Shown in pieces: positions 1-64,000 of a DNA stretch of 64,000 nt. A program made the translations under genes and the position numbers. Where the stretch lies: the NCBI GenBank assembly GCA_947455215.1, contig CANGNA010000013.1:16069-80068 (forward strand), given 5' to 3'. Numbering within the stretch: the stretch's first letter is position 1; the number at the start of each line of letters is the position of its first letter. Under the pieces are notes generated by a model that was not told the origin of the DNA, did no database searches, and saw nothing but the letters and a program-made list of their open reading frames with translations. This stretch comes from Chitinophagaceae bacterium (GTDB lineage: Bacteria > Bacteroidota > Bacteroidia > Chitinophagales > Chitinophagaceae).

Positions 1-1631
1 AACGAGAAGTTGTTTGAAGCATTCTGCGCATATCCTCCCGGATTGATATAGTTCAAGCCATCATAAAGCGCGTCAACCGGCTGAGAATTCAAAACAGGTG
101 TCTTATATGTAGCGCGGTCAGACGAGACATCTACACCCAGGCGGTCAAATACGTTGAATTCGCCTTTTTTGAAGCCCAGTACATAGTCGCCCAATATCCT
201 GTCCGTCTTGTTACGGTAGTCGTAGTTGGCAGCTGTCCAATATGGGTTCTTGTAGTATGCTCCGTAATAACCATAGCGATCGATACCATTAGTATCAGTG
301 TATTGCATGGAGTAGAACTTATTATCCAGGTTCTTCAGCTCCGAAATAGGAATATCGCGCGCTGTCTGGTACAGGTTGCTCAACACAGATCCTGTAGCCT
401 GGCCCTGCGGTTCTATTCTTGAATATACGTTCATGTAGTTGAAGTCAACTGTTGAATAGAAATTGTTATTCAACTGTGTTGACGCATTGAAACGTACACT
501 GTATTTATTGTAGAATGTGTTAGGTACTACACCGTTGCTGTTAACCGCGTTAAGAGACAGGTAGTAGCTTGTGCTCTCGTTACCGCCAGACAGGGAAACA
601 AAGTTGTTCAGGTTCTGGCCGCGGTTAAAGAAACTCTTGATGTTGTCGGAGATGTCAGCATATGGCTTTACCAGCTGCTTGCCATCTATTATCTGGCCCC
701 AAGGGCGCAGCTTGCCGTCAAATGGCAGGCCCCAGCTAAAGTTCTCACGACGGTCGTCGTAGATACCGGCGTATATATTACCCTGGCCATACTGATGCTG
801 CAGACTTGCATATTTCAATATGTCAGATTGTGTATAGCTTACCTTGTAGGTAACATCCAGCTTAGAGTTTTCGTTGGTTGAGCGCTTCTTGCCTTTCTTA
901 GTGGTGATCATGATGGCACCATTACGGCCACGCTCACCATACAGGGCAGCAGCTGCTGCACCCGGCAATACGTTCACTGATTCGATTTCTTCAGGGTTGA
1001 TATCGTTGGCAGCGTTACCAAAGTCAGCCTGCTCCAGTACAGTACCACCCGTACGGTCGTAGTTGTTGATAATGATACCATCCACAACGATCAGGGCGTT
1101 ATTGTTGCCTGTTATTGACTTCTCACCACGAAGAACGATACGCGTAGAACCACCAGGGCCGCCGGTAGAGCTGGTGATATTGGCACCTGCCACCTTACCC
1201 TGAAGGCTTGACAACGCACTGGTATTATTACCCGCTGTCAGTTCTTCGCTGTTAACTGTAGTACTGTTGTAACCAAGTTCCCTTTTCTCCCTCTTTATGC
1301 CGAGGGCGGTAACCACTGCACCTTCCAGTGTAGTAGACGTGCGGGCCATACGGATATTGAACTCCGATTGTCCGGTATCAGATACGGTAACGGTAACATA
1401 GCCCAGCGCCTGTATCATAAGCTTGTTCTTCTTATCGTCCGGCAGGTCGATGTTGAAGTTACCATCTATGTCAGTAACAGTGCCCAGTGTAGTGCCTTTT
1501 ACCAATACGCCTGCTCCGGGTAATCCCTGGCCGTTTTCGTCTAGCACCCTACCTGTCACATTGTGCGTCTGAGCGAAAGCGCTAACGCTGCCTGATACCA
1601 GTAGTGCAAATAGTAACGAAGGTCTTTTCAT
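1..1631 (-). CDS. SusC/RagA family TonB-linked outer membrane protein (partial; C-terminus beyond window start)
   Basis: Reverse-strand reading from ATG at 1631 gives MKRPSLLFALLVSGSVSAFAQTHNVTGRVLDENGQGLPGAGVLVKGTTLGTVTDIDGNF... then a plug domain; carboxypeptidase-like N-terminal domain typical of SusC. Not in the supplied ORF track because it has no stop in the window. Confidence 0.93.
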   Translation of the reverse strand, partial: MKRPSLLFALLVSGSVSAFAQTHNVTGRVLDENGQGLPGAGVLVKGTTLGTVTDIDGNFNIDLPDDKKNKLMIQALGYVTVTVSDTGQSEFNIRMARTSTTLEGAVVTALGIKREKRELGYNSTTVNSEELTAGNNTSALSSLQGKVAGANITSSTGGPGGSTRIVLRGEKSITGNNNALIVVDGIIINNYDRTGGTVLEQADFGNAANDINPEEIESVNVLPGAAAAALYGERGRNGAIMITTKKGKKRSTNENSKLDVTYKVSYTQSDILKYASLQHQYGQGNIYAGIYDDRRENFSWGLPFDGKLRPWGQIIDGKQLVKPYADISDNIKSFFNRGQNLNNFVSLSGGNESTSYYLSLNAVNSNGVVPNTFYNKYSVRFNASTQLNNNFYSTVDFNYMNVYSRIEPQGQATGSVLSNLYQTARDIPISELKNLDNKFYSMQYTDTNGIDRYGYYGAYYKNPYWTAANYDYRNKTDRILGDYVLGFKKGEFNVFDRLGVDVSSDRATYKTPVLNSQPVDALYDGLNYINPGGYAQNASNNFS

Positions 1632-1901
1632 ACTGTTTGTTTTTCTTAATAGTGTGTGATTGTTAAACCTGATCAGCATCCTCAATTGCCACCTACGGCA
1701 AAAAAGAATACACAATCAGCCGGTGAATTTATTACAACATTGTGAATTAACAAAGCTTTCCTTTCATTTTTGTTAACATTTTTTTGCGCGTCACATGCAT
1801 ATTTTACGCATAGGTGCGTATCTCTCTTCCTCTGCGTTTTCCACATGTAATATACAAAAGTCCGTCTGTTAGCGGATTATACCGTTTTTTGCCTTACGGC
1901 A

Positions 1902-3077
1902 TTAATGCCTTCCAGGCTGCTGCAACGCCTTTGCAATAGGGGCAGCCTGCACTTGCATGCAAAAATATTCCGATACATATCGGGCAATAGTAGCCTTCTT
2001 TTGTGGGTCCTCTATGGCCAGGAAGGCCAACTTTATCGCTTCCGCCACATCTGCAACTGCCGGTGTTCGGGCCAAAGTACCCACTCCCGCAGCGCCAAAC
2101 ATATCCATGTAAAAGTTCCGTACGCCAAGTATATACAGCCCTTTGGCCAGGTATTCCCCGGTTTTGTTCGGCGCCAGCATTTTCGATGCTATCATACCGG
2201 GTATCTCCTTCATCAGGCAGGCGCCTATATCGGCTGTGGCTTGTAGCGCCAGCATTTCTTCACGCGTTACGTATGGAAGCAAGAAAATATTGTCCTTATT
2301 GGCGGCAGTGGCTACAAACTGCCTTATACCATTACAATAGGCATTGTCTTTAAAGCCTGTAACCACAAGTGCCTGACCGGCCGTACCTGCCATGGCAAAT
2401 GCTTCCACCAGTTCCCGCACGCACAAACGGTCGTTCACTGCGCCGGTATACAACAATATCTTTTTGTCAAACACATGCGCGGGCAGTACATTTTTCAATA
2501 ACGCCTTATTGTCTGCTGCCGCCTGCACACCACCCGTATATGCGGTGTTGAGTATGGTTTCCGGCATAAAGTTGAGGTGCGCCCTGCCAGCCAGCCACGC
2601 CGACCGCTGGAAAGAAGGCGTTGCTACCAACAGCGCCTCGTTCAGCGAATGCAGCGCCCGGTAATGCGATATGGACGATAACGGCGATCTTCTCAGGTCT
2701 TTTATAGTAAAGTCAGATATCTCCAGTGTGTAATAGACAACCGGCAGCATGCCTTTTATACTCAACGCAGTATTGTAAGAAAACGGGCAAAATGCCACTA
2801 TCGCCTTGTATTGCCCGGTTGCCAGTTGCTGCTTTGCATACGCGCTGAACTTTTTGCGCAACGCCAGCCGTGTTTTTAAAGGCACATTGTGGTGCTTGCC
2901 CATCGTCGTCACCTTTATGTGATCGCCGATATCTACAGCCGCGGGAGTAAAAGAATCAAATGTTACTATTTCTACTGTATACCCTTCATCCCGCATCGCC
3001 TGCGCAGTAGCGTATACGGGCGGTAAAAAGTCGGGGTGAACAAGTGTAAGAAAAAGAAGCTGCTCCCTGTTTTGCAT
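1902..3077 (-). CDS. glycosyltransferase-like protein
   Basis: 391 aa ORF; GT-B-like pattern (LLYTGAVNDRLCVRELVEAF, VVTGFKDNAYCNGIRQ, LLPYVTREEMLALQATADIGACL, NKTGEYLAKGLYILG). Confidence 0.7.
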   Translation of the reverse strand: MQNREQLLFLTLVHPDFLPPVYATAQAMRDEGYTVEIVTFDSFTPAAVDIGDHIKVTTMGKHHNVPLKTRLALRKKFSAYAKQQLATGQYKAIVAFCPFSYNTALSIKGMLPVVYYTLEISDFTIKDLRRSPLSSISHYRALHSLNEALLVATPSFQRSAWLAGRAHLNFMPETILNTAYTGGVQAAADNKALLKNVLPAHVFDKKILLYTGAVNDRLCVRELVEAFAMAGTAGQALVVTGFKDNAYCNGIRQFVATAANKDNIFLLPYVTREEMLALQATADIGACLMKEIPGMIASKMLAPNKTGEYLAKGLYILGVRNFYMDMFGAAGVGTLARTPAVADVAEAIKLAFLAIEDPQKKATIARYVSEYFCMQVQAAPIAKALQQPGRH

Positions 3078-3245
3078 ATGCTGTTATGTGCGCCAAAAAT
3101 AGTTGTTTAATATTTGAGAAGGATATAATACCAATATTATATTTGACATCCTTTCTTGTTGCCGGAACGTACCGTTAGATTAGAATATAGCGATTACTCC
3201 CCGTGGCACAATAATATAAGCACCTCTCGCAAAACGAGAAGAACA

Positions 3246-3560
3246 ATGACCATCCAGGTAACCACCGACAACCATATAACAGGTAGCGAACATTTGTCAA
3301 CCCACGTACAGGAGGTAGTAAACAATGCCCTGCACCGCTTTAGCGCACACGTCACCACCATCGTAGTGCACCTGTCCGACGAGAACGCTGGCAAAAAAGG
3401 CCCCGACGATAAACGCTGCTCCATAGAGGCACGCTACACCGGCATACAACCGGTAGCGGCTGTAAACCATGCTGATACTATAGATGATGCAGTAAAAGGT
3501 GCGGTGCAGAAACTACGTTCCTCGCTCGATTCCATTACCGAACGCATGCGCAATCATTGA
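3246..3560 (+). CDS. HPF/RaiA family ribosome-associated protein
   Basis: Short ORF MTIQVTTDNHITGSEHLSTHVQEVVNNALHRFSAHVTTIVVHLSDENAGKKGPDDKRCSIEARYTG...; start moved from 3156 to 3246. Confidence 0.75.
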   Translation: MTIQVTTDNHITGSEHLSTHVQEVVNNALHRFSAHVTTIVVHLSDENAGKKGPDDKRCSIEARYTGIQPVAAVNHADTIDDAVKGAVQKLRSSLDSITERMRNH

Positions 3561-3579
3561 TTTACTGTAATTTGGCACC

Positions 3580-5220
3580 ATGTGCCGCCCGTTCATAAAA
3601 TTATCGGTCCTGCTCCTTGCCGGTGCAGGATTGTTGTTGCAGGCATGCACAGCCAATAAAGCAGCGGCAGATAAAAAGGTATTCCATCTCAACCTGTCCA
3701 GCGGCAACCTCGAAGCCATAGATCCGGCCTTTGCCAAAGACCTGTACCAGATTTGGATCAACCATATGGTATATAATACGTTGGTAGAGACCGATGAACA
3801 CCTGCACGTTACACCGTCGCTCGCCCAAAGCTGGGAGATAAGTCCCGACGGGCTTACAGTGGTCTTTCACCTGCGCAGCAATGTGTACTTTCAAGATAAT
3901 GATGCCTTTCCCGGTGGCCATGGCCGCCGCCTGGTAGCCGGCGATGTGGTGTATTCATTCCGCCGCCTGGTAGACCCAGCTACCGCAGCCACAGGCGCAT
4001 GGATATTCAATGGCCGCGTAGCCGATAAAGATCCCTTTACAGTCCTTAACGATTCTACATTCCAACTAAAGCTGTCCGCACCATTCCGCCCGCTGTTGGG
4101 CATGCTCAGCATGCAGTATTGCAACATCGTTCCGCACGAAGTGGTGGAGAAATGGGGCAAAGATTTCCGCAGTCACCCATGCGGCACAGGGCCCTTCATG
4201 TTCCGCTACTGGGACGAGGGCAATATCCTCAGCCTGGTAAAGAACCCGCATTACTGGGAGCAGGATAGCGCCGGCAAACCACTACCCTACCTCGATGCGG
4301 TGCAGGTATCTTTCATAGACAGTAAGGCTACTGAATTCCTGTTATTCCTGCAGCACAAGCTCGACTTTGTGAATGGTATCGACGGCTCCTTTAAAGATCT
4401 CATCCTTTCCAAAAGCGGCACAGTAAAGCAAGAATACCAAAGCAAGTTCCACCTGTCTAAAGACACCTACCTCAATACCGAATACATAGGCTTTCTTACC
4501 GATACCTCGCTGGCCATCATGAAGGGCGAGCCAACCGGCAATGTGCTCATCCGCCGTGCCATCAACTACGCTATCGACAGGCAGAAGATCGTTACTTATT
4601 ATAAGAACGGCATGGGCATACCTGCCACGCATGGCTTCATTCCCGCAGGCATACCCGGCTACGATAACACTGCGCAGTATGGCTATAACTACGATCCCGT
4701 AAAGGCCCGGCAGATCCTCGCCGAGGCCGGATACCCCGGCGGTAACGGACTGAAGCCAATAAAACTATTGGTGCAGGACAACTATGTAGACATAGTGAAT
4801 TTTGTTGCCGGCCAATTGCAGGAGATAGGCATACCTACTACTATAGAGGTGATGCAACCCAACATACTGCGCCAGCAAATGAGCAAGAGCCAGGCGGTTG
4901 TATATCGTGGCCAGTGGCTGGCCGATTATCCCGATGCAGAGACCTTCCTTATTGTGTTCAATGGCCGCCAGCCCGCGCCGCCCAACTATACCCGCTTCAG
5001 CAATACCACCTTCGATAAGTGGTACGACGAATGCCTGAACCAGCCCGACACCCTCCGCTGGGCCACCTATCGCAAAATGGACAGCCTGGCCAGCAGCTAT
5101 GCACCACTCATCCCGCTGTATTACGATGTGTTACTCCACTTCACACAAAACAACATAACCGGCTTCCGCAGCAATGCCCTCAATGTCATAGACATCAAGC
5201 AGGTCGATATCATGCGTTAG
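3580..5220 (+). CDS. ABC transporter substrate-binding lipoprotein (SBP_bac_5 family)
   Basis: Lipobox-like LLLQAC; family 5 peptide-binding motifs (LAQSWEISPDGLTVVFHLRSNVYFQDN, INYAIDRQKIVTYYKNGMGIPATHGFIPAG). Confidence 0.9.
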   Translation: MCRPFIKLSVLLLAGAGLLLQACTANKAAADKKVFHLNLSSGNLEAIDPAFAKDLYQIWINHMVYNTLVETDEHLHVTPSLAQSWEISPDGLTVVFHLRSNVYFQDNDAFPGGHGRRLVAGDVVYSFRRLVDPATAATGAWIFNGRVADKDPFTVLNDSTFQLKLSAPFRPLLGMLSMQYCNIVPHEVVEKWGKDFRSHPCGTGPFMFRYWDEGNILSLVKNPHYWEQDSAGKPLPYLDAVQVSFIDSKATEFLLFLQHKLDFVNGIDGSFKDLILSKSGTVKQEYQSKFHLSKDTYLNTEYIGFLTDTSLAIMKGEPTGNVLIRRAINYAIDRQKIVTYYKNGMGIPATHGFIPAGIPGYDNTAQYGYNYDPVKARQILAEAGYPGGNGLKPIKLLVQDNYVDIVNFVAGQLQEIGIPTTIEVMQPNILRQQMSKSQAVVYRGQWLADYPDAETFLIVFNGRQPAPPNYTRFSNTTFDKWYDECLNQPDTLRWATYRKMDSLASSYAPLIPLYYDVLLHFTQNNITGFRSNALNVIDIKQVDIMR

Positions 5221-5229
5221 TGCAAGAAA

Positions 5230-5595
5230 CTATTGCCAGATACACCTGACAGGATAATGTTTGAAATGTTTATCTGCGGAAAGCAATGTAAGGTCTTGTG
5301 CAATGGCCTGCGCAATAATCCGTCTGTCGAAAGGGTCTCTATGAATAAATGGCAATTCTGCCAGTTGCAGCAAATGAGGAAATTCGATAGGCAGCACTTT
5401 AATATCTGTTTGTACAAGGAAGTCGGCGACCTTTTCGAAAGATACCTTTAGCTCAAGTTTGCCGGATGAAGATTTAATAGCTATTTCCCATAAACTGGCT
5501 ATGCTTAGAAAGCAATCATTATTTATGTCGGCTATTTTATCTCTAACGTTTTTAACCAGTTGTTTATCCCCCTTCAATAAACCATATAAAGGCAT
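5230..5595 (-). CDS. PIN domain toxin-like protein (VapC-type)
   Basis: 121 aa; ...NDCFLSIASLWEIAIKSSSGKLEL...FIHRDPFDRRIIAQAIAQDLTLLSADKHFKHYPVRCIW typical of PIN toxins; paired with small upstream ORF. Confidence 0.8.
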   Translation of the reverse strand: MPLYGLLKGDKQLVKNVRDKIADINNDCFLSIASLWEIAIKSSSGKLELKVSFEKVADFLVQTDIKVLPIEFPHLLQLAELPFIHRDPFDRRIIAQAIAQDLTLLSADKHFKHYPVRCIWQ

Positions 5596-5616
5596 GCGTA
5601 TCTAATAAAAACGGCA

Positions 5617-5829
5617 TTACATATAGTCTTTAAAGTCCTCCAGCGGTTCGTCAAAATCACTACTCATTACAAAGGCACCCTTACCTATACCAAACTCACG
5701 CTTTTTAGGTTTTGTGGGTTCTTTATCCTTCTTTAACTTAAGCTCGAGGAAACCAACAAAATCGGCAACTTCTTCCTTAAGGTTGTCGGGCAGCTCTGAT
5801 ATTTCGTTGAACAATGCAATGTTTGTCAT
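5617..5829 (-). CDS. DUF2281-like antitoxin
   Basis: 70 aa; FNEISELPDNLKEEVADFVGFLELKLKK...KREFGIGKGAFVMSSDFDEPLEDFKDYM; upstream of PIN toxin. Confidence 0.75.
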   Translation of the reverse strand: MTNIALFNEISELPDNLKEEVADFVGFLELKLKKDKEPTKPKKREFGIGKGAFVMSSDFDEPLEDFKDYM

Positions 5830-6018
5830 AATAACTCTTTGCTACAACAAATATAAGAAATTATACCACGCCTATCTGCCTCCGACCGCTATGGCAGCCT
5901 GTAGCAAAGTGTTATGATCGCCTTGATAAAAAGTTGACAGGTGTTAGCGACTAAGCCTCAGTAAGAAGTAAATCTGAAAGGTTCATAGAAATACTTATTT
6001 TACATCAGTTTTTATACC

Positions 6019-6435
6019 ATGCACTACTGGAAACGCATAGCACTATACACATTTATCCCGGCCATAGGCTTTCACCTGTTGCTGATGCCGCTATGGTTCC
6101 TGGCCGCTTTCCAGCAATCGGCCAAGGCAATGTCGGTAGAGATGGCTTTCGATGTATTGCTACCCCTCTATCTGCTCAAATCGCACTACAACAACTCTGA
6201 GGAATTTGTACAGTTTAAAAACTACTACATCAACGCCATACTCATCGTTTGTGCAGTAACAGCTTCTTGCTTCCTGTACTACCTCAACTGGGCCATCTCC
6301 ATCGGAGACTTCCTCCACCCCGACCCTGAAACCCTCACCAACACCCTGCATGAATATTATGTTGCTATATCAATAGCCACAGTCGGCATCGCTATATCCT
6401 TCCTGTCCATCAACAGAAAAAAAACTGCACAATGA
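6019..6435 (+). CDS. hypothetical membrane protein
   Basis: 138 aa with several hydrophobic segments. Confidence 0.6.
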   Translation: MHYWKRIALYTFIPAIGFHLLLMPLWFLAAFQQSAKAMSVEMAFDVLLPLYLLKSHYNNSEEFVQFKNYYINAILIVCAVTASCFLYYLNWAISIGDFLHPDPETLTNTLHEYYVAISIATVGIAISFLSINRKKTAQ

Positions 6436-6649
6436 AATGTAATCAATAAGCACGCATAGTGTCACCCTGAGCTCAGTTTACCCTGAGTTTGCCGAAGGGT
6501 CGAAGGGCGACACGGTCACGGGAAACTCCCCTCTTGCCGAAGAGGGGACGATGCACCCCTTGCGGCTGCGTCGGGGGTGATAGGACAACGACTGTACTAT
6601 TGAGCCATTGAGCAATTGAGCAATTCAGCCATTCTACCTACCTTCGCTT

Positions 6650-8461
6650 ATGCTTCCGGCCCTTGTGCACACCGATACAGACAATCCCATTTTTTATAAG
6701 GCCGCAGCCTTTGTCTGCGACACCGACGAGAACATTTTTCTTACCGGCAAAGCAGGCTCCGGCAAGACCACTTTTCTTAAATACATACAGACACAAACCA
6801 AAAAGCGCTGCGCTATTGTTGCGCCTACAGGCATAGCTGCCATCAATGCCGGAGGGGAAACCATACACTCATTTCTGCAACTACCTTTTTCGCCATTTGT
6901 GCCGGGCAATGGCGGTGGCTTTGGCGCGCAAACTGCAGGCGTAGAAGACAAACACTCACTATTGGCGCGCCTGAAGCTGCGCGACACCAAACTACAACTG
7001 CTCCGCAAATTGCAGCTGCTCATCATTGATGAGATAAGCATGGTGCGTGCAGATCTGCTGGATGCTATGGACCTGGTGCTGCGTCATGTGCGCCGCCGGT
7101 GGGACAAACCTTTTGGCGGCCTGCAGGTGGTGTTCATCGGCGATATGTTCCAGCTGCCACCGGTGGCCACGCAAGACGATTGGGAGATACTGCGCCGCTT
7201 TTATCCCGGTACATACTTCTTCGATTCACAGGTCATCAGGCAATACCCGCCGCTGTATATAGAACTGACCAAGATATACAGACAAAAAGACAGATCGTTT
7301 GTAGAAATACTGAACCGCATACGCACCGGCAATGTGACCTATGAGGATATAGATGTGCTGAACGATCGCCAGGTGCAACCCGGCGTAGATTACAAGGGCT
7401 ACATCATGCTGTGTACACACAACAACATTGCCGATAAGATAAACGCCGAAGAGCTGGACAAGCTGCCCGTAAAGGAGCATGTTTTTAAAGGCACCATCAC
7501 CAATGAGTTTAGCGACAAAGCCCTGCCGGTAGATATGGAGCTAAAGTTGAAGGTAGGCGCCCAGGTGATGTTTGTAAAGAACGACCTGCAAACGCCGCGC
7601 CGTTACTACAATGGTAAGATAGGCACCGTGGAGAATATCAGCGAAGACGGCATCAAAATATCATTTCCAGGAGAGCCTGCACATACCGCCGTTACTGCCG
7701 ACCTGGAAGTATGGAAGAATGTACGCTATGCACTCGATAGCCGCACGGGCGAAGTAGTGGAAGACGAGATAGGCTCTTTTACACAATACCCGCTGCGCCT
7801 GGCATGGGCCATTACCGTGCACAAGAGCCAGGGTCTTACGCTGGATAAAGTAATAGTAGACCTGAACCGCGCCTTTGCCAGCGGCCAGGTATATGTGGCG
7901 CTCAGCCGCTGCACCAGTATAGACGGGCTGGCGCTACGCAGCAGGCTGGCCATAGAGAATGTGATGATCGATAACCGCATCATAGAGTTTGCAGAGAGTG
8001 AGGCGGGCGAAGATGAACTGAATGTAAAGCTGGAAGAGAGCCGCAGGTATGCCCGCAGATCGCATATCATTAATACCTTTTCCTTTGAAGAGCTGATAGC
8101 CAACATTGAGAAAACTGGCATGGAGCTGGCCAAGCGCAAGACCGGCCCGCTGGAGGAGAATGCTTTTCTGATAGATAAGATACTGGACGTGTTGCTGCAA
8201 GCACAGAAACATGCCACAGCATTTCATACCCAGGTGCAGCAGCTATACGATGCCGGCGATGATGATAAACTAATGGAGCGCGCCGCATCGGCCACCATCT
8301 ACTTCTCCGAAAAAGTATTGGGATCGGTACTGGCAGACATCAACCAACACCTGGCGCTACTGGCCGACAATACCAAGGTGGCCAAGCAAACGCGCATGTG
8401 GCGCAATATAAAAGACGCCGTAGAGCAAAAAAATAAAGAGTTGTTTAATCATGTCGGTTAG
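6650..8461 (+). CDS. PIF1-like / AAA helicase
   Basis: Walker A GKAGSGKTTFLKYI, Walker B LLIIDEISMVRADLLDAMD, GDMFQLPPV, C-terminal AWAITVHKSQGLTLDKVIVDL and VYVALSRCTSIDGL. Confidence 0.9.
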   Translation: MLPALVHTDTDNPIFYKAAAFVCDTDENIFLTGKAGSGKTTFLKYIQTQTKKRCAIVAPTGIAAINAGGETIHSFLQLPFSPFVPGNGGGFGAQTAGVEDKHSLLARLKLRDTKLQLLRKLQLLIIDEISMVRADLLDAMDLVLRHVRRRWDKPFGGLQVVFIGDMFQLPPVATQDDWEILRRFYPGTYFFDSQVIRQYPPLYIELTKIYRQKDRSFVEILNRIRTGNVTYEDIDVLNDRQVQPGVDYKGYIMLCTHNNIADKINAEELDKLPVKEHVFKGTITNEFSDKALPVDMELKLKVGAQVMFVKNDLQTPRRYYNGKIGTVENISEDGIKISFPGEPAHTAVTADLEVWKNVRYALDSRTGEVVEDEIGSFTQYPLRLAWAITVHKSQGLTLDKVIVDLNRAFASGQVYVALSRCTSIDGLALRSRLAIENVMIDNRIIEFAESEAGEDELNVKLEESRRYARRSHIINTFSFEELIANIEKTGMELAKRKTGPLEENAFLIDKILDVLLQAQKHATAFHTQVQQLYDAGDDDKLMERAASATIYFSEKVLGSVLADINQHLALLADNTKVAKQTRMWRNIKDAVEQKNKELFNHVG

Positions 8462-8509
8462 CCAGATGTGGCACACCTTTGAGGTTTGCCTCATCTACGA
8501 GTACCTGGG

Positions 8510-8872
8510 TTATCCGTGATACACTCTTGATGCTACTATCTTCCCATCCTTTATTTCCAATACTTCAGCTACCATCATATCAGGGTCGCCGTCGGCCTTG
8601 CGTAAATACTCCATAAATACGCGCTCCTCATTGGCGGTTAGTATTGTGGGCTCGTATTGCAGGTTGGGCAGGCGCTCAAAGGCATCGGCCCACCAGGCGT
8701 GCAGTGCGGCCCTGCCCGTTACCATACCATTGGTCTCCGGCTGGCGCAGCTTTAGTTTAGGGCTATAGTGCACCGCATCATTATGGTACAGGTCCAGTAA
8801 ACCTTCCAGGTCTTTGGTATTAAAACACTGGAACCAGCGCAGGGCTATATCGGTCAATTCGTAAGGATGCAT
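8510..8872 (-). CDS. SnoaL/NTF2-like protein
   Basis: 120 aa; WFQCFNTKDLEGLLDLYHNDAVHYSP...EVLEIKDGKIVASRVYHG. Confidence 0.75.
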   Translation of the reverse strand: MHPYELTDIALRWFQCFNTKDLEGLLDLYHNDAVHYSPKLKLRQPETNGMVTGRAALHAWWADAFERLPNLQYEPTILTANEERVFMEYLRKADGDPDMMVAEVLEIKDGKIVASRVYHG

Positions 8873-9163
8873 AAAAAAATTTTTTGGCAGACTAGCAAAA
8901 ATATCGGCTTATGTGTATATTGCAGCACGGTTGTAAGGAAAACAAACTGTAAAAACAAGCAAAGCCGCTGATTTACAGAAAGAAAACACAGAATTGTGAA
9001 CAGCTTGTGGGAAAACACCATTATTGTTTAACTACTTTTTAACTGCCAATTTTTGTTTTTGTGAGAAAAATCCTACAATTGCAAGTAAAATAAATTTGTC
9101 CAAGACTATTGTTTTTTAGAAATCACAATTATATTTGCATACTAAACACAAACACACTCTGTT

Positions 9164-9907
9164 ATGAAAAGACTGATCCTCGCTTTATTAACTGCAGGAA
9201 GTATAGCAACAACAGCTAGCGCACAAGAGCCAAAGAGCATCTTGTGGTACGGAAATATCAATCTCCATACCATGAGGGATTCTATTAACACAACAACTGC
9301 TAACAACGGTAATCCACAGAAATATACAAACTGGAATATCTCTACAGGTGTAGGTTATCAGTTCAACCGTAACTGGACACTGGGTATGATGCTCAGCTGG
9401 GGTCAGAACGCTACTAAGACAGTAGGTGCTGTACACACTACAGACAACATGTATGCAGTAGGTCCTTTCGCTCGTTACTCTCATTACATAGGTCGCAGCG
9501 AAACTTTCTTCTGGTACGGTCAGCTCGACTTCACTTACCAAGGTGGTTACACAACAAACGAAGGCAACCCAGCTTACAACAAGCACAACGGTATCTACGT
9601 AGGTTTCTACCCTGCACTGGGTGTTAACGTAGGCCGCGCAGTTTGCCTGAACTTCAACATCGGCGGTATTAACTACGCTACAGACAAGTACACAACTGCT
9701 GTTTACAGCATCAATACTTTCAACCTGAATTTCGGTCGCCAGGTAAACATCGGCATCAGCAAGAACTTCAACACTGGTCATAAGATGCACAGCCACCACG
9801 AACCAGGTGATGAAGTACACCACCGCAAGATGGATCGTTCTGACGACGACGACGATTCAGCTCCAAAGCCAAAGAAGAAAGAAAGGAGCCGTGACGACGA
9901 CGAATAA
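9164..9907 (+). CDS. outer membrane beta-barrel protein with charged (D-rich) C-terminal tail
   Basis: Signal peptide MKRLILALLTAGSIATTASAQ, amphipathic beta-strand pattern, C-terminal SDDDDDSAPKPKKKERSRDDDE. Confidence 0.8.
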   Translation: MKRLILALLTAGSIATTASAQEPKSILWYGNINLHTMRDSINTTTANNGNPQKYTNWNISTGVGYQFNRNWTLGMMLSWGQNATKTVGAVHTTDNMYAVGPFARYSHYIGRSETFFWYGQLDFTYQGGYTTNEGNPAYNKHNGIYVGFYPALGVNVGRAVCLNFNIGGINYATDKYTTAVYSINTFNLNFGRQVNIGISKNFNTGHKMHSHHEPGDEVHHRKMDRSDDDDDSAPKPKKKERSRDDDE

Positions 9908-9933
9908 GATCGTTACCCCTTTTAAAGATAAAG

Positions 9934-9965
9934 AAAACGCCCCCTTATGTGGGGCGTTTTTATTT
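9934..9965 (+). terminator. Rho-independent terminator
   Basis: AAAACGCCCC-N7-GGGGCGTTTT followed by T-rich tract, after the beta-barrel gene. Confidence 0.85.
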
Positions 9966-10067
9966 TTATACCCCTCCGTGTATGCCCACTCTTAATTACT
10001 TTTGATAGTACGTAATACAACGGCCTTTTTACCGTTAAAGATATTAAGCCGATTCAAAAAGCGCATA

Positions 10068-10724
10068 ATGAAACACCTTACCTCCTTACTGTTACTTGTT
10101 GGTTGCTGGCAATATGCCGGGGCACAAATGCTTTCTGCTGCTCCCCAAAAAGCAAAAGCTGCAGACACTTTGTCTTCCGTATTCGTTTCGCATTCTGTAA
10201 CGGCTTCCATATCTTTTGGCTTTATCGATGAGTACCGCAATCAGTTTGACGTGCCGGTCGGTTTCCAGAAAAACAATATATCCGGTTTTGTACCCGTATA
10301 TGGCCGCCTGGAATACGCCTTATCGTCGCATATGGGCCTTGCCGCATCGATGGTATATGATGAGTTTTATGCCAATTATTACCAGCTATACACCGGCAAT
10401 GGCAAAGAATTTAAGCGGGCGCGTACCGATATGACCACTATTTACAGCGGTGGCTTATCGCTTAACTACCATTTTGGCCATATCATTCCGGTAAAAAAAC
10501 TGGATGTTTTTCTTACAGCAGGCGTTTTACTGAACAATATTCACCACTCTGCCCGGCCACAGGGCGATAGTACGATCGCTTTTGTAGACAGAGAAGTAAC
10601 ACCCGTATTACGTGTTGGCGCCAGGTATTATATATCCAATAAATCGAGCTTTATGCTGGATGCAGGGCTGGATAAGCATAGCGTTTTTAGCCTGGGTTAT
10701 TCTGTTCGCTTCCTTAAGCATTAA
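10068..10724 (+). CDS. outer membrane beta-barrel-like protein
   Basis: Signal peptide MKHLTSLLLLVGCWQYAGA; beta-barrel-like strands ending SVFSLGYSVRFLKH. 3' end overlaps the convergent phage-like gene by 11 bp. Confidence 0.7.
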   Translation: MKHLTSLLLLVGCWQYAGAQMLSAAPQKAKAADTLSSVFVSHSVTASISFGFIDEYRNQFDVPVGFQKNNISGFVPVYGRLEYALSSHMGLAASMVYDEFYANYYQLYTGNGKEFKRARTDMTTIYSGGLSLNYHFGHIIPVKKLDVFLTAGVLLNNIHHSARPQGDSTIAFVDREVTPVLRVGARYYISNKSSFMLDAGLDKHSVFSLGYSVRFLKH

Positions 10725-11223
10725 TATTCAGCACCGGCTCTATTACAAGTGCTGCGTGCGTAAAGCTTTGCTCGTAGCGGGTGCTGTAGTCATCGAATGC
10801 CAGGCTGTAGCGCATTTCGCGTACCCGGTAATTATCGTTTCTTTTCTGCGTGGTAGTTGTCACGCGGTCTAAGCGGCCGCACACCTCTGATGGCTGCCAC
10901 CCCTGCAGCACTTTGTGTAGTTGCCATTCTATGTCGTAATAGCTGAGTGCCTGTTCTGCAAAGGGCTGCGGCGTAGCCGACGACGTGCTGCTATAAGGTG
11001 GGAAGGCCAGCCGCAGTACCACCGTACCCCGCGCCTGCTGCACATTTTCAGACAACGCGGTGAAGGAAAAATCTTCAAGAGCTATCAATACACACGGCCA
11101 CGACACCGCAGGCCGTGCAGCCTTTAGCTGGCCAAGGTCCTGGTCGGAATGTTTAATGAATGGCGCATTGGCCTTTATCCTGCTTTGTATGGACAGGAAG
11201 ATGTTGGCAAAAGGGGAGTTCAT
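10714..11223 (-). CDS. phage structural protein (Mu gp37-like / tail-completion-like)
   Basis: 169 aa; FANIFLSIQSRIKANAPFIKHSDQDLGQLK..PCVLIALEDFSF..; position in a Mu-like structural operon; weak family assignment. Confidence 0.5.
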   Translation of the reverse strand: MNSPFANIFLSIQSRIKANAPFIKHSDQDLGQLKAARPAVSWPCVLIALEDFSFTALSENVQQARGTVVLRLAFPPYSSTSSATPQPFAEQALSYYDIEWQLHKVLQGWQPSEVCGRLDRVTTTTQKRNDNYRVREMRYSLAFDDYSTRYEQSFTHAALVIEPVLNINA

Positions 11224-11308
11224 AGCATTGGTTGTTTAAAAGGTAAGGAGTAAAAAAGGTACTACAGTAAGCGGGCGTGTCAACGCAACCCGGCATATTC
11301 CTACCAGA

Positions 11309-12424
11309 TCAGGCTGGTTTGATGCCATAGGTATCGTACCAGTAAGAGGCGGGGATGCTTACCTGCTCTGCAATAGCCTTGTCTATGGCTATACGATGGG
11401 TAAGATATTCTATATCCATGTCTTTGGCGAAGACGAACTGGCCGCCGTCAACAGGGTAGCCATAGCTGCGGAGTATAGCCATGAAGTGCGGATGATTGAG
11501 CATGCACGATACATAAGCAATATCGCTGCGGGTGATCTCGTACTGCTGTTGCAGGTGTATCTTGCTTTGCGCATAGCCGCTGCTGTGGCTGCTGGTGGTA
11601 GTATCTGTATTGCCCAGCACCAGCACCGATAACTCATCGTTAAGCATTTTGATGAAGGACAGTTGCAGGTCGCCATCGCTGTTGCTTTGCTTGCCATCCT
11701 TTATCTCGAAATCGGCCTGCCGGGGCAGCAGCATGGATAGTGAACTGCCGCTCTGGTCGAGTATCTTGCGTAGCTCGGCCTTGGTCTGTTCATCATAAGA
11801 ATCGTAGCGGATGATGCGCACCGGCTGGCCAAATATCTCTATGAATTCGGCCCAGTCGCCAAGGCCGCCTTGTTTGTAAATGCACAATGGCGCGCACTTC
11901 AGGAGCAGGCCCAGGTCGGCAGCATCACCTATGACCCATACGTTATCGAGCGCACCATACGCAATACCATCATTGCCCCGCTGCTGGTAGGTGATGATGC
12001 CAATATCGGGGCGGATATGCTTGCGTGGTATATTCTTGAAAGCCAGCTCTTTACCTGGCAGGAACTCCATGCCGGATATGCCCCAGAACAAGGTCTCTAT
12101 AATAGATTGGATGACCTTACGAAACGGCAACGACCTGATGAGCGCATCGAAAGAATAGTCTTTACTGCCATTGCGCCCGAAGTACAGGTCTTTATTGAGC
12201 ACGGCATCTATCCGCTTGGCCAGCACACCCGACAAGTGACCATCGAGCAATATATCTTCATAAATATCGTACAGGCGGCTGCGGTCGGGAAATTGTATGG
12301 CGCTCGCGGTGGCCAGGGCGTTGCGCCACGTGGCTATGTCTTTATTAGAGCGATCGGCAGAGCGTACATCAAGCTGATTAACGATGATGCCGGTGGGAGC
12401 AGGTGAATTGTCTTTTTTTATCAT
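11309..12424 (-). CDS. DUF935 (Mu gp29-like) portal protein
   Basis: 371 aa; WRNALATASAIQFPDRSRLYDIYEDILLDGHLSGVLAKRIDAVLNKDL..., GWAEFIEIFGQPVRIIRYDSYDEQTKAEL-type motif (GDWAEFIEIFGQPVRI). Confidence 0.88.
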   Translation of the reverse strand: MIKKDNSPAPTGIIVNQLDVRSADRSNKDIATWRNALATASAIQFPDRSRLYDIYEDILLDGHLSGVLAKRIDAVLNKDLYFGRNGSKDYSFDALIRSLPFRKVIQSIIETLFWGISGMEFLPGKELAFKNIPRKHIRPDIGIITYQQRGNDGIAYGALDNVWVIGDAADLGLLLKCAPLCIYKQGGLGDWAEFIEIFGQPVRIIRYDSYDEQTKAELRKILDQSGSSLSMLLPRQADFEIKDGKQSNSDGDLQLSFIKMLNDELSVLVLGNTDTTTSSHSSGYAQSKIHLQQQYEITRSDIAYVSCMLNHPHFMAILRSYGYPVDGGQFVFAKDMDIEYLTHRIAIDKAIAEQVSIPASYWYDTYGIKPA

Positions 12425-12476
12425 AGAATTAAGATTGATGAATGACGGAGAACAGAATGATGGGTAATAAATTGTT

Positions 12477-12484
12477 TACTTTTG
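12477..12484 (+). promoter_or_regulatory. Bacteroidota -7 element (TACTTTTG) for 12489 ORF
   Basis: Exact TAnnTTTG match 4 nt upstream of the ATG; no convincing -33. Confidence 0.4.
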
Positions 12485-12488
12485 CTGC

Positions 12489-12842
12489 ATGAAGGTGTTA
12501 GTGCTGGAAGCGTATCGGCTGTTTTATTACCTTACCGGGGCAAAAACAGTATCGTATGTTTGTGCTATCATATTGATGAGCATACTGTATGTGATCCTAT
12601 TGATGGGGCTGGTATTGCTGTTGCAGGACATTTTCCCGTTAAGGATGTTCGCAGTGCTTTTCAAATTTCCATTCAACATAGCCACGGGCGTAGTCATTGC
12701 AGGCGCGCTCTACCTGACCACCTCTATAAAATTTGTTTCCATTACAGCACCCCATGGGCATGGCCGCCTCTTCAGGCTGGGGATGGTATTTCTATTGTGT
12801 ATGCTCATCCTGGCATATAATTACCTGCTTCGTTACCTATAG
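12489..12842 (+). CDS. hypothetical small membrane protein, antiparallel inside the leftward structural operon
   Basis: 117 aa, 3-4 hydrophobic helices, preceded by TAnnTTTG. Confidence 0.6.
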   Translation: MKVLVLEAYRLFYYLTGAKTVSYVCAIILMSILYVILLMGLVLLLQDIFPLRMFAVLFKFPFNIATGVVIAGALYLTTSIKFVSITAPHGHGRLFRLGMVFLLCMLILAYNYLLRYL

Positions 12843-12844
12843 TA

Positions 12845-13282
12845 TCAGTAATGGTTATGCCTTTTAGGGTTGCTGTTCCAGCTTATAGCATCGCCATCCG
12901 GCGGCTGTGCTGCACTTGCGGTATCGGTATAGGGCCAGCCATAGGGGCTTACGCGTTCTTCCCCGATCTCTGTTAATAGTTTAATAGCATCCTGGTATGC
13001 TGTGCGGTACACTGACTGCTCTATACCAGTGGCAGACAGGCGGATGATATGCCATACCGCAATGTCTTTTACCAGGCGCTGCAGCAACGGATCGGGGCGG
13101 GCAGGTGGTGTACTTTCTGTGCCAAATAGTTGCAGCAAATCGTAGCGGGACAGGTAGAGCATCGCCTCGCTTTCAGCGGCCTGTATGGCCTCTGTAGTTA
13201 TGCTGTCATCATTGCGGGTGATCTCGGCGATCACTTCTGCATATATGTGTGTCTTCAGGTCGGTTGGGGTGATTAGGGACAT
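12845..13282 (-). CDS. DUF1320 / Mu gp36-like phage protein
   Basis: 145 aa; MSLITPTDLKTHIYAEVIAEITRNDDSITTEAIQAAESEAMLYLSRYDLLQLFG... typical gp36 N-terminus. Confidence 0.75.
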   Translation of the reverse strand: MSLITPTDLKTHIYAEVIAEITRNDDSITTEAIQAAESEAMLYLSRYDLLQLFGTESTPPARPDPLLQRLVKDIAVWHIIRLSATGIEQSVYRTAYQDAIKLLTEIGEERVSPYGWPYTDTASAAQPPDGDAISWNSNPKRHNHY

Positions 13283-13361
13283 GGTTTTGGTTTGAGTTAA
13301 AAGGGTAAAAGGTTAAAGGGTTGAAACAGGCATTATGAACGCGGACGAGTTAAGACGAGGA

Positions 13362-13432
13362 TAGGCAAGCGGGACGCTTGCGGGTGCATAGGACGAAGCG
13401 AGACGCTTCGACCAGTTGCGGTTTATGTGGAG
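13362..13432. repeat. intergenic palindromic repeats (CAAGCGGGACGCTTG, GAAGCGAGACGCTTC)
   Basis: Adjacent short perfect/near-perfect palindromes in the gap between two phage-operon genes. Confidence 0.6.
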
Positions 13433-13498
13433 ACGCACATTGCATCTCTACGTTGTGTTTTGGAAAATGAATATATCCCGGGTTGTTTGTTGGCAGAC

Positions 13499-14077
13499 CT
13501 ATTCGTCTTTTTCTTTTGAGGGCGGGGTCTTCTCTTCTTTTTCCTCTTCTTCGTCCTCGTCGTCTGCGTCGGGGTCTTTTTTCTTTTTAGCCGGTGTGGC
13601 CTTAGGCGTGTCGCCTGTTTTTTTTGTAGCCGGCGCGACCTTTTTTTCTTTGGCTTCTTTTGGTTCTGCGGCTTCAGGCTCGGCACTTTCTCCGGTACGC
13701 TTTATGTTGGTGATCTTGCGTGTGGCCCGGTCGAAAGTGAGCTCGTATGCATTGGCCGTATTCTCGCCTATCTGCTGCACGATATAGCCTTGTATCACCT
13801 TGTTTTTGGCGGTATCATCATTATCTACAGAATCGACGGTGACAAATACCTTTACGGGCTCCTTATTTTCTTTTTGCAGGGCCGATATCTTCTTGCGTTC
13901 TTCCGAGAATTCTTTAAGCGCCATGGCCTGTCGGCGGAACACGCCGTAGTCGGCACGCTCTTTTACTTTCTGGCGCTGTTCGGGGGTGGAGTGGGGTGTT
14001 TGTGCAAACGCAGTAAAGGATAATATGCTGAACAGAACGACCGCGAGGGCTGAGGATATTTTGAACATGTGCTTCAT
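13499..14077 (-). CDS. hypothetical secreted protein with Lys/Glu-rich low-complexity C-terminus
   Basis: Signal peptide (MKHMFKISSALAVVLFSILSFTAFAQ); C-terminus ...KKKKDPDADDEDEEEEKEEKTPPSKEKDE; lies between terminase and gp36-like genes. Confidence 0.7.
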   Translation of the reverse strand: MKHMFKISSALAVVLFSILSFTAFAQTPHSTPEQRQKVKERADYGVFRRQAMALKEFSEERKKISALQKENKEPVKVFVTVDSVDNDDTAKNKVIQGYIVQQIGENTANAYELTFDRATRKITNIKRTGESAEPEAAEPKEAKEKKVAPATKKTGDTPKATPAKKKKDPDADDEDEEEEKEEKTPPSKEKDE

Positions 14078-14136
14078 TGTTTGTAAAAATAGGTAAGGTT
14101 TTATAAATGTTGTGTTATTTGACGTGTTGCTGCTGT

Positions 14137-15648
14137 TTAATTGAGCGACTGATGATTGCGCAGCAGTGCGCCCACCTCCATATCACGCAGCAGATCCAGG
14201 TTGGTGCGCTCACCGAAAATATATATGGCACCTTCTACAGCGTCGGGGCCATCATCGTGCGAGCGGCTGCCGGGGCCAAAGGCCAGGAACTGCTGCTCCA
14301 GCCGCTGCATGTGCGGGTTGTTGCGTTCCTGCTCATTAAGGAACAGCTGGCCGTTGCGGTTCAGCGGCTCCAGCAGCAACTCTATGCGCGCATATTTGTT
14401 GGTCTTCTTACGGTTATCGGGCTGTACGCAAAGCCTGACACCGCGCTTGCGGGCTTCGTTGTTTACCTGATCTATAAGGGTATGCTGCATAAATACCTGC
14501 TCCATATAGAACCTGCAAGGCACAGGCAGCCGGCTTGCGATATCTATGTGCCACTGTATCATTTGGGCAATGGTGGTCTGCTCCAGGAAGCAGGCAATGA
14601 TATGGAATTCGTCCTGCCACTTACCTACCAACACAGTGGCCTTAAAGTCGCCCTCATCGGAATAGGAAGGGTCGGTATAGCAAACAAGGCCATCGTATTC
14701 ATGTATGTCTGGCAGGTCTTTCCAACTCACCTGTTTGAACACGGCCCCTTCGGAAACCGGGTTGTTGAAATATTCCTTCAGCATAGAGGCATGGCTTTTC
14801 TGCTTCAGCACACGGGCTATATGCTCTTCGGTGTTCTTTTCCGGCCATGACGACAAGCCATCATCGTTGCGGATGTTGACGATGCCTGCGTGATCGGCAA
14901 ATTGCTGCGCGCGGGCCATGCAGCTGTCGTGGGCGATCAGGTTGCCACAGAAAATGATGGTGGTGGGCTGCGACACGGAGCGGGTGCCTATAGCGGCCTC
15001 TTCTATCCAGCGCCATTTCTTACGCACAATATCGCCATTCAGGCAATCGGCATCGGTGTCTATATCGTCGAAGAGCAGGATATCGGGCCGGGCCTCCTCG
15101 TTGCGGGCACCACGCGGGCTCTGGCCTACGCCCAGCGCGCGGAATGCAGCGCCGGAGCGGGTGATGAACTCGGCAGCCTGCCAGCTGCCCGACTGCACCT
15201 GCTGGCCATAATCGTGCAGCAACAGTTCGTTACACTCCAGGTTGGTTTTGTAGGGCATCAGCAGTCGGGTGGCATTGTCGAGGCTGTTGCTGATGAGGAG
15301 CGCATATTTCTTTTTCACCCGGGCGTTATCTGCCGGATGGCCAACAAGCGTGAGGTACAGTACCTCCAGCATGGTACGCGTGCTTTTGGCCAGCTCGCGG
15401 CTCCAGATGCGTACCTCGTAAAATTCGGTGTTAGCTATTACCCGTTGCGTAGCATCCTTGTGGAACTGTGCGGGCGAAGCGGTGCAATATTGCTTGAAAT
15501 AGTAGCTGAACCATTGCTCGGGATCGGCCTCCAGGCGCTGCCTGCGGGCTTCTTTGATCTCGGTGGGCTCATTAGGGTCTACGTCGGCGGGCGAGAGGAA
15601 TATACTGCTGAATTGGCCCCAGCTTTCGAGGGCTTGTTTGCTGGTCAT
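14137..15648 (-). CDS. phage terminase large subunit
   Basis: 503 aa; W-SRELAKSTRTMLEV (Walker-like), PDILLFDDIDTDADC, CYTDPSYSDEGDFKATVLVGK, DDGPDAVEGAI nuclease motif. Confidence 0.9.
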   Translation of the reverse strand: MTSKQALESWGQFSSIFLSPADVDPNEPTEIKEARRQRLEADPEQWFSYYFKQYCTASPAQFHKDATQRVIANTEFYEVRIWSRELAKSTRTMLEVLYLTLVGHPADNARVKKKYALLISNSLDNATRLLMPYKTNLECNELLLHDYGQQVQSGSWQAAEFITRSGAAFRALGVGQSPRGARNEEARPDILLFDDIDTDADCLNGDIVRKKWRWIEEAAIGTRSVSQPTTIIFCGNLIAHDSCMARAQQFADHAGIVNIRNDDGLSSWPEKNTEEHIARVLKQKSHASMLKEYFNNPVSEGAVFKQVSWKDLPDIHEYDGLVCYTDPSYSDEGDFKATVLVGKWQDEFHIIACFLEQTTIAQMIQWHIDIASRLPVPCRFYMEQVFMQHTLIDQVNNEARKRGVRLCVQPDNRKKTNKYARIELLLEPLNRNGQLFLNEQERNNPHMQRLEQQFLAFGPGSRSHDDGPDAVEGAIYIFGERTNLDLLRDMEVGALLRNHQSLN

Positions 15649-15687
15649 AGCGGGTGGATGTTTAGTGATAGAGAGGGAAAGACGGCA

Positions 15688-16131
15688 TCAGGCTACTTTA
15701 GCCTCATCGGCCAGGAAATCGCCGAAGGCAGCGCAAACCTTGTGCGACAGTTCTTTATCGCGCGGGCGCAGCCACAGGCAGAATTTGCGGCCTACATCGT
15801 TGATGGTGCCGAGATCAGTACTGGTATCGAGGTTGCGGATGCTGGCGGTATATTTGGTCATCAGCTCTACATCTTTCATGTTGGGGTCTGCTGCTGCGCG
15901 TATCTTTTCGCTCAGCTTGGCCAGCATATCATAGAGGATGGTCATCTGGTGGCGCTTGCTGGTGAGCAGGCCATTGCGCAGGTTGCCCCAGCTGCCCTGT
16001 CCGATCCAGTCGCGGATGGCATTTGCGGGGATATCTGTTTCTTTAGCTATCTGGTCGGGCTCTTTGAACTCTACTGCGTAAAGGTAGCGGGCCAGCGATC
16101 GGTTGAGGTCGGTATGTAATTTGTCTTCCAT
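15688..16131 (-). CDS. phage terminase small subunit-like (Mu gp27-type)
   Basis: MEDKLHTDLNRSLARYLYAVEFKEPDQIAKETDIPANAIRDWIGQGSWGNLRNGLL...; HTH-like N-terminus, immediately upstream of large terminase. Start taken at 16131 (ORF track 16179). Confidence 0.7.
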   Translation of the reverse strand: MEDKLHTDLNRSLARYLYAVEFKEPDQIAKETDIPANAIRDWIGQGSWGNLRNGLLTSKRHQMTILYDMLAKLSEKIRAAADPNMKDVELMTKYTASIRNLDTSTDLGTINDVGRKFCLWLRPRDKELSHKVCAAFGDFLADEAKVA

Positions 16132-16135
16132 GACC

Positions 16136-16143
16136 CAAAGGTG
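16136..16143 (-). promoter_or_regulatory. -7-like element CACCTTTG of the leftward structural operon
   Basis: Read on minus strand; exactly 27 bp from the end of the shared element, same spacing as CATCTTTG at 20825-20832. Confidence 0.55.
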
Positions 16144-16170
16144 AGCAGAGAAAAAATACCGGGCCCGGCA

Positions 16171-16246
16171 AAAAAGCATGATGCTATCAAAAACGTAGCA
16201 TGATGCACCGCATAGGGGGCATCATGCCACGCCATTTTGTGGATAA
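16171..16246 (-). promoter_or_regulatory. shared regulatory element, left copy (51 bp perfect core 16195-16245)
   Basis: Reverse complement of 20722-20797: core TATCCACAAAATGGCGTGGCATGATGCCCCCTATGCGGTGCATCATGCTAC; includes DnaA box TTATCCACA (minus strand 16238-16246) and GCATGATGC/GCATCATGC sites at 16176-16184, 16198-16206, 16219-16227. Confidence 0.9.
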
Positions 16247-16357
16247 GTGCCGGCAACTGCTTTAACACCAAACAACAACAAATACGATAGCAAATAAATA
16301 TCTGCCGAAGATGCCGTGCATGAGTTTTTTCTTGCATAATAAGGAAAAACGGGGCAT

Positions 16358-16388
16358 ACCGTTGGTGAACAAAAGCGACCGTTGGTGA
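16358..16388 (+). repeat. direct repeat ACCGTTGGTGA x2 at 20-bp spacing
   Basis: 11-mers at 16358-16368 and 16378-16388 upstream of the NHL/T9SS gene; candidate regulator site. Confidence 0.7.
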
Positions 16389-16418
16389 GAAAAAAGCATA
16401 AATTATGACACGGGTATA

Positions 16419-16426
16419 TACCTTTG
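16419..16426 (+). promoter_or_regulatory. Bacteroidota -7 element TACCTTTG
   Basis: Exact TAnnTTTG, 26 nt upstream of ATG at 16452. Confidence 0.5.
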
Positions 16427-16451
16427 GCGTTCCACCTAAAAATCGGGTACT

Positions 16452-19400
16452 ATGAAGAAGATATCTGCGCTTATAGCAACATTCATTTTATTGCAGGTAA
16501 CCAGCTGGGCACAGCCAGGCCATTTGGTGAAATTGTTTGGTGGTCCTGCGTATGCTGGAGTTACTCCTGTGGAATATGCACCGGATACTTTGGTGAAGTT
16601 CTCCAACGTGACGTGTTTCCATAAAGACACTGCCGGCAACTACTTTGTTGCCGACTTTGGCAGAACAGGGTTTGGCTACCGGATACGGAAGATAGAGGCG
16701 GCAACCCACCAGGTATATACAATAGCAGGTAACGGCGCATCGGGATATACGGGCGATGGTGGCCCGGCGGTATTGGCCGCATTAACTAATGTGACCACCA
16801 TGACCACAGATCATTCGGGCAATCTTTTAATTGTTGATAATGGCAACCTGAGAAAGATAAACCTGGCCACCAATATTATTACCACCCTGGCACCGGAGGG
16901 TTATTTCGGGATCAACGGACTGTATGTAGATGACTGGGACAATATATTTTATACATCTCAGTTTAGCATGTATAAACTGCCTGCCGGTGGCGGGCCGCGC
17001 ACGGTTGTGTTGAACACCTATGGCGTTAATGGTTTTTCCGGCGATGGTGGCCCGGCGGCGATGGCGCATATGGGCAAAGCAGGGGCTATAACCGGAGACG
17101 GGCATCATAATCTTTTTGTGATAGATAGCGGTAACCACAAAGTAAGAAAGATAGACGCTGCAGGCATAATAACAACTATAGCCGGCGATGGTACAGACTA
17201 CTATCATGGTGACGGTGGCCCCGCACTAAGTGCAGGGATGCGTTGGACAAGAGCAGGTGCGGGAATGCTGAAAACTGATACCGCAGGCAATGTATATGTA
17301 GCCTGCGAGACACCATTGTTCCCCTATGTAATAAGGAAGATAGATGCAGCCGGCAGGATAACAAAAGTGGCGTTTACGGTAACAGATTCGACCGGGTGGG
17401 TAACCAGCCCGGAAACCCCCGGTGGCTATTACGCTGTTGAGTTTCAATTGGCGAGCGATGGTTCGGTGCTGGTACACGACGCGTACAGCGTGTACAAACT
17501 CACCAATATGTGGGCAGGCATTACCGCGCTTGACATTCGCGATACCATAGTAACACCGCCCTGCACGATGCCTGTGATGAAAATGGCCATACATGGCACC
17601 ATAGCTGGTACACCGGCCCCCGGAGACTCTGCCAGGGTAGCTATATACTACAAAACAGACAGTGTGCACCAGGTAACACTGCCCTATGACAGGCATATTG
17701 ATGGCGTGACAGGCGACACCACCTATACCTTCGGCAGCACCGGCTACGTTATAGATTCGTTTGCGTATAACTGGCCGGGCATACATTATCCCTTTGTTAC
17801 ACTATCTGTGTTGGGAGGATATGAGGATGCTGAACGACTGCCCGCCATCAACGCGGTAAGCAGCTGTAATAACAGCTATAAGCTCATACAGGTAAGCAGA
17901 GTACAAGACACGATACTAACACCTCCTTGTGTATTTCCGGCAGTGATGAAAAGAACGCTTACCGGCACGATACAGTCGAGTTTTATGACAGTGCAGGATA
18001 CGCTGTACGTAAAATTTGATAATGACGACAGCACAATGACTGTCGCAAGATTGCCGATAGACATCAGCGATTATGAGATAAGGCCGCAAGACTGGCCAAC
18101 GGAGGTGGATAGTACCGACACATTCTATCATTATTCATACACTTACTATCATAATTATAACCCAAGGCCGCTAGACTATTCTAATCCATCTGTGGAGCTT
18201 AGCGGTCCTTATTACAGTGGTAATTTACAACTAAGGGTAAACTCCGGACTTGGCGACTATTACGGAGGAGAGTTGTGGGTGCCCCAGATGAACCCATGGA
18301 TCGTAAGCACAGATATTTTATGGGGTGCGCTGGCCGTGCCGGCATGCGATACATCTATTGTGCAGATGGATGCCATCATGCATCATTTGGCAGGGCCGTG
18401 TGCTAATCCGCTGCCCTTTAATGGCAGGATAAATATTAGTGGTACATTGCAGGGAGGTGCTGCACGATTGTCCACCATCCCGATACACGTGAACTTTGGT
18501 GACGGGTCGGACACGTTCATCCGCATCAATAATATCTGGACAGATGGTATGGGCAGGTTTAATTACAGTGTGCCGGAATTCCGCCACCTGTACCTAACTG
18601 CAGGTACTTATTTCCTGTATATAACATTAGACACAGCAGTGGCGGTGCTGGATTACAATAGCACAGCCTCGGCCGTTACACTAACAAATGACTGCTCATC
18701 AGCAAGTGGTACCTTCTTTATAGATGCTAACCACAACTGCGTGGCCGATGCCGGCGAGATAAGACTGGGCAGCTGGCCATTTATAGTAGTGAATAATACC
18801 ACCCACGATACTACCAACTATTGGTGCGACCAGTATGGCAACTACAACGTAGCGCTGTCTGGCACCGACAACTATACCATCATATCTACCCACCAGAACT
18901 ACTATGATGGTACCAGCGTGTACGATTCGCTGACACCAACATGCCCTGCCAGTGGGGTGTACCATGTTACAGCTGCTACAGGTACATCGTTCACCCAGAA
19001 TTTTGGCTTTGAATGCTCGGGTATTGGCGGTGCAGTAGACATGAACATATCCGGCTTTGGCTGGGGTTTTGTGCCGGGCGACACAGGCGTGATATCGATA
19101 TGGGGCAGTAATGAGTGGGGCTATATGTGCGACACCCTGGCATCGACAGTAACGCTGATCAAAGACAGCAGGCTGGCCTATGTGGGTATGTGGAATGGCC
19201 CGTCACCATCATCGGTAAGCGGTGATACGCTAACGTGGCATTTTTCTACAGCGGCAGGCCTGCTGGACTTTAGCGCCAATGTAAAGGTAGCATGCGCAAC
19301 CACGGCTAGTATGGGCGATACACTGCACAATATGCTGATGATAACGCCAACAGCATTGTCCGACCCTTACCTGGCCAATAACCAGTATAGCTGGAGCGAA

Positions 19401-20558
19401 CCGGTGCGCACATCGTGGGATCCTAACGAGAAGGAAGTATCGCCCAAAGGCTACGGAGCGGAAGGATATATAGAAAACGGCACAGCGCTGAGCTACATGG
19501 TGCATTTCCAGAACACCGGCACGGCACGTGCAAGGCATATAACAGTAGTAGATACACTAAGTGCATCGCTGGACCTGAGCACACTGCAGCTGACCAATGC
19601 CAGTGCACAGGTGCAGCTGATACAGGCCGGCAATAATGTGATACGGTTCCGCTTTACGGACATCAACCTGCCCGATAGCGCCAGTGATCCTGAAGGTAGC
19701 AAGGGTTATGTATCCTTCAACATACTGCCGAAGGATGACCTGGCAGCGGGCACACAGATAAAAAACCATGCAGGTATATACTTCGACTATAACCCGCCTG
19801 TATACACCAATGAGACCATCAACACGATAGAAGATGAACTGGCTCCGCTGGAAGGCCCTGCAACGGTATGTACCGGAGGCACGATAACACTTAGCGCCAA
19901 CATAGCCGGTGGTATATGGCACGCCGCCAACGGACACACATCTGTAACCGATGGTATAGTGACAGGTACAACAGAAGGGGTAGACACAGTGTACTATACT
20001 GTTTATGGTGATAAAGTAGCCTACATGGTGATAGAAGTAAACAACACTGCCGATGCAGGTAGCATTGCCGGTGTAGACACGGTATGCGAGGGATCGCAAC
20101 TGTTCCTGTCGGCCACTGTAAGCGGCGGTGCATGGAGCAGTACTAACACCGGCATCATATCAGTAAGCACATCGGGCATGGTTACGGCTGCAGCACCGGG
20201 TTCGGCGGCTGTACATTACATCGTATCGGGCACGTGTGGCACAGATACGGCCACCCATGGTATGTATGTGATACCTGTAGATGAATGTAACAGCACGGGT
20301 GTAGCAGGCATTAGCCATCCGCAGATAGCCATCTACCCCAACCCATCATCGGGTACGTTTGTAGTAGACATGCAGCAGCCGGTGAGCGATGCAACCATAA
20401 CTATTACCGATATATCGGGCAAGGTGTTGCTGGTAGTACATCCGCAGGCAGGTCAGCAGCAAGTGCAGGTATCGCTGGGCAACCTGGCCTCCGGCACGTA
20501 TATGATAAAGGTGGAAGCCGATGGCCGGCAGTACAGGGATAAGCTGGTGCTGTGGTAG
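16452..20558 (+). CDS. large NHL-repeat / Ig-like surface protein with T9SS type A sorting domain
   Basis: 1368 aa; signal peptide; repeated TIAGNGASGYTGDGGPA-type NHL motifs; WDPNEKEVSPKGYG... conserved region; Ig-like repeats; C-terminal IAIYPNPSSGTFVVDMQQ...ASGTYMIKVEADGRQYRDKLVLW. Confidence 0.93.
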   Translation: MKKISALIATFILLQVTSWAQPGHLVKLFGGPAYAGVTPVEYAPDTLVKFSNVTCFHKDTAGNYFVADFGRTGFGYRIRKIEAATHQVYTIAGNGASGYTGDGGPAVLAALTNVTTMTTDHSGNLLIVDNGNLRKINLATNIITTLAPEGYFGINGLYVDDWDNIFYTSQFSMYKLPAGGGPRTVVLNTYGVNGFSGDGGPAAMAHMGKAGAITGDGHHNLFVIDSGNHKVRKIDAAGIITTIAGDGTDYYHGDGGPALSAGMRWTRAGAGMLKTDTAGNVYVACETPLFPYVIRKIDAAGRITKVAFTVTDSTGWVTSPETPGGYYAVEFQLASDGSVLVHDAYSVYKLTNMWAGITALDIRDTIVTPPCTMPVMKMAIHGTIAGTPAPGDSARVAIYYKTDSVHQVTLPYDRHIDGVTGDTTYTFGSTGYVIDSFAYNWPGIHYPFVTLSVLGGYEDAERLPAINAVSSCNNSYKLIQVSRVQDTILTPPCVFPAVMKRTLTGTIQSSFMTVQDTLYVKFDNDDSTMTVARLPIDISDYEIRPQDWPTEVDSTDTFYHYSYTYYHNYNPRPLDYSNPSVELSGPYYSGNLQLRVNSGLGDYYGGELWVPQMNPWIVSTDILWGALAVPACDTSIVQMDAIMHHLAGPCANPLPFNGRINISGTLQGGAARLSTIPIHVNFGDGSDTFIRINNIWTDGMGRFNYSVPEFRHLYLTAGTYFLYITLDTAVAVLDYNSTASAVTLTNDCSSASGTFFIDANHNCVADAGEIRLGSWPFIVVNNTTHDTTNYWCDQYGNYNVALSGTDNYTIISTHQNYYDGTSVYDSLTPTCPASGVYHVTAATGTSFTQNFGFECSGIGGAVDMNISGFGWGFVPGDTGVISIWGSNEWGYMCDTLASTVTLIKDSRLAYVGMWNGPSPSSVSGDTLTWHFSTAAGLLDFSANVKVACATTASMGDTLHNMLMITPTALSDPYLANNQYSWSEPVRTSWDPNEKEVSPKGYGAEGYIENGTALSYMVHFQNTGTARARHITVVDTLSASLDLSTLQLTNASAQVQLIQAGNNVIRFRFTDINLPDSASDPEGSKGYVSFNILPKDDLAAGTQIKNHAGIYFDYNPPVYTNETINTIEDELAPLEGPATVCTGGTITLSANIAGGIWHAANGHTSVTDGIVTGTTEGVDTVYYTVYGDKVAYMVIEVNNTADAGSIAGVDTVCEGSQLFLSATVSGGAWSSTNTGIISVSTSGMVTAAAPGSAAVHYIVSGTCGTDTATHGMYVIPVDECNSTGVAGISHPQIAIYPNPSSGTFVVDMQQPVSDATITITDISGKVLLVVHPQAGQQQVQVSLGNLASGTYMIKVEADGRQYRDKLVLW

Positions 20559-20582
20559 GCAGCTGAAAAGAGAAATTTTTGC

Positions 20583-20610
20583 AAAAAGGAGGGCACTGCT
20601 CTCCTTTTTT
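20583..20610 (+). terminator. Rho-independent terminator after NHL/T9SS gene
   Basis: AAAAAGGAG-N9-CTCCTTTTT then T-run. Confidence 0.8.
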
Positions 20611-20721
20611 TTGTGCCAAAAACAAGTCAAAAATGGCCATTTTTTCGTACCAGCTTTTTTCGGCGGACAGAAAGATTTTTTTGCAAGTGTAAAAGCAACA
20701 TTGCAAAATAGTTGGCGGAAG

Positions 20722-20797
20722 ATATCCACAAAATGGCGTGGCATGATGCCCCCTATGCGGTGCATCATGCTACTAAAATCGTAGTATCATGCTTTTT
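20722..20797 (+). promoter_or_regulatory. shared regulatory element, right copy (51 bp perfect core 20723-20773)
   Basis: Inverted copy of 16171-16246; ATATCCACA at 20722-20730; GCATGATGC 20741-20749, GCATCATGC 20762-20770, GTATCATGC 20784-20792. Confidence 0.9.
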
Positions 20798-20824
20798 CGA
20801 TTTGCCTGGTTTTGATATCCGTTT

Positions 20825-20832
20825 CATCTTTG
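20825..20832 (+). promoter_or_regulatory. -7-like element CATCTTTG of the rightward structural operon
   Basis: 27 bp downstream of the shared element; ~25 nt upstream of ATG at 20858. Confidence 0.55.
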
Positions 20833-20857
20833 TGCCACAAAACAACGATATCCTATC

Positions 20858-21844
20858 ATGACAGAGAAATTCAAGAAGATCGACAGACAATTCATCCTAT
20901 CAGACAGCTCGGTAAATGTATATGGTTTCCGCCTGCTCACCTCGGGCTACCAGCTGGATGCCTATGGCAAAAACCCTATAGGCTACTATATGCACCAACG
21001 CGAAAGCGGCATTGCACTGAAGTGGGACAATCTGCGTGTAGAAGGCGATACTATAGTAGGTACACCGGTCATAAACCTGAGCAATGCACGCGGCGAGCAA
21101 ACCTGCGCCGAGGTGGAGAACGGCTTTCTTAATGCAGCATCGGTAGGTCATATAGTAGTGCTGGAATACAGCACCGAGCCTGAGCTGATGTTGCCGGGGC
21201 AAACAGGCCCTACCATCACCAAATGGTATAACAAGGAATGTAGCCTGGTGGATATTCCCGGCAACAGCAATTCGCTCTCCACCTTATACGATGCACAGGA
21301 GAACCAGATCAACCTGGTAGATATAGGTGTAGCCATGCCAACGCTCGACCTGATGCCTAATGTATTGGGCGACATAAAGCAGGCGCTGCAACTGAATGCC
21401 GAAGATGACATGCCGGCGGTACTGACCACTATCCGCGACCTGCGGGCGAAGACAGAACTGCTGGCCGCGGAGCACACCACGCTGCAGCAAAGCAACACCC
21501 GGTTGCAGCAACAATTGGAAGGCTTGCAGCAGGCAACCGCCAGGACGGAGATCACACTAATGCTGGACCGTGCCATAGAAGACAAAAAGATAACCATAGC
21601 GCTGCGCAACAGGCTGGCAGCAGACTATGCAGATAATGCTTGTGCCCTGAAGGAACTGCTTGCTGCAATGCCCGCGTACCGGTCGGTAAGCGAAATGCTG
21701 CAACAGGCGCAAGACAATGCACAACTGCTGTGGACATGGGATGACTATGAACATAACGACCCCACAGGTAATAAACTGAAAGAGCTGCGCGCCAACGATC
21801 CGATCCGCTACAAAGCACTCTTCGACGCCAAATTCGCGGCCTAA
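20858..21844 (+). CDS. prohead protease-scaffold-like fusion
   Basis: 328 aa; N-terminal phage protease-like (KWDNLRVEGDTIVGTPVINLSN...) and C-terminal coiled coil (TELLAAEHTTLQQSNTRLQQQLEGLQQ); directly precedes capsid gene. Confidence 0.65.
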   Translation: MTEKFKKIDRQFILSDSSVNVYGFRLLTSGYQLDAYGKNPIGYYMHQRESGIALKWDNLRVEGDTIVGTPVINLSNARGEQTCAEVENGFLNAASVGHIVVLEYSTEPELMLPGQTGPTITKWYNKECSLVDIPGNSNSLSTLYDAQENQINLVDIGVAMPTLDLMPNVLGDIKQALQLNAEDDMPAVLTTIRDLRAKTELLAAEHTTLQQSNTRLQQQLEGLQQATARTEITLMLDRAIEDKKITIALRNRLAADYADNACALKELLAAMPAYRSVSEMLQQAQDNAQLLWTWDDYEHNDPTGNKLKELRANDPIRYKALFDAKFAA

Positions 21845-21992
21845 CAATACTGCTATATCCATAGCTTACGGGGGTAGCCGGCGGGTTTTTCTCCTTCCTT
21901 TCTTTGCTTGTTCATGTGGTTAAAAACGGCCCCCGTTTTTACCGCCGTACCCTTCTTTTCCTTAAGTTTTTTCACCATAAACAATCATATAC

Positions 21993-22907
21993 ATGGCAAT
22001 TCAAAAAGAGATCTGGCAAGATCACGTAGAGGGCAACCTCTTTAAAAACAACGAATTCTTACTGGCATCAGTGGATGCAGGACAGTTCGTATTACAAGGT
22101 AAGGTAGTACACATACCGCAGGCAGGCGTGTTACCATCGGTGGTCAAGAACAGGTCGTCGCTGCCCGCAACGGTGGTAACCCGCACCGACTCCGACATCA
22201 CGTATTCGCTGGATGAGTACACCTCTGATCCTATACTGATACCGCATGCCGAGACGCTGGAGCTGAGCTACAACAAGCGCGAAAGTGTATTATCTGAACA
22301 CGAAGCATCACTGCGCCAGACAATAGCCGACAACATCCTGGTATCGTGGGCGCCCACAGTAGCCGGCAATATCATCCGCACCACCGGCGATGCCGTAACA
22401 GCCCACCTGGACAGCGCTACAGGCAACAGGAAGAAGCTGATGCCTAACGACCTGAAAGCAGCACAACTGATGCTGAACAAGCAGAACGTGCCTATGGAAG
22501 GCCGCCATGCGTTGCTGAGTGCAGATATGTTCCAGCAGCTTACAGATACACTGAGTGTAACTGAGTACAGGGACTTCAGTATGGCCTATAACATCAAGGA
22601 TGGTATACTGGGCAGGCTCTATGGTTTCAACATCATGATGCGTAGCGCGGTAGTGAGTTATACCAACGACACCACCCCTGCCATCAAGGCTTATGGTGCT
22701 GCTGCCGCCGCTGATGACAACGACGCGATACTGTGCTGGCAGAGCGATTGCCTGGAGCGCGCGGTAGGCGCGGTGAAGTTTTTCGAGCGCATAGACGACC
22801 CTACTTACTATGGCAATGTGTACAGCCTGAGTGTGCGTATGGGTGGCCGCAAGCGCCGTGCCGACAGTAAGGGCATAGTAGCCATAGTGCAAGGCGCGGC
22901 TGCATAG
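21993..22907 (+). CDS. phage major capsid protein
   Basis: 304 aa; capsid-like MAIQKEIWQDHVEGNLFKNNEFLLASVDAGQFVLQGKVVHIPQAG...GILGRLYGFNIMMRS...SLSVRMGGRKRRADSKGIVAIVQ. Confidence 0.85.
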   Translation: MAIQKEIWQDHVEGNLFKNNEFLLASVDAGQFVLQGKVVHIPQAGVLPSVVKNRSSLPATVVTRTDSDITYSLDEYTSDPILIPHAETLELSYNKRESVLSEHEASLRQTIADNILVSWAPTVAGNIIRTTGDAVTAHLDSATGNRKKLMPNDLKAAQLMLNKQNVPMEGRHALLSADMFQQLTDTLSVTEYRDFSMAYNIKDGILGRLYGFNIMMRSAVVSYTNDTTPAIKAYGAAAAADDNDAILCWQSDCLERAVGAVKFFERIDDPTYYGNVYSLSVRMGGRKRRADSKGIVAIVQGAAA

Positions 22908-22953
22908 TATTGCCTCCCCTACCTTATCCTATCACTTTGAAAACAACAATACA

Positions 22954-23229
22954 ATGCTGGCAGAAATAAAAGCCTGGATATTGATAGCGGTGGCCGGTGT
23001 AATGGCAACCATATTAGGCTATATCATAAAAATGGTGACGGCACAGGTCATCCGCCGTCTCGACGACATAGTGCAGGAGCTGAAACAACTGACACATACC
23101 ACCACTATACAGAATGAGCAGATAAAGGGCCTGCAGGAGCAGGAAGCCATTACCCGCCGCCGCATCTATAAACTCGGCCTGCGCATACGCAATGTAGAGT
23201 TCAAAATACTGCAAAACGACAATCAATAA
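22954..23229 (+). CDS. small membrane-anchored coiled-coil protein (holin/spanin-like position)
   Basis: 91 aa, one N-terminal TM helix plus coiled coil; between capsid and endolysin. Confidence 0.5.
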   Translation: MLAEIKAWILIAVAGVMATILGYIIKMVTAQVIRRLDDIVQELKQLTHTTTIQNEQIKGLQEQEAITRRRIYKLGLRIRNVEFKILQNDNQ

Positions 23230-23255
23230 ACGATCACCCTAAAAACAACATCAAC

Positions 23256-23690
23256 ATGTTCTGTTCAAAGATCAACACGAAGATCAGGCAATTGCTGCGC
23301 CAGTTCGACAGCCTGCTTGAAAACAATATCGACACCGCTCTGCAGATCACCACGCAGCTAAAGGCGCTCCTGTCCTCATCTGTAGCCGACCTGCTTACCG
23401 CAGTGATACCTGGCAACATCGATGATATCATCCGCAAGCAGCTTGTCTATTCGCTGGATAAAGCAATAGAAGCACTGGCAATAGCCAACACCTGTAAGGA
23501 CTTTAAAAACATCAACGACAAGCTGAAGTGCTTCGCCATGCAATTGTCGCTGAAGGAGCCGCACCTGCAGGATGCTATACTGCAAAAGCTGGCCAGTCTG
23601 CTGGCGGGAGAACTGGATGGTAAACGCCTGAAACAAAGCATCTACGACCTGTATACACAGGCCAAATACACCACCGCTAAAGACATCTAA
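23256..23690 (+). CDS. hypothetical phage-cluster protein
   Basis: 144 aa helical ORF in tight operon. Confidence 0.6.
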   Translation: MFCSKINTKIRQLLRQFDSLLENNIDTALQITTQLKALLSSSVADLLTAVIPGNIDDIIRKQLVYSLDKAIEALAIANTCKDFKNINDKLKCFAMQLSLKEPHLQDAILQKLASLLAGELDGKRLKQSIYDLYTQAKYTTAKDI

Positions 23691-23694
23691 ACAC

Positions 23695-24213
23695 ATGGCT
23701 ATACAAGAAACGACACCGCTAAGGCTGCGGGCGCTGGAGGTTGCCATTACACAACTGGGCCAGCAGGAAGAGCCTGCAGGTAGCAATCGTGGCCCCATGG
23801 TAGATAAGTACCTGCGATCGGCAGGGCTAAACCCCGGGTATGCCTGGTGCCAGGCATTTGTATACTGGTGTTATGCTACTGCCGCAGCGGCCACAGGCAC
23901 AAAATGCCCGGTGATAAGAACGGCAGGCGTACGGGATTGCTGGAACAAAACCCCGCTATCGCAGCGGTTGTCACGTAAAGAAGCCGTCAGAGATACCACG
24001 ACCATCAAACCGGGCTACCAGTTCATTATGCTGTTTGCCGGCGGCCTCGGCCATACAGGCATAGTGGAGCGTGTAGAAGGCACTTATATCCATACCATAG
24101 AAGGCAACAGCAATAACACCGGAAGCCGGGAAGGTACCGCCGTTGTGCGCCGTATTAGAACAATAACAGATCCGGCATTGCAGGGGTTCATTATGTACGA
24201 TAGCGGGCTGTAA
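23695..24213 (+). CDS. CHAP-type peptidoglycan hydrolase (endolysin-like)
   Basis: 172 aa; LEVAITQLGQQEEPAGSNRGPMVDKYLRSAGLNPGYAWCQAFVYWCY...GLGHTGIVERVEGTYIHTIEGNSN. Confidence 0.88.
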   Translation: MAIQETTPLRLRALEVAITQLGQQEEPAGSNRGPMVDKYLRSAGLNPGYAWCQAFVYWCYATAAAATGTKCPVIRTAGVRDCWNKTPLSQRLSRKEAVRDTTTIKPGYQFIMLFAGGLGHTGIVERVEGTYIHTIEGNSNNTGSREGTAVVRRIRTITDPALQGFIMYDSGL

Positions 24214-24254
24214 CCGCAATAATTTTTGATCACAACAAAACAAAAACAAGAACA

Positions 24255-25439
24255 ATGGGTTCAGTAAATATAACATTGACCAATGGCGCACTGGGGGCCA
24301 CGCTGCAAACCAGCGATGGGGTAGCAGGGCTGGTGGTTACAGGTACTAACGTATCCGGCGGGCTACAGAATGGTATACCCGTACTACTGACAGGGCTGGC
24401 GAGTCTTGCAGAGCATGGTGTGGACGCATCGAACAATGCATTCGTATACAAGCAGGTGCAGGAATTTTATACCGAAGCAGGAGAAGGTGCGGAGCTATAC
24501 CTGATGATGGCCAAGCCGGAGCTGAATGTAGCTGCACTATCAGAATTTACCACAGAGACTGGCGTAGTGAAATTACTCAACTATGCACAAGGCAGAATAA
24601 AGCTACTGGGCGTAGTGACCAATGATGAAGCTGTGGCCACAGCAACAGGCAGCCCTATAGACAACAGCCATGGAATAAACGACGATGTGTATACGGCGAT
24701 CACCAATATGCAAACAGTAGCCGATGCTTACTTCGCAACACACAGCCCGTTTCGCGCCATAATAGGCGGCACATCTTACAACAATGATGCAGGTACCCTG
24801 ACCAATGTGAGCACCGGCGCTGTGTGCAACAGCACTGCAGTCCTTATCGGCGACACGGTAACCGGCAATGGCGCATGTGTGGGTCTGATGCTGGGCCGCC
24901 TTTCCGTAATACCTACTATGCGAAAGGTGAGCAGGGTGCGAACAGGCCCTATGAAAAATACCGCCGCATGGATAGGCAGCGCAGCCGTAGGCGCTTCTGG
25001 CGGCGAAATTGCAGCTATAGCGCGCAGGGGTTACATTACCTGGTGCACCTACCCCAATGTGTCCGGCTTCTTCTTCTCCGGCGATGATACCTGCAGCAGT
25101 ACTACCGATGATTATCATTTCTTGTCTCGCGGCAGGGTGATAGACAAAGCGCACATACTGGCGTATACCACCTTTGTGCAGGAGGTAGATGACGAAGTGC
25201 CTGTAAATGCCGATGGCACGCTCGATGCCGGCTTCTGCAAATGGCTGAGCCAGCAGATAGTGAACCAGGTGAACAATGCTATGACCATCAACAAGGAGAT
25301 AAGCAGTGTGAGCTGCTTTATAGATCCGGCACAGAATATACTCAGCACAAACAAGCTGCGCGTGATACTGCGTATAGTACCTGTGGGTTACGCAACCGAT
25401 ATAGAGATCAGCCTTGGCTTCACTAACCCGGCATTATAA
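24255..25439 (+). CDS. contractile tail sheath protein (DUF2586-like)
   Basis: 394 aa; VNITLTNGALGATLQTSDGVAGLVVTG..., C-terminal LRVILRIVPVGYATDIEISLGFTNPAL. Confidence 0.85.
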   Translation: MGSVNITLTNGALGATLQTSDGVAGLVVTGTNVSGGLQNGIPVLLTGLASLAEHGVDASNNAFVYKQVQEFYTEAGEGAELYLMMAKPELNVAALSEFTTETGVVKLLNYAQGRIKLLGVVTNDEAVATATGSPIDNSHGINDDVYTAITNMQTVADAYFATHSPFRAIIGGTSYNNDAGTLTNVSTGAVCNSTAVLIGDTVTGNGACVGLMLGRLSVIPTMRKVSRVRTGPMKNTAAWIGSAAVGASGGEIAAIARRGYITWCTYPNVSGFFFSGDDTCSSTTDDYHFLSRGRVIDKAHILAYTTFVQEVDDEVPVNADGTLDAGFCKWLSQQIVNQVNNAMTINKEISSVSCFIDPAQNILSTNKLRVILRIVPVGYATDIEISLGFTNPAL

Positions 25440-25473
25440 ATTCTAAACAATACCAAACCATAAAACGATCAAC

Positions 25474-25899
25474 ATGGCAGGAATAACATTTTTCGACAGT
25501 AAAGAATGCGAATGGGCAGATATGTCTATCCTCTTCGCAGGCACGCCGCTGGTAAAGGTGCGCGGCCTTAAATACAAGGCCTCTAAGAGCAAACAACACC
25601 TGCATGGTGCAGGCGACGAGCCGATAAGCATACAAAGCGGCAACCGCACATACGAAGGGCAGATAAAAGTACTGAAAGGTGCCCTGGACAATATGAATGA
25701 TGCGGCCCAGGCAGCCGGTGGCAACGATATCTTGGATATGGACTTCGACATAGTAGTTACCTATAAGCCTGCTCCGGGCCGCCCGCTACAAACAGACACA
25801 CTATTGGGTGTGCAGGTGAAAGATTTCGAAAAAGGCTGGGAACAGGGCGCCAAGAACATGGATATCACACTGCCCATCATTTTTATGAGCCTTAAGTAA
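25474..25899 (+). CDS. tail tube protein
   Basis: 141 aa; follows sheath; GDEPISIQSGNRTYEGQIKVLKGALDNM...DMDFDIVVTYKP typical tail tube. Confidence 0.75.
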   Translation: MAGITFFDSKECEWADMSILFAGTPLVKVRGLKYKASKSKQHLHGAGDEPISIQSGNRTYEGQIKVLKGALDNMNDAAQAAGGNDILDMDFDIVVTYKPAPGRPLQTDTLLGVQVKDFEKGWEQGAKNMDITLPIIFMSLK

Positions 25900-25924
25900 A
25901 ACAACAACAATAAACTAAAGCAAC

Positions 25925-26269
25925 ATGCAAACAATACTAACAACAACGATCGAACAACCTACCGGATTGACGGGAATGGCATCTGAAGCACAAATAGCCG
26001 AATGGAAAGCAAAACACAAGTATGGCATTTACGCACTGGAAGTGGATGGGCATATAGCCTATTTCAAAAACCCCGACCGTAACGAGCTGAACTGCGCTAT
26101 GAGCAAGGCCGACAGGGATAAGGCACTGAATGTCTTTGAAGAGCTGGCTACGCTGACGTTCATTGGTGGCAGCGAGGCTGTACTGAAAGATGACCAGATG
26201 TTCATCGGCATCAGCCAGGAACTGAAAGTAAAACTGGAAGGCAAAAAAGCTAAACTGGTAAACTTATAG
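25925..26269 (+). CDS. tail assembly chaperone-like protein
   Basis: 114 aa between tube and tape measure, GT-chaperone position. Confidence 0.6.
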   Translation: MQTILTTTIEQPTGLTGMASEAQIAEWKAKHKYGIYALEVDGHIAYFKNPDRNELNCAMSKADRDKALNVFEELATLTFIGGSEAVLKDDQMFIGISQELKVKLEGKKAKLVNL

Positions 26270-26439
26270 AGGAGTCGCGTGGTGGCCCGGAACACGACTC
26301 CTTCGGATATCTTGAAACATTGCTTGAATACCACCTGCCGGGCCTCGACCACAGGTTGCTGAGTGATGAAGCCTTTGCACAAAAGATCGCACACCTGCAC
26401 TACATACACAACCGATCTGCCCCGCCCCTTATTGAATAG
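26254..26439 (+). other. ATG-less open frame (-1 relative to 25925 ORF): candidate frameshifted chaperone extension
   Basis: Reads TGKLIEESRGGPEHDSFGYLETLLEYHLPGLDHRLLSDEAFAQKIAHLHYIHNRSAPPLIE*; open from after TAA at 26251-26253 to TAG at 26437-26439. Confidence 0.5.
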
Positions 26440-26476
26440 CTATACGTACACCAGCCCCTGTAAACCCTTATCTGAT

Positions 26477-27835
26477 ATGATGACCCTTTTAAATAGCCCG
26501 CTCCTTGAATATGCGAGCACCATTGTGGCAACTGACAACACTATCCTTGGCAATACACAGGCACTGGCAGAGCTGACAAATAAAGTAATGCAATTGTCGG
26601 GCACAATAGAAGGCGTTGCAATGCCCGCTAAACCAATTGGCCCGGCGACGATCAACTACAACAGCGCCGTTAATAAAGACGAGGACTTGTCGAAGATCAT
26701 TGGCTCTCTATTAAAAAGCGGGGGCGATGGCGGATTCGATGCCAAAGGTGAAAGTTTGAAAAGGTTGTCTGCAACGATCAGCGCTTTTGGAGCAATGAGC
26801 GATGCCATAGATGTTGCAAAAACAAGTAAGGGCATAGAAGCTATTGCTGATATTGCCAAAGCGGTTGCAGGATTTTCAGCATTGGCTAAAGAGGTAGGTG
26901 TATCAGCAGCTGCTATAGGTGTTGGATTGAAAAGCGTTTGGGACTATTCCAGGGCAGAAGTCGAATCGCACAAATTTCACCCGGACACAACAACGTTCAT
27001 GGCACCGGCAGCAATTGCGGGCAATCCTCAATTGTGGGCAATTACAGACAATGCCGCGTACACAAAGCAACTGGCGGAATGGACCAGGCAAAAACCAGCT
27101 GACCAGGTAAACAGTGAAGTAGAGCTATACGTGCAGAAATTTTTGAAGGCTGGTGGTGAATTACATTTCAGCGAGCGACTGGCCATTAATGACCAGGCAT
27201 ATATACCTGCCATAGTAGCGGCCATGAAGAGAAATCAAATTACACCTGGCCACCCGATCAAGGATATCCTCTTTGATACGCCGCAGCAGCTGCGTGATTT
27301 CCAGGCGAATGTAGACCCATTGCATGAGATCAAAACAAGGCTAAGGCCAATGCAGATTGTTCCTTTAGATAATGCGTATGGATCAAAAAATGCTGGCACC
27401 GGGCTTGGCTACGTGAAACAGGAAGAGTTTCCGCGGTTTGATTGGATGAACAGTGCGCACCGAATAGAGGCCCAGCTGAACAGTGCGGTAGAAAAGGGAC
27501 TGCAAGGGTATAGACTTTATGGCCCAACCTATGTAGGCAATTATGTACAGTCGCTGTCGACCATGTTTGGTAGTATGCCCGAAACTCAGGGTGCAGTAAA
27601 AGAAGCGCAGGCGAGGCTTACAAGAGGTTTCAGTCAGATAGACAGGGAGAAGGCTGCAAAGCAAACCGGAGACCGGAGTGAAACAACGAGCACTACAAAG
27701 ACCATCAACTTCAACCGTGCACTTATCGAGCACTTCACCATCAATGTAAAGGATGCACGCGACGGCATCAACGATTTCAAGAGAAAGGTAGAGGAGGCAT
27801 TGGTGGAAATATTGAACAGTATAAACGCAAAGTAA
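26477..27835 (+). CDS. tail tape measure-like protein (short)
   Basis: ~453 aa from MMTLLNSPLLEY; alanine-rich helical middle; between chaperone and baseplate genes. Confidence 0.65.
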   Translation: MMTLLNSPLLEYASTIVATDNTILGNTQALAELTNKVMQLSGTIEGVAMPAKPIGPATINYNSAVNKDEDLSKIIGSLLKSGGDGGFDAKGESLKRLSATISAFGAMSDAIDVAKTSKGIEAIADIAKAVAGFSALAKEVGVSAAAIGVGLKSVWDYSRAEVESHKFHPDTTTFMAPAAIAGNPQLWAITDNAAYTKQLAEWTRQKPADQVNSEVELYVQKFLKAGGELHFSERLAINDQAYIPAIVAAMKRNQITPGHPIKDILFDTPQQLRDFQANVDPLHEIKTRLRPMQIVPLDNAYGSKNAGTGLGYVKQEEFPRFDWMNSAHRIEAQLNSAVEKGLQGYRLYGPTYVGNYVQSLSTMFGSMPETQGAVKEAQARLTRGFSQIDREKAAKQTGDRSETTSTTKTINFNRALIEHFTINVKDARDGINDFKRKVEEALVEILNSINAK

Positions 27836-27836
27836 C

Positions 27837-28472
27837 ATGGCAGAATTATCTTTTAACCTCGCTGATCTTTTCGAAGAGGCCTACGGATATCGCTCGGCAG
27901 CATTCGATATGCAGTTTGACCCGGTAGCCGGCGACAGTGGCTTGCCTGGAACGCGCACTGAACAAGGCGCATTGGGATCTCCATACTACAGCCACGATGG
28001 GCTGTCTAAAGAATATTACATGCCGGTAACCATCAGCTATGAGCGGTCGGCGGGAAATGAAGGATCGGCAGGTACCGGCACTACAGACTGGGATTTGCCA
28101 CACCCTGTGATAGCGATCAACAGTCGCAAGACCATTGTGGAGACTGCACTTACCGAGCGCAGAGGCACGGTGAAAGAGCTCATCAATGTGCAGGATTACG
28201 ACATCGTCATCAAGGGATTTATCATCAATGCTACACACGAGTTTCCTGAGCAGATGGTAACCAGGCTGCGCACAATATATGAGCAGAACGAACCCCTCTC
28301 TATCAAGTGTCCGCTCACAGATATCTTCCTGGTGCGCCCCGACCGTAAGGGTAGTGATAAAGTGGTGATCAAAGAATTGAAATTCCCTGCTGTCACAGGC
28401 ATAAAGAATGTGCGGCCGTATGAACTGCACCTGGTGAGTGATGAACCTTTTAACCTTGTATCTTTCAGCTGA
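27837..28472 (+). CDS. phage baseplate/tail protein (DUF6046-like)
   Basis: 211 aa; VIAINSRKTIVETALTERRGTVKELINVQDYDIVIKGFIIN... Confidence 0.65.
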   Translation: MAELSFNLADLFEEAYGYRSAAFDMQFDPVAGDSGLPGTRTEQGALGSPYYSHDGLSKEYYMPVTISYERSAGNEGSAGTGTTDWDLPHPVIAINSRKTIVETALTERRGTVKELINVQDYDIVIKGFIINATHEFPEQMVTRLRTIYEQNEPLSIKCPLTDIFLVRPDRKGSDKVVIKELKFPAVTGIKNVRPYELHLVSDEPFNLVSFS

Positions 28473-29491
28473 TGTTTGTTTTGAATAGTGATATAACGAT
28501 CGGCAAGTTCCGGTTTAGTGGTGTGCATGATGTGCGCATAACAATGGGTATGCACAGCATTGTTTGTATGGCCTATATCCAATTGCCGGCTGTGTCGCGC
28601 ATCATTAAGAATGGCAAAGCTGTTGATGGCAGTGTTGTGACAGCAGATCAATTCACAGAGGGTGATGCGGTAACTGTAAAGCTGGGCTATAATGGCGACC
28701 TGCGAACCGAGTTCATGGGATATGTAAAACACACCGACCTGAACAAACCGCTGACCATCATCTGCGAAGGCGGTAGTTGGCTGATGCGTAGAAATAAGAT
28801 CAACCTGTCTGAGCGTTCCATATCTGTGAAACAGCTTTTGCAGAAAGCAGTAGCAGGTACTGGACTGAATGTAGTGTGCGATATAGATGTGCTGCTCAAC
28901 AACGTACAGTTGAACGGAACAGGTGTTGATATGATCAATGCGATACACCAGTATACAGATCATTCACTGACCATCTTTTTCAGCAAGCCAGATACACTGT
29001 ATTGCGGTAATCTCCGCACCAAAGCGTCGGGTAATAATGATGTGTTACAACTGGGTAAAGTGCAATACAGGAGCGGCTTCAATATTTTCTCCAACAACAA
29101 CCTGAAGCGACGCACCACCAACGATGATCCTGTAGCCATTACGTATAGCAAGAAGGAAGACTCCGGCAACATTATTACGGCAACATCTGCAGCATTTAAA
29201 AATGCAGTAAGGAAACACAGTAAGTTGCTGAACCAGGTAAAAGAAGCGGCCACACTAAAGCTGCTGGCAGAAGAAAAGGCATACAAGGACAATTACCAGG
29301 GCTTTGAAGGGAGTGTGCAAACATTCCTGGTGCCATACGTGCAACCGGGGTACCTGGCATCGCTTACCGATAACACGCTTAAGCTAAAAGAGCAAACATA
29401 CCTGGCAGAAGCAGTAACCACGCACTTTGGTGTGCATGGCGCGAGAAGAACCGTAGACCTGGGACCATTGATGGGCTTTGCAAACCAATAA
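28472..29491 (+). CDS. baseplate hub protein (gpD/late control-like)
   Basis: 339 aa; GDAVTVKLGYNGDLRTEFMGYVKHTDLNKPLTIICEGGSWLMRRNKIN hub pattern; before spike gene. Confidence 0.7.
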   Translation: MFVLNSDITIGKFRFSGVHDVRITMGMHSIVCMAYIQLPAVSRIIKNGKAVDGSVVTADQFTEGDAVTVKLGYNGDLRTEFMGYVKHTDLNKPLTIICEGGSWLMRRNKINLSERSISVKQLLQKAVAGTGLNVVCDIDVLLNNVQLNGTGVDMINAIHQYTDHSLTIFFSKPDTLYCGNLRTKASGNNDVLQLGKVQYRSGFNIFSNNNLKRRTTNDDPVAITYSKKEDSGNIITATSAAFKNAVRKHSKLLNQVKEAATLKLLAEEKAYKDNYQGFEGSVQTFLVPYVQPGYLASLTDNTLKLKEQTYLAEAVTTHFGVHGARRTVDLGPLMGFANQ

Positions 29492-30041
29492 CCTTATGAA
29501 TAAGAACACAGCTAAGATAAGCGCCGGTATACGTGCGCTACATCATCAACAACAGGAGATCATCAGCGGCAAAGTGGTGAGTATCGACACAGGTAGTGCA
29601 ACGATGACCATACGTCCTACCGGCGACGGTGAGCCGATAAAGAATGTACGGCTATCGCCGGTAGGTAGGAGTAGTGATGGATGTATCCTGTTCCCTGAAT
29701 CGAATAGTGATGTGGTGATAGCTAGCATAGATGGCCCCGGAGAATGGATACTGTTGAAGGCTGATAAGATCACCAAGGCAACTATAAAGATCGGATCAGT
29801 GAATTGCGAAGTGACCGATAGCGTCATTACGCTGAAGAACGGTAGCGTTTTACTGGAGGTGGGCAATGCACAATTCAAACTGAACACACCATCGGAAACA
29901 CTGTTCGATATACTGAATGATTTGATCTCTTATATATCTGCGCTTACTGTATCAACAAGCACAGGTCCCAGTGGTGTGCCGCTGAACATATCAGACTTTA
30001 TAACGCTCAGCACCCGGCTAAGCAATTTATTAACGCATTAA
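29490..30041 (+). CDS. baseplate spike protein (gpV-like)
   Basis: OB-fold-like GKVVSIDTGSATMTIRPTGDGEPIKNVRLSPVG... with beta-repeat region. Confidence 0.7.
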   Translation, partial: NLMNKNTAKISAGIRALHHQQQEIISGKVVSIDTGSATMTIRPTGDGEPIKNVRLSPVGRSSDGCILFPESNSDVVIASIDGPGEWILLKADKITKATIKIGSVNCEVTDSVITLKNGSVLLEVGNAQFKLNTPSETLFDILNDLISYISALTVSTSTGPSGVPLNISDFITLSTRLSNLLTH

Positions 30042-30057
30042 ACCTAACACCAAACAG

Positions 30058-30357
30058 ATGGCCAGGACAATGATGGACATCGCTCTTGAGGACGATGAAG
30101 ATGTAAGCATTAATAATGGTGACTTTCCTATTGTTGAAAGCACACTACAGCACCAGCGGCAATTGATACTGAATAACAAAGGTGACTTTAAACAGAACCC
30201 GACCATATGTGTAGGTGCCTTCACCTACTTTGATGATGAGCATATGCAAAACCTGGTGCGCGCGGTGAGCGTAGAGTTTGCGCGAGATGGCATGGATGTG
30301 CAGGAAGTAAAGATAGATGCCGACGGCACTCTGAAAAGCGAAGCCTTATACCTATAA
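30058..30357 (+). CDS. baseplate wedge protein (gp25/W-like)
   Basis: 99 aa; LEDDEDVSINNGDFPIVESTLQHQRQLILNNKGDFKQNPTICVGAFTYFDDEH. Confidence 0.65.
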   Translation: MARTMMDIALEDDEDVSINNGDFPIVESTLQHQRQLILNNKGDFKQNPTICVGAFTYFDDEHMQNLVRAVSVEFARDGMDVQEVKIDADGTLKSEALYL

Positions 30358-30367
30358 CAACAAGCAT

Positions 30368-30592
30368 ATGAACACCATAAAACCCCAACCCAACCAAAGC
30401 AGCCTTGATGTAGTGCTGACCGCATGTGGCACTATGGAAGGTACCATGCAACTGATGTTTGCCAATGGTTGCTCCGTTACAGCGGCCGTTAGCGAGGAGT
30501 ATGCTATTCCGGACACGATAGCTACCGATGCAGCCACTATGACTTATATGCGGAGCAACAATATACTGCCCGGCACTAAGGGCAGCGAGTAA
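30368..30592 (+). CDS. LysM/tail-X-like small protein
   Basis: 74 aa; QSSLDVVLTACGTMEGTMQLMFANGCSVTAAVSEEYAIP. Confidence 0.5.
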   Translation: MNTIKPQPNQSSLDVVLTACGTMEGTMQLMFANGCSVTAAVSEEYAIPDTIATDAATMTYMRSNNILPGTKGSE

Positions 30593-30624
30593 CATTTTTC
30601 TTTCCTTTTATAAAACTCCTAACC

Positions 30625-31452
30625 ATGGCAAGAACGATAGCCGAGATACAGCAATCGATAATAACGGCCAAGCAGACCGACCCTGTATTGAGCGGGCTTA
30701 CGAGTACCAGCAATGTATCTGTATGGCTGCTGTGGACCTATATTGTAGCCGTGTGCCAGTGGGTCCTTGAAACATACTTCGATGACCACAAGGCAGAGAT
30801 GGACAGCATCATAGCCACACAGCGGCCACATACGCTACAATGGTATGTTACCAGGGCCAAACAATTTCAGTATGGCGTGGCGCTGCCTTTTGAAAGCGAC
30901 ACTTATACTACGGTATCTGATGACCCTGCGGTAAGCATCATTACGTATGCTGCTGCAGTAGAGCTACCCAGTCTTATCCGCATAAAGGTGGCCACGCTAA
31001 GCGGCAGTTCGTTGGCACCATTAACGACTGTACAGCTTACGGCATTCACAGCCTATATACAGCAGATAAAAGATGCGGGCGTGCGTATGCAGATAACCAG
31101 CGGCAACCCAGATATGCTGCGACTACAACTAAAGATCTATTATGATCCACTAGTACTGAATGCCACTGGTAGCCGCATAGATGGTACTGCTACACAGCCG
31201 GTGCTGGATGCCGTGAAGAACTTTCTAAAGGCCCTGCCGTTCAATGGCTTGTTTGTACTGAACAATCTGATCGCTGCATTGCAAGCGGTTGACGGTGTTG
31301 TTATCGGCGTAATAGAATCTGCGGCGGCAACGTATGCTGCGCTGCCCTATACACCTGTGACCGTAGAGTACGCGCCAGACGCGGGTTATATGGCTGCCGA
31401 TGAAGCTTACCTGCTGGCCAATATCACCTACATTTCTCACAGCCCTATTTGA
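30625..31452 (+). CDS. baseplate J-like protein
   Basis: 275 aa; VTRAKQFQYGVALPF...VSIITYAAAVELPSLIRIKVATLSG...; precedes gpI-like gene. Confidence 0.75.
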   Translation: MARTIAEIQQSIITAKQTDPVLSGLTSTSNVSVWLLWTYIVAVCQWVLETYFDDHKAEMDSIIATQRPHTLQWYVTRAKQFQYGVALPFESDTYTTVSDDPAVSIITYAAAVELPSLIRIKVATLSGSSLAPLTTVQLTAFTAYIQQIKDAGVRMQITSGNPDMLRLQLKIYYDPLVLNATGSRIDGTATQPVLDAVKNFLKALPFNGLFVLNNLIAALQAVDGVVIGVIESAAATYAALPYTPVTVEYAPDAGYMAADEAYLLANITYISHSPI

Positions 31453-31471
31453 TGATCTACAACCAACCGCT

Positions 31472-31975
31472 ATGTCTTACTACGATATTGACTTTCCCGC
31501 ACTGATAAAAATGCTGCTGCCCGTACGGCTACGTAAGCCGGTAATGCAGCATTGGTTGCAGGCGCTTACAAAACCGGTAAGGGAACTGTATGCTCAATTC
31601 TACCAGAACAGGGCCAGTGACATTTATACCTTATCGCATAACAGCCAGGTGGTATACCTGCAAGCAGTGCTGAATGACGTGTTTGATAGCACAGGGCGCG
31701 GCATATACATCACCGATGACTTTGCTGCCGACCCGCTTTACGTGTACCTGCCTGCGGAAGCACATCCGTTGTGGCTTGGGTTAGATGGTGAACCATCTTC
31801 TGTAGCTTACCAGGTGCCGGCATGGCTATATACCCGCACAGAAACAGCTTATGTCAGTTATCACTTCATTATACATGTACCAACTGCGGTAACCATAGAT
31901 ATGGTGCGGTTGAATGCGCTGGTAGATAAATACAGGCTACCATCGCGCAATATGTACACAGTGGTGTATTACTAA
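31472..31975 (+). CDS. baseplate/tail protein (gpI-like)
   Basis: ~167 aa from MSYYDIDFPALIKMLLPVRLRKPVMQHWLQALTKPVRELYAQF; between J-like and fibre genes. Confidence 0.55.
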   Translation: MSYYDIDFPALIKMLLPVRLRKPVMQHWLQALTKPVRELYAQFYQNRASDIYTLSHNSQVVYLQAVLNDVFDSTGRGIYITDDFAADPLYVYLPAEAHPLWLGLDGEPSSVAYQVPAWLYTRTETAYVSYHFIIHVPTAVTIDMVRLNALVDKYRLPSRNMYTVVYY

Positions 31976-31995
31976 TCAACTAAAAACAAGCATAC

Positions 31996-32823
31996 ATGAG
32001 ATCGATAGATTTTACCCACGCGGGCGGTTTCCCGCTGACACAAAACGAACTGGACCACCTGCAGCAGGCTTATACGGAGTGCATCAATGCACTGGCATCG
32101 CTGGGCGGCAACCCTACTGTGCCTGCCATCATCAGCGGCATGGTAAAAACAACAGCAGGCAGTGCCGTGACCATCAGCGACGGCTGGTTTTATTATAACG
32201 GAGCAATGGTCAGGTTTACGGGTGGCACCGTTACCCCTACCGGTACAGATGTGCCGTTGATAGTGATCGCTAACAATACTACCGCGCTCACCTACAATGA
32301 TGGCAGTATATACCCTGCACTCAGCAATGTAGCTGCCACGCTAAGCGCCGGGCCTGCCGCTACTACAGCCGATCATTTCCCCTATAGCATTATGCAGCCC
32401 TACCAATATTTCTTTGGGCTGGGTGGCCGGGAGGCTACATGGAACAGCATGAGTGTGTATACAACAGCGGCCACAGGTGGCGTAGCGGGCACCATATACT
32501 ACAAGAAAAACTGGCTGACCAATACGCTTACTTTACAAGGCACGCTGACCGCCAACAATGCACAGAACTTTGCTGCATCTCCCGGGGCTATGTTTTATAC
32601 TATGGGCACATTACCTGCGGGCTATATCCCAGCTACTAACGCATATTTCATAACTCACTTCTATGCATCTTCTATGTTTAAGGATGACTTAGGTGTTTCG
32701 TGGATTAAACATTTAAGTAGTGGGGTAAACACCGGAGGACAGGTTTACATCAATTTTATTCGACCGGACAGCGTTGTTTCTGCTTATTCTGTAGTGTTGA
32801 ATGCCATAATCCCGCTTGATTAA
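31996..32823 (+). CDS. tail fibre-like protein
   Basis: 275 aa; beta-rich, last gene of tail operon; stop overlaps mreD stop. Confidence 0.65.
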   Translation: MRSIDFTHAGGFPLTQNELDHLQQAYTECINALASLGGNPTVPAIISGMVKTTAGSAVTISDGWFYYNGAMVRFTGGTVTPTGTDVPLIVIANNTTALTYNDGSIYPALSNVAATLSAGPAATTADHFPYSIMQPYQYFFGLGGREATWNSMSVYTTAATGGVAGTIYYKKNWLTNTLTLQGTLTANNAQNFAASPGAMFYTMGTLPAGYIPATNAYFITHFYASSMFKDDLGVSWIKHLSSGVNTGGQVYINFIRPDSVVSAYSVVLNAIIPLD

Positions 32824-33362
32824 GCGCGGGCTACATTCTGGCGGGTAAAGAGGAGAATATACACCAGTATGAAGGCCATTGATGTAACAAAGGATGCAGC
32901 TATCTTCAGCAGTAAGGAGCCGATACTGGCGGCAGACCATGATTCTACTGAGAAGAAGACAAGGTGATGTATCAGTAGCAGGAAGCCGCTGTATACCAGG
33001 AAGGGCATCCATCCCATTGTTTTAATAGAAGGCTGCTGGTTGATATATTCAGACAGGTTGCGCGGCATCAGTGCGTTCAGCACATTGGTGCGCAGGTAGG
33101 CCATAAATATTGTAGCACAGGCATGCATACCGGCTGTTGTCATGAACGAATCGATCGTTACGCCCAGTGTGAAGCCCGATAACAGCAGCACCCACACCGG
33201 TGTTTCGAAGGGCAACAGTAATATGAACAACGGATAGATAGCAGGAATGAACAACGCTCCCGCAGGCTCGGGAAACCAGTGTAGTGTTATCCTGTTCAGT
33301 ATCAATACCTGCAGGAAAACGATAACTACAAAGCGTAAAATATTTTTTGCGTAAACGTTCAT
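32820..33362 (-). CDS. mreD: rod shape-determining protein MreD-like
   Basis: 180 aa membrane protein next to mreC and mreB. Confidence 0.85.
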   Translation of the reverse strand: MNVYAKNILRFVVIVFLQVLILNRITLHWFPEPAGALFIPAIYPLFILLLPFETPVWVLLLSGFTLGVTIDSFMTTAGMHACATIFMAYLRTNVLNALMPRNLSEYINQQPSIKTMGWMPFLVYSGFLLLIHHLVFFSVESWSAASIGSLLLKIAASFVTSMAFILVYILLFTRQNVARA

Positions 33363-33400
33363 CTTAAATTCCTATTTGTCCCTCCTGATGTTGTAGCAGG

Positions 33401-34264
33401 CTATTTCTTTATCGCTTGTTCTTCCAGCTGTTGTCTTTCGGGGCCCAGTGTATTTTCCAGTACGTAAACATACTGCAGGCTCCTGAAGTTGGTTGCCGGT
33501 TTCAGGTATAATTGCTTTTTGCCGTTCTTTTTATTGATCTCAACAGATGTTACGGTGCCTATCAGCACATCGGCCGGGAATGTATTACCGAAGGAGGTGG
33601 TGAAAACCGAGTCGCCCTTCTTTACATTGGTCTCCTGCGGCATATCCTTCATCAGGAATACATCAGGGTGCTCATAATCCCATGTGGTCGATTTGAACGT
33701 GCCGTCTTTAAGGCGGGCGCTAACCTGCTGCTTGTTACTAAGAATGGACAGAATGCTGGCAAAATGGGCCGATACATATTCTACCCTGCCTACAAGGCCA
33801 GTGCCAGAGATAACACTCATGCCTTTTGTTATTCCTTCATTGCTGCCTCTATTAATAGTAATGTAGTTGTTAACCCCGTCTACAGAGTTGTTGATGACCC
33901 TTGCTGTGCGGTATATATAGTCGGCATACTTTACAATATGGTGGGTAGTATCGCCGGTGGTGCTGGCCAGTTCGCGGCGCACCTTCATGTCTTGCAGTGT
34001 ATCTGTGGTCTTATACTTATCCACCGTTTTACGCAGGCGCATATTCTCGTTCAGCAGGCTGTCGTTCATCTTGCCCAGGCTGATGTAATACATCAGGTCG
34101 CTTTGCTTTTTGTAAATGATGCCTACAGCGGTGTTGGCCGAACTTACCAGGTCGTCGCCTTGCAGGCTGTGAGACCGGGAGATAAGCACCATACACACTA
34201 TCTCCAGCCCCACAAATAAAATGAGGTTAAAGAAACGACGTATGATGAGAATGAAATTGCGCAA
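33401..34264 (-). CDS. mreC: rod shape-determining protein MreC
   Basis: 287 aa; YITINRGSNEGITKGMSVISGTGLVGRVEYVSAHFASILSILSNKQQVSARLKDG. Confidence 0.93.
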   Translation of the reverse strand: MRNFILIIRRFFNLILFVGLEIVCMVLISRSHSLQGDDLVSSANTAVGIIYKKQSDLMYYISLGKMNDSLLNENMRLRKTVDKYKTTDTLQDMKVRRELASTTGDTTHHIVKYADYIYRTARVINNSVDGVNNYITINRGSNEGITKGMSVISGTGLVGRVEYVSAHFASILSILSNKQQVSARLKDGTFKSTTWDYEHPDVFLMKDMPQETNVKKGDSVFTTSFGNTFPADVLIGTVTSVEINKKNGKKQLYLKPATNFRSLQYVYVLENTLGPERQQLEEQAIKK

Positions 34265-34349
34265 TTAAGGCAAAAGTTAAAAGTTAAAACCTAAAGTATG
34301 GTCGTTGCTGCGATCTACGCCCGGCATAAGTGCAGCATGTATTATTTAA

Positions 34350-34376
34350 AACAGCTCCCGTAAGGAGCTGTTCTTT
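34350..34376. terminator. bidirectional-type terminator/attenuator between mreB and mreC
   Basis: AACAGCTCC-N5-GGAGCTGTT with T-rich flanks on both strands. Confidence 0.6.
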
Positions 34377-34378
34377 TA

Positions 34379-35410
34379 TTATTTCATCAGGAAAGGCATC
34401 CTGGCAATATTCTTCAGTGCCATACCCGTTCCCCTTACCACTGCGCGTAGCGGATCTTCGGCCACGTGCACCGGCAGTTTTATCTTATGAGAGATACGCT
34501 TATCAAGGCCGCGCAGCAATGCACCGCCACCTGTAAGGTACAAGCCACGGCGATAGATATCTGCGGCCAGTTCCGGCGGCGTGCTTTCCAGTGCTTTCAG
34601 GATGGCCTCTTCTACCTTGAAGATCGATTTGTCGAGCGCTTCTGCTACTTCCTGGTAAGATACCATGATCTGCTTAGGGATGCCCGTTACCAGGTCGCGC
34701 CCGTTAACAGCGATCTCATCAGGAGGGTTGTCCAGATCTTTCAGCGCAGAGCCTACGTGTATCTTTATCTGTTCAGCAGTACGTTCACCTATCATCAGAC
34801 TATGATAGCGGCGCATAGCCTCCATAATATCACCTGTAAACTCATCGCCTGCAATACGTATAGACTGATCGCAAACGATACCCGCCAGCGCTATTACGGA
34901 TATACCCGTAGTACCACCGCCTATGTCTATGATCATGTTACCGGTAGGCTCTTCTACATCAATACCAATACCCAGGGCCGCGGCCATAGGCTCGTGTATC
35001 ATGTATACTTCCTTGGCGCCTGCCTGTTCGGCAGAGTCGCGCACGGCGCGCTTTTCCACCTCAGTGATGCTGGACGGTATGCATATTACCATTCTCCAGC
35101 TGGGCGGGAACATTGGCTTCTTAGGGTATACCAGTTTTATCATCTCGCGTAGCATGCCTTCGGCAGCATTAAAGTCTGCGATCACACCGTCTTTAAGGGG
35201 GCGGATGGTCTTCAGATTTTCGTGCGTCTTTTCATGCATCATCATCGCCTTCTTACCTACTGCTACAATTTTATTTGTGGTCCGGTCTATGGCTACTATC
35301 GATGGTTCATCTACAACTACCTGGTCATTATGTATTATCAGCGTATTGGCAGTGCCAAGATCTATCGCTATTTCCTGAGTTAAAAATTTAAAGAAGCCTA
35401 AAAAGCTCAT
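34379..35410 (-). CDS. mreB: rod shape-determining protein MreB
   Basis: 343 aa actin-like; AIDLGTANTLIIHNDQVVVDEPSIVAID. Confidence 0.97.
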   Translation of the reverse strand: MSFLGFFKFLTQEIAIDLGTANTLIIHNDQVVVDEPSIVAIDRTTNKIVAVGKKAMMMHEKTHENLKTIRPLKDGVIADFNAAEGMLREMIKLVYPKKPMFPPSWRMVICIPSSITEVEKRAVRDSAEQAGAKEVYMIHEPMAAALGIGIDVEEPTGNMIIDIGGGTTGISVIALAGIVCDQSIRIAGDEFTGDIMEAMRRYHSLMIGERTAEQIKIHVGSALKDLDNPPDEIAVNGRDLVTGIPKQIMVSYQEVAEALDKSIFKVEEAILKALESTPPELAADIYRRGLYLTGGGALLRGLDKRISHKIKLPVHVAEDPLRAVVRGTGMALKNIARMPFLMK

Positions 35411-35896
35411 TATGTGTTTTTTTATAATAATCGCAAAATGCGAAAAAGTATGTCTGTGAAGCGGTAAAAAATACCGTATTGCTGCAAAATTATGTAAATA
35501 ATGACAGCATTACCGGAAAATTACAAGATGTTTGGAAAAAATGGCACTTTATTTTCCGCAGGACACAAATAAATATAATCTATTTAAAACCATAAACATA
35601 TGTTGGCGGGTATTCCGGGACTAAGCAGCGCAAAACAAGGCGGTAGATAAAGGTTAGCGTTAAAGCAGCCAAGTGGACTTTAGTGCCCGGCGGGCATGTG
35701 AATTTTAGCAAATTTCGATTACTTTTGCCGCCGGGCGCAAGCCCTGTTTTTATATGTACTCCAGCACAACGGTCAAATTTCAGCATTCGCTACGCTTCAA
35801 CCTTAGTTGAGGTGCGGCAGAATTTTGGATATTTTGATGCCGGGGCCATTAAAAGACAGTTTCCAAAATTTCGCCATTTAAATTTGATATTGTTAT

Positions 35897-38740
35897 ATGC
35901 CTCTCGACACCTCCATTAAAAGTGTATTGATCATTGGTTCCGGACCTATAGTTATTGGCCAGGCGTGCGAATTCGATTATTCGGGTTCACAGGCAGCCAG
36001 GAGCTTAAGGGAAGAAGGAATAAAGGTCATCCTTATTAACTCTAATCCGGCAACCATAATGACCGACCCCATTATGGCAGACAGGGTGTACCTGTTGCCG
36101 CTTACTGTAGAGAGCCTGGAGCAAATACTGGAAGAGAACCAGATAGACGCGGTATTGCCTACCATGGGCGGACAAACTGCGCTGAACCTTGCCAAAGAGG
36201 GAGAAGAAATAGGCTTGTGGGAGCGCTACAACGTGCGCCTGATAGGCGTGGACATCAAGGCTATAGATAAGGCAGAAGACCGCGAGCAGTTCCGCAGGTG
36301 GATGATAGATATAGACGTGCCTGTGGCAGAAGCGAAGACCGCCAACTCGCTGCTGGAAGGCAAAGAGTTTGCACAGCATATAGGCCTGCCAATAGTTATC
36401 CGTCCGTCATTCACGCTGGGTGGCTCCGGCGGTAGTATCGTATATCGCAAAGAAGACCTGGATGGCGCGCTTGACCGCGGCCTCACCGCCTCGCCTATAC
36501 ACGAGGTGCTGGTAGAACGTGCCGTGATGGGCTGGAAAGAGTTTGAGCTGGAACTGCTGCGTGATAAAGAAGACAATGTGGTGATCATATGCACGGTAGA
36601 GAACTTTGACCCGATGGGTATACATACCGGTGACAGTATAACAGTGGCCCCTGCCATGACGCTGAGCGATACTGCCTTCCAGCTGATGCGCAACACTGCA
36701 ATAAAGATGATGCGCGACCTGGGCAACTTTGCCGGCGGCTGTAACGTGCAGTTTGCACTGAACCCTGAGACAGAAGAAATAATAGCGATAGAGATCAACC
36801 CGCGCGTTAGCCGTTCATCGGCACTGGCCTCGAAGGCCACAGGCTACCCTATTGCCAAGATAGCCTCTAAGCTGGCCATAGGTTATACACTTGACGAACT
36901 GAAGAACCAGATCACGCAAACCACATCGGCCTACTTTGAGCCTGCGCTTGATTATGTTATCGTAAAGATGCCACGCTGGAACTTTGATAAATTTAAAGGT
37001 GCAGATGATACACTCGGCTTCCAGATGAAGTCTGTAGGTGAAGTAATGGCCATAGGCCGCACCTTCCCAGAGGCACTACAGAAGGCCTGCCAAAGCCTGG
37101 AGAACAATGCAACAGGGCTCTCCTACATCAGCCAGCAAAGGCTGAGGCCGGAAGAGCTGATAGATACGCTTAAGCGCCCTACATGGGACCGTATCTTCCG
37201 TATAAAGGAAGCTATGGCTGCAGGTGTATCGATAAAGACGATACGGGAGCTTACACAGATAGACCGCTGGTTCCTGTACCAGATACAGGATATTATAAAG
37301 CTGGAGAATGATCTTAAAGCTGCCAAGCACATTGAAAAGCTGACGTATGACCAGATGTTCGAGGCCAAGAAAATGGGCTTCAGCGATGAGCAGATAGCAG
37401 AGCAACTGAAAGACTGCACAGCAGAAGAAGTGTATGAGCACAGGAAGGCGCTGGGCATTACCAGGGTATACAAAATGGTGGATACGTGCAGTGCTGAATT
37501 TGAGGCCAAGACCCCTTACTTCTATAGCACATTTGAGCACCAACCTACAAATGGTACTGTAAGCAACAATGAGAGCATCCGCTCTGATAAGAAGAAGATA
37601 ATAGTGCTGGGATCGGGGCCGAACAGGATAGGGCAGGGTATAGAGTTTGACTACTGTTGCACGCATGGCTTGCTGGCTATTAAAGACTGTGGTTACGAAG
37701 CTATAATGGTGAACTGCAACCCCGAAACCGTGTCTACAGACTTTGACATTGCCGACAAGCTGTACTTTGAGCCAGTGTACTGGGAGCACCTGTGGGAGAT
37801 AATAGAACACGAGCAACCCGATGGCGTGATCGTTCAGCTGGGTGGCCAGACCGCATTGAAGCTGGCGCGCAGGCTGCATGAAAAGGGCATCAAGATAATA
37901 GGCACATCGTTCGATGATATGGACATTGCCGAAGACCGCGGCCGCTTCAGCGATCTGCTGAAAGAGCTGAATATCCCGTACCCTAATTACGGTACCGCCT
38001 ACACTACCGACGAAGCCATAGAAGTAGCTGCCCAGGTAGGCTACCCTGTGCTTGTTCGACCATCGTATGTATTGGGCGGACAAAGGATGCGCATTGTTAT
38101 TAACGATGAAGAACTGGAACGTGGTGTGGTAAGCCTGCTGAAGCACCTGCCAGGTAATAAGATATTGATAGACCACTTCCTGGACAGATGCCAGGAGGCT
38201 GAAGTAGATGCCATATGCGACGGTGAGGAAGTGCATATAATGGGGATGATGGAACATATAGAGCCGGCGGGCATACACAGCGGCGACAGCCATGCTTTGC
38301 TGCCGGTGTTCAACCTGGGTCCGCTGGTAGTAGAGGAGATGGCAGATATAGCGAAGAAGATAGCCCTGAAGCTGAACATAAAGGGCCTGATCAACATACA
38401 ATACGCTATTAAAGATGGTAAGGTGTTTGTGATAGAAGCCAACCCGCGTGCCAGTCGCACCACACCATTTATAGCCAAGGCATATGGTATCCCTTACCTG
38501 AACATAGCCACCAAAGTAATGATGGGTGAGGCTAAGCTGAAAGACTTTACCTTTAACAAGCAGCTGGAAGGCTTTGCAGTAAAAGAACCGATATTCAGTT
38601 TCAACAAATTCCCGAATGTAAATAAGGAGCTTGGCCCGGAGATGAAGAGTACCGGCGAGGCCATCCGCTTTATTAAAAACCTTAGGGACCCCTGGTTCAG
38701 GCAGCTGTATAAAGAACGCAGCATGCACCTGAGCAAGTAA
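35897..38740 (+). CDS. carB: carbamoyl-phosphate synthase large subunit (ends without C-terminal MGS-like domain)
   Basis: 947 aa; [33 protein letters not shown]..., two ATP-grasp halves; ends [35 protein letters not shown]. Confidence 0.96.
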
Positions 38741-38745
38741 CATAC

Positions 38746-39882
38746 ATGAGACAGTTATTTTTGTGCCTCACCCTTTTCCTGACCATGCCTGCTGCCGCGC
38801 AGATAACCCTGACTGCGGCAGACTACCCTGCTGTGCTTACAGGAACCGATAGCATAAAAGTAACTGTCTCTGCATCACCTTTCCCGGCACTGATTACCGG
38901 TGGCGGCAATATGTGGGATATGACCATTAACACAGACAGTTTGCCTGTGTTGCATAACTACCGCGTTCCTGCTGCGGGCTTCCAGTATGCTGATAGTGCT
39001 GCATGTACTTTGTTTCGTTTTACTTTCCCCGGAAAAGCCATACGCACGCAGCTGATGTCGGGACATGCAGAGGAAGGTTGGATAATTGGTGATACCAGTT
39101 ATAACATTGGTTTTATCACCACAAGCGCATACGACAGTCTCTTCATCCCTGCGCAAACAGATTTTTATAGCGTGCAGCGGAACATACTTATCTACCCGGC
39201 TACAGATGCCTCATCGTGGTCGTCTTCTTTTTTTGTTGATCTACAGTTTCAACTTTCGATGGCGTTTCCGGCATATAACCATGCACCGGGGTACAGGCGA
39301 TCGTACGTGCAGGAAAACTGTTTTGTGACCGGATGGGGGCAGATGCGTATTAATGATGCGAACGGTAACCCCGGCGAATACCTGGATGTGCTGCAGGTGC
39401 AGATAAGGCGCATAACTACAGATAGCTTTTTTCTGAATGGTGTGCCTATGGCGCCGAGCGTGCTGCCCGTGTTTAATGTGTACCAGGGCATGGCAGATAC
39501 TGTTTATGAACATAACTACTACCGCAAGGGCGAGATAACGCCGCTGGCCAATGTGCGGTTCAAAGATGCGATATATACACAGCCGGTAATGGCGCGCAAG
39601 CACGTGCAGCGCCTGATGCGTGTTGGGGTAGCGGATGTACCAACTACCAAGGAGGTGAAAGTGTATCCGCAGCCGCTGACAGGTGAGGAGCTGATGATAT
39701 CTATACCGCCGGGGAGATATGCATATACGCTGTACGACATGAAAGGGATAAATGTGGCATCGGGTGTTGTATCTGCCACTAACAATACATGTAAGCTTGC
39801 ATTGCCTGAAAGCATAGCAGCAGGACAATACTTGTTGTGCATAGCAGGTATGCGATCTGTACCGGTAAATATTCAACGATAA
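38746..39882 (+). CDS. secreted protein with T9SS-type C-terminal sorting domain
   Basis: Signal peptide; C-terminal VKVYPQPLTGEELMISIPPGRYAYTLYDMKGINVASG...AAGQYLLCIAG. Confidence 0.75.
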   Translation: MRQLFLCLTLFLTMPAAAQITLTAADYPAVLTGTDSIKVTVSASPFPALITGGGNMWDMTINTDSLPVLHNYRVPAAGFQYADSAACTLFRFTFPGKAIRTQLMSGHAEEGWIIGDTSYNIGFITTSAYDSLFIPAQTDFYSVQRNILIYPATDASSWSSSFFVDLQFQLSMAFPAYNHAPGYRRSYVQENCFVTGWGQMRINDANGNPGEYLDVLQVQIRRITTDSFFLNGVPMAPSVLPVFNVYQGMADTVYEHNYYRKGEITPLANVRFKDAIYTQPVMARKHVQRLMRVGVADVPTTKEVKVYPQPLTGEELMISIPPGRYAYTLYDMKGINVASGVVSATNNTCKLALPESIAAGQYLLCIAGMRSVPVNIQR

Positions 39883-39891
39883 TAACGAGTC

Positions 39892-41328
39892 TTGATGACA
39901 CCAGCATCTACATCGGCGCTAAAGAAACTGTCGGCCCTGGGCCTGGCGGCTATGGCTGTGCTGGCCATTGGAGGTGTGGTGTTTTACAAAGAGCGCCTGC
40001 TCTTTGCTGATTCCAGTTTTATTGCTTTTAACATACTGAACCTGGGCAAGCTGTATGTGCAGGAACACAGGTATGGCAGCTTTATTACCCAAATGGTATT
40101 GCTGGCCGGCTGCAAACTGCACCTGCCGATCTCGGTGGTGCTGAAGGGATACACATTCAGTTTCAATTTCTTTTACCTGCTGGTTGCGGCAGTGGTATAT
40201 AGGTGCCGGCAGTATGCCTTGGTCATCATCATGTCGCTATACTATGTGTTGCTGGTGAGCGATACTTATTTCTGGACCAATAACGAGATACACCAGGCCA
40301 TAGCGTGGATGTTCCTGTTTTATGGCGTGGTGCTGCGCATGGCTGCCGATAAGGTACGGTGGCCGCTGTTGCTGCCCGTATTTGTATTGCTGGCCTTCCT
40401 GGCGCTGTATACGCATTTTATTGTGATCCTTCCTTTTGGTTTTTTATGGGTGTTCCTGTGGCTAAGGAACGAGGATTGGCCATTCAGCAAAAAGGAATCG
40501 TGGTGGCTGAGCGTGCTGCTGCTGCTGATAGTGGCCAGTAAGTTCCTGCTATTGAAAAGCAACAGCTATGACGATGCCCACCTGAACAACATTACGCACT
40601 TATGCCTTAGAGACCTGTACCTGTGCTACGTAAGCGATGGTGTGAAGGTCTTTCTGTACCGGGTACTTACCAACTACTGGGTAGTGTTGGGCATAGTACC
40701 CGCGGGGCTAATCGCGGCACGTAAGGCAAATAAGCAGGTAGCCATATGGAGCGCGATGGCAATAGTGGGCTATATAAGTATAATGGGCATTACCTACCCT
40801 ATGGGCGATATACTACAGTTCCATATAGAAAGTGAATGGCAAAGCCTTGCCGTGATAATGTCTGCGGCATTTGTGTATTACGCACTGCCGGCAATGAATT
40901 TGAGAGTGGCTGCAGTGGCATTAGTATGTATATTTTTAGCCCGTTTCTTTTATATCGGGCGGTCTGAGAAAATATTTAGCTGGCGCGTACGTTATACACA
41001 AAACGTATTGGATGCCATGAAAAATAAAGGTATCAACAAACTGGTGTTGGCGAATGATAGTACCCTGCATGCGCAGTATATGCTCGACTTTACCCTACCC
41101 GAGGAAAGCACACTATTGAGTGCCATGGACGGAGATGTGCCACAACGCACCTTTTTGTTTGCAGATACATATAGCATTGCCAACAGGGCAGATCTGGCCA
41201 ATCCGAAGATGGTGCGTGCCAGCTGGAGCGGGATGAAGCCTGCTGATTGGAACTATGAATATTTTAAACCGGATACTACACATCCTTATGTGATCACCAC
41301 CATAAAAGACCTTTTCACTCGTCAATAA
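39892..41328 (+). CDS. polytopic membrane protein (hypothetical)
   Basis: 478 aa; many TM helices; tandem paralogue of next gene. Confidence 0.75.
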   Translation: MMTPASTSALKKLSALGLAAMAVLAIGGVVFYKERLLFADSSFIAFNILNLGKLYVQEHRYGSFITQMVLLAGCKLHLPISVVLKGYTFSFNFFYLLVAAVVYRCRQYALVIIMSLYYVLLVSDTYFWTNNEIHQAIAWMFLFYGVVLRMAADKVRWPLLLPVFVLLAFLALYTHFIVILPFGFLWVFLWLRNEDWPFSKKESWWLSVLLLLIVASKFLLLKSNSYDDAHLNNITHLCLRDLYLCYVSDGVKVFLYRVLTNYWVVLGIVPAGLIAARKANKQVAIWSAMAIVGYISIMGITYPMGDILQFHIESEWQSLAVIMSAAFVYYALPAMNLRVAAVALVCIFLARFFYIGRSEKIFSWRVRYTQNVLDAMKNKGINKLVLANDSTLHAQYMLDFTLPEESTLLSAMDGDVPQRTFLFADTYSIANRADLANPKMVRASWSGMKPADWNYEYFKPDTTHPYVITTIKDLFTRQ

Positions 41329-42767
41329 TGACCCAAGACCCAAGATCAAAAAAGTTAGCATTCATTAGCCTTGGTGCTATGCTTGTGTTGGTAGCCGGCT
41401 CAGCCTGGTTTTACAAGGAAAAGGCGCTTTTCACAGATACTGCTTATGTGTTGTTCAATATCATCAACAACGGGCAGTTGGCGATTCAGTTCAACCGGTA
41501 TGGGGCGCTGATAGCGCAAGGAGTCCCATATTTAGGCCAGATGCTGCATATGCCCCTAAAGACCATGCTGATCATGTATGCCGCCTGGCCATACTTATGC
41601 TACAGCATTGTGGCAGGGGTACTTATTTTGCGGTACCGGCAATACAACCTGGCTATATTAATGGCCTTGTTCTATGTGCTATTTGTTAGCCAGTCGTTTT
41701 ACTGGGGCAGCGAGATCCCGCAAGGCATGGCCTTCCTGTTTCTGATGATGGGCACTGCATTGCATATGGGTAACAGGAATGTGGGGTTGTGGAAAATAGC
41801 AGTCCCTTTTGTTTTTTGTGGTGTGGTCGCTATGTTCACCCATTTTACTATAATGGTAGCGGGTGTGTACCTGTGGGTCTACTTACTGTTAGATAAGGGT
41901 AGCTGGCCATTCACAAGGCAGCGAACTATATTGTTGAGCATACTGCTATTAGCTTGTATTGCTTCTAAGTTTGTTTATTCATTGGTGATTGCCAAAGGCA
42001 CCGGCGATGGACCGTTCCTGAAAAATGTATTTACTTGCTCTATTCGGGATATATACCATATGTTCTCTACCCCAGTGGTCCGTACGTTTTTGTATAGGTG
42101 TATCACCGTATATTGGGTGGGGACGATAGTGTTTTTATCAGGTATGATACGCTTGTTCCAAAGAAGAAAATATATCCTTGCAACATGGACAATGCTAAGT
42201 GTGCTAGGATATATGTGTGTCGTCTCCCTGACCTTCACAGAATGGGGGGAAACGGCCTCGGTTTTCCATATAGAGAGTGAATGGCTCTGCATGTCAGTTT
42301 TGCTCATTACGCCCTTTGCTTTTGATTTTCTGCGGGCGGCTAAGGGTGGGTATTTACTGCTGTTGCTGCCACTCATCTTTATTGCACGGTTTGTGTACAT
42401 TTACCAGGCAGTTGCCCCATTTGAGACCCATTTGCAAATGCAGGCTCGTGCATTGGGAAGTATGAAACAAAAAGGCATTAGGAAGGTAGCGATAGTTTGG
42501 ACAGCAACCTTCTCCAAACCATATGTTGCCGACTGGGCAGCGCAATATGAGACAATGCTATCATCAGCTTTGGATGGAGATAGCCCGCAGTATAATTACT
42601 GCGTGGTGCGGGAAGAGGATACACTGCGGATAAAGGCGCTGAAACCAGCGGCATTCGCAATGGCATTTACAACACCCGCCCCGTTACAGCTAAATAGGCA
42701 ATATTTCAGGATGGACACTGTGCAGGACTGGAAAGTGATGACATATGAAGAACTAACAGAAAAATAA
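41328..42767 (+). CDS. polytopic membrane protein (paralogue)
   Basis: 479 aa; shares YKE.ALF.D..Y..FNI.N.G...V/IQ..RYG and HIESEW motifs with upstream gene; start overlaps stop (TAATG). Confidence 0.75.
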   Translation: MTQDPRSKKLAFISLGAMLVLVAGSAWFYKEKALFTDTAYVLFNIINNGQLAIQFNRYGALIAQGVPYLGQMLHMPLKTMLIMYAAWPYLCYSIVAGVLILRYRQYNLAILMALFYVLFVSQSFYWGSEIPQGMAFLFLMMGTALHMGNRNVGLWKIAVPFVFCGVVAMFTHFTIMVAGVYLWVYLLLDKGSWPFTRQRTILLSILLLACIASKFVYSLVIAKGTGDGPFLKNVFTCSIRDIYHMFSTPVVRTFLYRCITVYWVGTIVFLSGMIRLFQRRKYILATWTMLSVLGYMCVVSLTFTEWGETASVFHIESEWLCMSVLLITPFAFDFLRAAKGGYLLLLLPLIFIARFVYIYQAVAPFETHLQMQARALGSMKQKGIRKVAIVWTATFSKPYVADWAAQYETMLSSALDGDSPQYNYCVVREEDTLRIKALKPAAFAMAFTTPAPLQLNRQYFRMDTVQDWKVMTYEELTEK

Positions 42768-42777
42768 AAGTAGAGAG

Positions 42778-43293
42778 ATGCATACAAAGAAACCAATGGA
42801 TTCGCTGGTGACGATGTCGGAGCTGGTGTTGCCGAATGATACGAATACGCTGGGCAACCTGATGGGTGGCCGCCTGATGTACTGGATGGACATTGCGGGT
42901 GCTATAGCCGCGCAGAAGCACTGCAACTGCCCTGTAGTAACTGCATCTGTAGATAATATCTCTTTTGCCAGCCCGGTAAAGCTGGGCAATGTGTTGAGTA
43001 TTGAGGCTAAGGTGACAAGGTCGTTCAACTCGTCGATGGAGGTGTACCTGAGGGTATGGGGTGAGGATATTGCCGCACAGTACAAGTACCTGTCGAACGA
43101 AGCTTACATGACCTTTGTAGCGCTTGACCCCAATGGTAAGCCGCGCAAGGTACCCGAACTGATACCAGAAACCGATAGCGAGAAAAAGATATTTGACGGT
43201 GCGCTACGCCGCCGCCAGCTGAGGCTGATACTTGGCGGTAAAATGAAACCGGAAGAAGCCACAGAACTGAAGGCATTGTTTATGCAGGAATAA
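42778..43293 (+). CDS. acyl-CoA thioesterase (hotdog)
   Basis: 171 aa; SELVLPNDTNTLGNLMGGRLMYWMDIAGAIAAQKHCNCPVVTASVDNISFASPVKLG. Confidence 0.93.
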   Translation: MHTKKPMDSLVTMSELVLPNDTNTLGNLMGGRLMYWMDIAGAIAAQKHCNCPVVTASVDNISFASPVKLGNVLSIEAKVTRSFNSSMEVYLRVWGEDIAAQYKYLSNEAYMTFVALDPNGKPRKVPELIPETDSEKKIFDGALRRRQLRLILGGKMKPEEATELKALFMQE

Positions 43294-43298
43294 GCTGA

Positions 43299-44609
43299 GT
43301 GATGAAACAACCGATAACGATCTTCTGGTTCAGGCGAGACCTGCGCCTGCACGATAATGCCGGGCTGTACCATGCGCTGAAGATGGGCGTGCCGGTATTG
43401 CCCGTATTCATATTTGATACTGATATACTCGGCGACCTGAAAGATAAGGCGGACAGGCGGCTGGACTTTATACACAGAACGCTGGTGCAAATGCATGCAA
43501 CCCTGGAGCAGCAAGGCAGTACGCTGCACGTGTTTCACGGCAAGCCGCTGGATTGTTTCAGGGAGATAATTGATACCTATTCTGTATCCGCTGTTTATAC
43601 CAACCACGATTATGAGCCTTATGCGCGACAGCGCGATGAGGCTGTGCGCGCCTATCTTGACGCCAATGGAATAGCGTTTCACACCTTTAAAGACCAGGTG
43701 ATATTTGAAAAGAGCGAGGTGGTAAAAGACAATGGCGAGCCGTATACCGTTTACACACCTTACAGCAGAAAGTGGAAGGAGAAAATGAAGGATTTTTATT
43801 TAAGTTCTTATCCTGTAAAGAAATATGAACAACATTTCCTGAAAACGAAGCCCACAGCTATGCCAACCCTGGAAGCGCTTGGCTTTGAGGCAACAGACGT
43901 TGATGTGCCGCCGGTAGTGCTTGATGAGCAGGTGGCCAGGAAGTATGATGAAACCCGCGACCTGCCCGCCATACATGGCACCACACACATGGGCCTGCAC
44001 CTGAGGTTTGGCACAGTGAGTGTGCGGCAACTGGCAACTGAAGTAAAAGAGCTGAACGGCACCTTGTTGAACGAGCTGATATGGCGGGAATTCTTCATGA
44101 TGATCTTATGGCACTTTCCGTATGTGGTCAGTGGGTCGTTCAAGAAGGAGTATGATAATATACAGTGGCGCAATAATAAAGATGACTTTGCCAAATGGTG
44201 TGCCGGACAAACGGGCGTTGCGATAGTTGATGCCGGCATGAGGGAACTGAATACCACCGGCTTTATGCATAACCGCGTGCGGATGATAGTGGCCAGTTTT
44301 CTCACCAAGAACCTACTAATAGACTGGCGCTGGGGCGAGGCCTATTTTGCCGAGAAACTGCTGGACTATGATCTATCGGCGAACAACGGCAACTGGCAGT
44401 GGGCGGCAGGCAGCGGATGCGATGCCGCGCCTTATTTCCGCATCTTTAGCCCGGAACTGCAGACACAGAAATTTGATCCGCAACTGAAGTATGTACGCAA
44501 ATGGGTGCCGGAGTTCGAAAGCCTGCAATACAAACCGATCATTGACATCAAGGCCTCGAGAGACCGCTGCCTGAAAGAGTACAAGCGGGCGCTGGGTAAG
44601 AGCGAATAA
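43299..44609 (+). CDS. deoxyribodipyrimidine photolyase/cryptochrome family
   Basis: 436 aa; TIFWFRRDLRLHDNAGLYHAL, NNGNWQWAAGSGCDAAPYFRIFSPELQ. Confidence 0.95.
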   Translation: MMKQPITIFWFRRDLRLHDNAGLYHALKMGVPVLPVFIFDTDILGDLKDKADRRLDFIHRTLVQMHATLEQQGSTLHVFHGKPLDCFREIIDTYSVSAVYTNHDYEPYARQRDEAVRAYLDANGIAFHTFKDQVIFEKSEVVKDNGEPYTVYTPYSRKWKEKMKDFYLSSYPVKKYEQHFLKTKPTAMPTLEALGFEATDVDVPPVVLDEQVARKYDETRDLPAIHGTTHMGLHLRFGTVSVRQLATEVKELNGTLLNELIWREFFMMILWHFPYVVSGSFKKEYDNIQWRNNKDDFAKWCAGQTGVAIVDAGMRELNTTGFMHNRVRMIVASFLTKNLLIDWRWGEAYFAEKLLDYDLSANNGNWQWAAGSGCDAAPYFRIFSPELQTQKFDPQLKYVRKWVPEFESLQYKPIIDIKASRDRCLKEYKRALGKSE

Positions 44610-44614
44610 ACAGG

Positions 44615-45634
44615 CTATGCACTGCGGTGCACCTTTATTTTTTTGCTGAGCGCCAGGAAAGGCTTCTCAACGGCCAGGTAAAACAACCAGGCAAACAACA
44701 CGCAAGAAACCACACATAAGAACCATGCAACATAAAAATTAAGGTGCATGTATTTTTCGTAAAGCATGATGAAGCGTGTGGTAAGCGGCATATGCGTAAG
44801 ATATATGGAATAGGAGATGGTACCCAGCCACAAGAAAAACCTGGGTACTTTCTTTACATAATAGATAGCGGGCAATGCGGCGATGCCGCCTAGTAGCATC
44901 AGCGGCGCGTTGGCAAAAGTTCTGCCAATAAGGTATTGCACGATACAAAACACAATATAGGTGGGCACCAACATGATATAGAACTCACGTATTGTTGTCT
45001 TACCCGTCATGTATAAAAACAGGGAGATGCCCATAAGGAACAGCGGGAGATAAACAAATATGATATATGGATGCCCCGGAACAATTATAGTACTTAACGC
45101 CAATAGCCCGAAAAACGTAGCAAACATTTTCGTTTTGTTATTGCTGTTCAGTATCGGGAACACCAGCGATAGTGTAAGATAAAACTGGAACTCGACCGCT
45201 AATGTCCAATAAACCCAATTCAACCAGTGAGCACCGGTGAAGGCATTGATGTAGGCAAGATGACCTAAAACAAATGGCCAGTTGATAGTGTATGGCCCAC
45301 CATGGTACCATGGATAAAGTGTATTGATGTAGTTAAGTAATAGGACCAAAATTATGGAAACGATATAGGGAGGCTCTAACCGGACAAGGCGTTTTGACAT
45401 AAAAAACCTAAAGTCGGAGAAATTATAATTGGCCTTATACATGGAATAGGGTATGATAAACCCTGATATTACAAGAAAAGTATTTACGCCAAACCCCAAA
45501 GGATTCAAGAACGCGCAGAATGCAGGATGTTGTGCCTCAAAACCTTTCGGAGAATGACAAAGCAGTACAAGAAAAGAAGCGATCCCCCTCAGCATGTGGA
45601 CAGAAAGAAAAAATTCCTGCTTCGGTTTTTCCAT
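44615..45634 (-). CDS. acyltransferase 3 family protein
   Basis: 339 aa; HMLRGIASFLVLLCHSPKGF..., multiple TM helices. Confidence 0.9.
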   Translation of the reverse strand: MEKPKQEFFLSVHMLRGIASFLVLLCHSPKGFEAQHPAFCAFLNPLGFGVNTFLVISGFIIPYSMYKANYNFSDFRFFMSKRLVRLEPPYIVSIILVLLLNYINTLYPWYHGGPYTINWPFVLGHLAYINAFTGAHWLNWVYWTLAVEFQFYLTLSLVFPILNSNNKTKMFATFFGLLALSTIIVPGHPYIIFVYLPLFLMGISLFLYMTGKTTIREFYIMLVPTYIVFCIVQYLIGRTFANAPLMLLGGIAALPAIYYVKKVPRFFLWLGTISYSIYLTHMPLTTRFIMLYEKYMHLNFYVAWFLCVVSCVLFAWLFYLAVEKPFLALSKKIKVHRSA

Positions 45635-45780
45635 AAGAAATATATTGGCTGTAAATATAGGGCATGTTTTTTATAACCGCCTGCCGCCGGTTGCGGGGCC
45701 ACTAATTATAATAGAAAGACAACGACTCTGTAAGCGGCAATATCTGTTTCTGAAACCTGTCCGCAAAGGATAAAAAGTGG

Positions 45781-48700
45781 TTACAGTTTTACACACTTCT
45801 TTACTATGCTGCCATTGTTGCCAAATAAAGTGATGTAGTATACTCCGGCCGGCAGATAATTGGTATTGATACTGGTCATGTTGCTGGTGAGCTGCAAATG
45901 CAACAGCGTTTGCCCAACACTGTTCGTAATGGTCAGTGTGTTGTATTGGGTTGCATCCAGTTTTATTGTCAGTTCGTCTGTAACAGGGTTAGGGAACACA
46001 AGCACATCTTTATTGATGGTGGTATTGCTTACGCTTACCGGCCAGCACGCACTGGCTGGCAATATTGAGATGGCCATAGTGCTGGACTGACTGCCGCAAC
46101 CGTTGGTATATGTGTAGGCCACTGAATCTATGCCTATATTAAGCCCTGTTACCAGGCCGGTGGATGTTACCACGGCATTATCGTTGCATACAGTCCACAC
46201 CCCGCCTGTTGTTGCATTGGCCAGAGTGATCGAAGACCCCTGGCAAACTGTTGCTGCGCCGGTTATGGCGCCGGGATGAACGACAGTGTCTATGGATATA
46301 ACCTGGCTGGCAATGCCGCTACCGCACGATGAACTAACCGTGTAGTATACGGTATCGGTCCCCGGAGTGACCCCCGTGATGGATGAGCCGGACAGGGTGG
46401 CATTAGTGTTATACAGCGACCATACGCCGCCCGGAACTGTTGACATAAGTGTGAATGATGCCCCTGCACAAATAGCGTTGGAAGAGACGATAAAGCCGGG
46501 CTCAGGTGCGCCTACCTTAACAAGGTATTGCGATACCACAGGGCCACATGCTGCCGGTAAAGAATAATAGACGAACACGTAACCGTCGGAAATGCCGGTA
46601 ACACTGCCGCCAGATACTGTGGCATTGCTGTTGCTTACGCTCCATGTGCCGCCAGGCAATGATGCTGCTATGGAAATGGATGAGCCCGGACATACATTAT
46701 CGGGGCCGCTCATGGCGGCTGTGGCAGGTGCAGGACCTGTTATGTTCTCTACGGTATTGGTCATCACCACGGGGTTCTCATCGAAGTAGATTCCTGCACG
46801 GCCCTGTATGTGCGTGCAATCGGGCAGGCCTGTTTTTGTTTTTACGGTGTACACCAGCATACCATGACACAGGTTGTGGTGCGAACTATCGAGCAGGTTG
46901 ATGTGCGGGAAATCGAATTTTACAATGTTGTGTCCGCCTGCGGTGAATTTGTATATGTCCATAGCAGCGGATGCGGCTACTATGTTCAATGTACCCGGAT
47001 CAACATTATCTGACAGCGTATCGAGCACATAGATATTGTATGCCGTATCGTTGCCGGTATTTTCGAAGCCTATGGTGTATTCCAGCTTTGTGCCTGACGG
47101 GATATAGCCGGCAGGGCTAACCTGTATGAAATTAGGGTCGTATCCGGACCTCACTGTGTCTATGGGATTGGCTATATTGTCGGTTGTATCAGTATCGCCG
47201 GTAAAGGGGCCTATGATAGCAAGGGAGTGGACTGTGTCTCCGGGAAGGTAAGCAGGCGTAAAGTCCGGCTTTTCTGCATAAATACTGATCATACCGGGTG
47301 GCGCAATTCCGGATAGTCCTGTGAAGTGCCAGATCAGGGCATTGCCTATAGTTATGGTTGGTGCCGGGTCTGCGAATGGGTGTTGATATTTGGGGCTAAT
47401 TGTAAATGTAACGGTTGCTTCGCCTGCTGTACTACAGTGAAGGTTACTGGCTAACAGTGTGCCCATAAAAGCGTGATAACCACAGCGATTTGCTGTATGT
47501 ATACTGAAATTATTGCCGGCAACTCCTGAGCAGGTCATACCGAAATAGCTGATATCCGCATTATAGTCTGATGTTATCAATGTGGTAGTCAACTCACCTG
47601 ATACGGGTGCAGAAGGGAGTAGCCCGGCTGCTATATCAATTATTCTGAGCCTGTAAATATCTCCGGCCACTCCGTACGCTGTATAATAAAAGCCGCTTGT
47701 AGTGTTTATGGTATCTATAGCAACGCCATTAGAATCCACTTCCACACTAGCCGGATAATAACACAACGGATCTGCGCCGTCATCATATACCCCGTTTCCA
47801 TTTCTGTCTACATAAAATTTTGCCTGTAGCACATTGCACATTTTGTATTGATAGCTATAAGTTGCAGAATCTATTGCCACAGCCCCGTTCATGAAAATAG
47901 TTTTAAGTGTGTACGTGCCTGGCATTTCATAGGAGTGAGTAAATAATGATGCGCCTGTACTAAGGGAGGTTGCAGTTGATGTGCCGTCTCCGAAATAAGT
48001 GACCTGGTGAAAGGAGGAACCGGAAGGAAGAGCAATCATATTGATCTCCGGCCCCGAGCATAGCGGGTTAATATATACGACAAAACTATCTGCCATAACA
48101 GTTGGGGGTGTGATCTCAACCTTGCAAACCCTATTAAGCAATTGGTCTGTAACATAAATATTCTGGAACCTGTCTGTTGATAGGCCATGAGCGTTGGCTA
48201 ATTGTGCACTAGTAGCAGGTACGGAGCTGAGAGTAGACACAGTGCCATTACCAGCGACTGTAGTTATAATGCCATAACGATCGACCTTCCTTATTTGCCC
48301 AATACTCAGGCCCTCGGCTATATAAAGGTTGCCATATGCATCTACGCACACATTAGCAGGTGCAACAGCCGCACTGGTTGCCGGGCCGCCATCGCCTGAG
48401 GGTGAAGAAAGCCCGTTTCCGGCGTAGGTGCTTATAATTCCTGTAGCGCTTATTTTACGTACCCTGTTATTGCCATTATCTGCTATATAAATATTCCCAG
48501 CATAATCCGCACATATGCCAGCGGGATAGTTCAACAAGGCTGCAGTTGCAGGACCACCGTCGCCACCAAACCCTGATGTTGCAGCACCAGCTATGGTTGT
48601 TATGACGCCTGACGTGCTTATTTTCCTTATTCTGTGCCGTGTGGAGATATACATATTTCCCGAATGGTCGAAGCATAACCCTGAGGCATGATCCAACAAC

Positions 48701-49188
48701 GCGGCGGTTGCAGGTCCGCCATCTCCGCTAAATCCGTAAACAGAGGAACCTGCAATGGTACTTATGACTCCCGTGTTTATATCAACTTTACGGATCCGGG
48801 TACTGTCGATGAAATATAAACTATTGTAGGCGTCAACAGCCATAGGACCCGGAGAGATCGCCGCATCTGTAGCTGGAATACCATCTGCAGTTGATGTGCC
48901 TCCTCCTGCAAAGAGGTCAATTATTCCTGCTGAGTTAACCTTTCGTATTTTATAATCAAAGATGGTTCCACTGCAAAAATAAAAATTACCTATAGCGTCT
49001 GCGCAAACCACTGCAGGACCCCATGTACTTGCAGCCGTCGCTGGCCCGCCATCGCCTGAATAGCCAGAGGTGCCGTTACCAGCTATTGTAGTAATGTAGC
49101 CGGGTTGTGCTATGACACCTGTTGTAGCCAATATTGCCAATAGCATTGCGCAGATATTGCGGATAGGATTTAGGATAGTGCGGTTCAT
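45781..49188 (-). CDS. large NHL-repeat / Ig-like surface protein with T9SS sorting domain
   Basis: From MNRTILNPIRNICAMLLAILATTGVIAQ; repeated TIAGNGTSGYSGDGGPATAA motifs; C-terminal VLVFPNPVTDELTIKLD...LPAGVYYITLFGNNGSIVKKCVKL. Start moved from 49425 to 49188. Confidence 0.92.
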   Translation of the reverse strand: MNRTILNPIRNICAMLLAILATTGVIAQPGYITTIAGNGTSGYSGDGGPATAASTWGPAVVCADAIGNFYFCSGTIFDYKIRKVNSAGIIDLFAGGGTSTADGIPATDAAISPGPMAVDAYNSLYFIDSTRIRKVDINTGVISTIAGSSVYGFSGDGGPATAALLDHASGLCFDHSGNMYISTRHRIRKISTSGVITTIAGAATSGFGGDGGPATAALLNYPAGICADYAGNIYIADNGNNRVRKISATGIISTYAGNGLSSPSGDGGPATSAAVAPANVCVDAYGNLYIAEGLSIGQIRKVDRYGIITTVAGNGTVSTLSSVPATSAQLANAHGLSTDRFQNIYVTDQLLNRVCKVEITPPTVMADSFVVYINPLCSGPEINMIALPSGSSFHQVTYFGDGTSTATSLSTGASLFTHSYEMPGTYTLKTIFMNGAVAIDSATYSYQYKMCNVLQAKFYVDRNGNGVYDDGADPLCYYPASVEVDSNGVAIDTINTTSGFYYTAYGVAGDIYRLRIIDIAAGLLPSAPVSGELTTTLITSDYNADISYFGMTCSGVAGNNFSIHTANRCGYHAFMGTLLASNLHCSTAGEATVTFTISPKYQHPFADPAPTITIGNALIWHFTGLSGIAPPGMISIYAEKPDFTPAYLPGDTVHSLAIIGPFTGDTDTTDNIANPIDTVRSGYDPNFIQVSPAGYIPSGTKLEYTIGFENTGNDTAYNIYVLDTLSDNVDPGTLNIVAASAAMDIYKFTAGGHNIVKFDFPHINLLDSSHHNLCHGMLVYTVKTKTGLPDCTHIQGRAGIYFDENPVVMTNTVENITGPAPATAAMSGPDNVCPGSSISIAASLPGGTWSVSNSNATVSGGSVTGISDGYVFVYYSLPAACGPVVSQYLVKVGAPEPGFIVSSNAICAGASFTLMSTVPGGVWSLYNTNATLSGSSITGVTPGTDTVYYTVSSSCGSGIASQVISIDTVVHPGAITGAATVCQGSSITLANATTGGVWTVCNDNAVVTSTGLVTGLNIGIDSVAYTYTNGCGSQSSTMAISILPASACWPVSVSNTTINKDVLVFPNPVTDELTIKLDATQYNTLTITNSVGQTLLHLQLTSNMTSINTNYLPAGVYYITLFGNNGSIVKKCVKL

Positions 49189-49273
49189 ATTGAAATAGTT
49201 ATAGGGGTAAAGATACATATAAAAAACAAAACATGATTCACATGCCCGGAGGAACATATTGCGCATAGCAACA

Positions 49274-49295
49274 ACTGCCCGGAATACCGGGCAGT
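49274..49295 (-). terminator. hairpin (possible terminator of early operon)
   Basis: ACTGCCCGG-N4-CCGGGCAGT between DUF4406-like gene and NHL gene. Confidence 0.45.
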
Positions 49296-49322
49296 CGTCA
49301 TAAAAAGTAAATGGTTGTTGGC

Positions 49323-49613
49323 TTAATGGTATACCACCTGCATGCCGAGGCGGAGGGCGATGTCGCGTTCGAGCTGGGCGCCGCGGCTTTCCTGCCAGTC
49401 GGGGAGGAGGTGTACTTCGTCGCATTCGAGCATTTTCTTTATGTCGCTGCGAACGGAGTCGCGCCAGTTGCGTTCTTCTTCAAGGGTTGCGGCCGGGTTC
49501 ACTACGTTGTAGCCCATGTCGGTAAGGCGGCTGGTGATGTTATTGAATTTGCTTTGCACCTCTTCCTTAGGGAGGCCTGTGATCTTTCCTGCTATATACA
49601 CTGTTCTCTTCAT
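49323..49613 (-). CDS. DUF4406 / nucleoside deoxyribosyltransferase-like protein
   Basis: 96 aa; VYIAGKITGLPKEEVQSKFNNITSRLTDMGYNVVNPA...LPDWQESRGAQLERDIALRLGMQVVY. Confidence 0.85.
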   Translation of the reverse strand: MKRTVYIAGKITGLPKEEVQSKFNNITSRLTDMGYNVVNPAATLEEERNWRDSVRSDIKKMLECDEVHLLPDWQESRGAQLERDIALRLGMQVVYH

Positions 49614-49719
49614 GACCCTGTAATTTTAAAAGTGTTTAAATGGAGATAAAAATTGTGCCGCGAGTTATTAATGCGATATAATCTTGTTAGTGTCAATCGA
49701 ATGGATATAGCTAAGAAGT

Positions 49720-49808
49720 ATCTTCCGGTCTTTCAGACCTTGACCAAACTTTCTAATATACCCGGGACTTCATCCCGGGCTATTGTCTTTCGGTCTTTCA
49801 GACCTGAA
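49720..49808. repeat. dispersed palindromic repeat (TCTTTCGGTCTTTCAGACC / CCCGGGACTTCATCCCGGG family)
   Basis: Same architecture as 51369-51590 and 59348-59425. Confidence 0.7.

Positions 49809-64000: not shown

Follow-up and report, generated by a model that had tools for sequence, protein, structure and literature searches.

A Shared Three-Site Promoter Element of a Putative Gene-Transfer-Agent-Like Regulon in Chitinophagaceae

Introduction

Late promoters that depend on a dedicated activator are known from phages, with Mu C and P2 Ogr as examples. In the gene transfer agent (GTA) of Caulobacter crescentus (CcGTA), the LexA/cI-like protein RogA represses gafYZ, and GafY, which is homologous to domain IV of DnaA, has about 18–20 sites, including the GTA cluster; its binding is abolished by a change of ACTATG (PMC9632790, PMC11150451). 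In the RcGTA of Rhodobacter capsulatus, GafA carries a DnaA-like N-terminal domain that is required for activation (PMC9638019), and TerS shows no specific DNA binding (PMC6854486). No GTA of Bacteroidota was found in the open literature, and one may have been published elsewhere.

The locus described here lies in a Chitinophagaceae genome (G000), in a stretch of 64,000 nucleotides that was analysed as a whole and is called the window. Both halves of a phage-derived gene cluster are preceded by the same element, which is likely to be an activator-dependent late promoter of a GTA-like regulon that is inherited in place, with a standalone DnaA-domain-IV protein (DnaA-IV) as its likeliest activator.

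The Element and the Operons It Precedes

The cluster consists of Mu-like head-tail structural genes and a terminase, a phage origin being one of the traits by which a GTA is recognized. The left operon starts with a TerS-like DNA-binding protein (phrog_4151; 15688–16131, minus strand), contains the large terminase TerL (phrog_38; 14137–15648, minus), a Mu Gp36-like gene (12845–13282) and a Mu-type portal (PF06074; 11309–12424, minus), and extends to about 10714. The right operon starts with a Mu-like prohead protease/scaffold (20858–21844, plus), followed by the major capsid protein (phrog_267; 21993–22907, plus; 47% to the capsid of a Porphyromonas Mu-like phage) and by endolysin-like, tail sheath, tube and baseplate genes up to r15 (22954–32823, plus). 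A second Mu-like capsid, 50% identical, is encoded outside the window (contig C31, 27020–27988) and probably belongs to a separate prophage. The two halves are separated by a gene for a type IX secretion cargo-like protein of 1368 aa (16452–20558, plus). Giant DUF7619/type IX secretion proteins are thus encoded beside the cluster and also beside the control locus described below (45781–49425), and related proteins lie between the cluster halves of two relatives, G004 and G005.

The left copy of the element (16136–16246, minus) is the putative promoter/operator of the TerS-TerL-portal operon, and the right copy (20722–20832, plus) that of the protease-capsid-tail operon. Positions 16195–16245 (minus) and 20723–20773 (plus) are the same over 51/51 bp in inverted orientation, a match that arose in none of 100 dinucleotide shuffles. 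The left copy opens with the box TTATCCACA (16238–16246) and the right copy with ATATCCACA (20722–20730). Three 9-bp sites follow, which read GCATSATGC in the left copy (16176, 16198 and 16219) and lie at 20741, 20762 and 20784 in the right copy, the site at 20784 reading GTATCATGC. The -7 boxes, CACCTTTG at 16136–16143 on the left and CATCTTTG at 20825–20832 on the right, are both of the CAnCTTTG type, and one faces each half of the cluster; the distance to the -7 box is exactly 27 bp from ATCATGCTTTTT and 34 bp from the last half-site in both copies, and in the right copy ATTTG occupies a -33-like position (20800–20804). The exact inverted repeat, the three sites per copy, the equal 27-bp spacing and the orientation of the copies toward the terminase/portal and the protease/capsid/tail operons, all of which had been claimed in the original prediction, were therefore confirmed. 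An Rfam scan of the window gave Acido-Lenti-1 matches only, none of them at the element copies.

Scanning the whole genome for the element revealed six copies, namely the two in the window and one each on contigs C2, C19, C66 and C78, the latter four being full length. As far as the third site, the alignment of all six is gap-free but for a single base in the C78 copy, and a CAnCTTTG/A-like box occurs at the same distance in three of the four additional copies, the C2 copy having a poorer -7 box whose position is shifted by one base. Because the 27-bp type of spacing is kept in three of these four, the element is not a dispersed repeat devoid of that spacing. The C78 and C19 copies lie upstream of TerS-like genes that belong, as does the gene at the head of the left operon, to the phrog_4151 family; the C2 and C66 copies have promoter boxes and no evident TerS-family gene downstream.

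Constant Geometry and Changing Operator Words

The operator word of this genome found no match of comparable quality in relatives and is thus species-specific. The comparison drew on 40 named genome loci that encode a related capsid. In the Flavipsychrobacter relatives G001, G003, G004 (Flavipsychrobacter stenotrophus RB1R16), G005 and G010, a TTATCCACA-like box, an array, ATTTG and CACCTTTG occupy the corresponding positions of the protease promoter; the array, unlike that of this genome, consists of GGTAC..GTACC-like words. In G004 and G005, the array precedes both cluster halves and many further loci, and in sister species the same promoter geometry recurs before five to six solitary TerS genes, the operator word being common within each genome. 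The geometry does not change across about 25 additional genomes, in which the operator is lineage-specific. The promoters anchored at the -7 box (about 25 of protease and nine of TerS genes) share three half-sites about 21–22 bp apart and a TTTTG-like -33 box; the last half-site lies exactly 34 bp from the -7 box in nearly all promoters with a recognizable array, a descriptive tally in that the accepted half-site variants were listed after the sequences had been seen. Some genomes with the cluster (L131, L132, L134 and L138) have no recognizable operator before the protease.

The protease and TerS operators of a given genome are more alike than those of separate genomes (p = 5e-5 by permutation, and p = 0.004 when Flavipsychrobacter is left out), and the core promoters, used as a control, show no such likeness (p = 0.24). 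Twelve operators of solitary TerS genes scored a mean of 31.7 against 13.3 when compared with the protease operator of their own genome, a score reached in 0 of 20,000 permutations; one of the 12 (L223) shows no difference from its protease operator, which may be an effect of assembly. Such concerted change of operators within genomes argues for a trans-acting factor and not for copying, and recent duplication cannot explain a geometry that is retained while the operator letters change together. The earlier proposals that the element is a shared activator/operator module for both halves and that it reflects function rather than recent duplication thus gain support from the sequences of other species, where comparison of the intergenic regions of related clusters found the same geometry before both halves. 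The element is very probably a genuine regulated-promoter element of a multi-locus regulon.

A Candidate Activator in the Control Locus

Among the loci first collected, a search for Mu early proteins matched Gam and MuB solely at 50.0–52.7 kb of the window. This control locus, which is unlinked to the cluster, encodes a LexA/cI-type repressor with HTH_3 and Peptidase_S24 domains (52887–53684, plus), divergent from an operon of a MuB-like AAA ATPase (51866–52747, minus), the standalone DnaA-IV protein (Bac_DnaA_C; 50854–51321, minus), which is GafY-like and the proposed activator, a conserved 105-aa protein, p105 (50585–50902, minus), and a Mu Gam-like protein (50029–50541, minus). The order S24 repressor, MuB, DnaA-IV, p105, Gam recurs in 27 loci, single genes being undetected in a few. 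Between the repressor and MuB genes, 52748–52886 contains TTTTGACAAATCCAAATTTTGTGGAA, conserved with inverted parts in the genomes examined, which is likely to be the repressor's operator. Three matches to Acido-Lenti-1 RNA (RF01687) flank the MuB and DnaA-IV genes (49761–49805, 51411–51455 and 51542–51586, plus).

The DnaA-IV protein was found in 27 of 29 genomes with the cluster (115–176 bits) and in none of six controls of the same family, in which at most the chromosomal DnaA was matched at 20–23 bits. In an even sample of 150 genomes of the family, it is present in 8/9 genomes with a close capsid and in 3/141 others (Fisher p = 3e-10). Its model matches complexes of DnaA domain IV with DNA in a fold search, and equivalents of DnaA R399, D433 and H434 are retained, the correspondence to E. 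coli numbering having been assigned by the analyst. A DnaA domain IV that stands alone and keeps its DNA-contacting residues, as expected of the GafY type, is thus present. Operator similarity is correlated with DnaA-IV identity when capsid identity is taken into account (partial Mantel r = 0.45). Gam and p105 are also correlated with the operator (partial r 0.38–0.39), MuB and the protease not significantly; since Gam and p105 correlate as well and the four genes are linked, the test does not single out the binder. No simple code from DnaA-IV residues to operator bases was seen. Together, distribution, fold and correlation make DnaA-IV the probable activator of the element.

A Family of Solitary TerS-Like Genes

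Wherever loci of G000, G004 and G005 were examined, the elements are directed into a TerS-like gene, and two of the four additional copies in this genome, those on C78 and C19, precede solitary genes of this kind. Of 23 further genomes, 22 have 2–15 such paralogues. Cluster-type genes scattered over several loci with a shared operator, as in known GTAs, are thus present. Many solitary TerS genes have no operator and only a TATCCACA-like box. In G079 (L196–L207), about ten solitary TerS-like genes, near-identical in themselves and in their promoters, lie at unrelated sites of one genome, which suggests recent spread. Around a solitary TerS gene of G004 (L108) and one of G005 (L122), shared neighbours are found in opposite relative orientation, suggesting a local inversion or re-insertion. 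There are also orphan elements (L119, L112, L111, L121 and L123), which have promoter boxes although no gene of the family is evident downstream of them.

The array might instead be a packaging (pac-like) site that is bound by TerS, possibly with autoregulation, and not a target of DnaA-IV. Three-site arrays are known at phage packaging sites. The array precedes almost all main TerS genes and many of the solitary ones, TerS-like proteins bear an N-terminal HTH, and the main TerS diverges in step with the operator, with 34% identity between G000 and G005 (62% for TerL of the same pair) and 76% between G004 and G005. However, the array also stands before the protease operon at exactly the same distance from the -7 box, which is needless for a pac site, and solitary TerS genes without the operator exist; in addition, the TerS of the RcGTA is devoid of specific DNA binding (PMC6854486). 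A pac site is therefore unlikely, and activation by DnaA-IV is preferred. A structure model of TerS (pLDDT 69, pTM 0.38) was too weak for a fold search.

A Fixed Place in the Chromosome

The right end of the cluster adjoins mreD-mreC-mreB-carB in every genome with a readable junction, across genera, so that the cluster is inherited in place. In the window, mreB and two genes toward r15 occupy 32820–35410 (minus), MreB being identified by Pfam and MreC and MreD, which gave no Pfam or PHROG hit, by their order beside mreB. The genes between the cluster halves are host genes that depend on the clade (a DEAD-box helicase and others in other genera), and in six other genomes they include no regulator. 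The dN/dS ratio between G004 and G005 is 0.036–0.056 in genes where it could be calculated, synonymous sites being saturated in several others and no value being available for portal, MreB and MreD. Vertical inheritance at a fixed site and purifying selection, both of which mark a GTA, are thus found.

Recent integration of an ordinary Mu-like prophage, with these as its late promoters, would account for the genes and the divergent layout, which are those of Porphyromonas Mu-like phages. An ordinary active prophage was rejected for want of MuA, since PF09299, the one Pfam family used, has no hits in G000; it is absent from 15 of 16 genomes in all, although MuB and Gam are retained, and no match to the MuA of the Porphyromonas phage was found among the loci searched. 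A recent integration is further contradicted by the constant mreDCB-carB neighbour across genera, by the host genes that separate the halves and by the control locus and TerS family, which are unlinked to the cluster. Moreover, no operator was found in the intergenic DNA examined of compact relatives, namely the Porphyromonas phage and L152, which is the second and compact cluster of the genome that contains L155. This explanation is consequently very improbable, and the cluster is a conserved component of the chromosome, not a prophage. Least probable of all is a dispersed mobile promoter repeat that came to lie before these genes by chance, which would suit the two of six copies in this genome (C2 and C66) without an evident target gene nearby and the orphan copies in G004 and G005 but is already largely contradicted by the fact that in many species, whose operator letters are unrelated, the targets belong to the same gene families.

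Proposed Model

In the GTA-like regulon favoured here, a signal, probably DNA damage, would inactivate the S24 repressor and release the MuB-DnaA-IV-p105-Gam operon. DnaA-IV would then bind the asymmetric half-sites, the TATCCACA box or both, and recruit RNA polymerase, so that the packaging, head-tail and TerS genes are switched on together. The product would be a GTA-like particle, since no MuA was found and the chromosomal site is fixed; that the whole system is a GTA seems reasonably likely from these analyses. The TerS family may set the start points of host DNA packaging or adapt TerL, a packaging role that is speculation. More tentatively, the system may be an undescribed Mu-derived GTA of Bacteroidota in which DnaA-IV and the operators co-diverge and multiplying solitary TerS genes seed packaging chromosome-wide, some of them possibly spreading selfishly via the particles.

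If this model is correct, GTAs would extend to Bacteroidota and to a Mu-like ancestor, with a regulatory logic like that of alphaproteobacterial GTAs (LexA/cI-like repressor, DnaA-IV activator). Natural variants of the operator, together with the candidate regulator that matches them, would be available as a series in about 20 lineages, making co-evolution of regulator and operator specificity testable over a whole regulon. The question is also raised of why up to 15 TerS-like genes occur in one genome.

Comparison with Known Systems

In their working logic, the late promoters resemble those dependent on Mu C and P2 Ogr, the candidate activator here being a DnaA-IV protein instead. The Porphyromonas phage phage015a (BK068096), a Mu-like transposable phage, has the same divergent TerS-TerL-portal and protease-capsid-tail layout, and MuB, Gam and a repressor occur in both systems. 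It differs in having MuA, in its divergent gap of 95 bp, from which the operator is missing, and in keeping all modules together.

The RcGTA likewise combines a phage-derived cluster with ectopic loci that are activated by a protein with a DnaA-like DNA-binding domain (PMC9638019). It differs in that GafA is one fused protein, that the host bacteria are unrelated, and that its only TerS has no domain for specific DNA binding (PMC6854486).

The CcGTA shares the pairing of a LexA/cI-like repressor with a DnaA-domain-IV protein, which in the present system is a candidate activator. GafY has its targets both at the main cluster and at numerous dispersed promoters (PMC9632790, PMC11150451), and the likeness to GafY, taken from its description, lies in the DnaA-IV domain and the regulatory logic; the commonest half-site here is CTATGATAG, whose match to the GafY site, CTATG, spans five bases. 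Unlike the CcGTA, the present system has a Mu-like ancestor and contractile-tail genes, a repressor divergent from the MuB-DnaA-IV-p105-Gam operon, a split cluster and a TerS family, and its operator is a triple site beside the promoter, whereas that of the CcGTA is one distant site.
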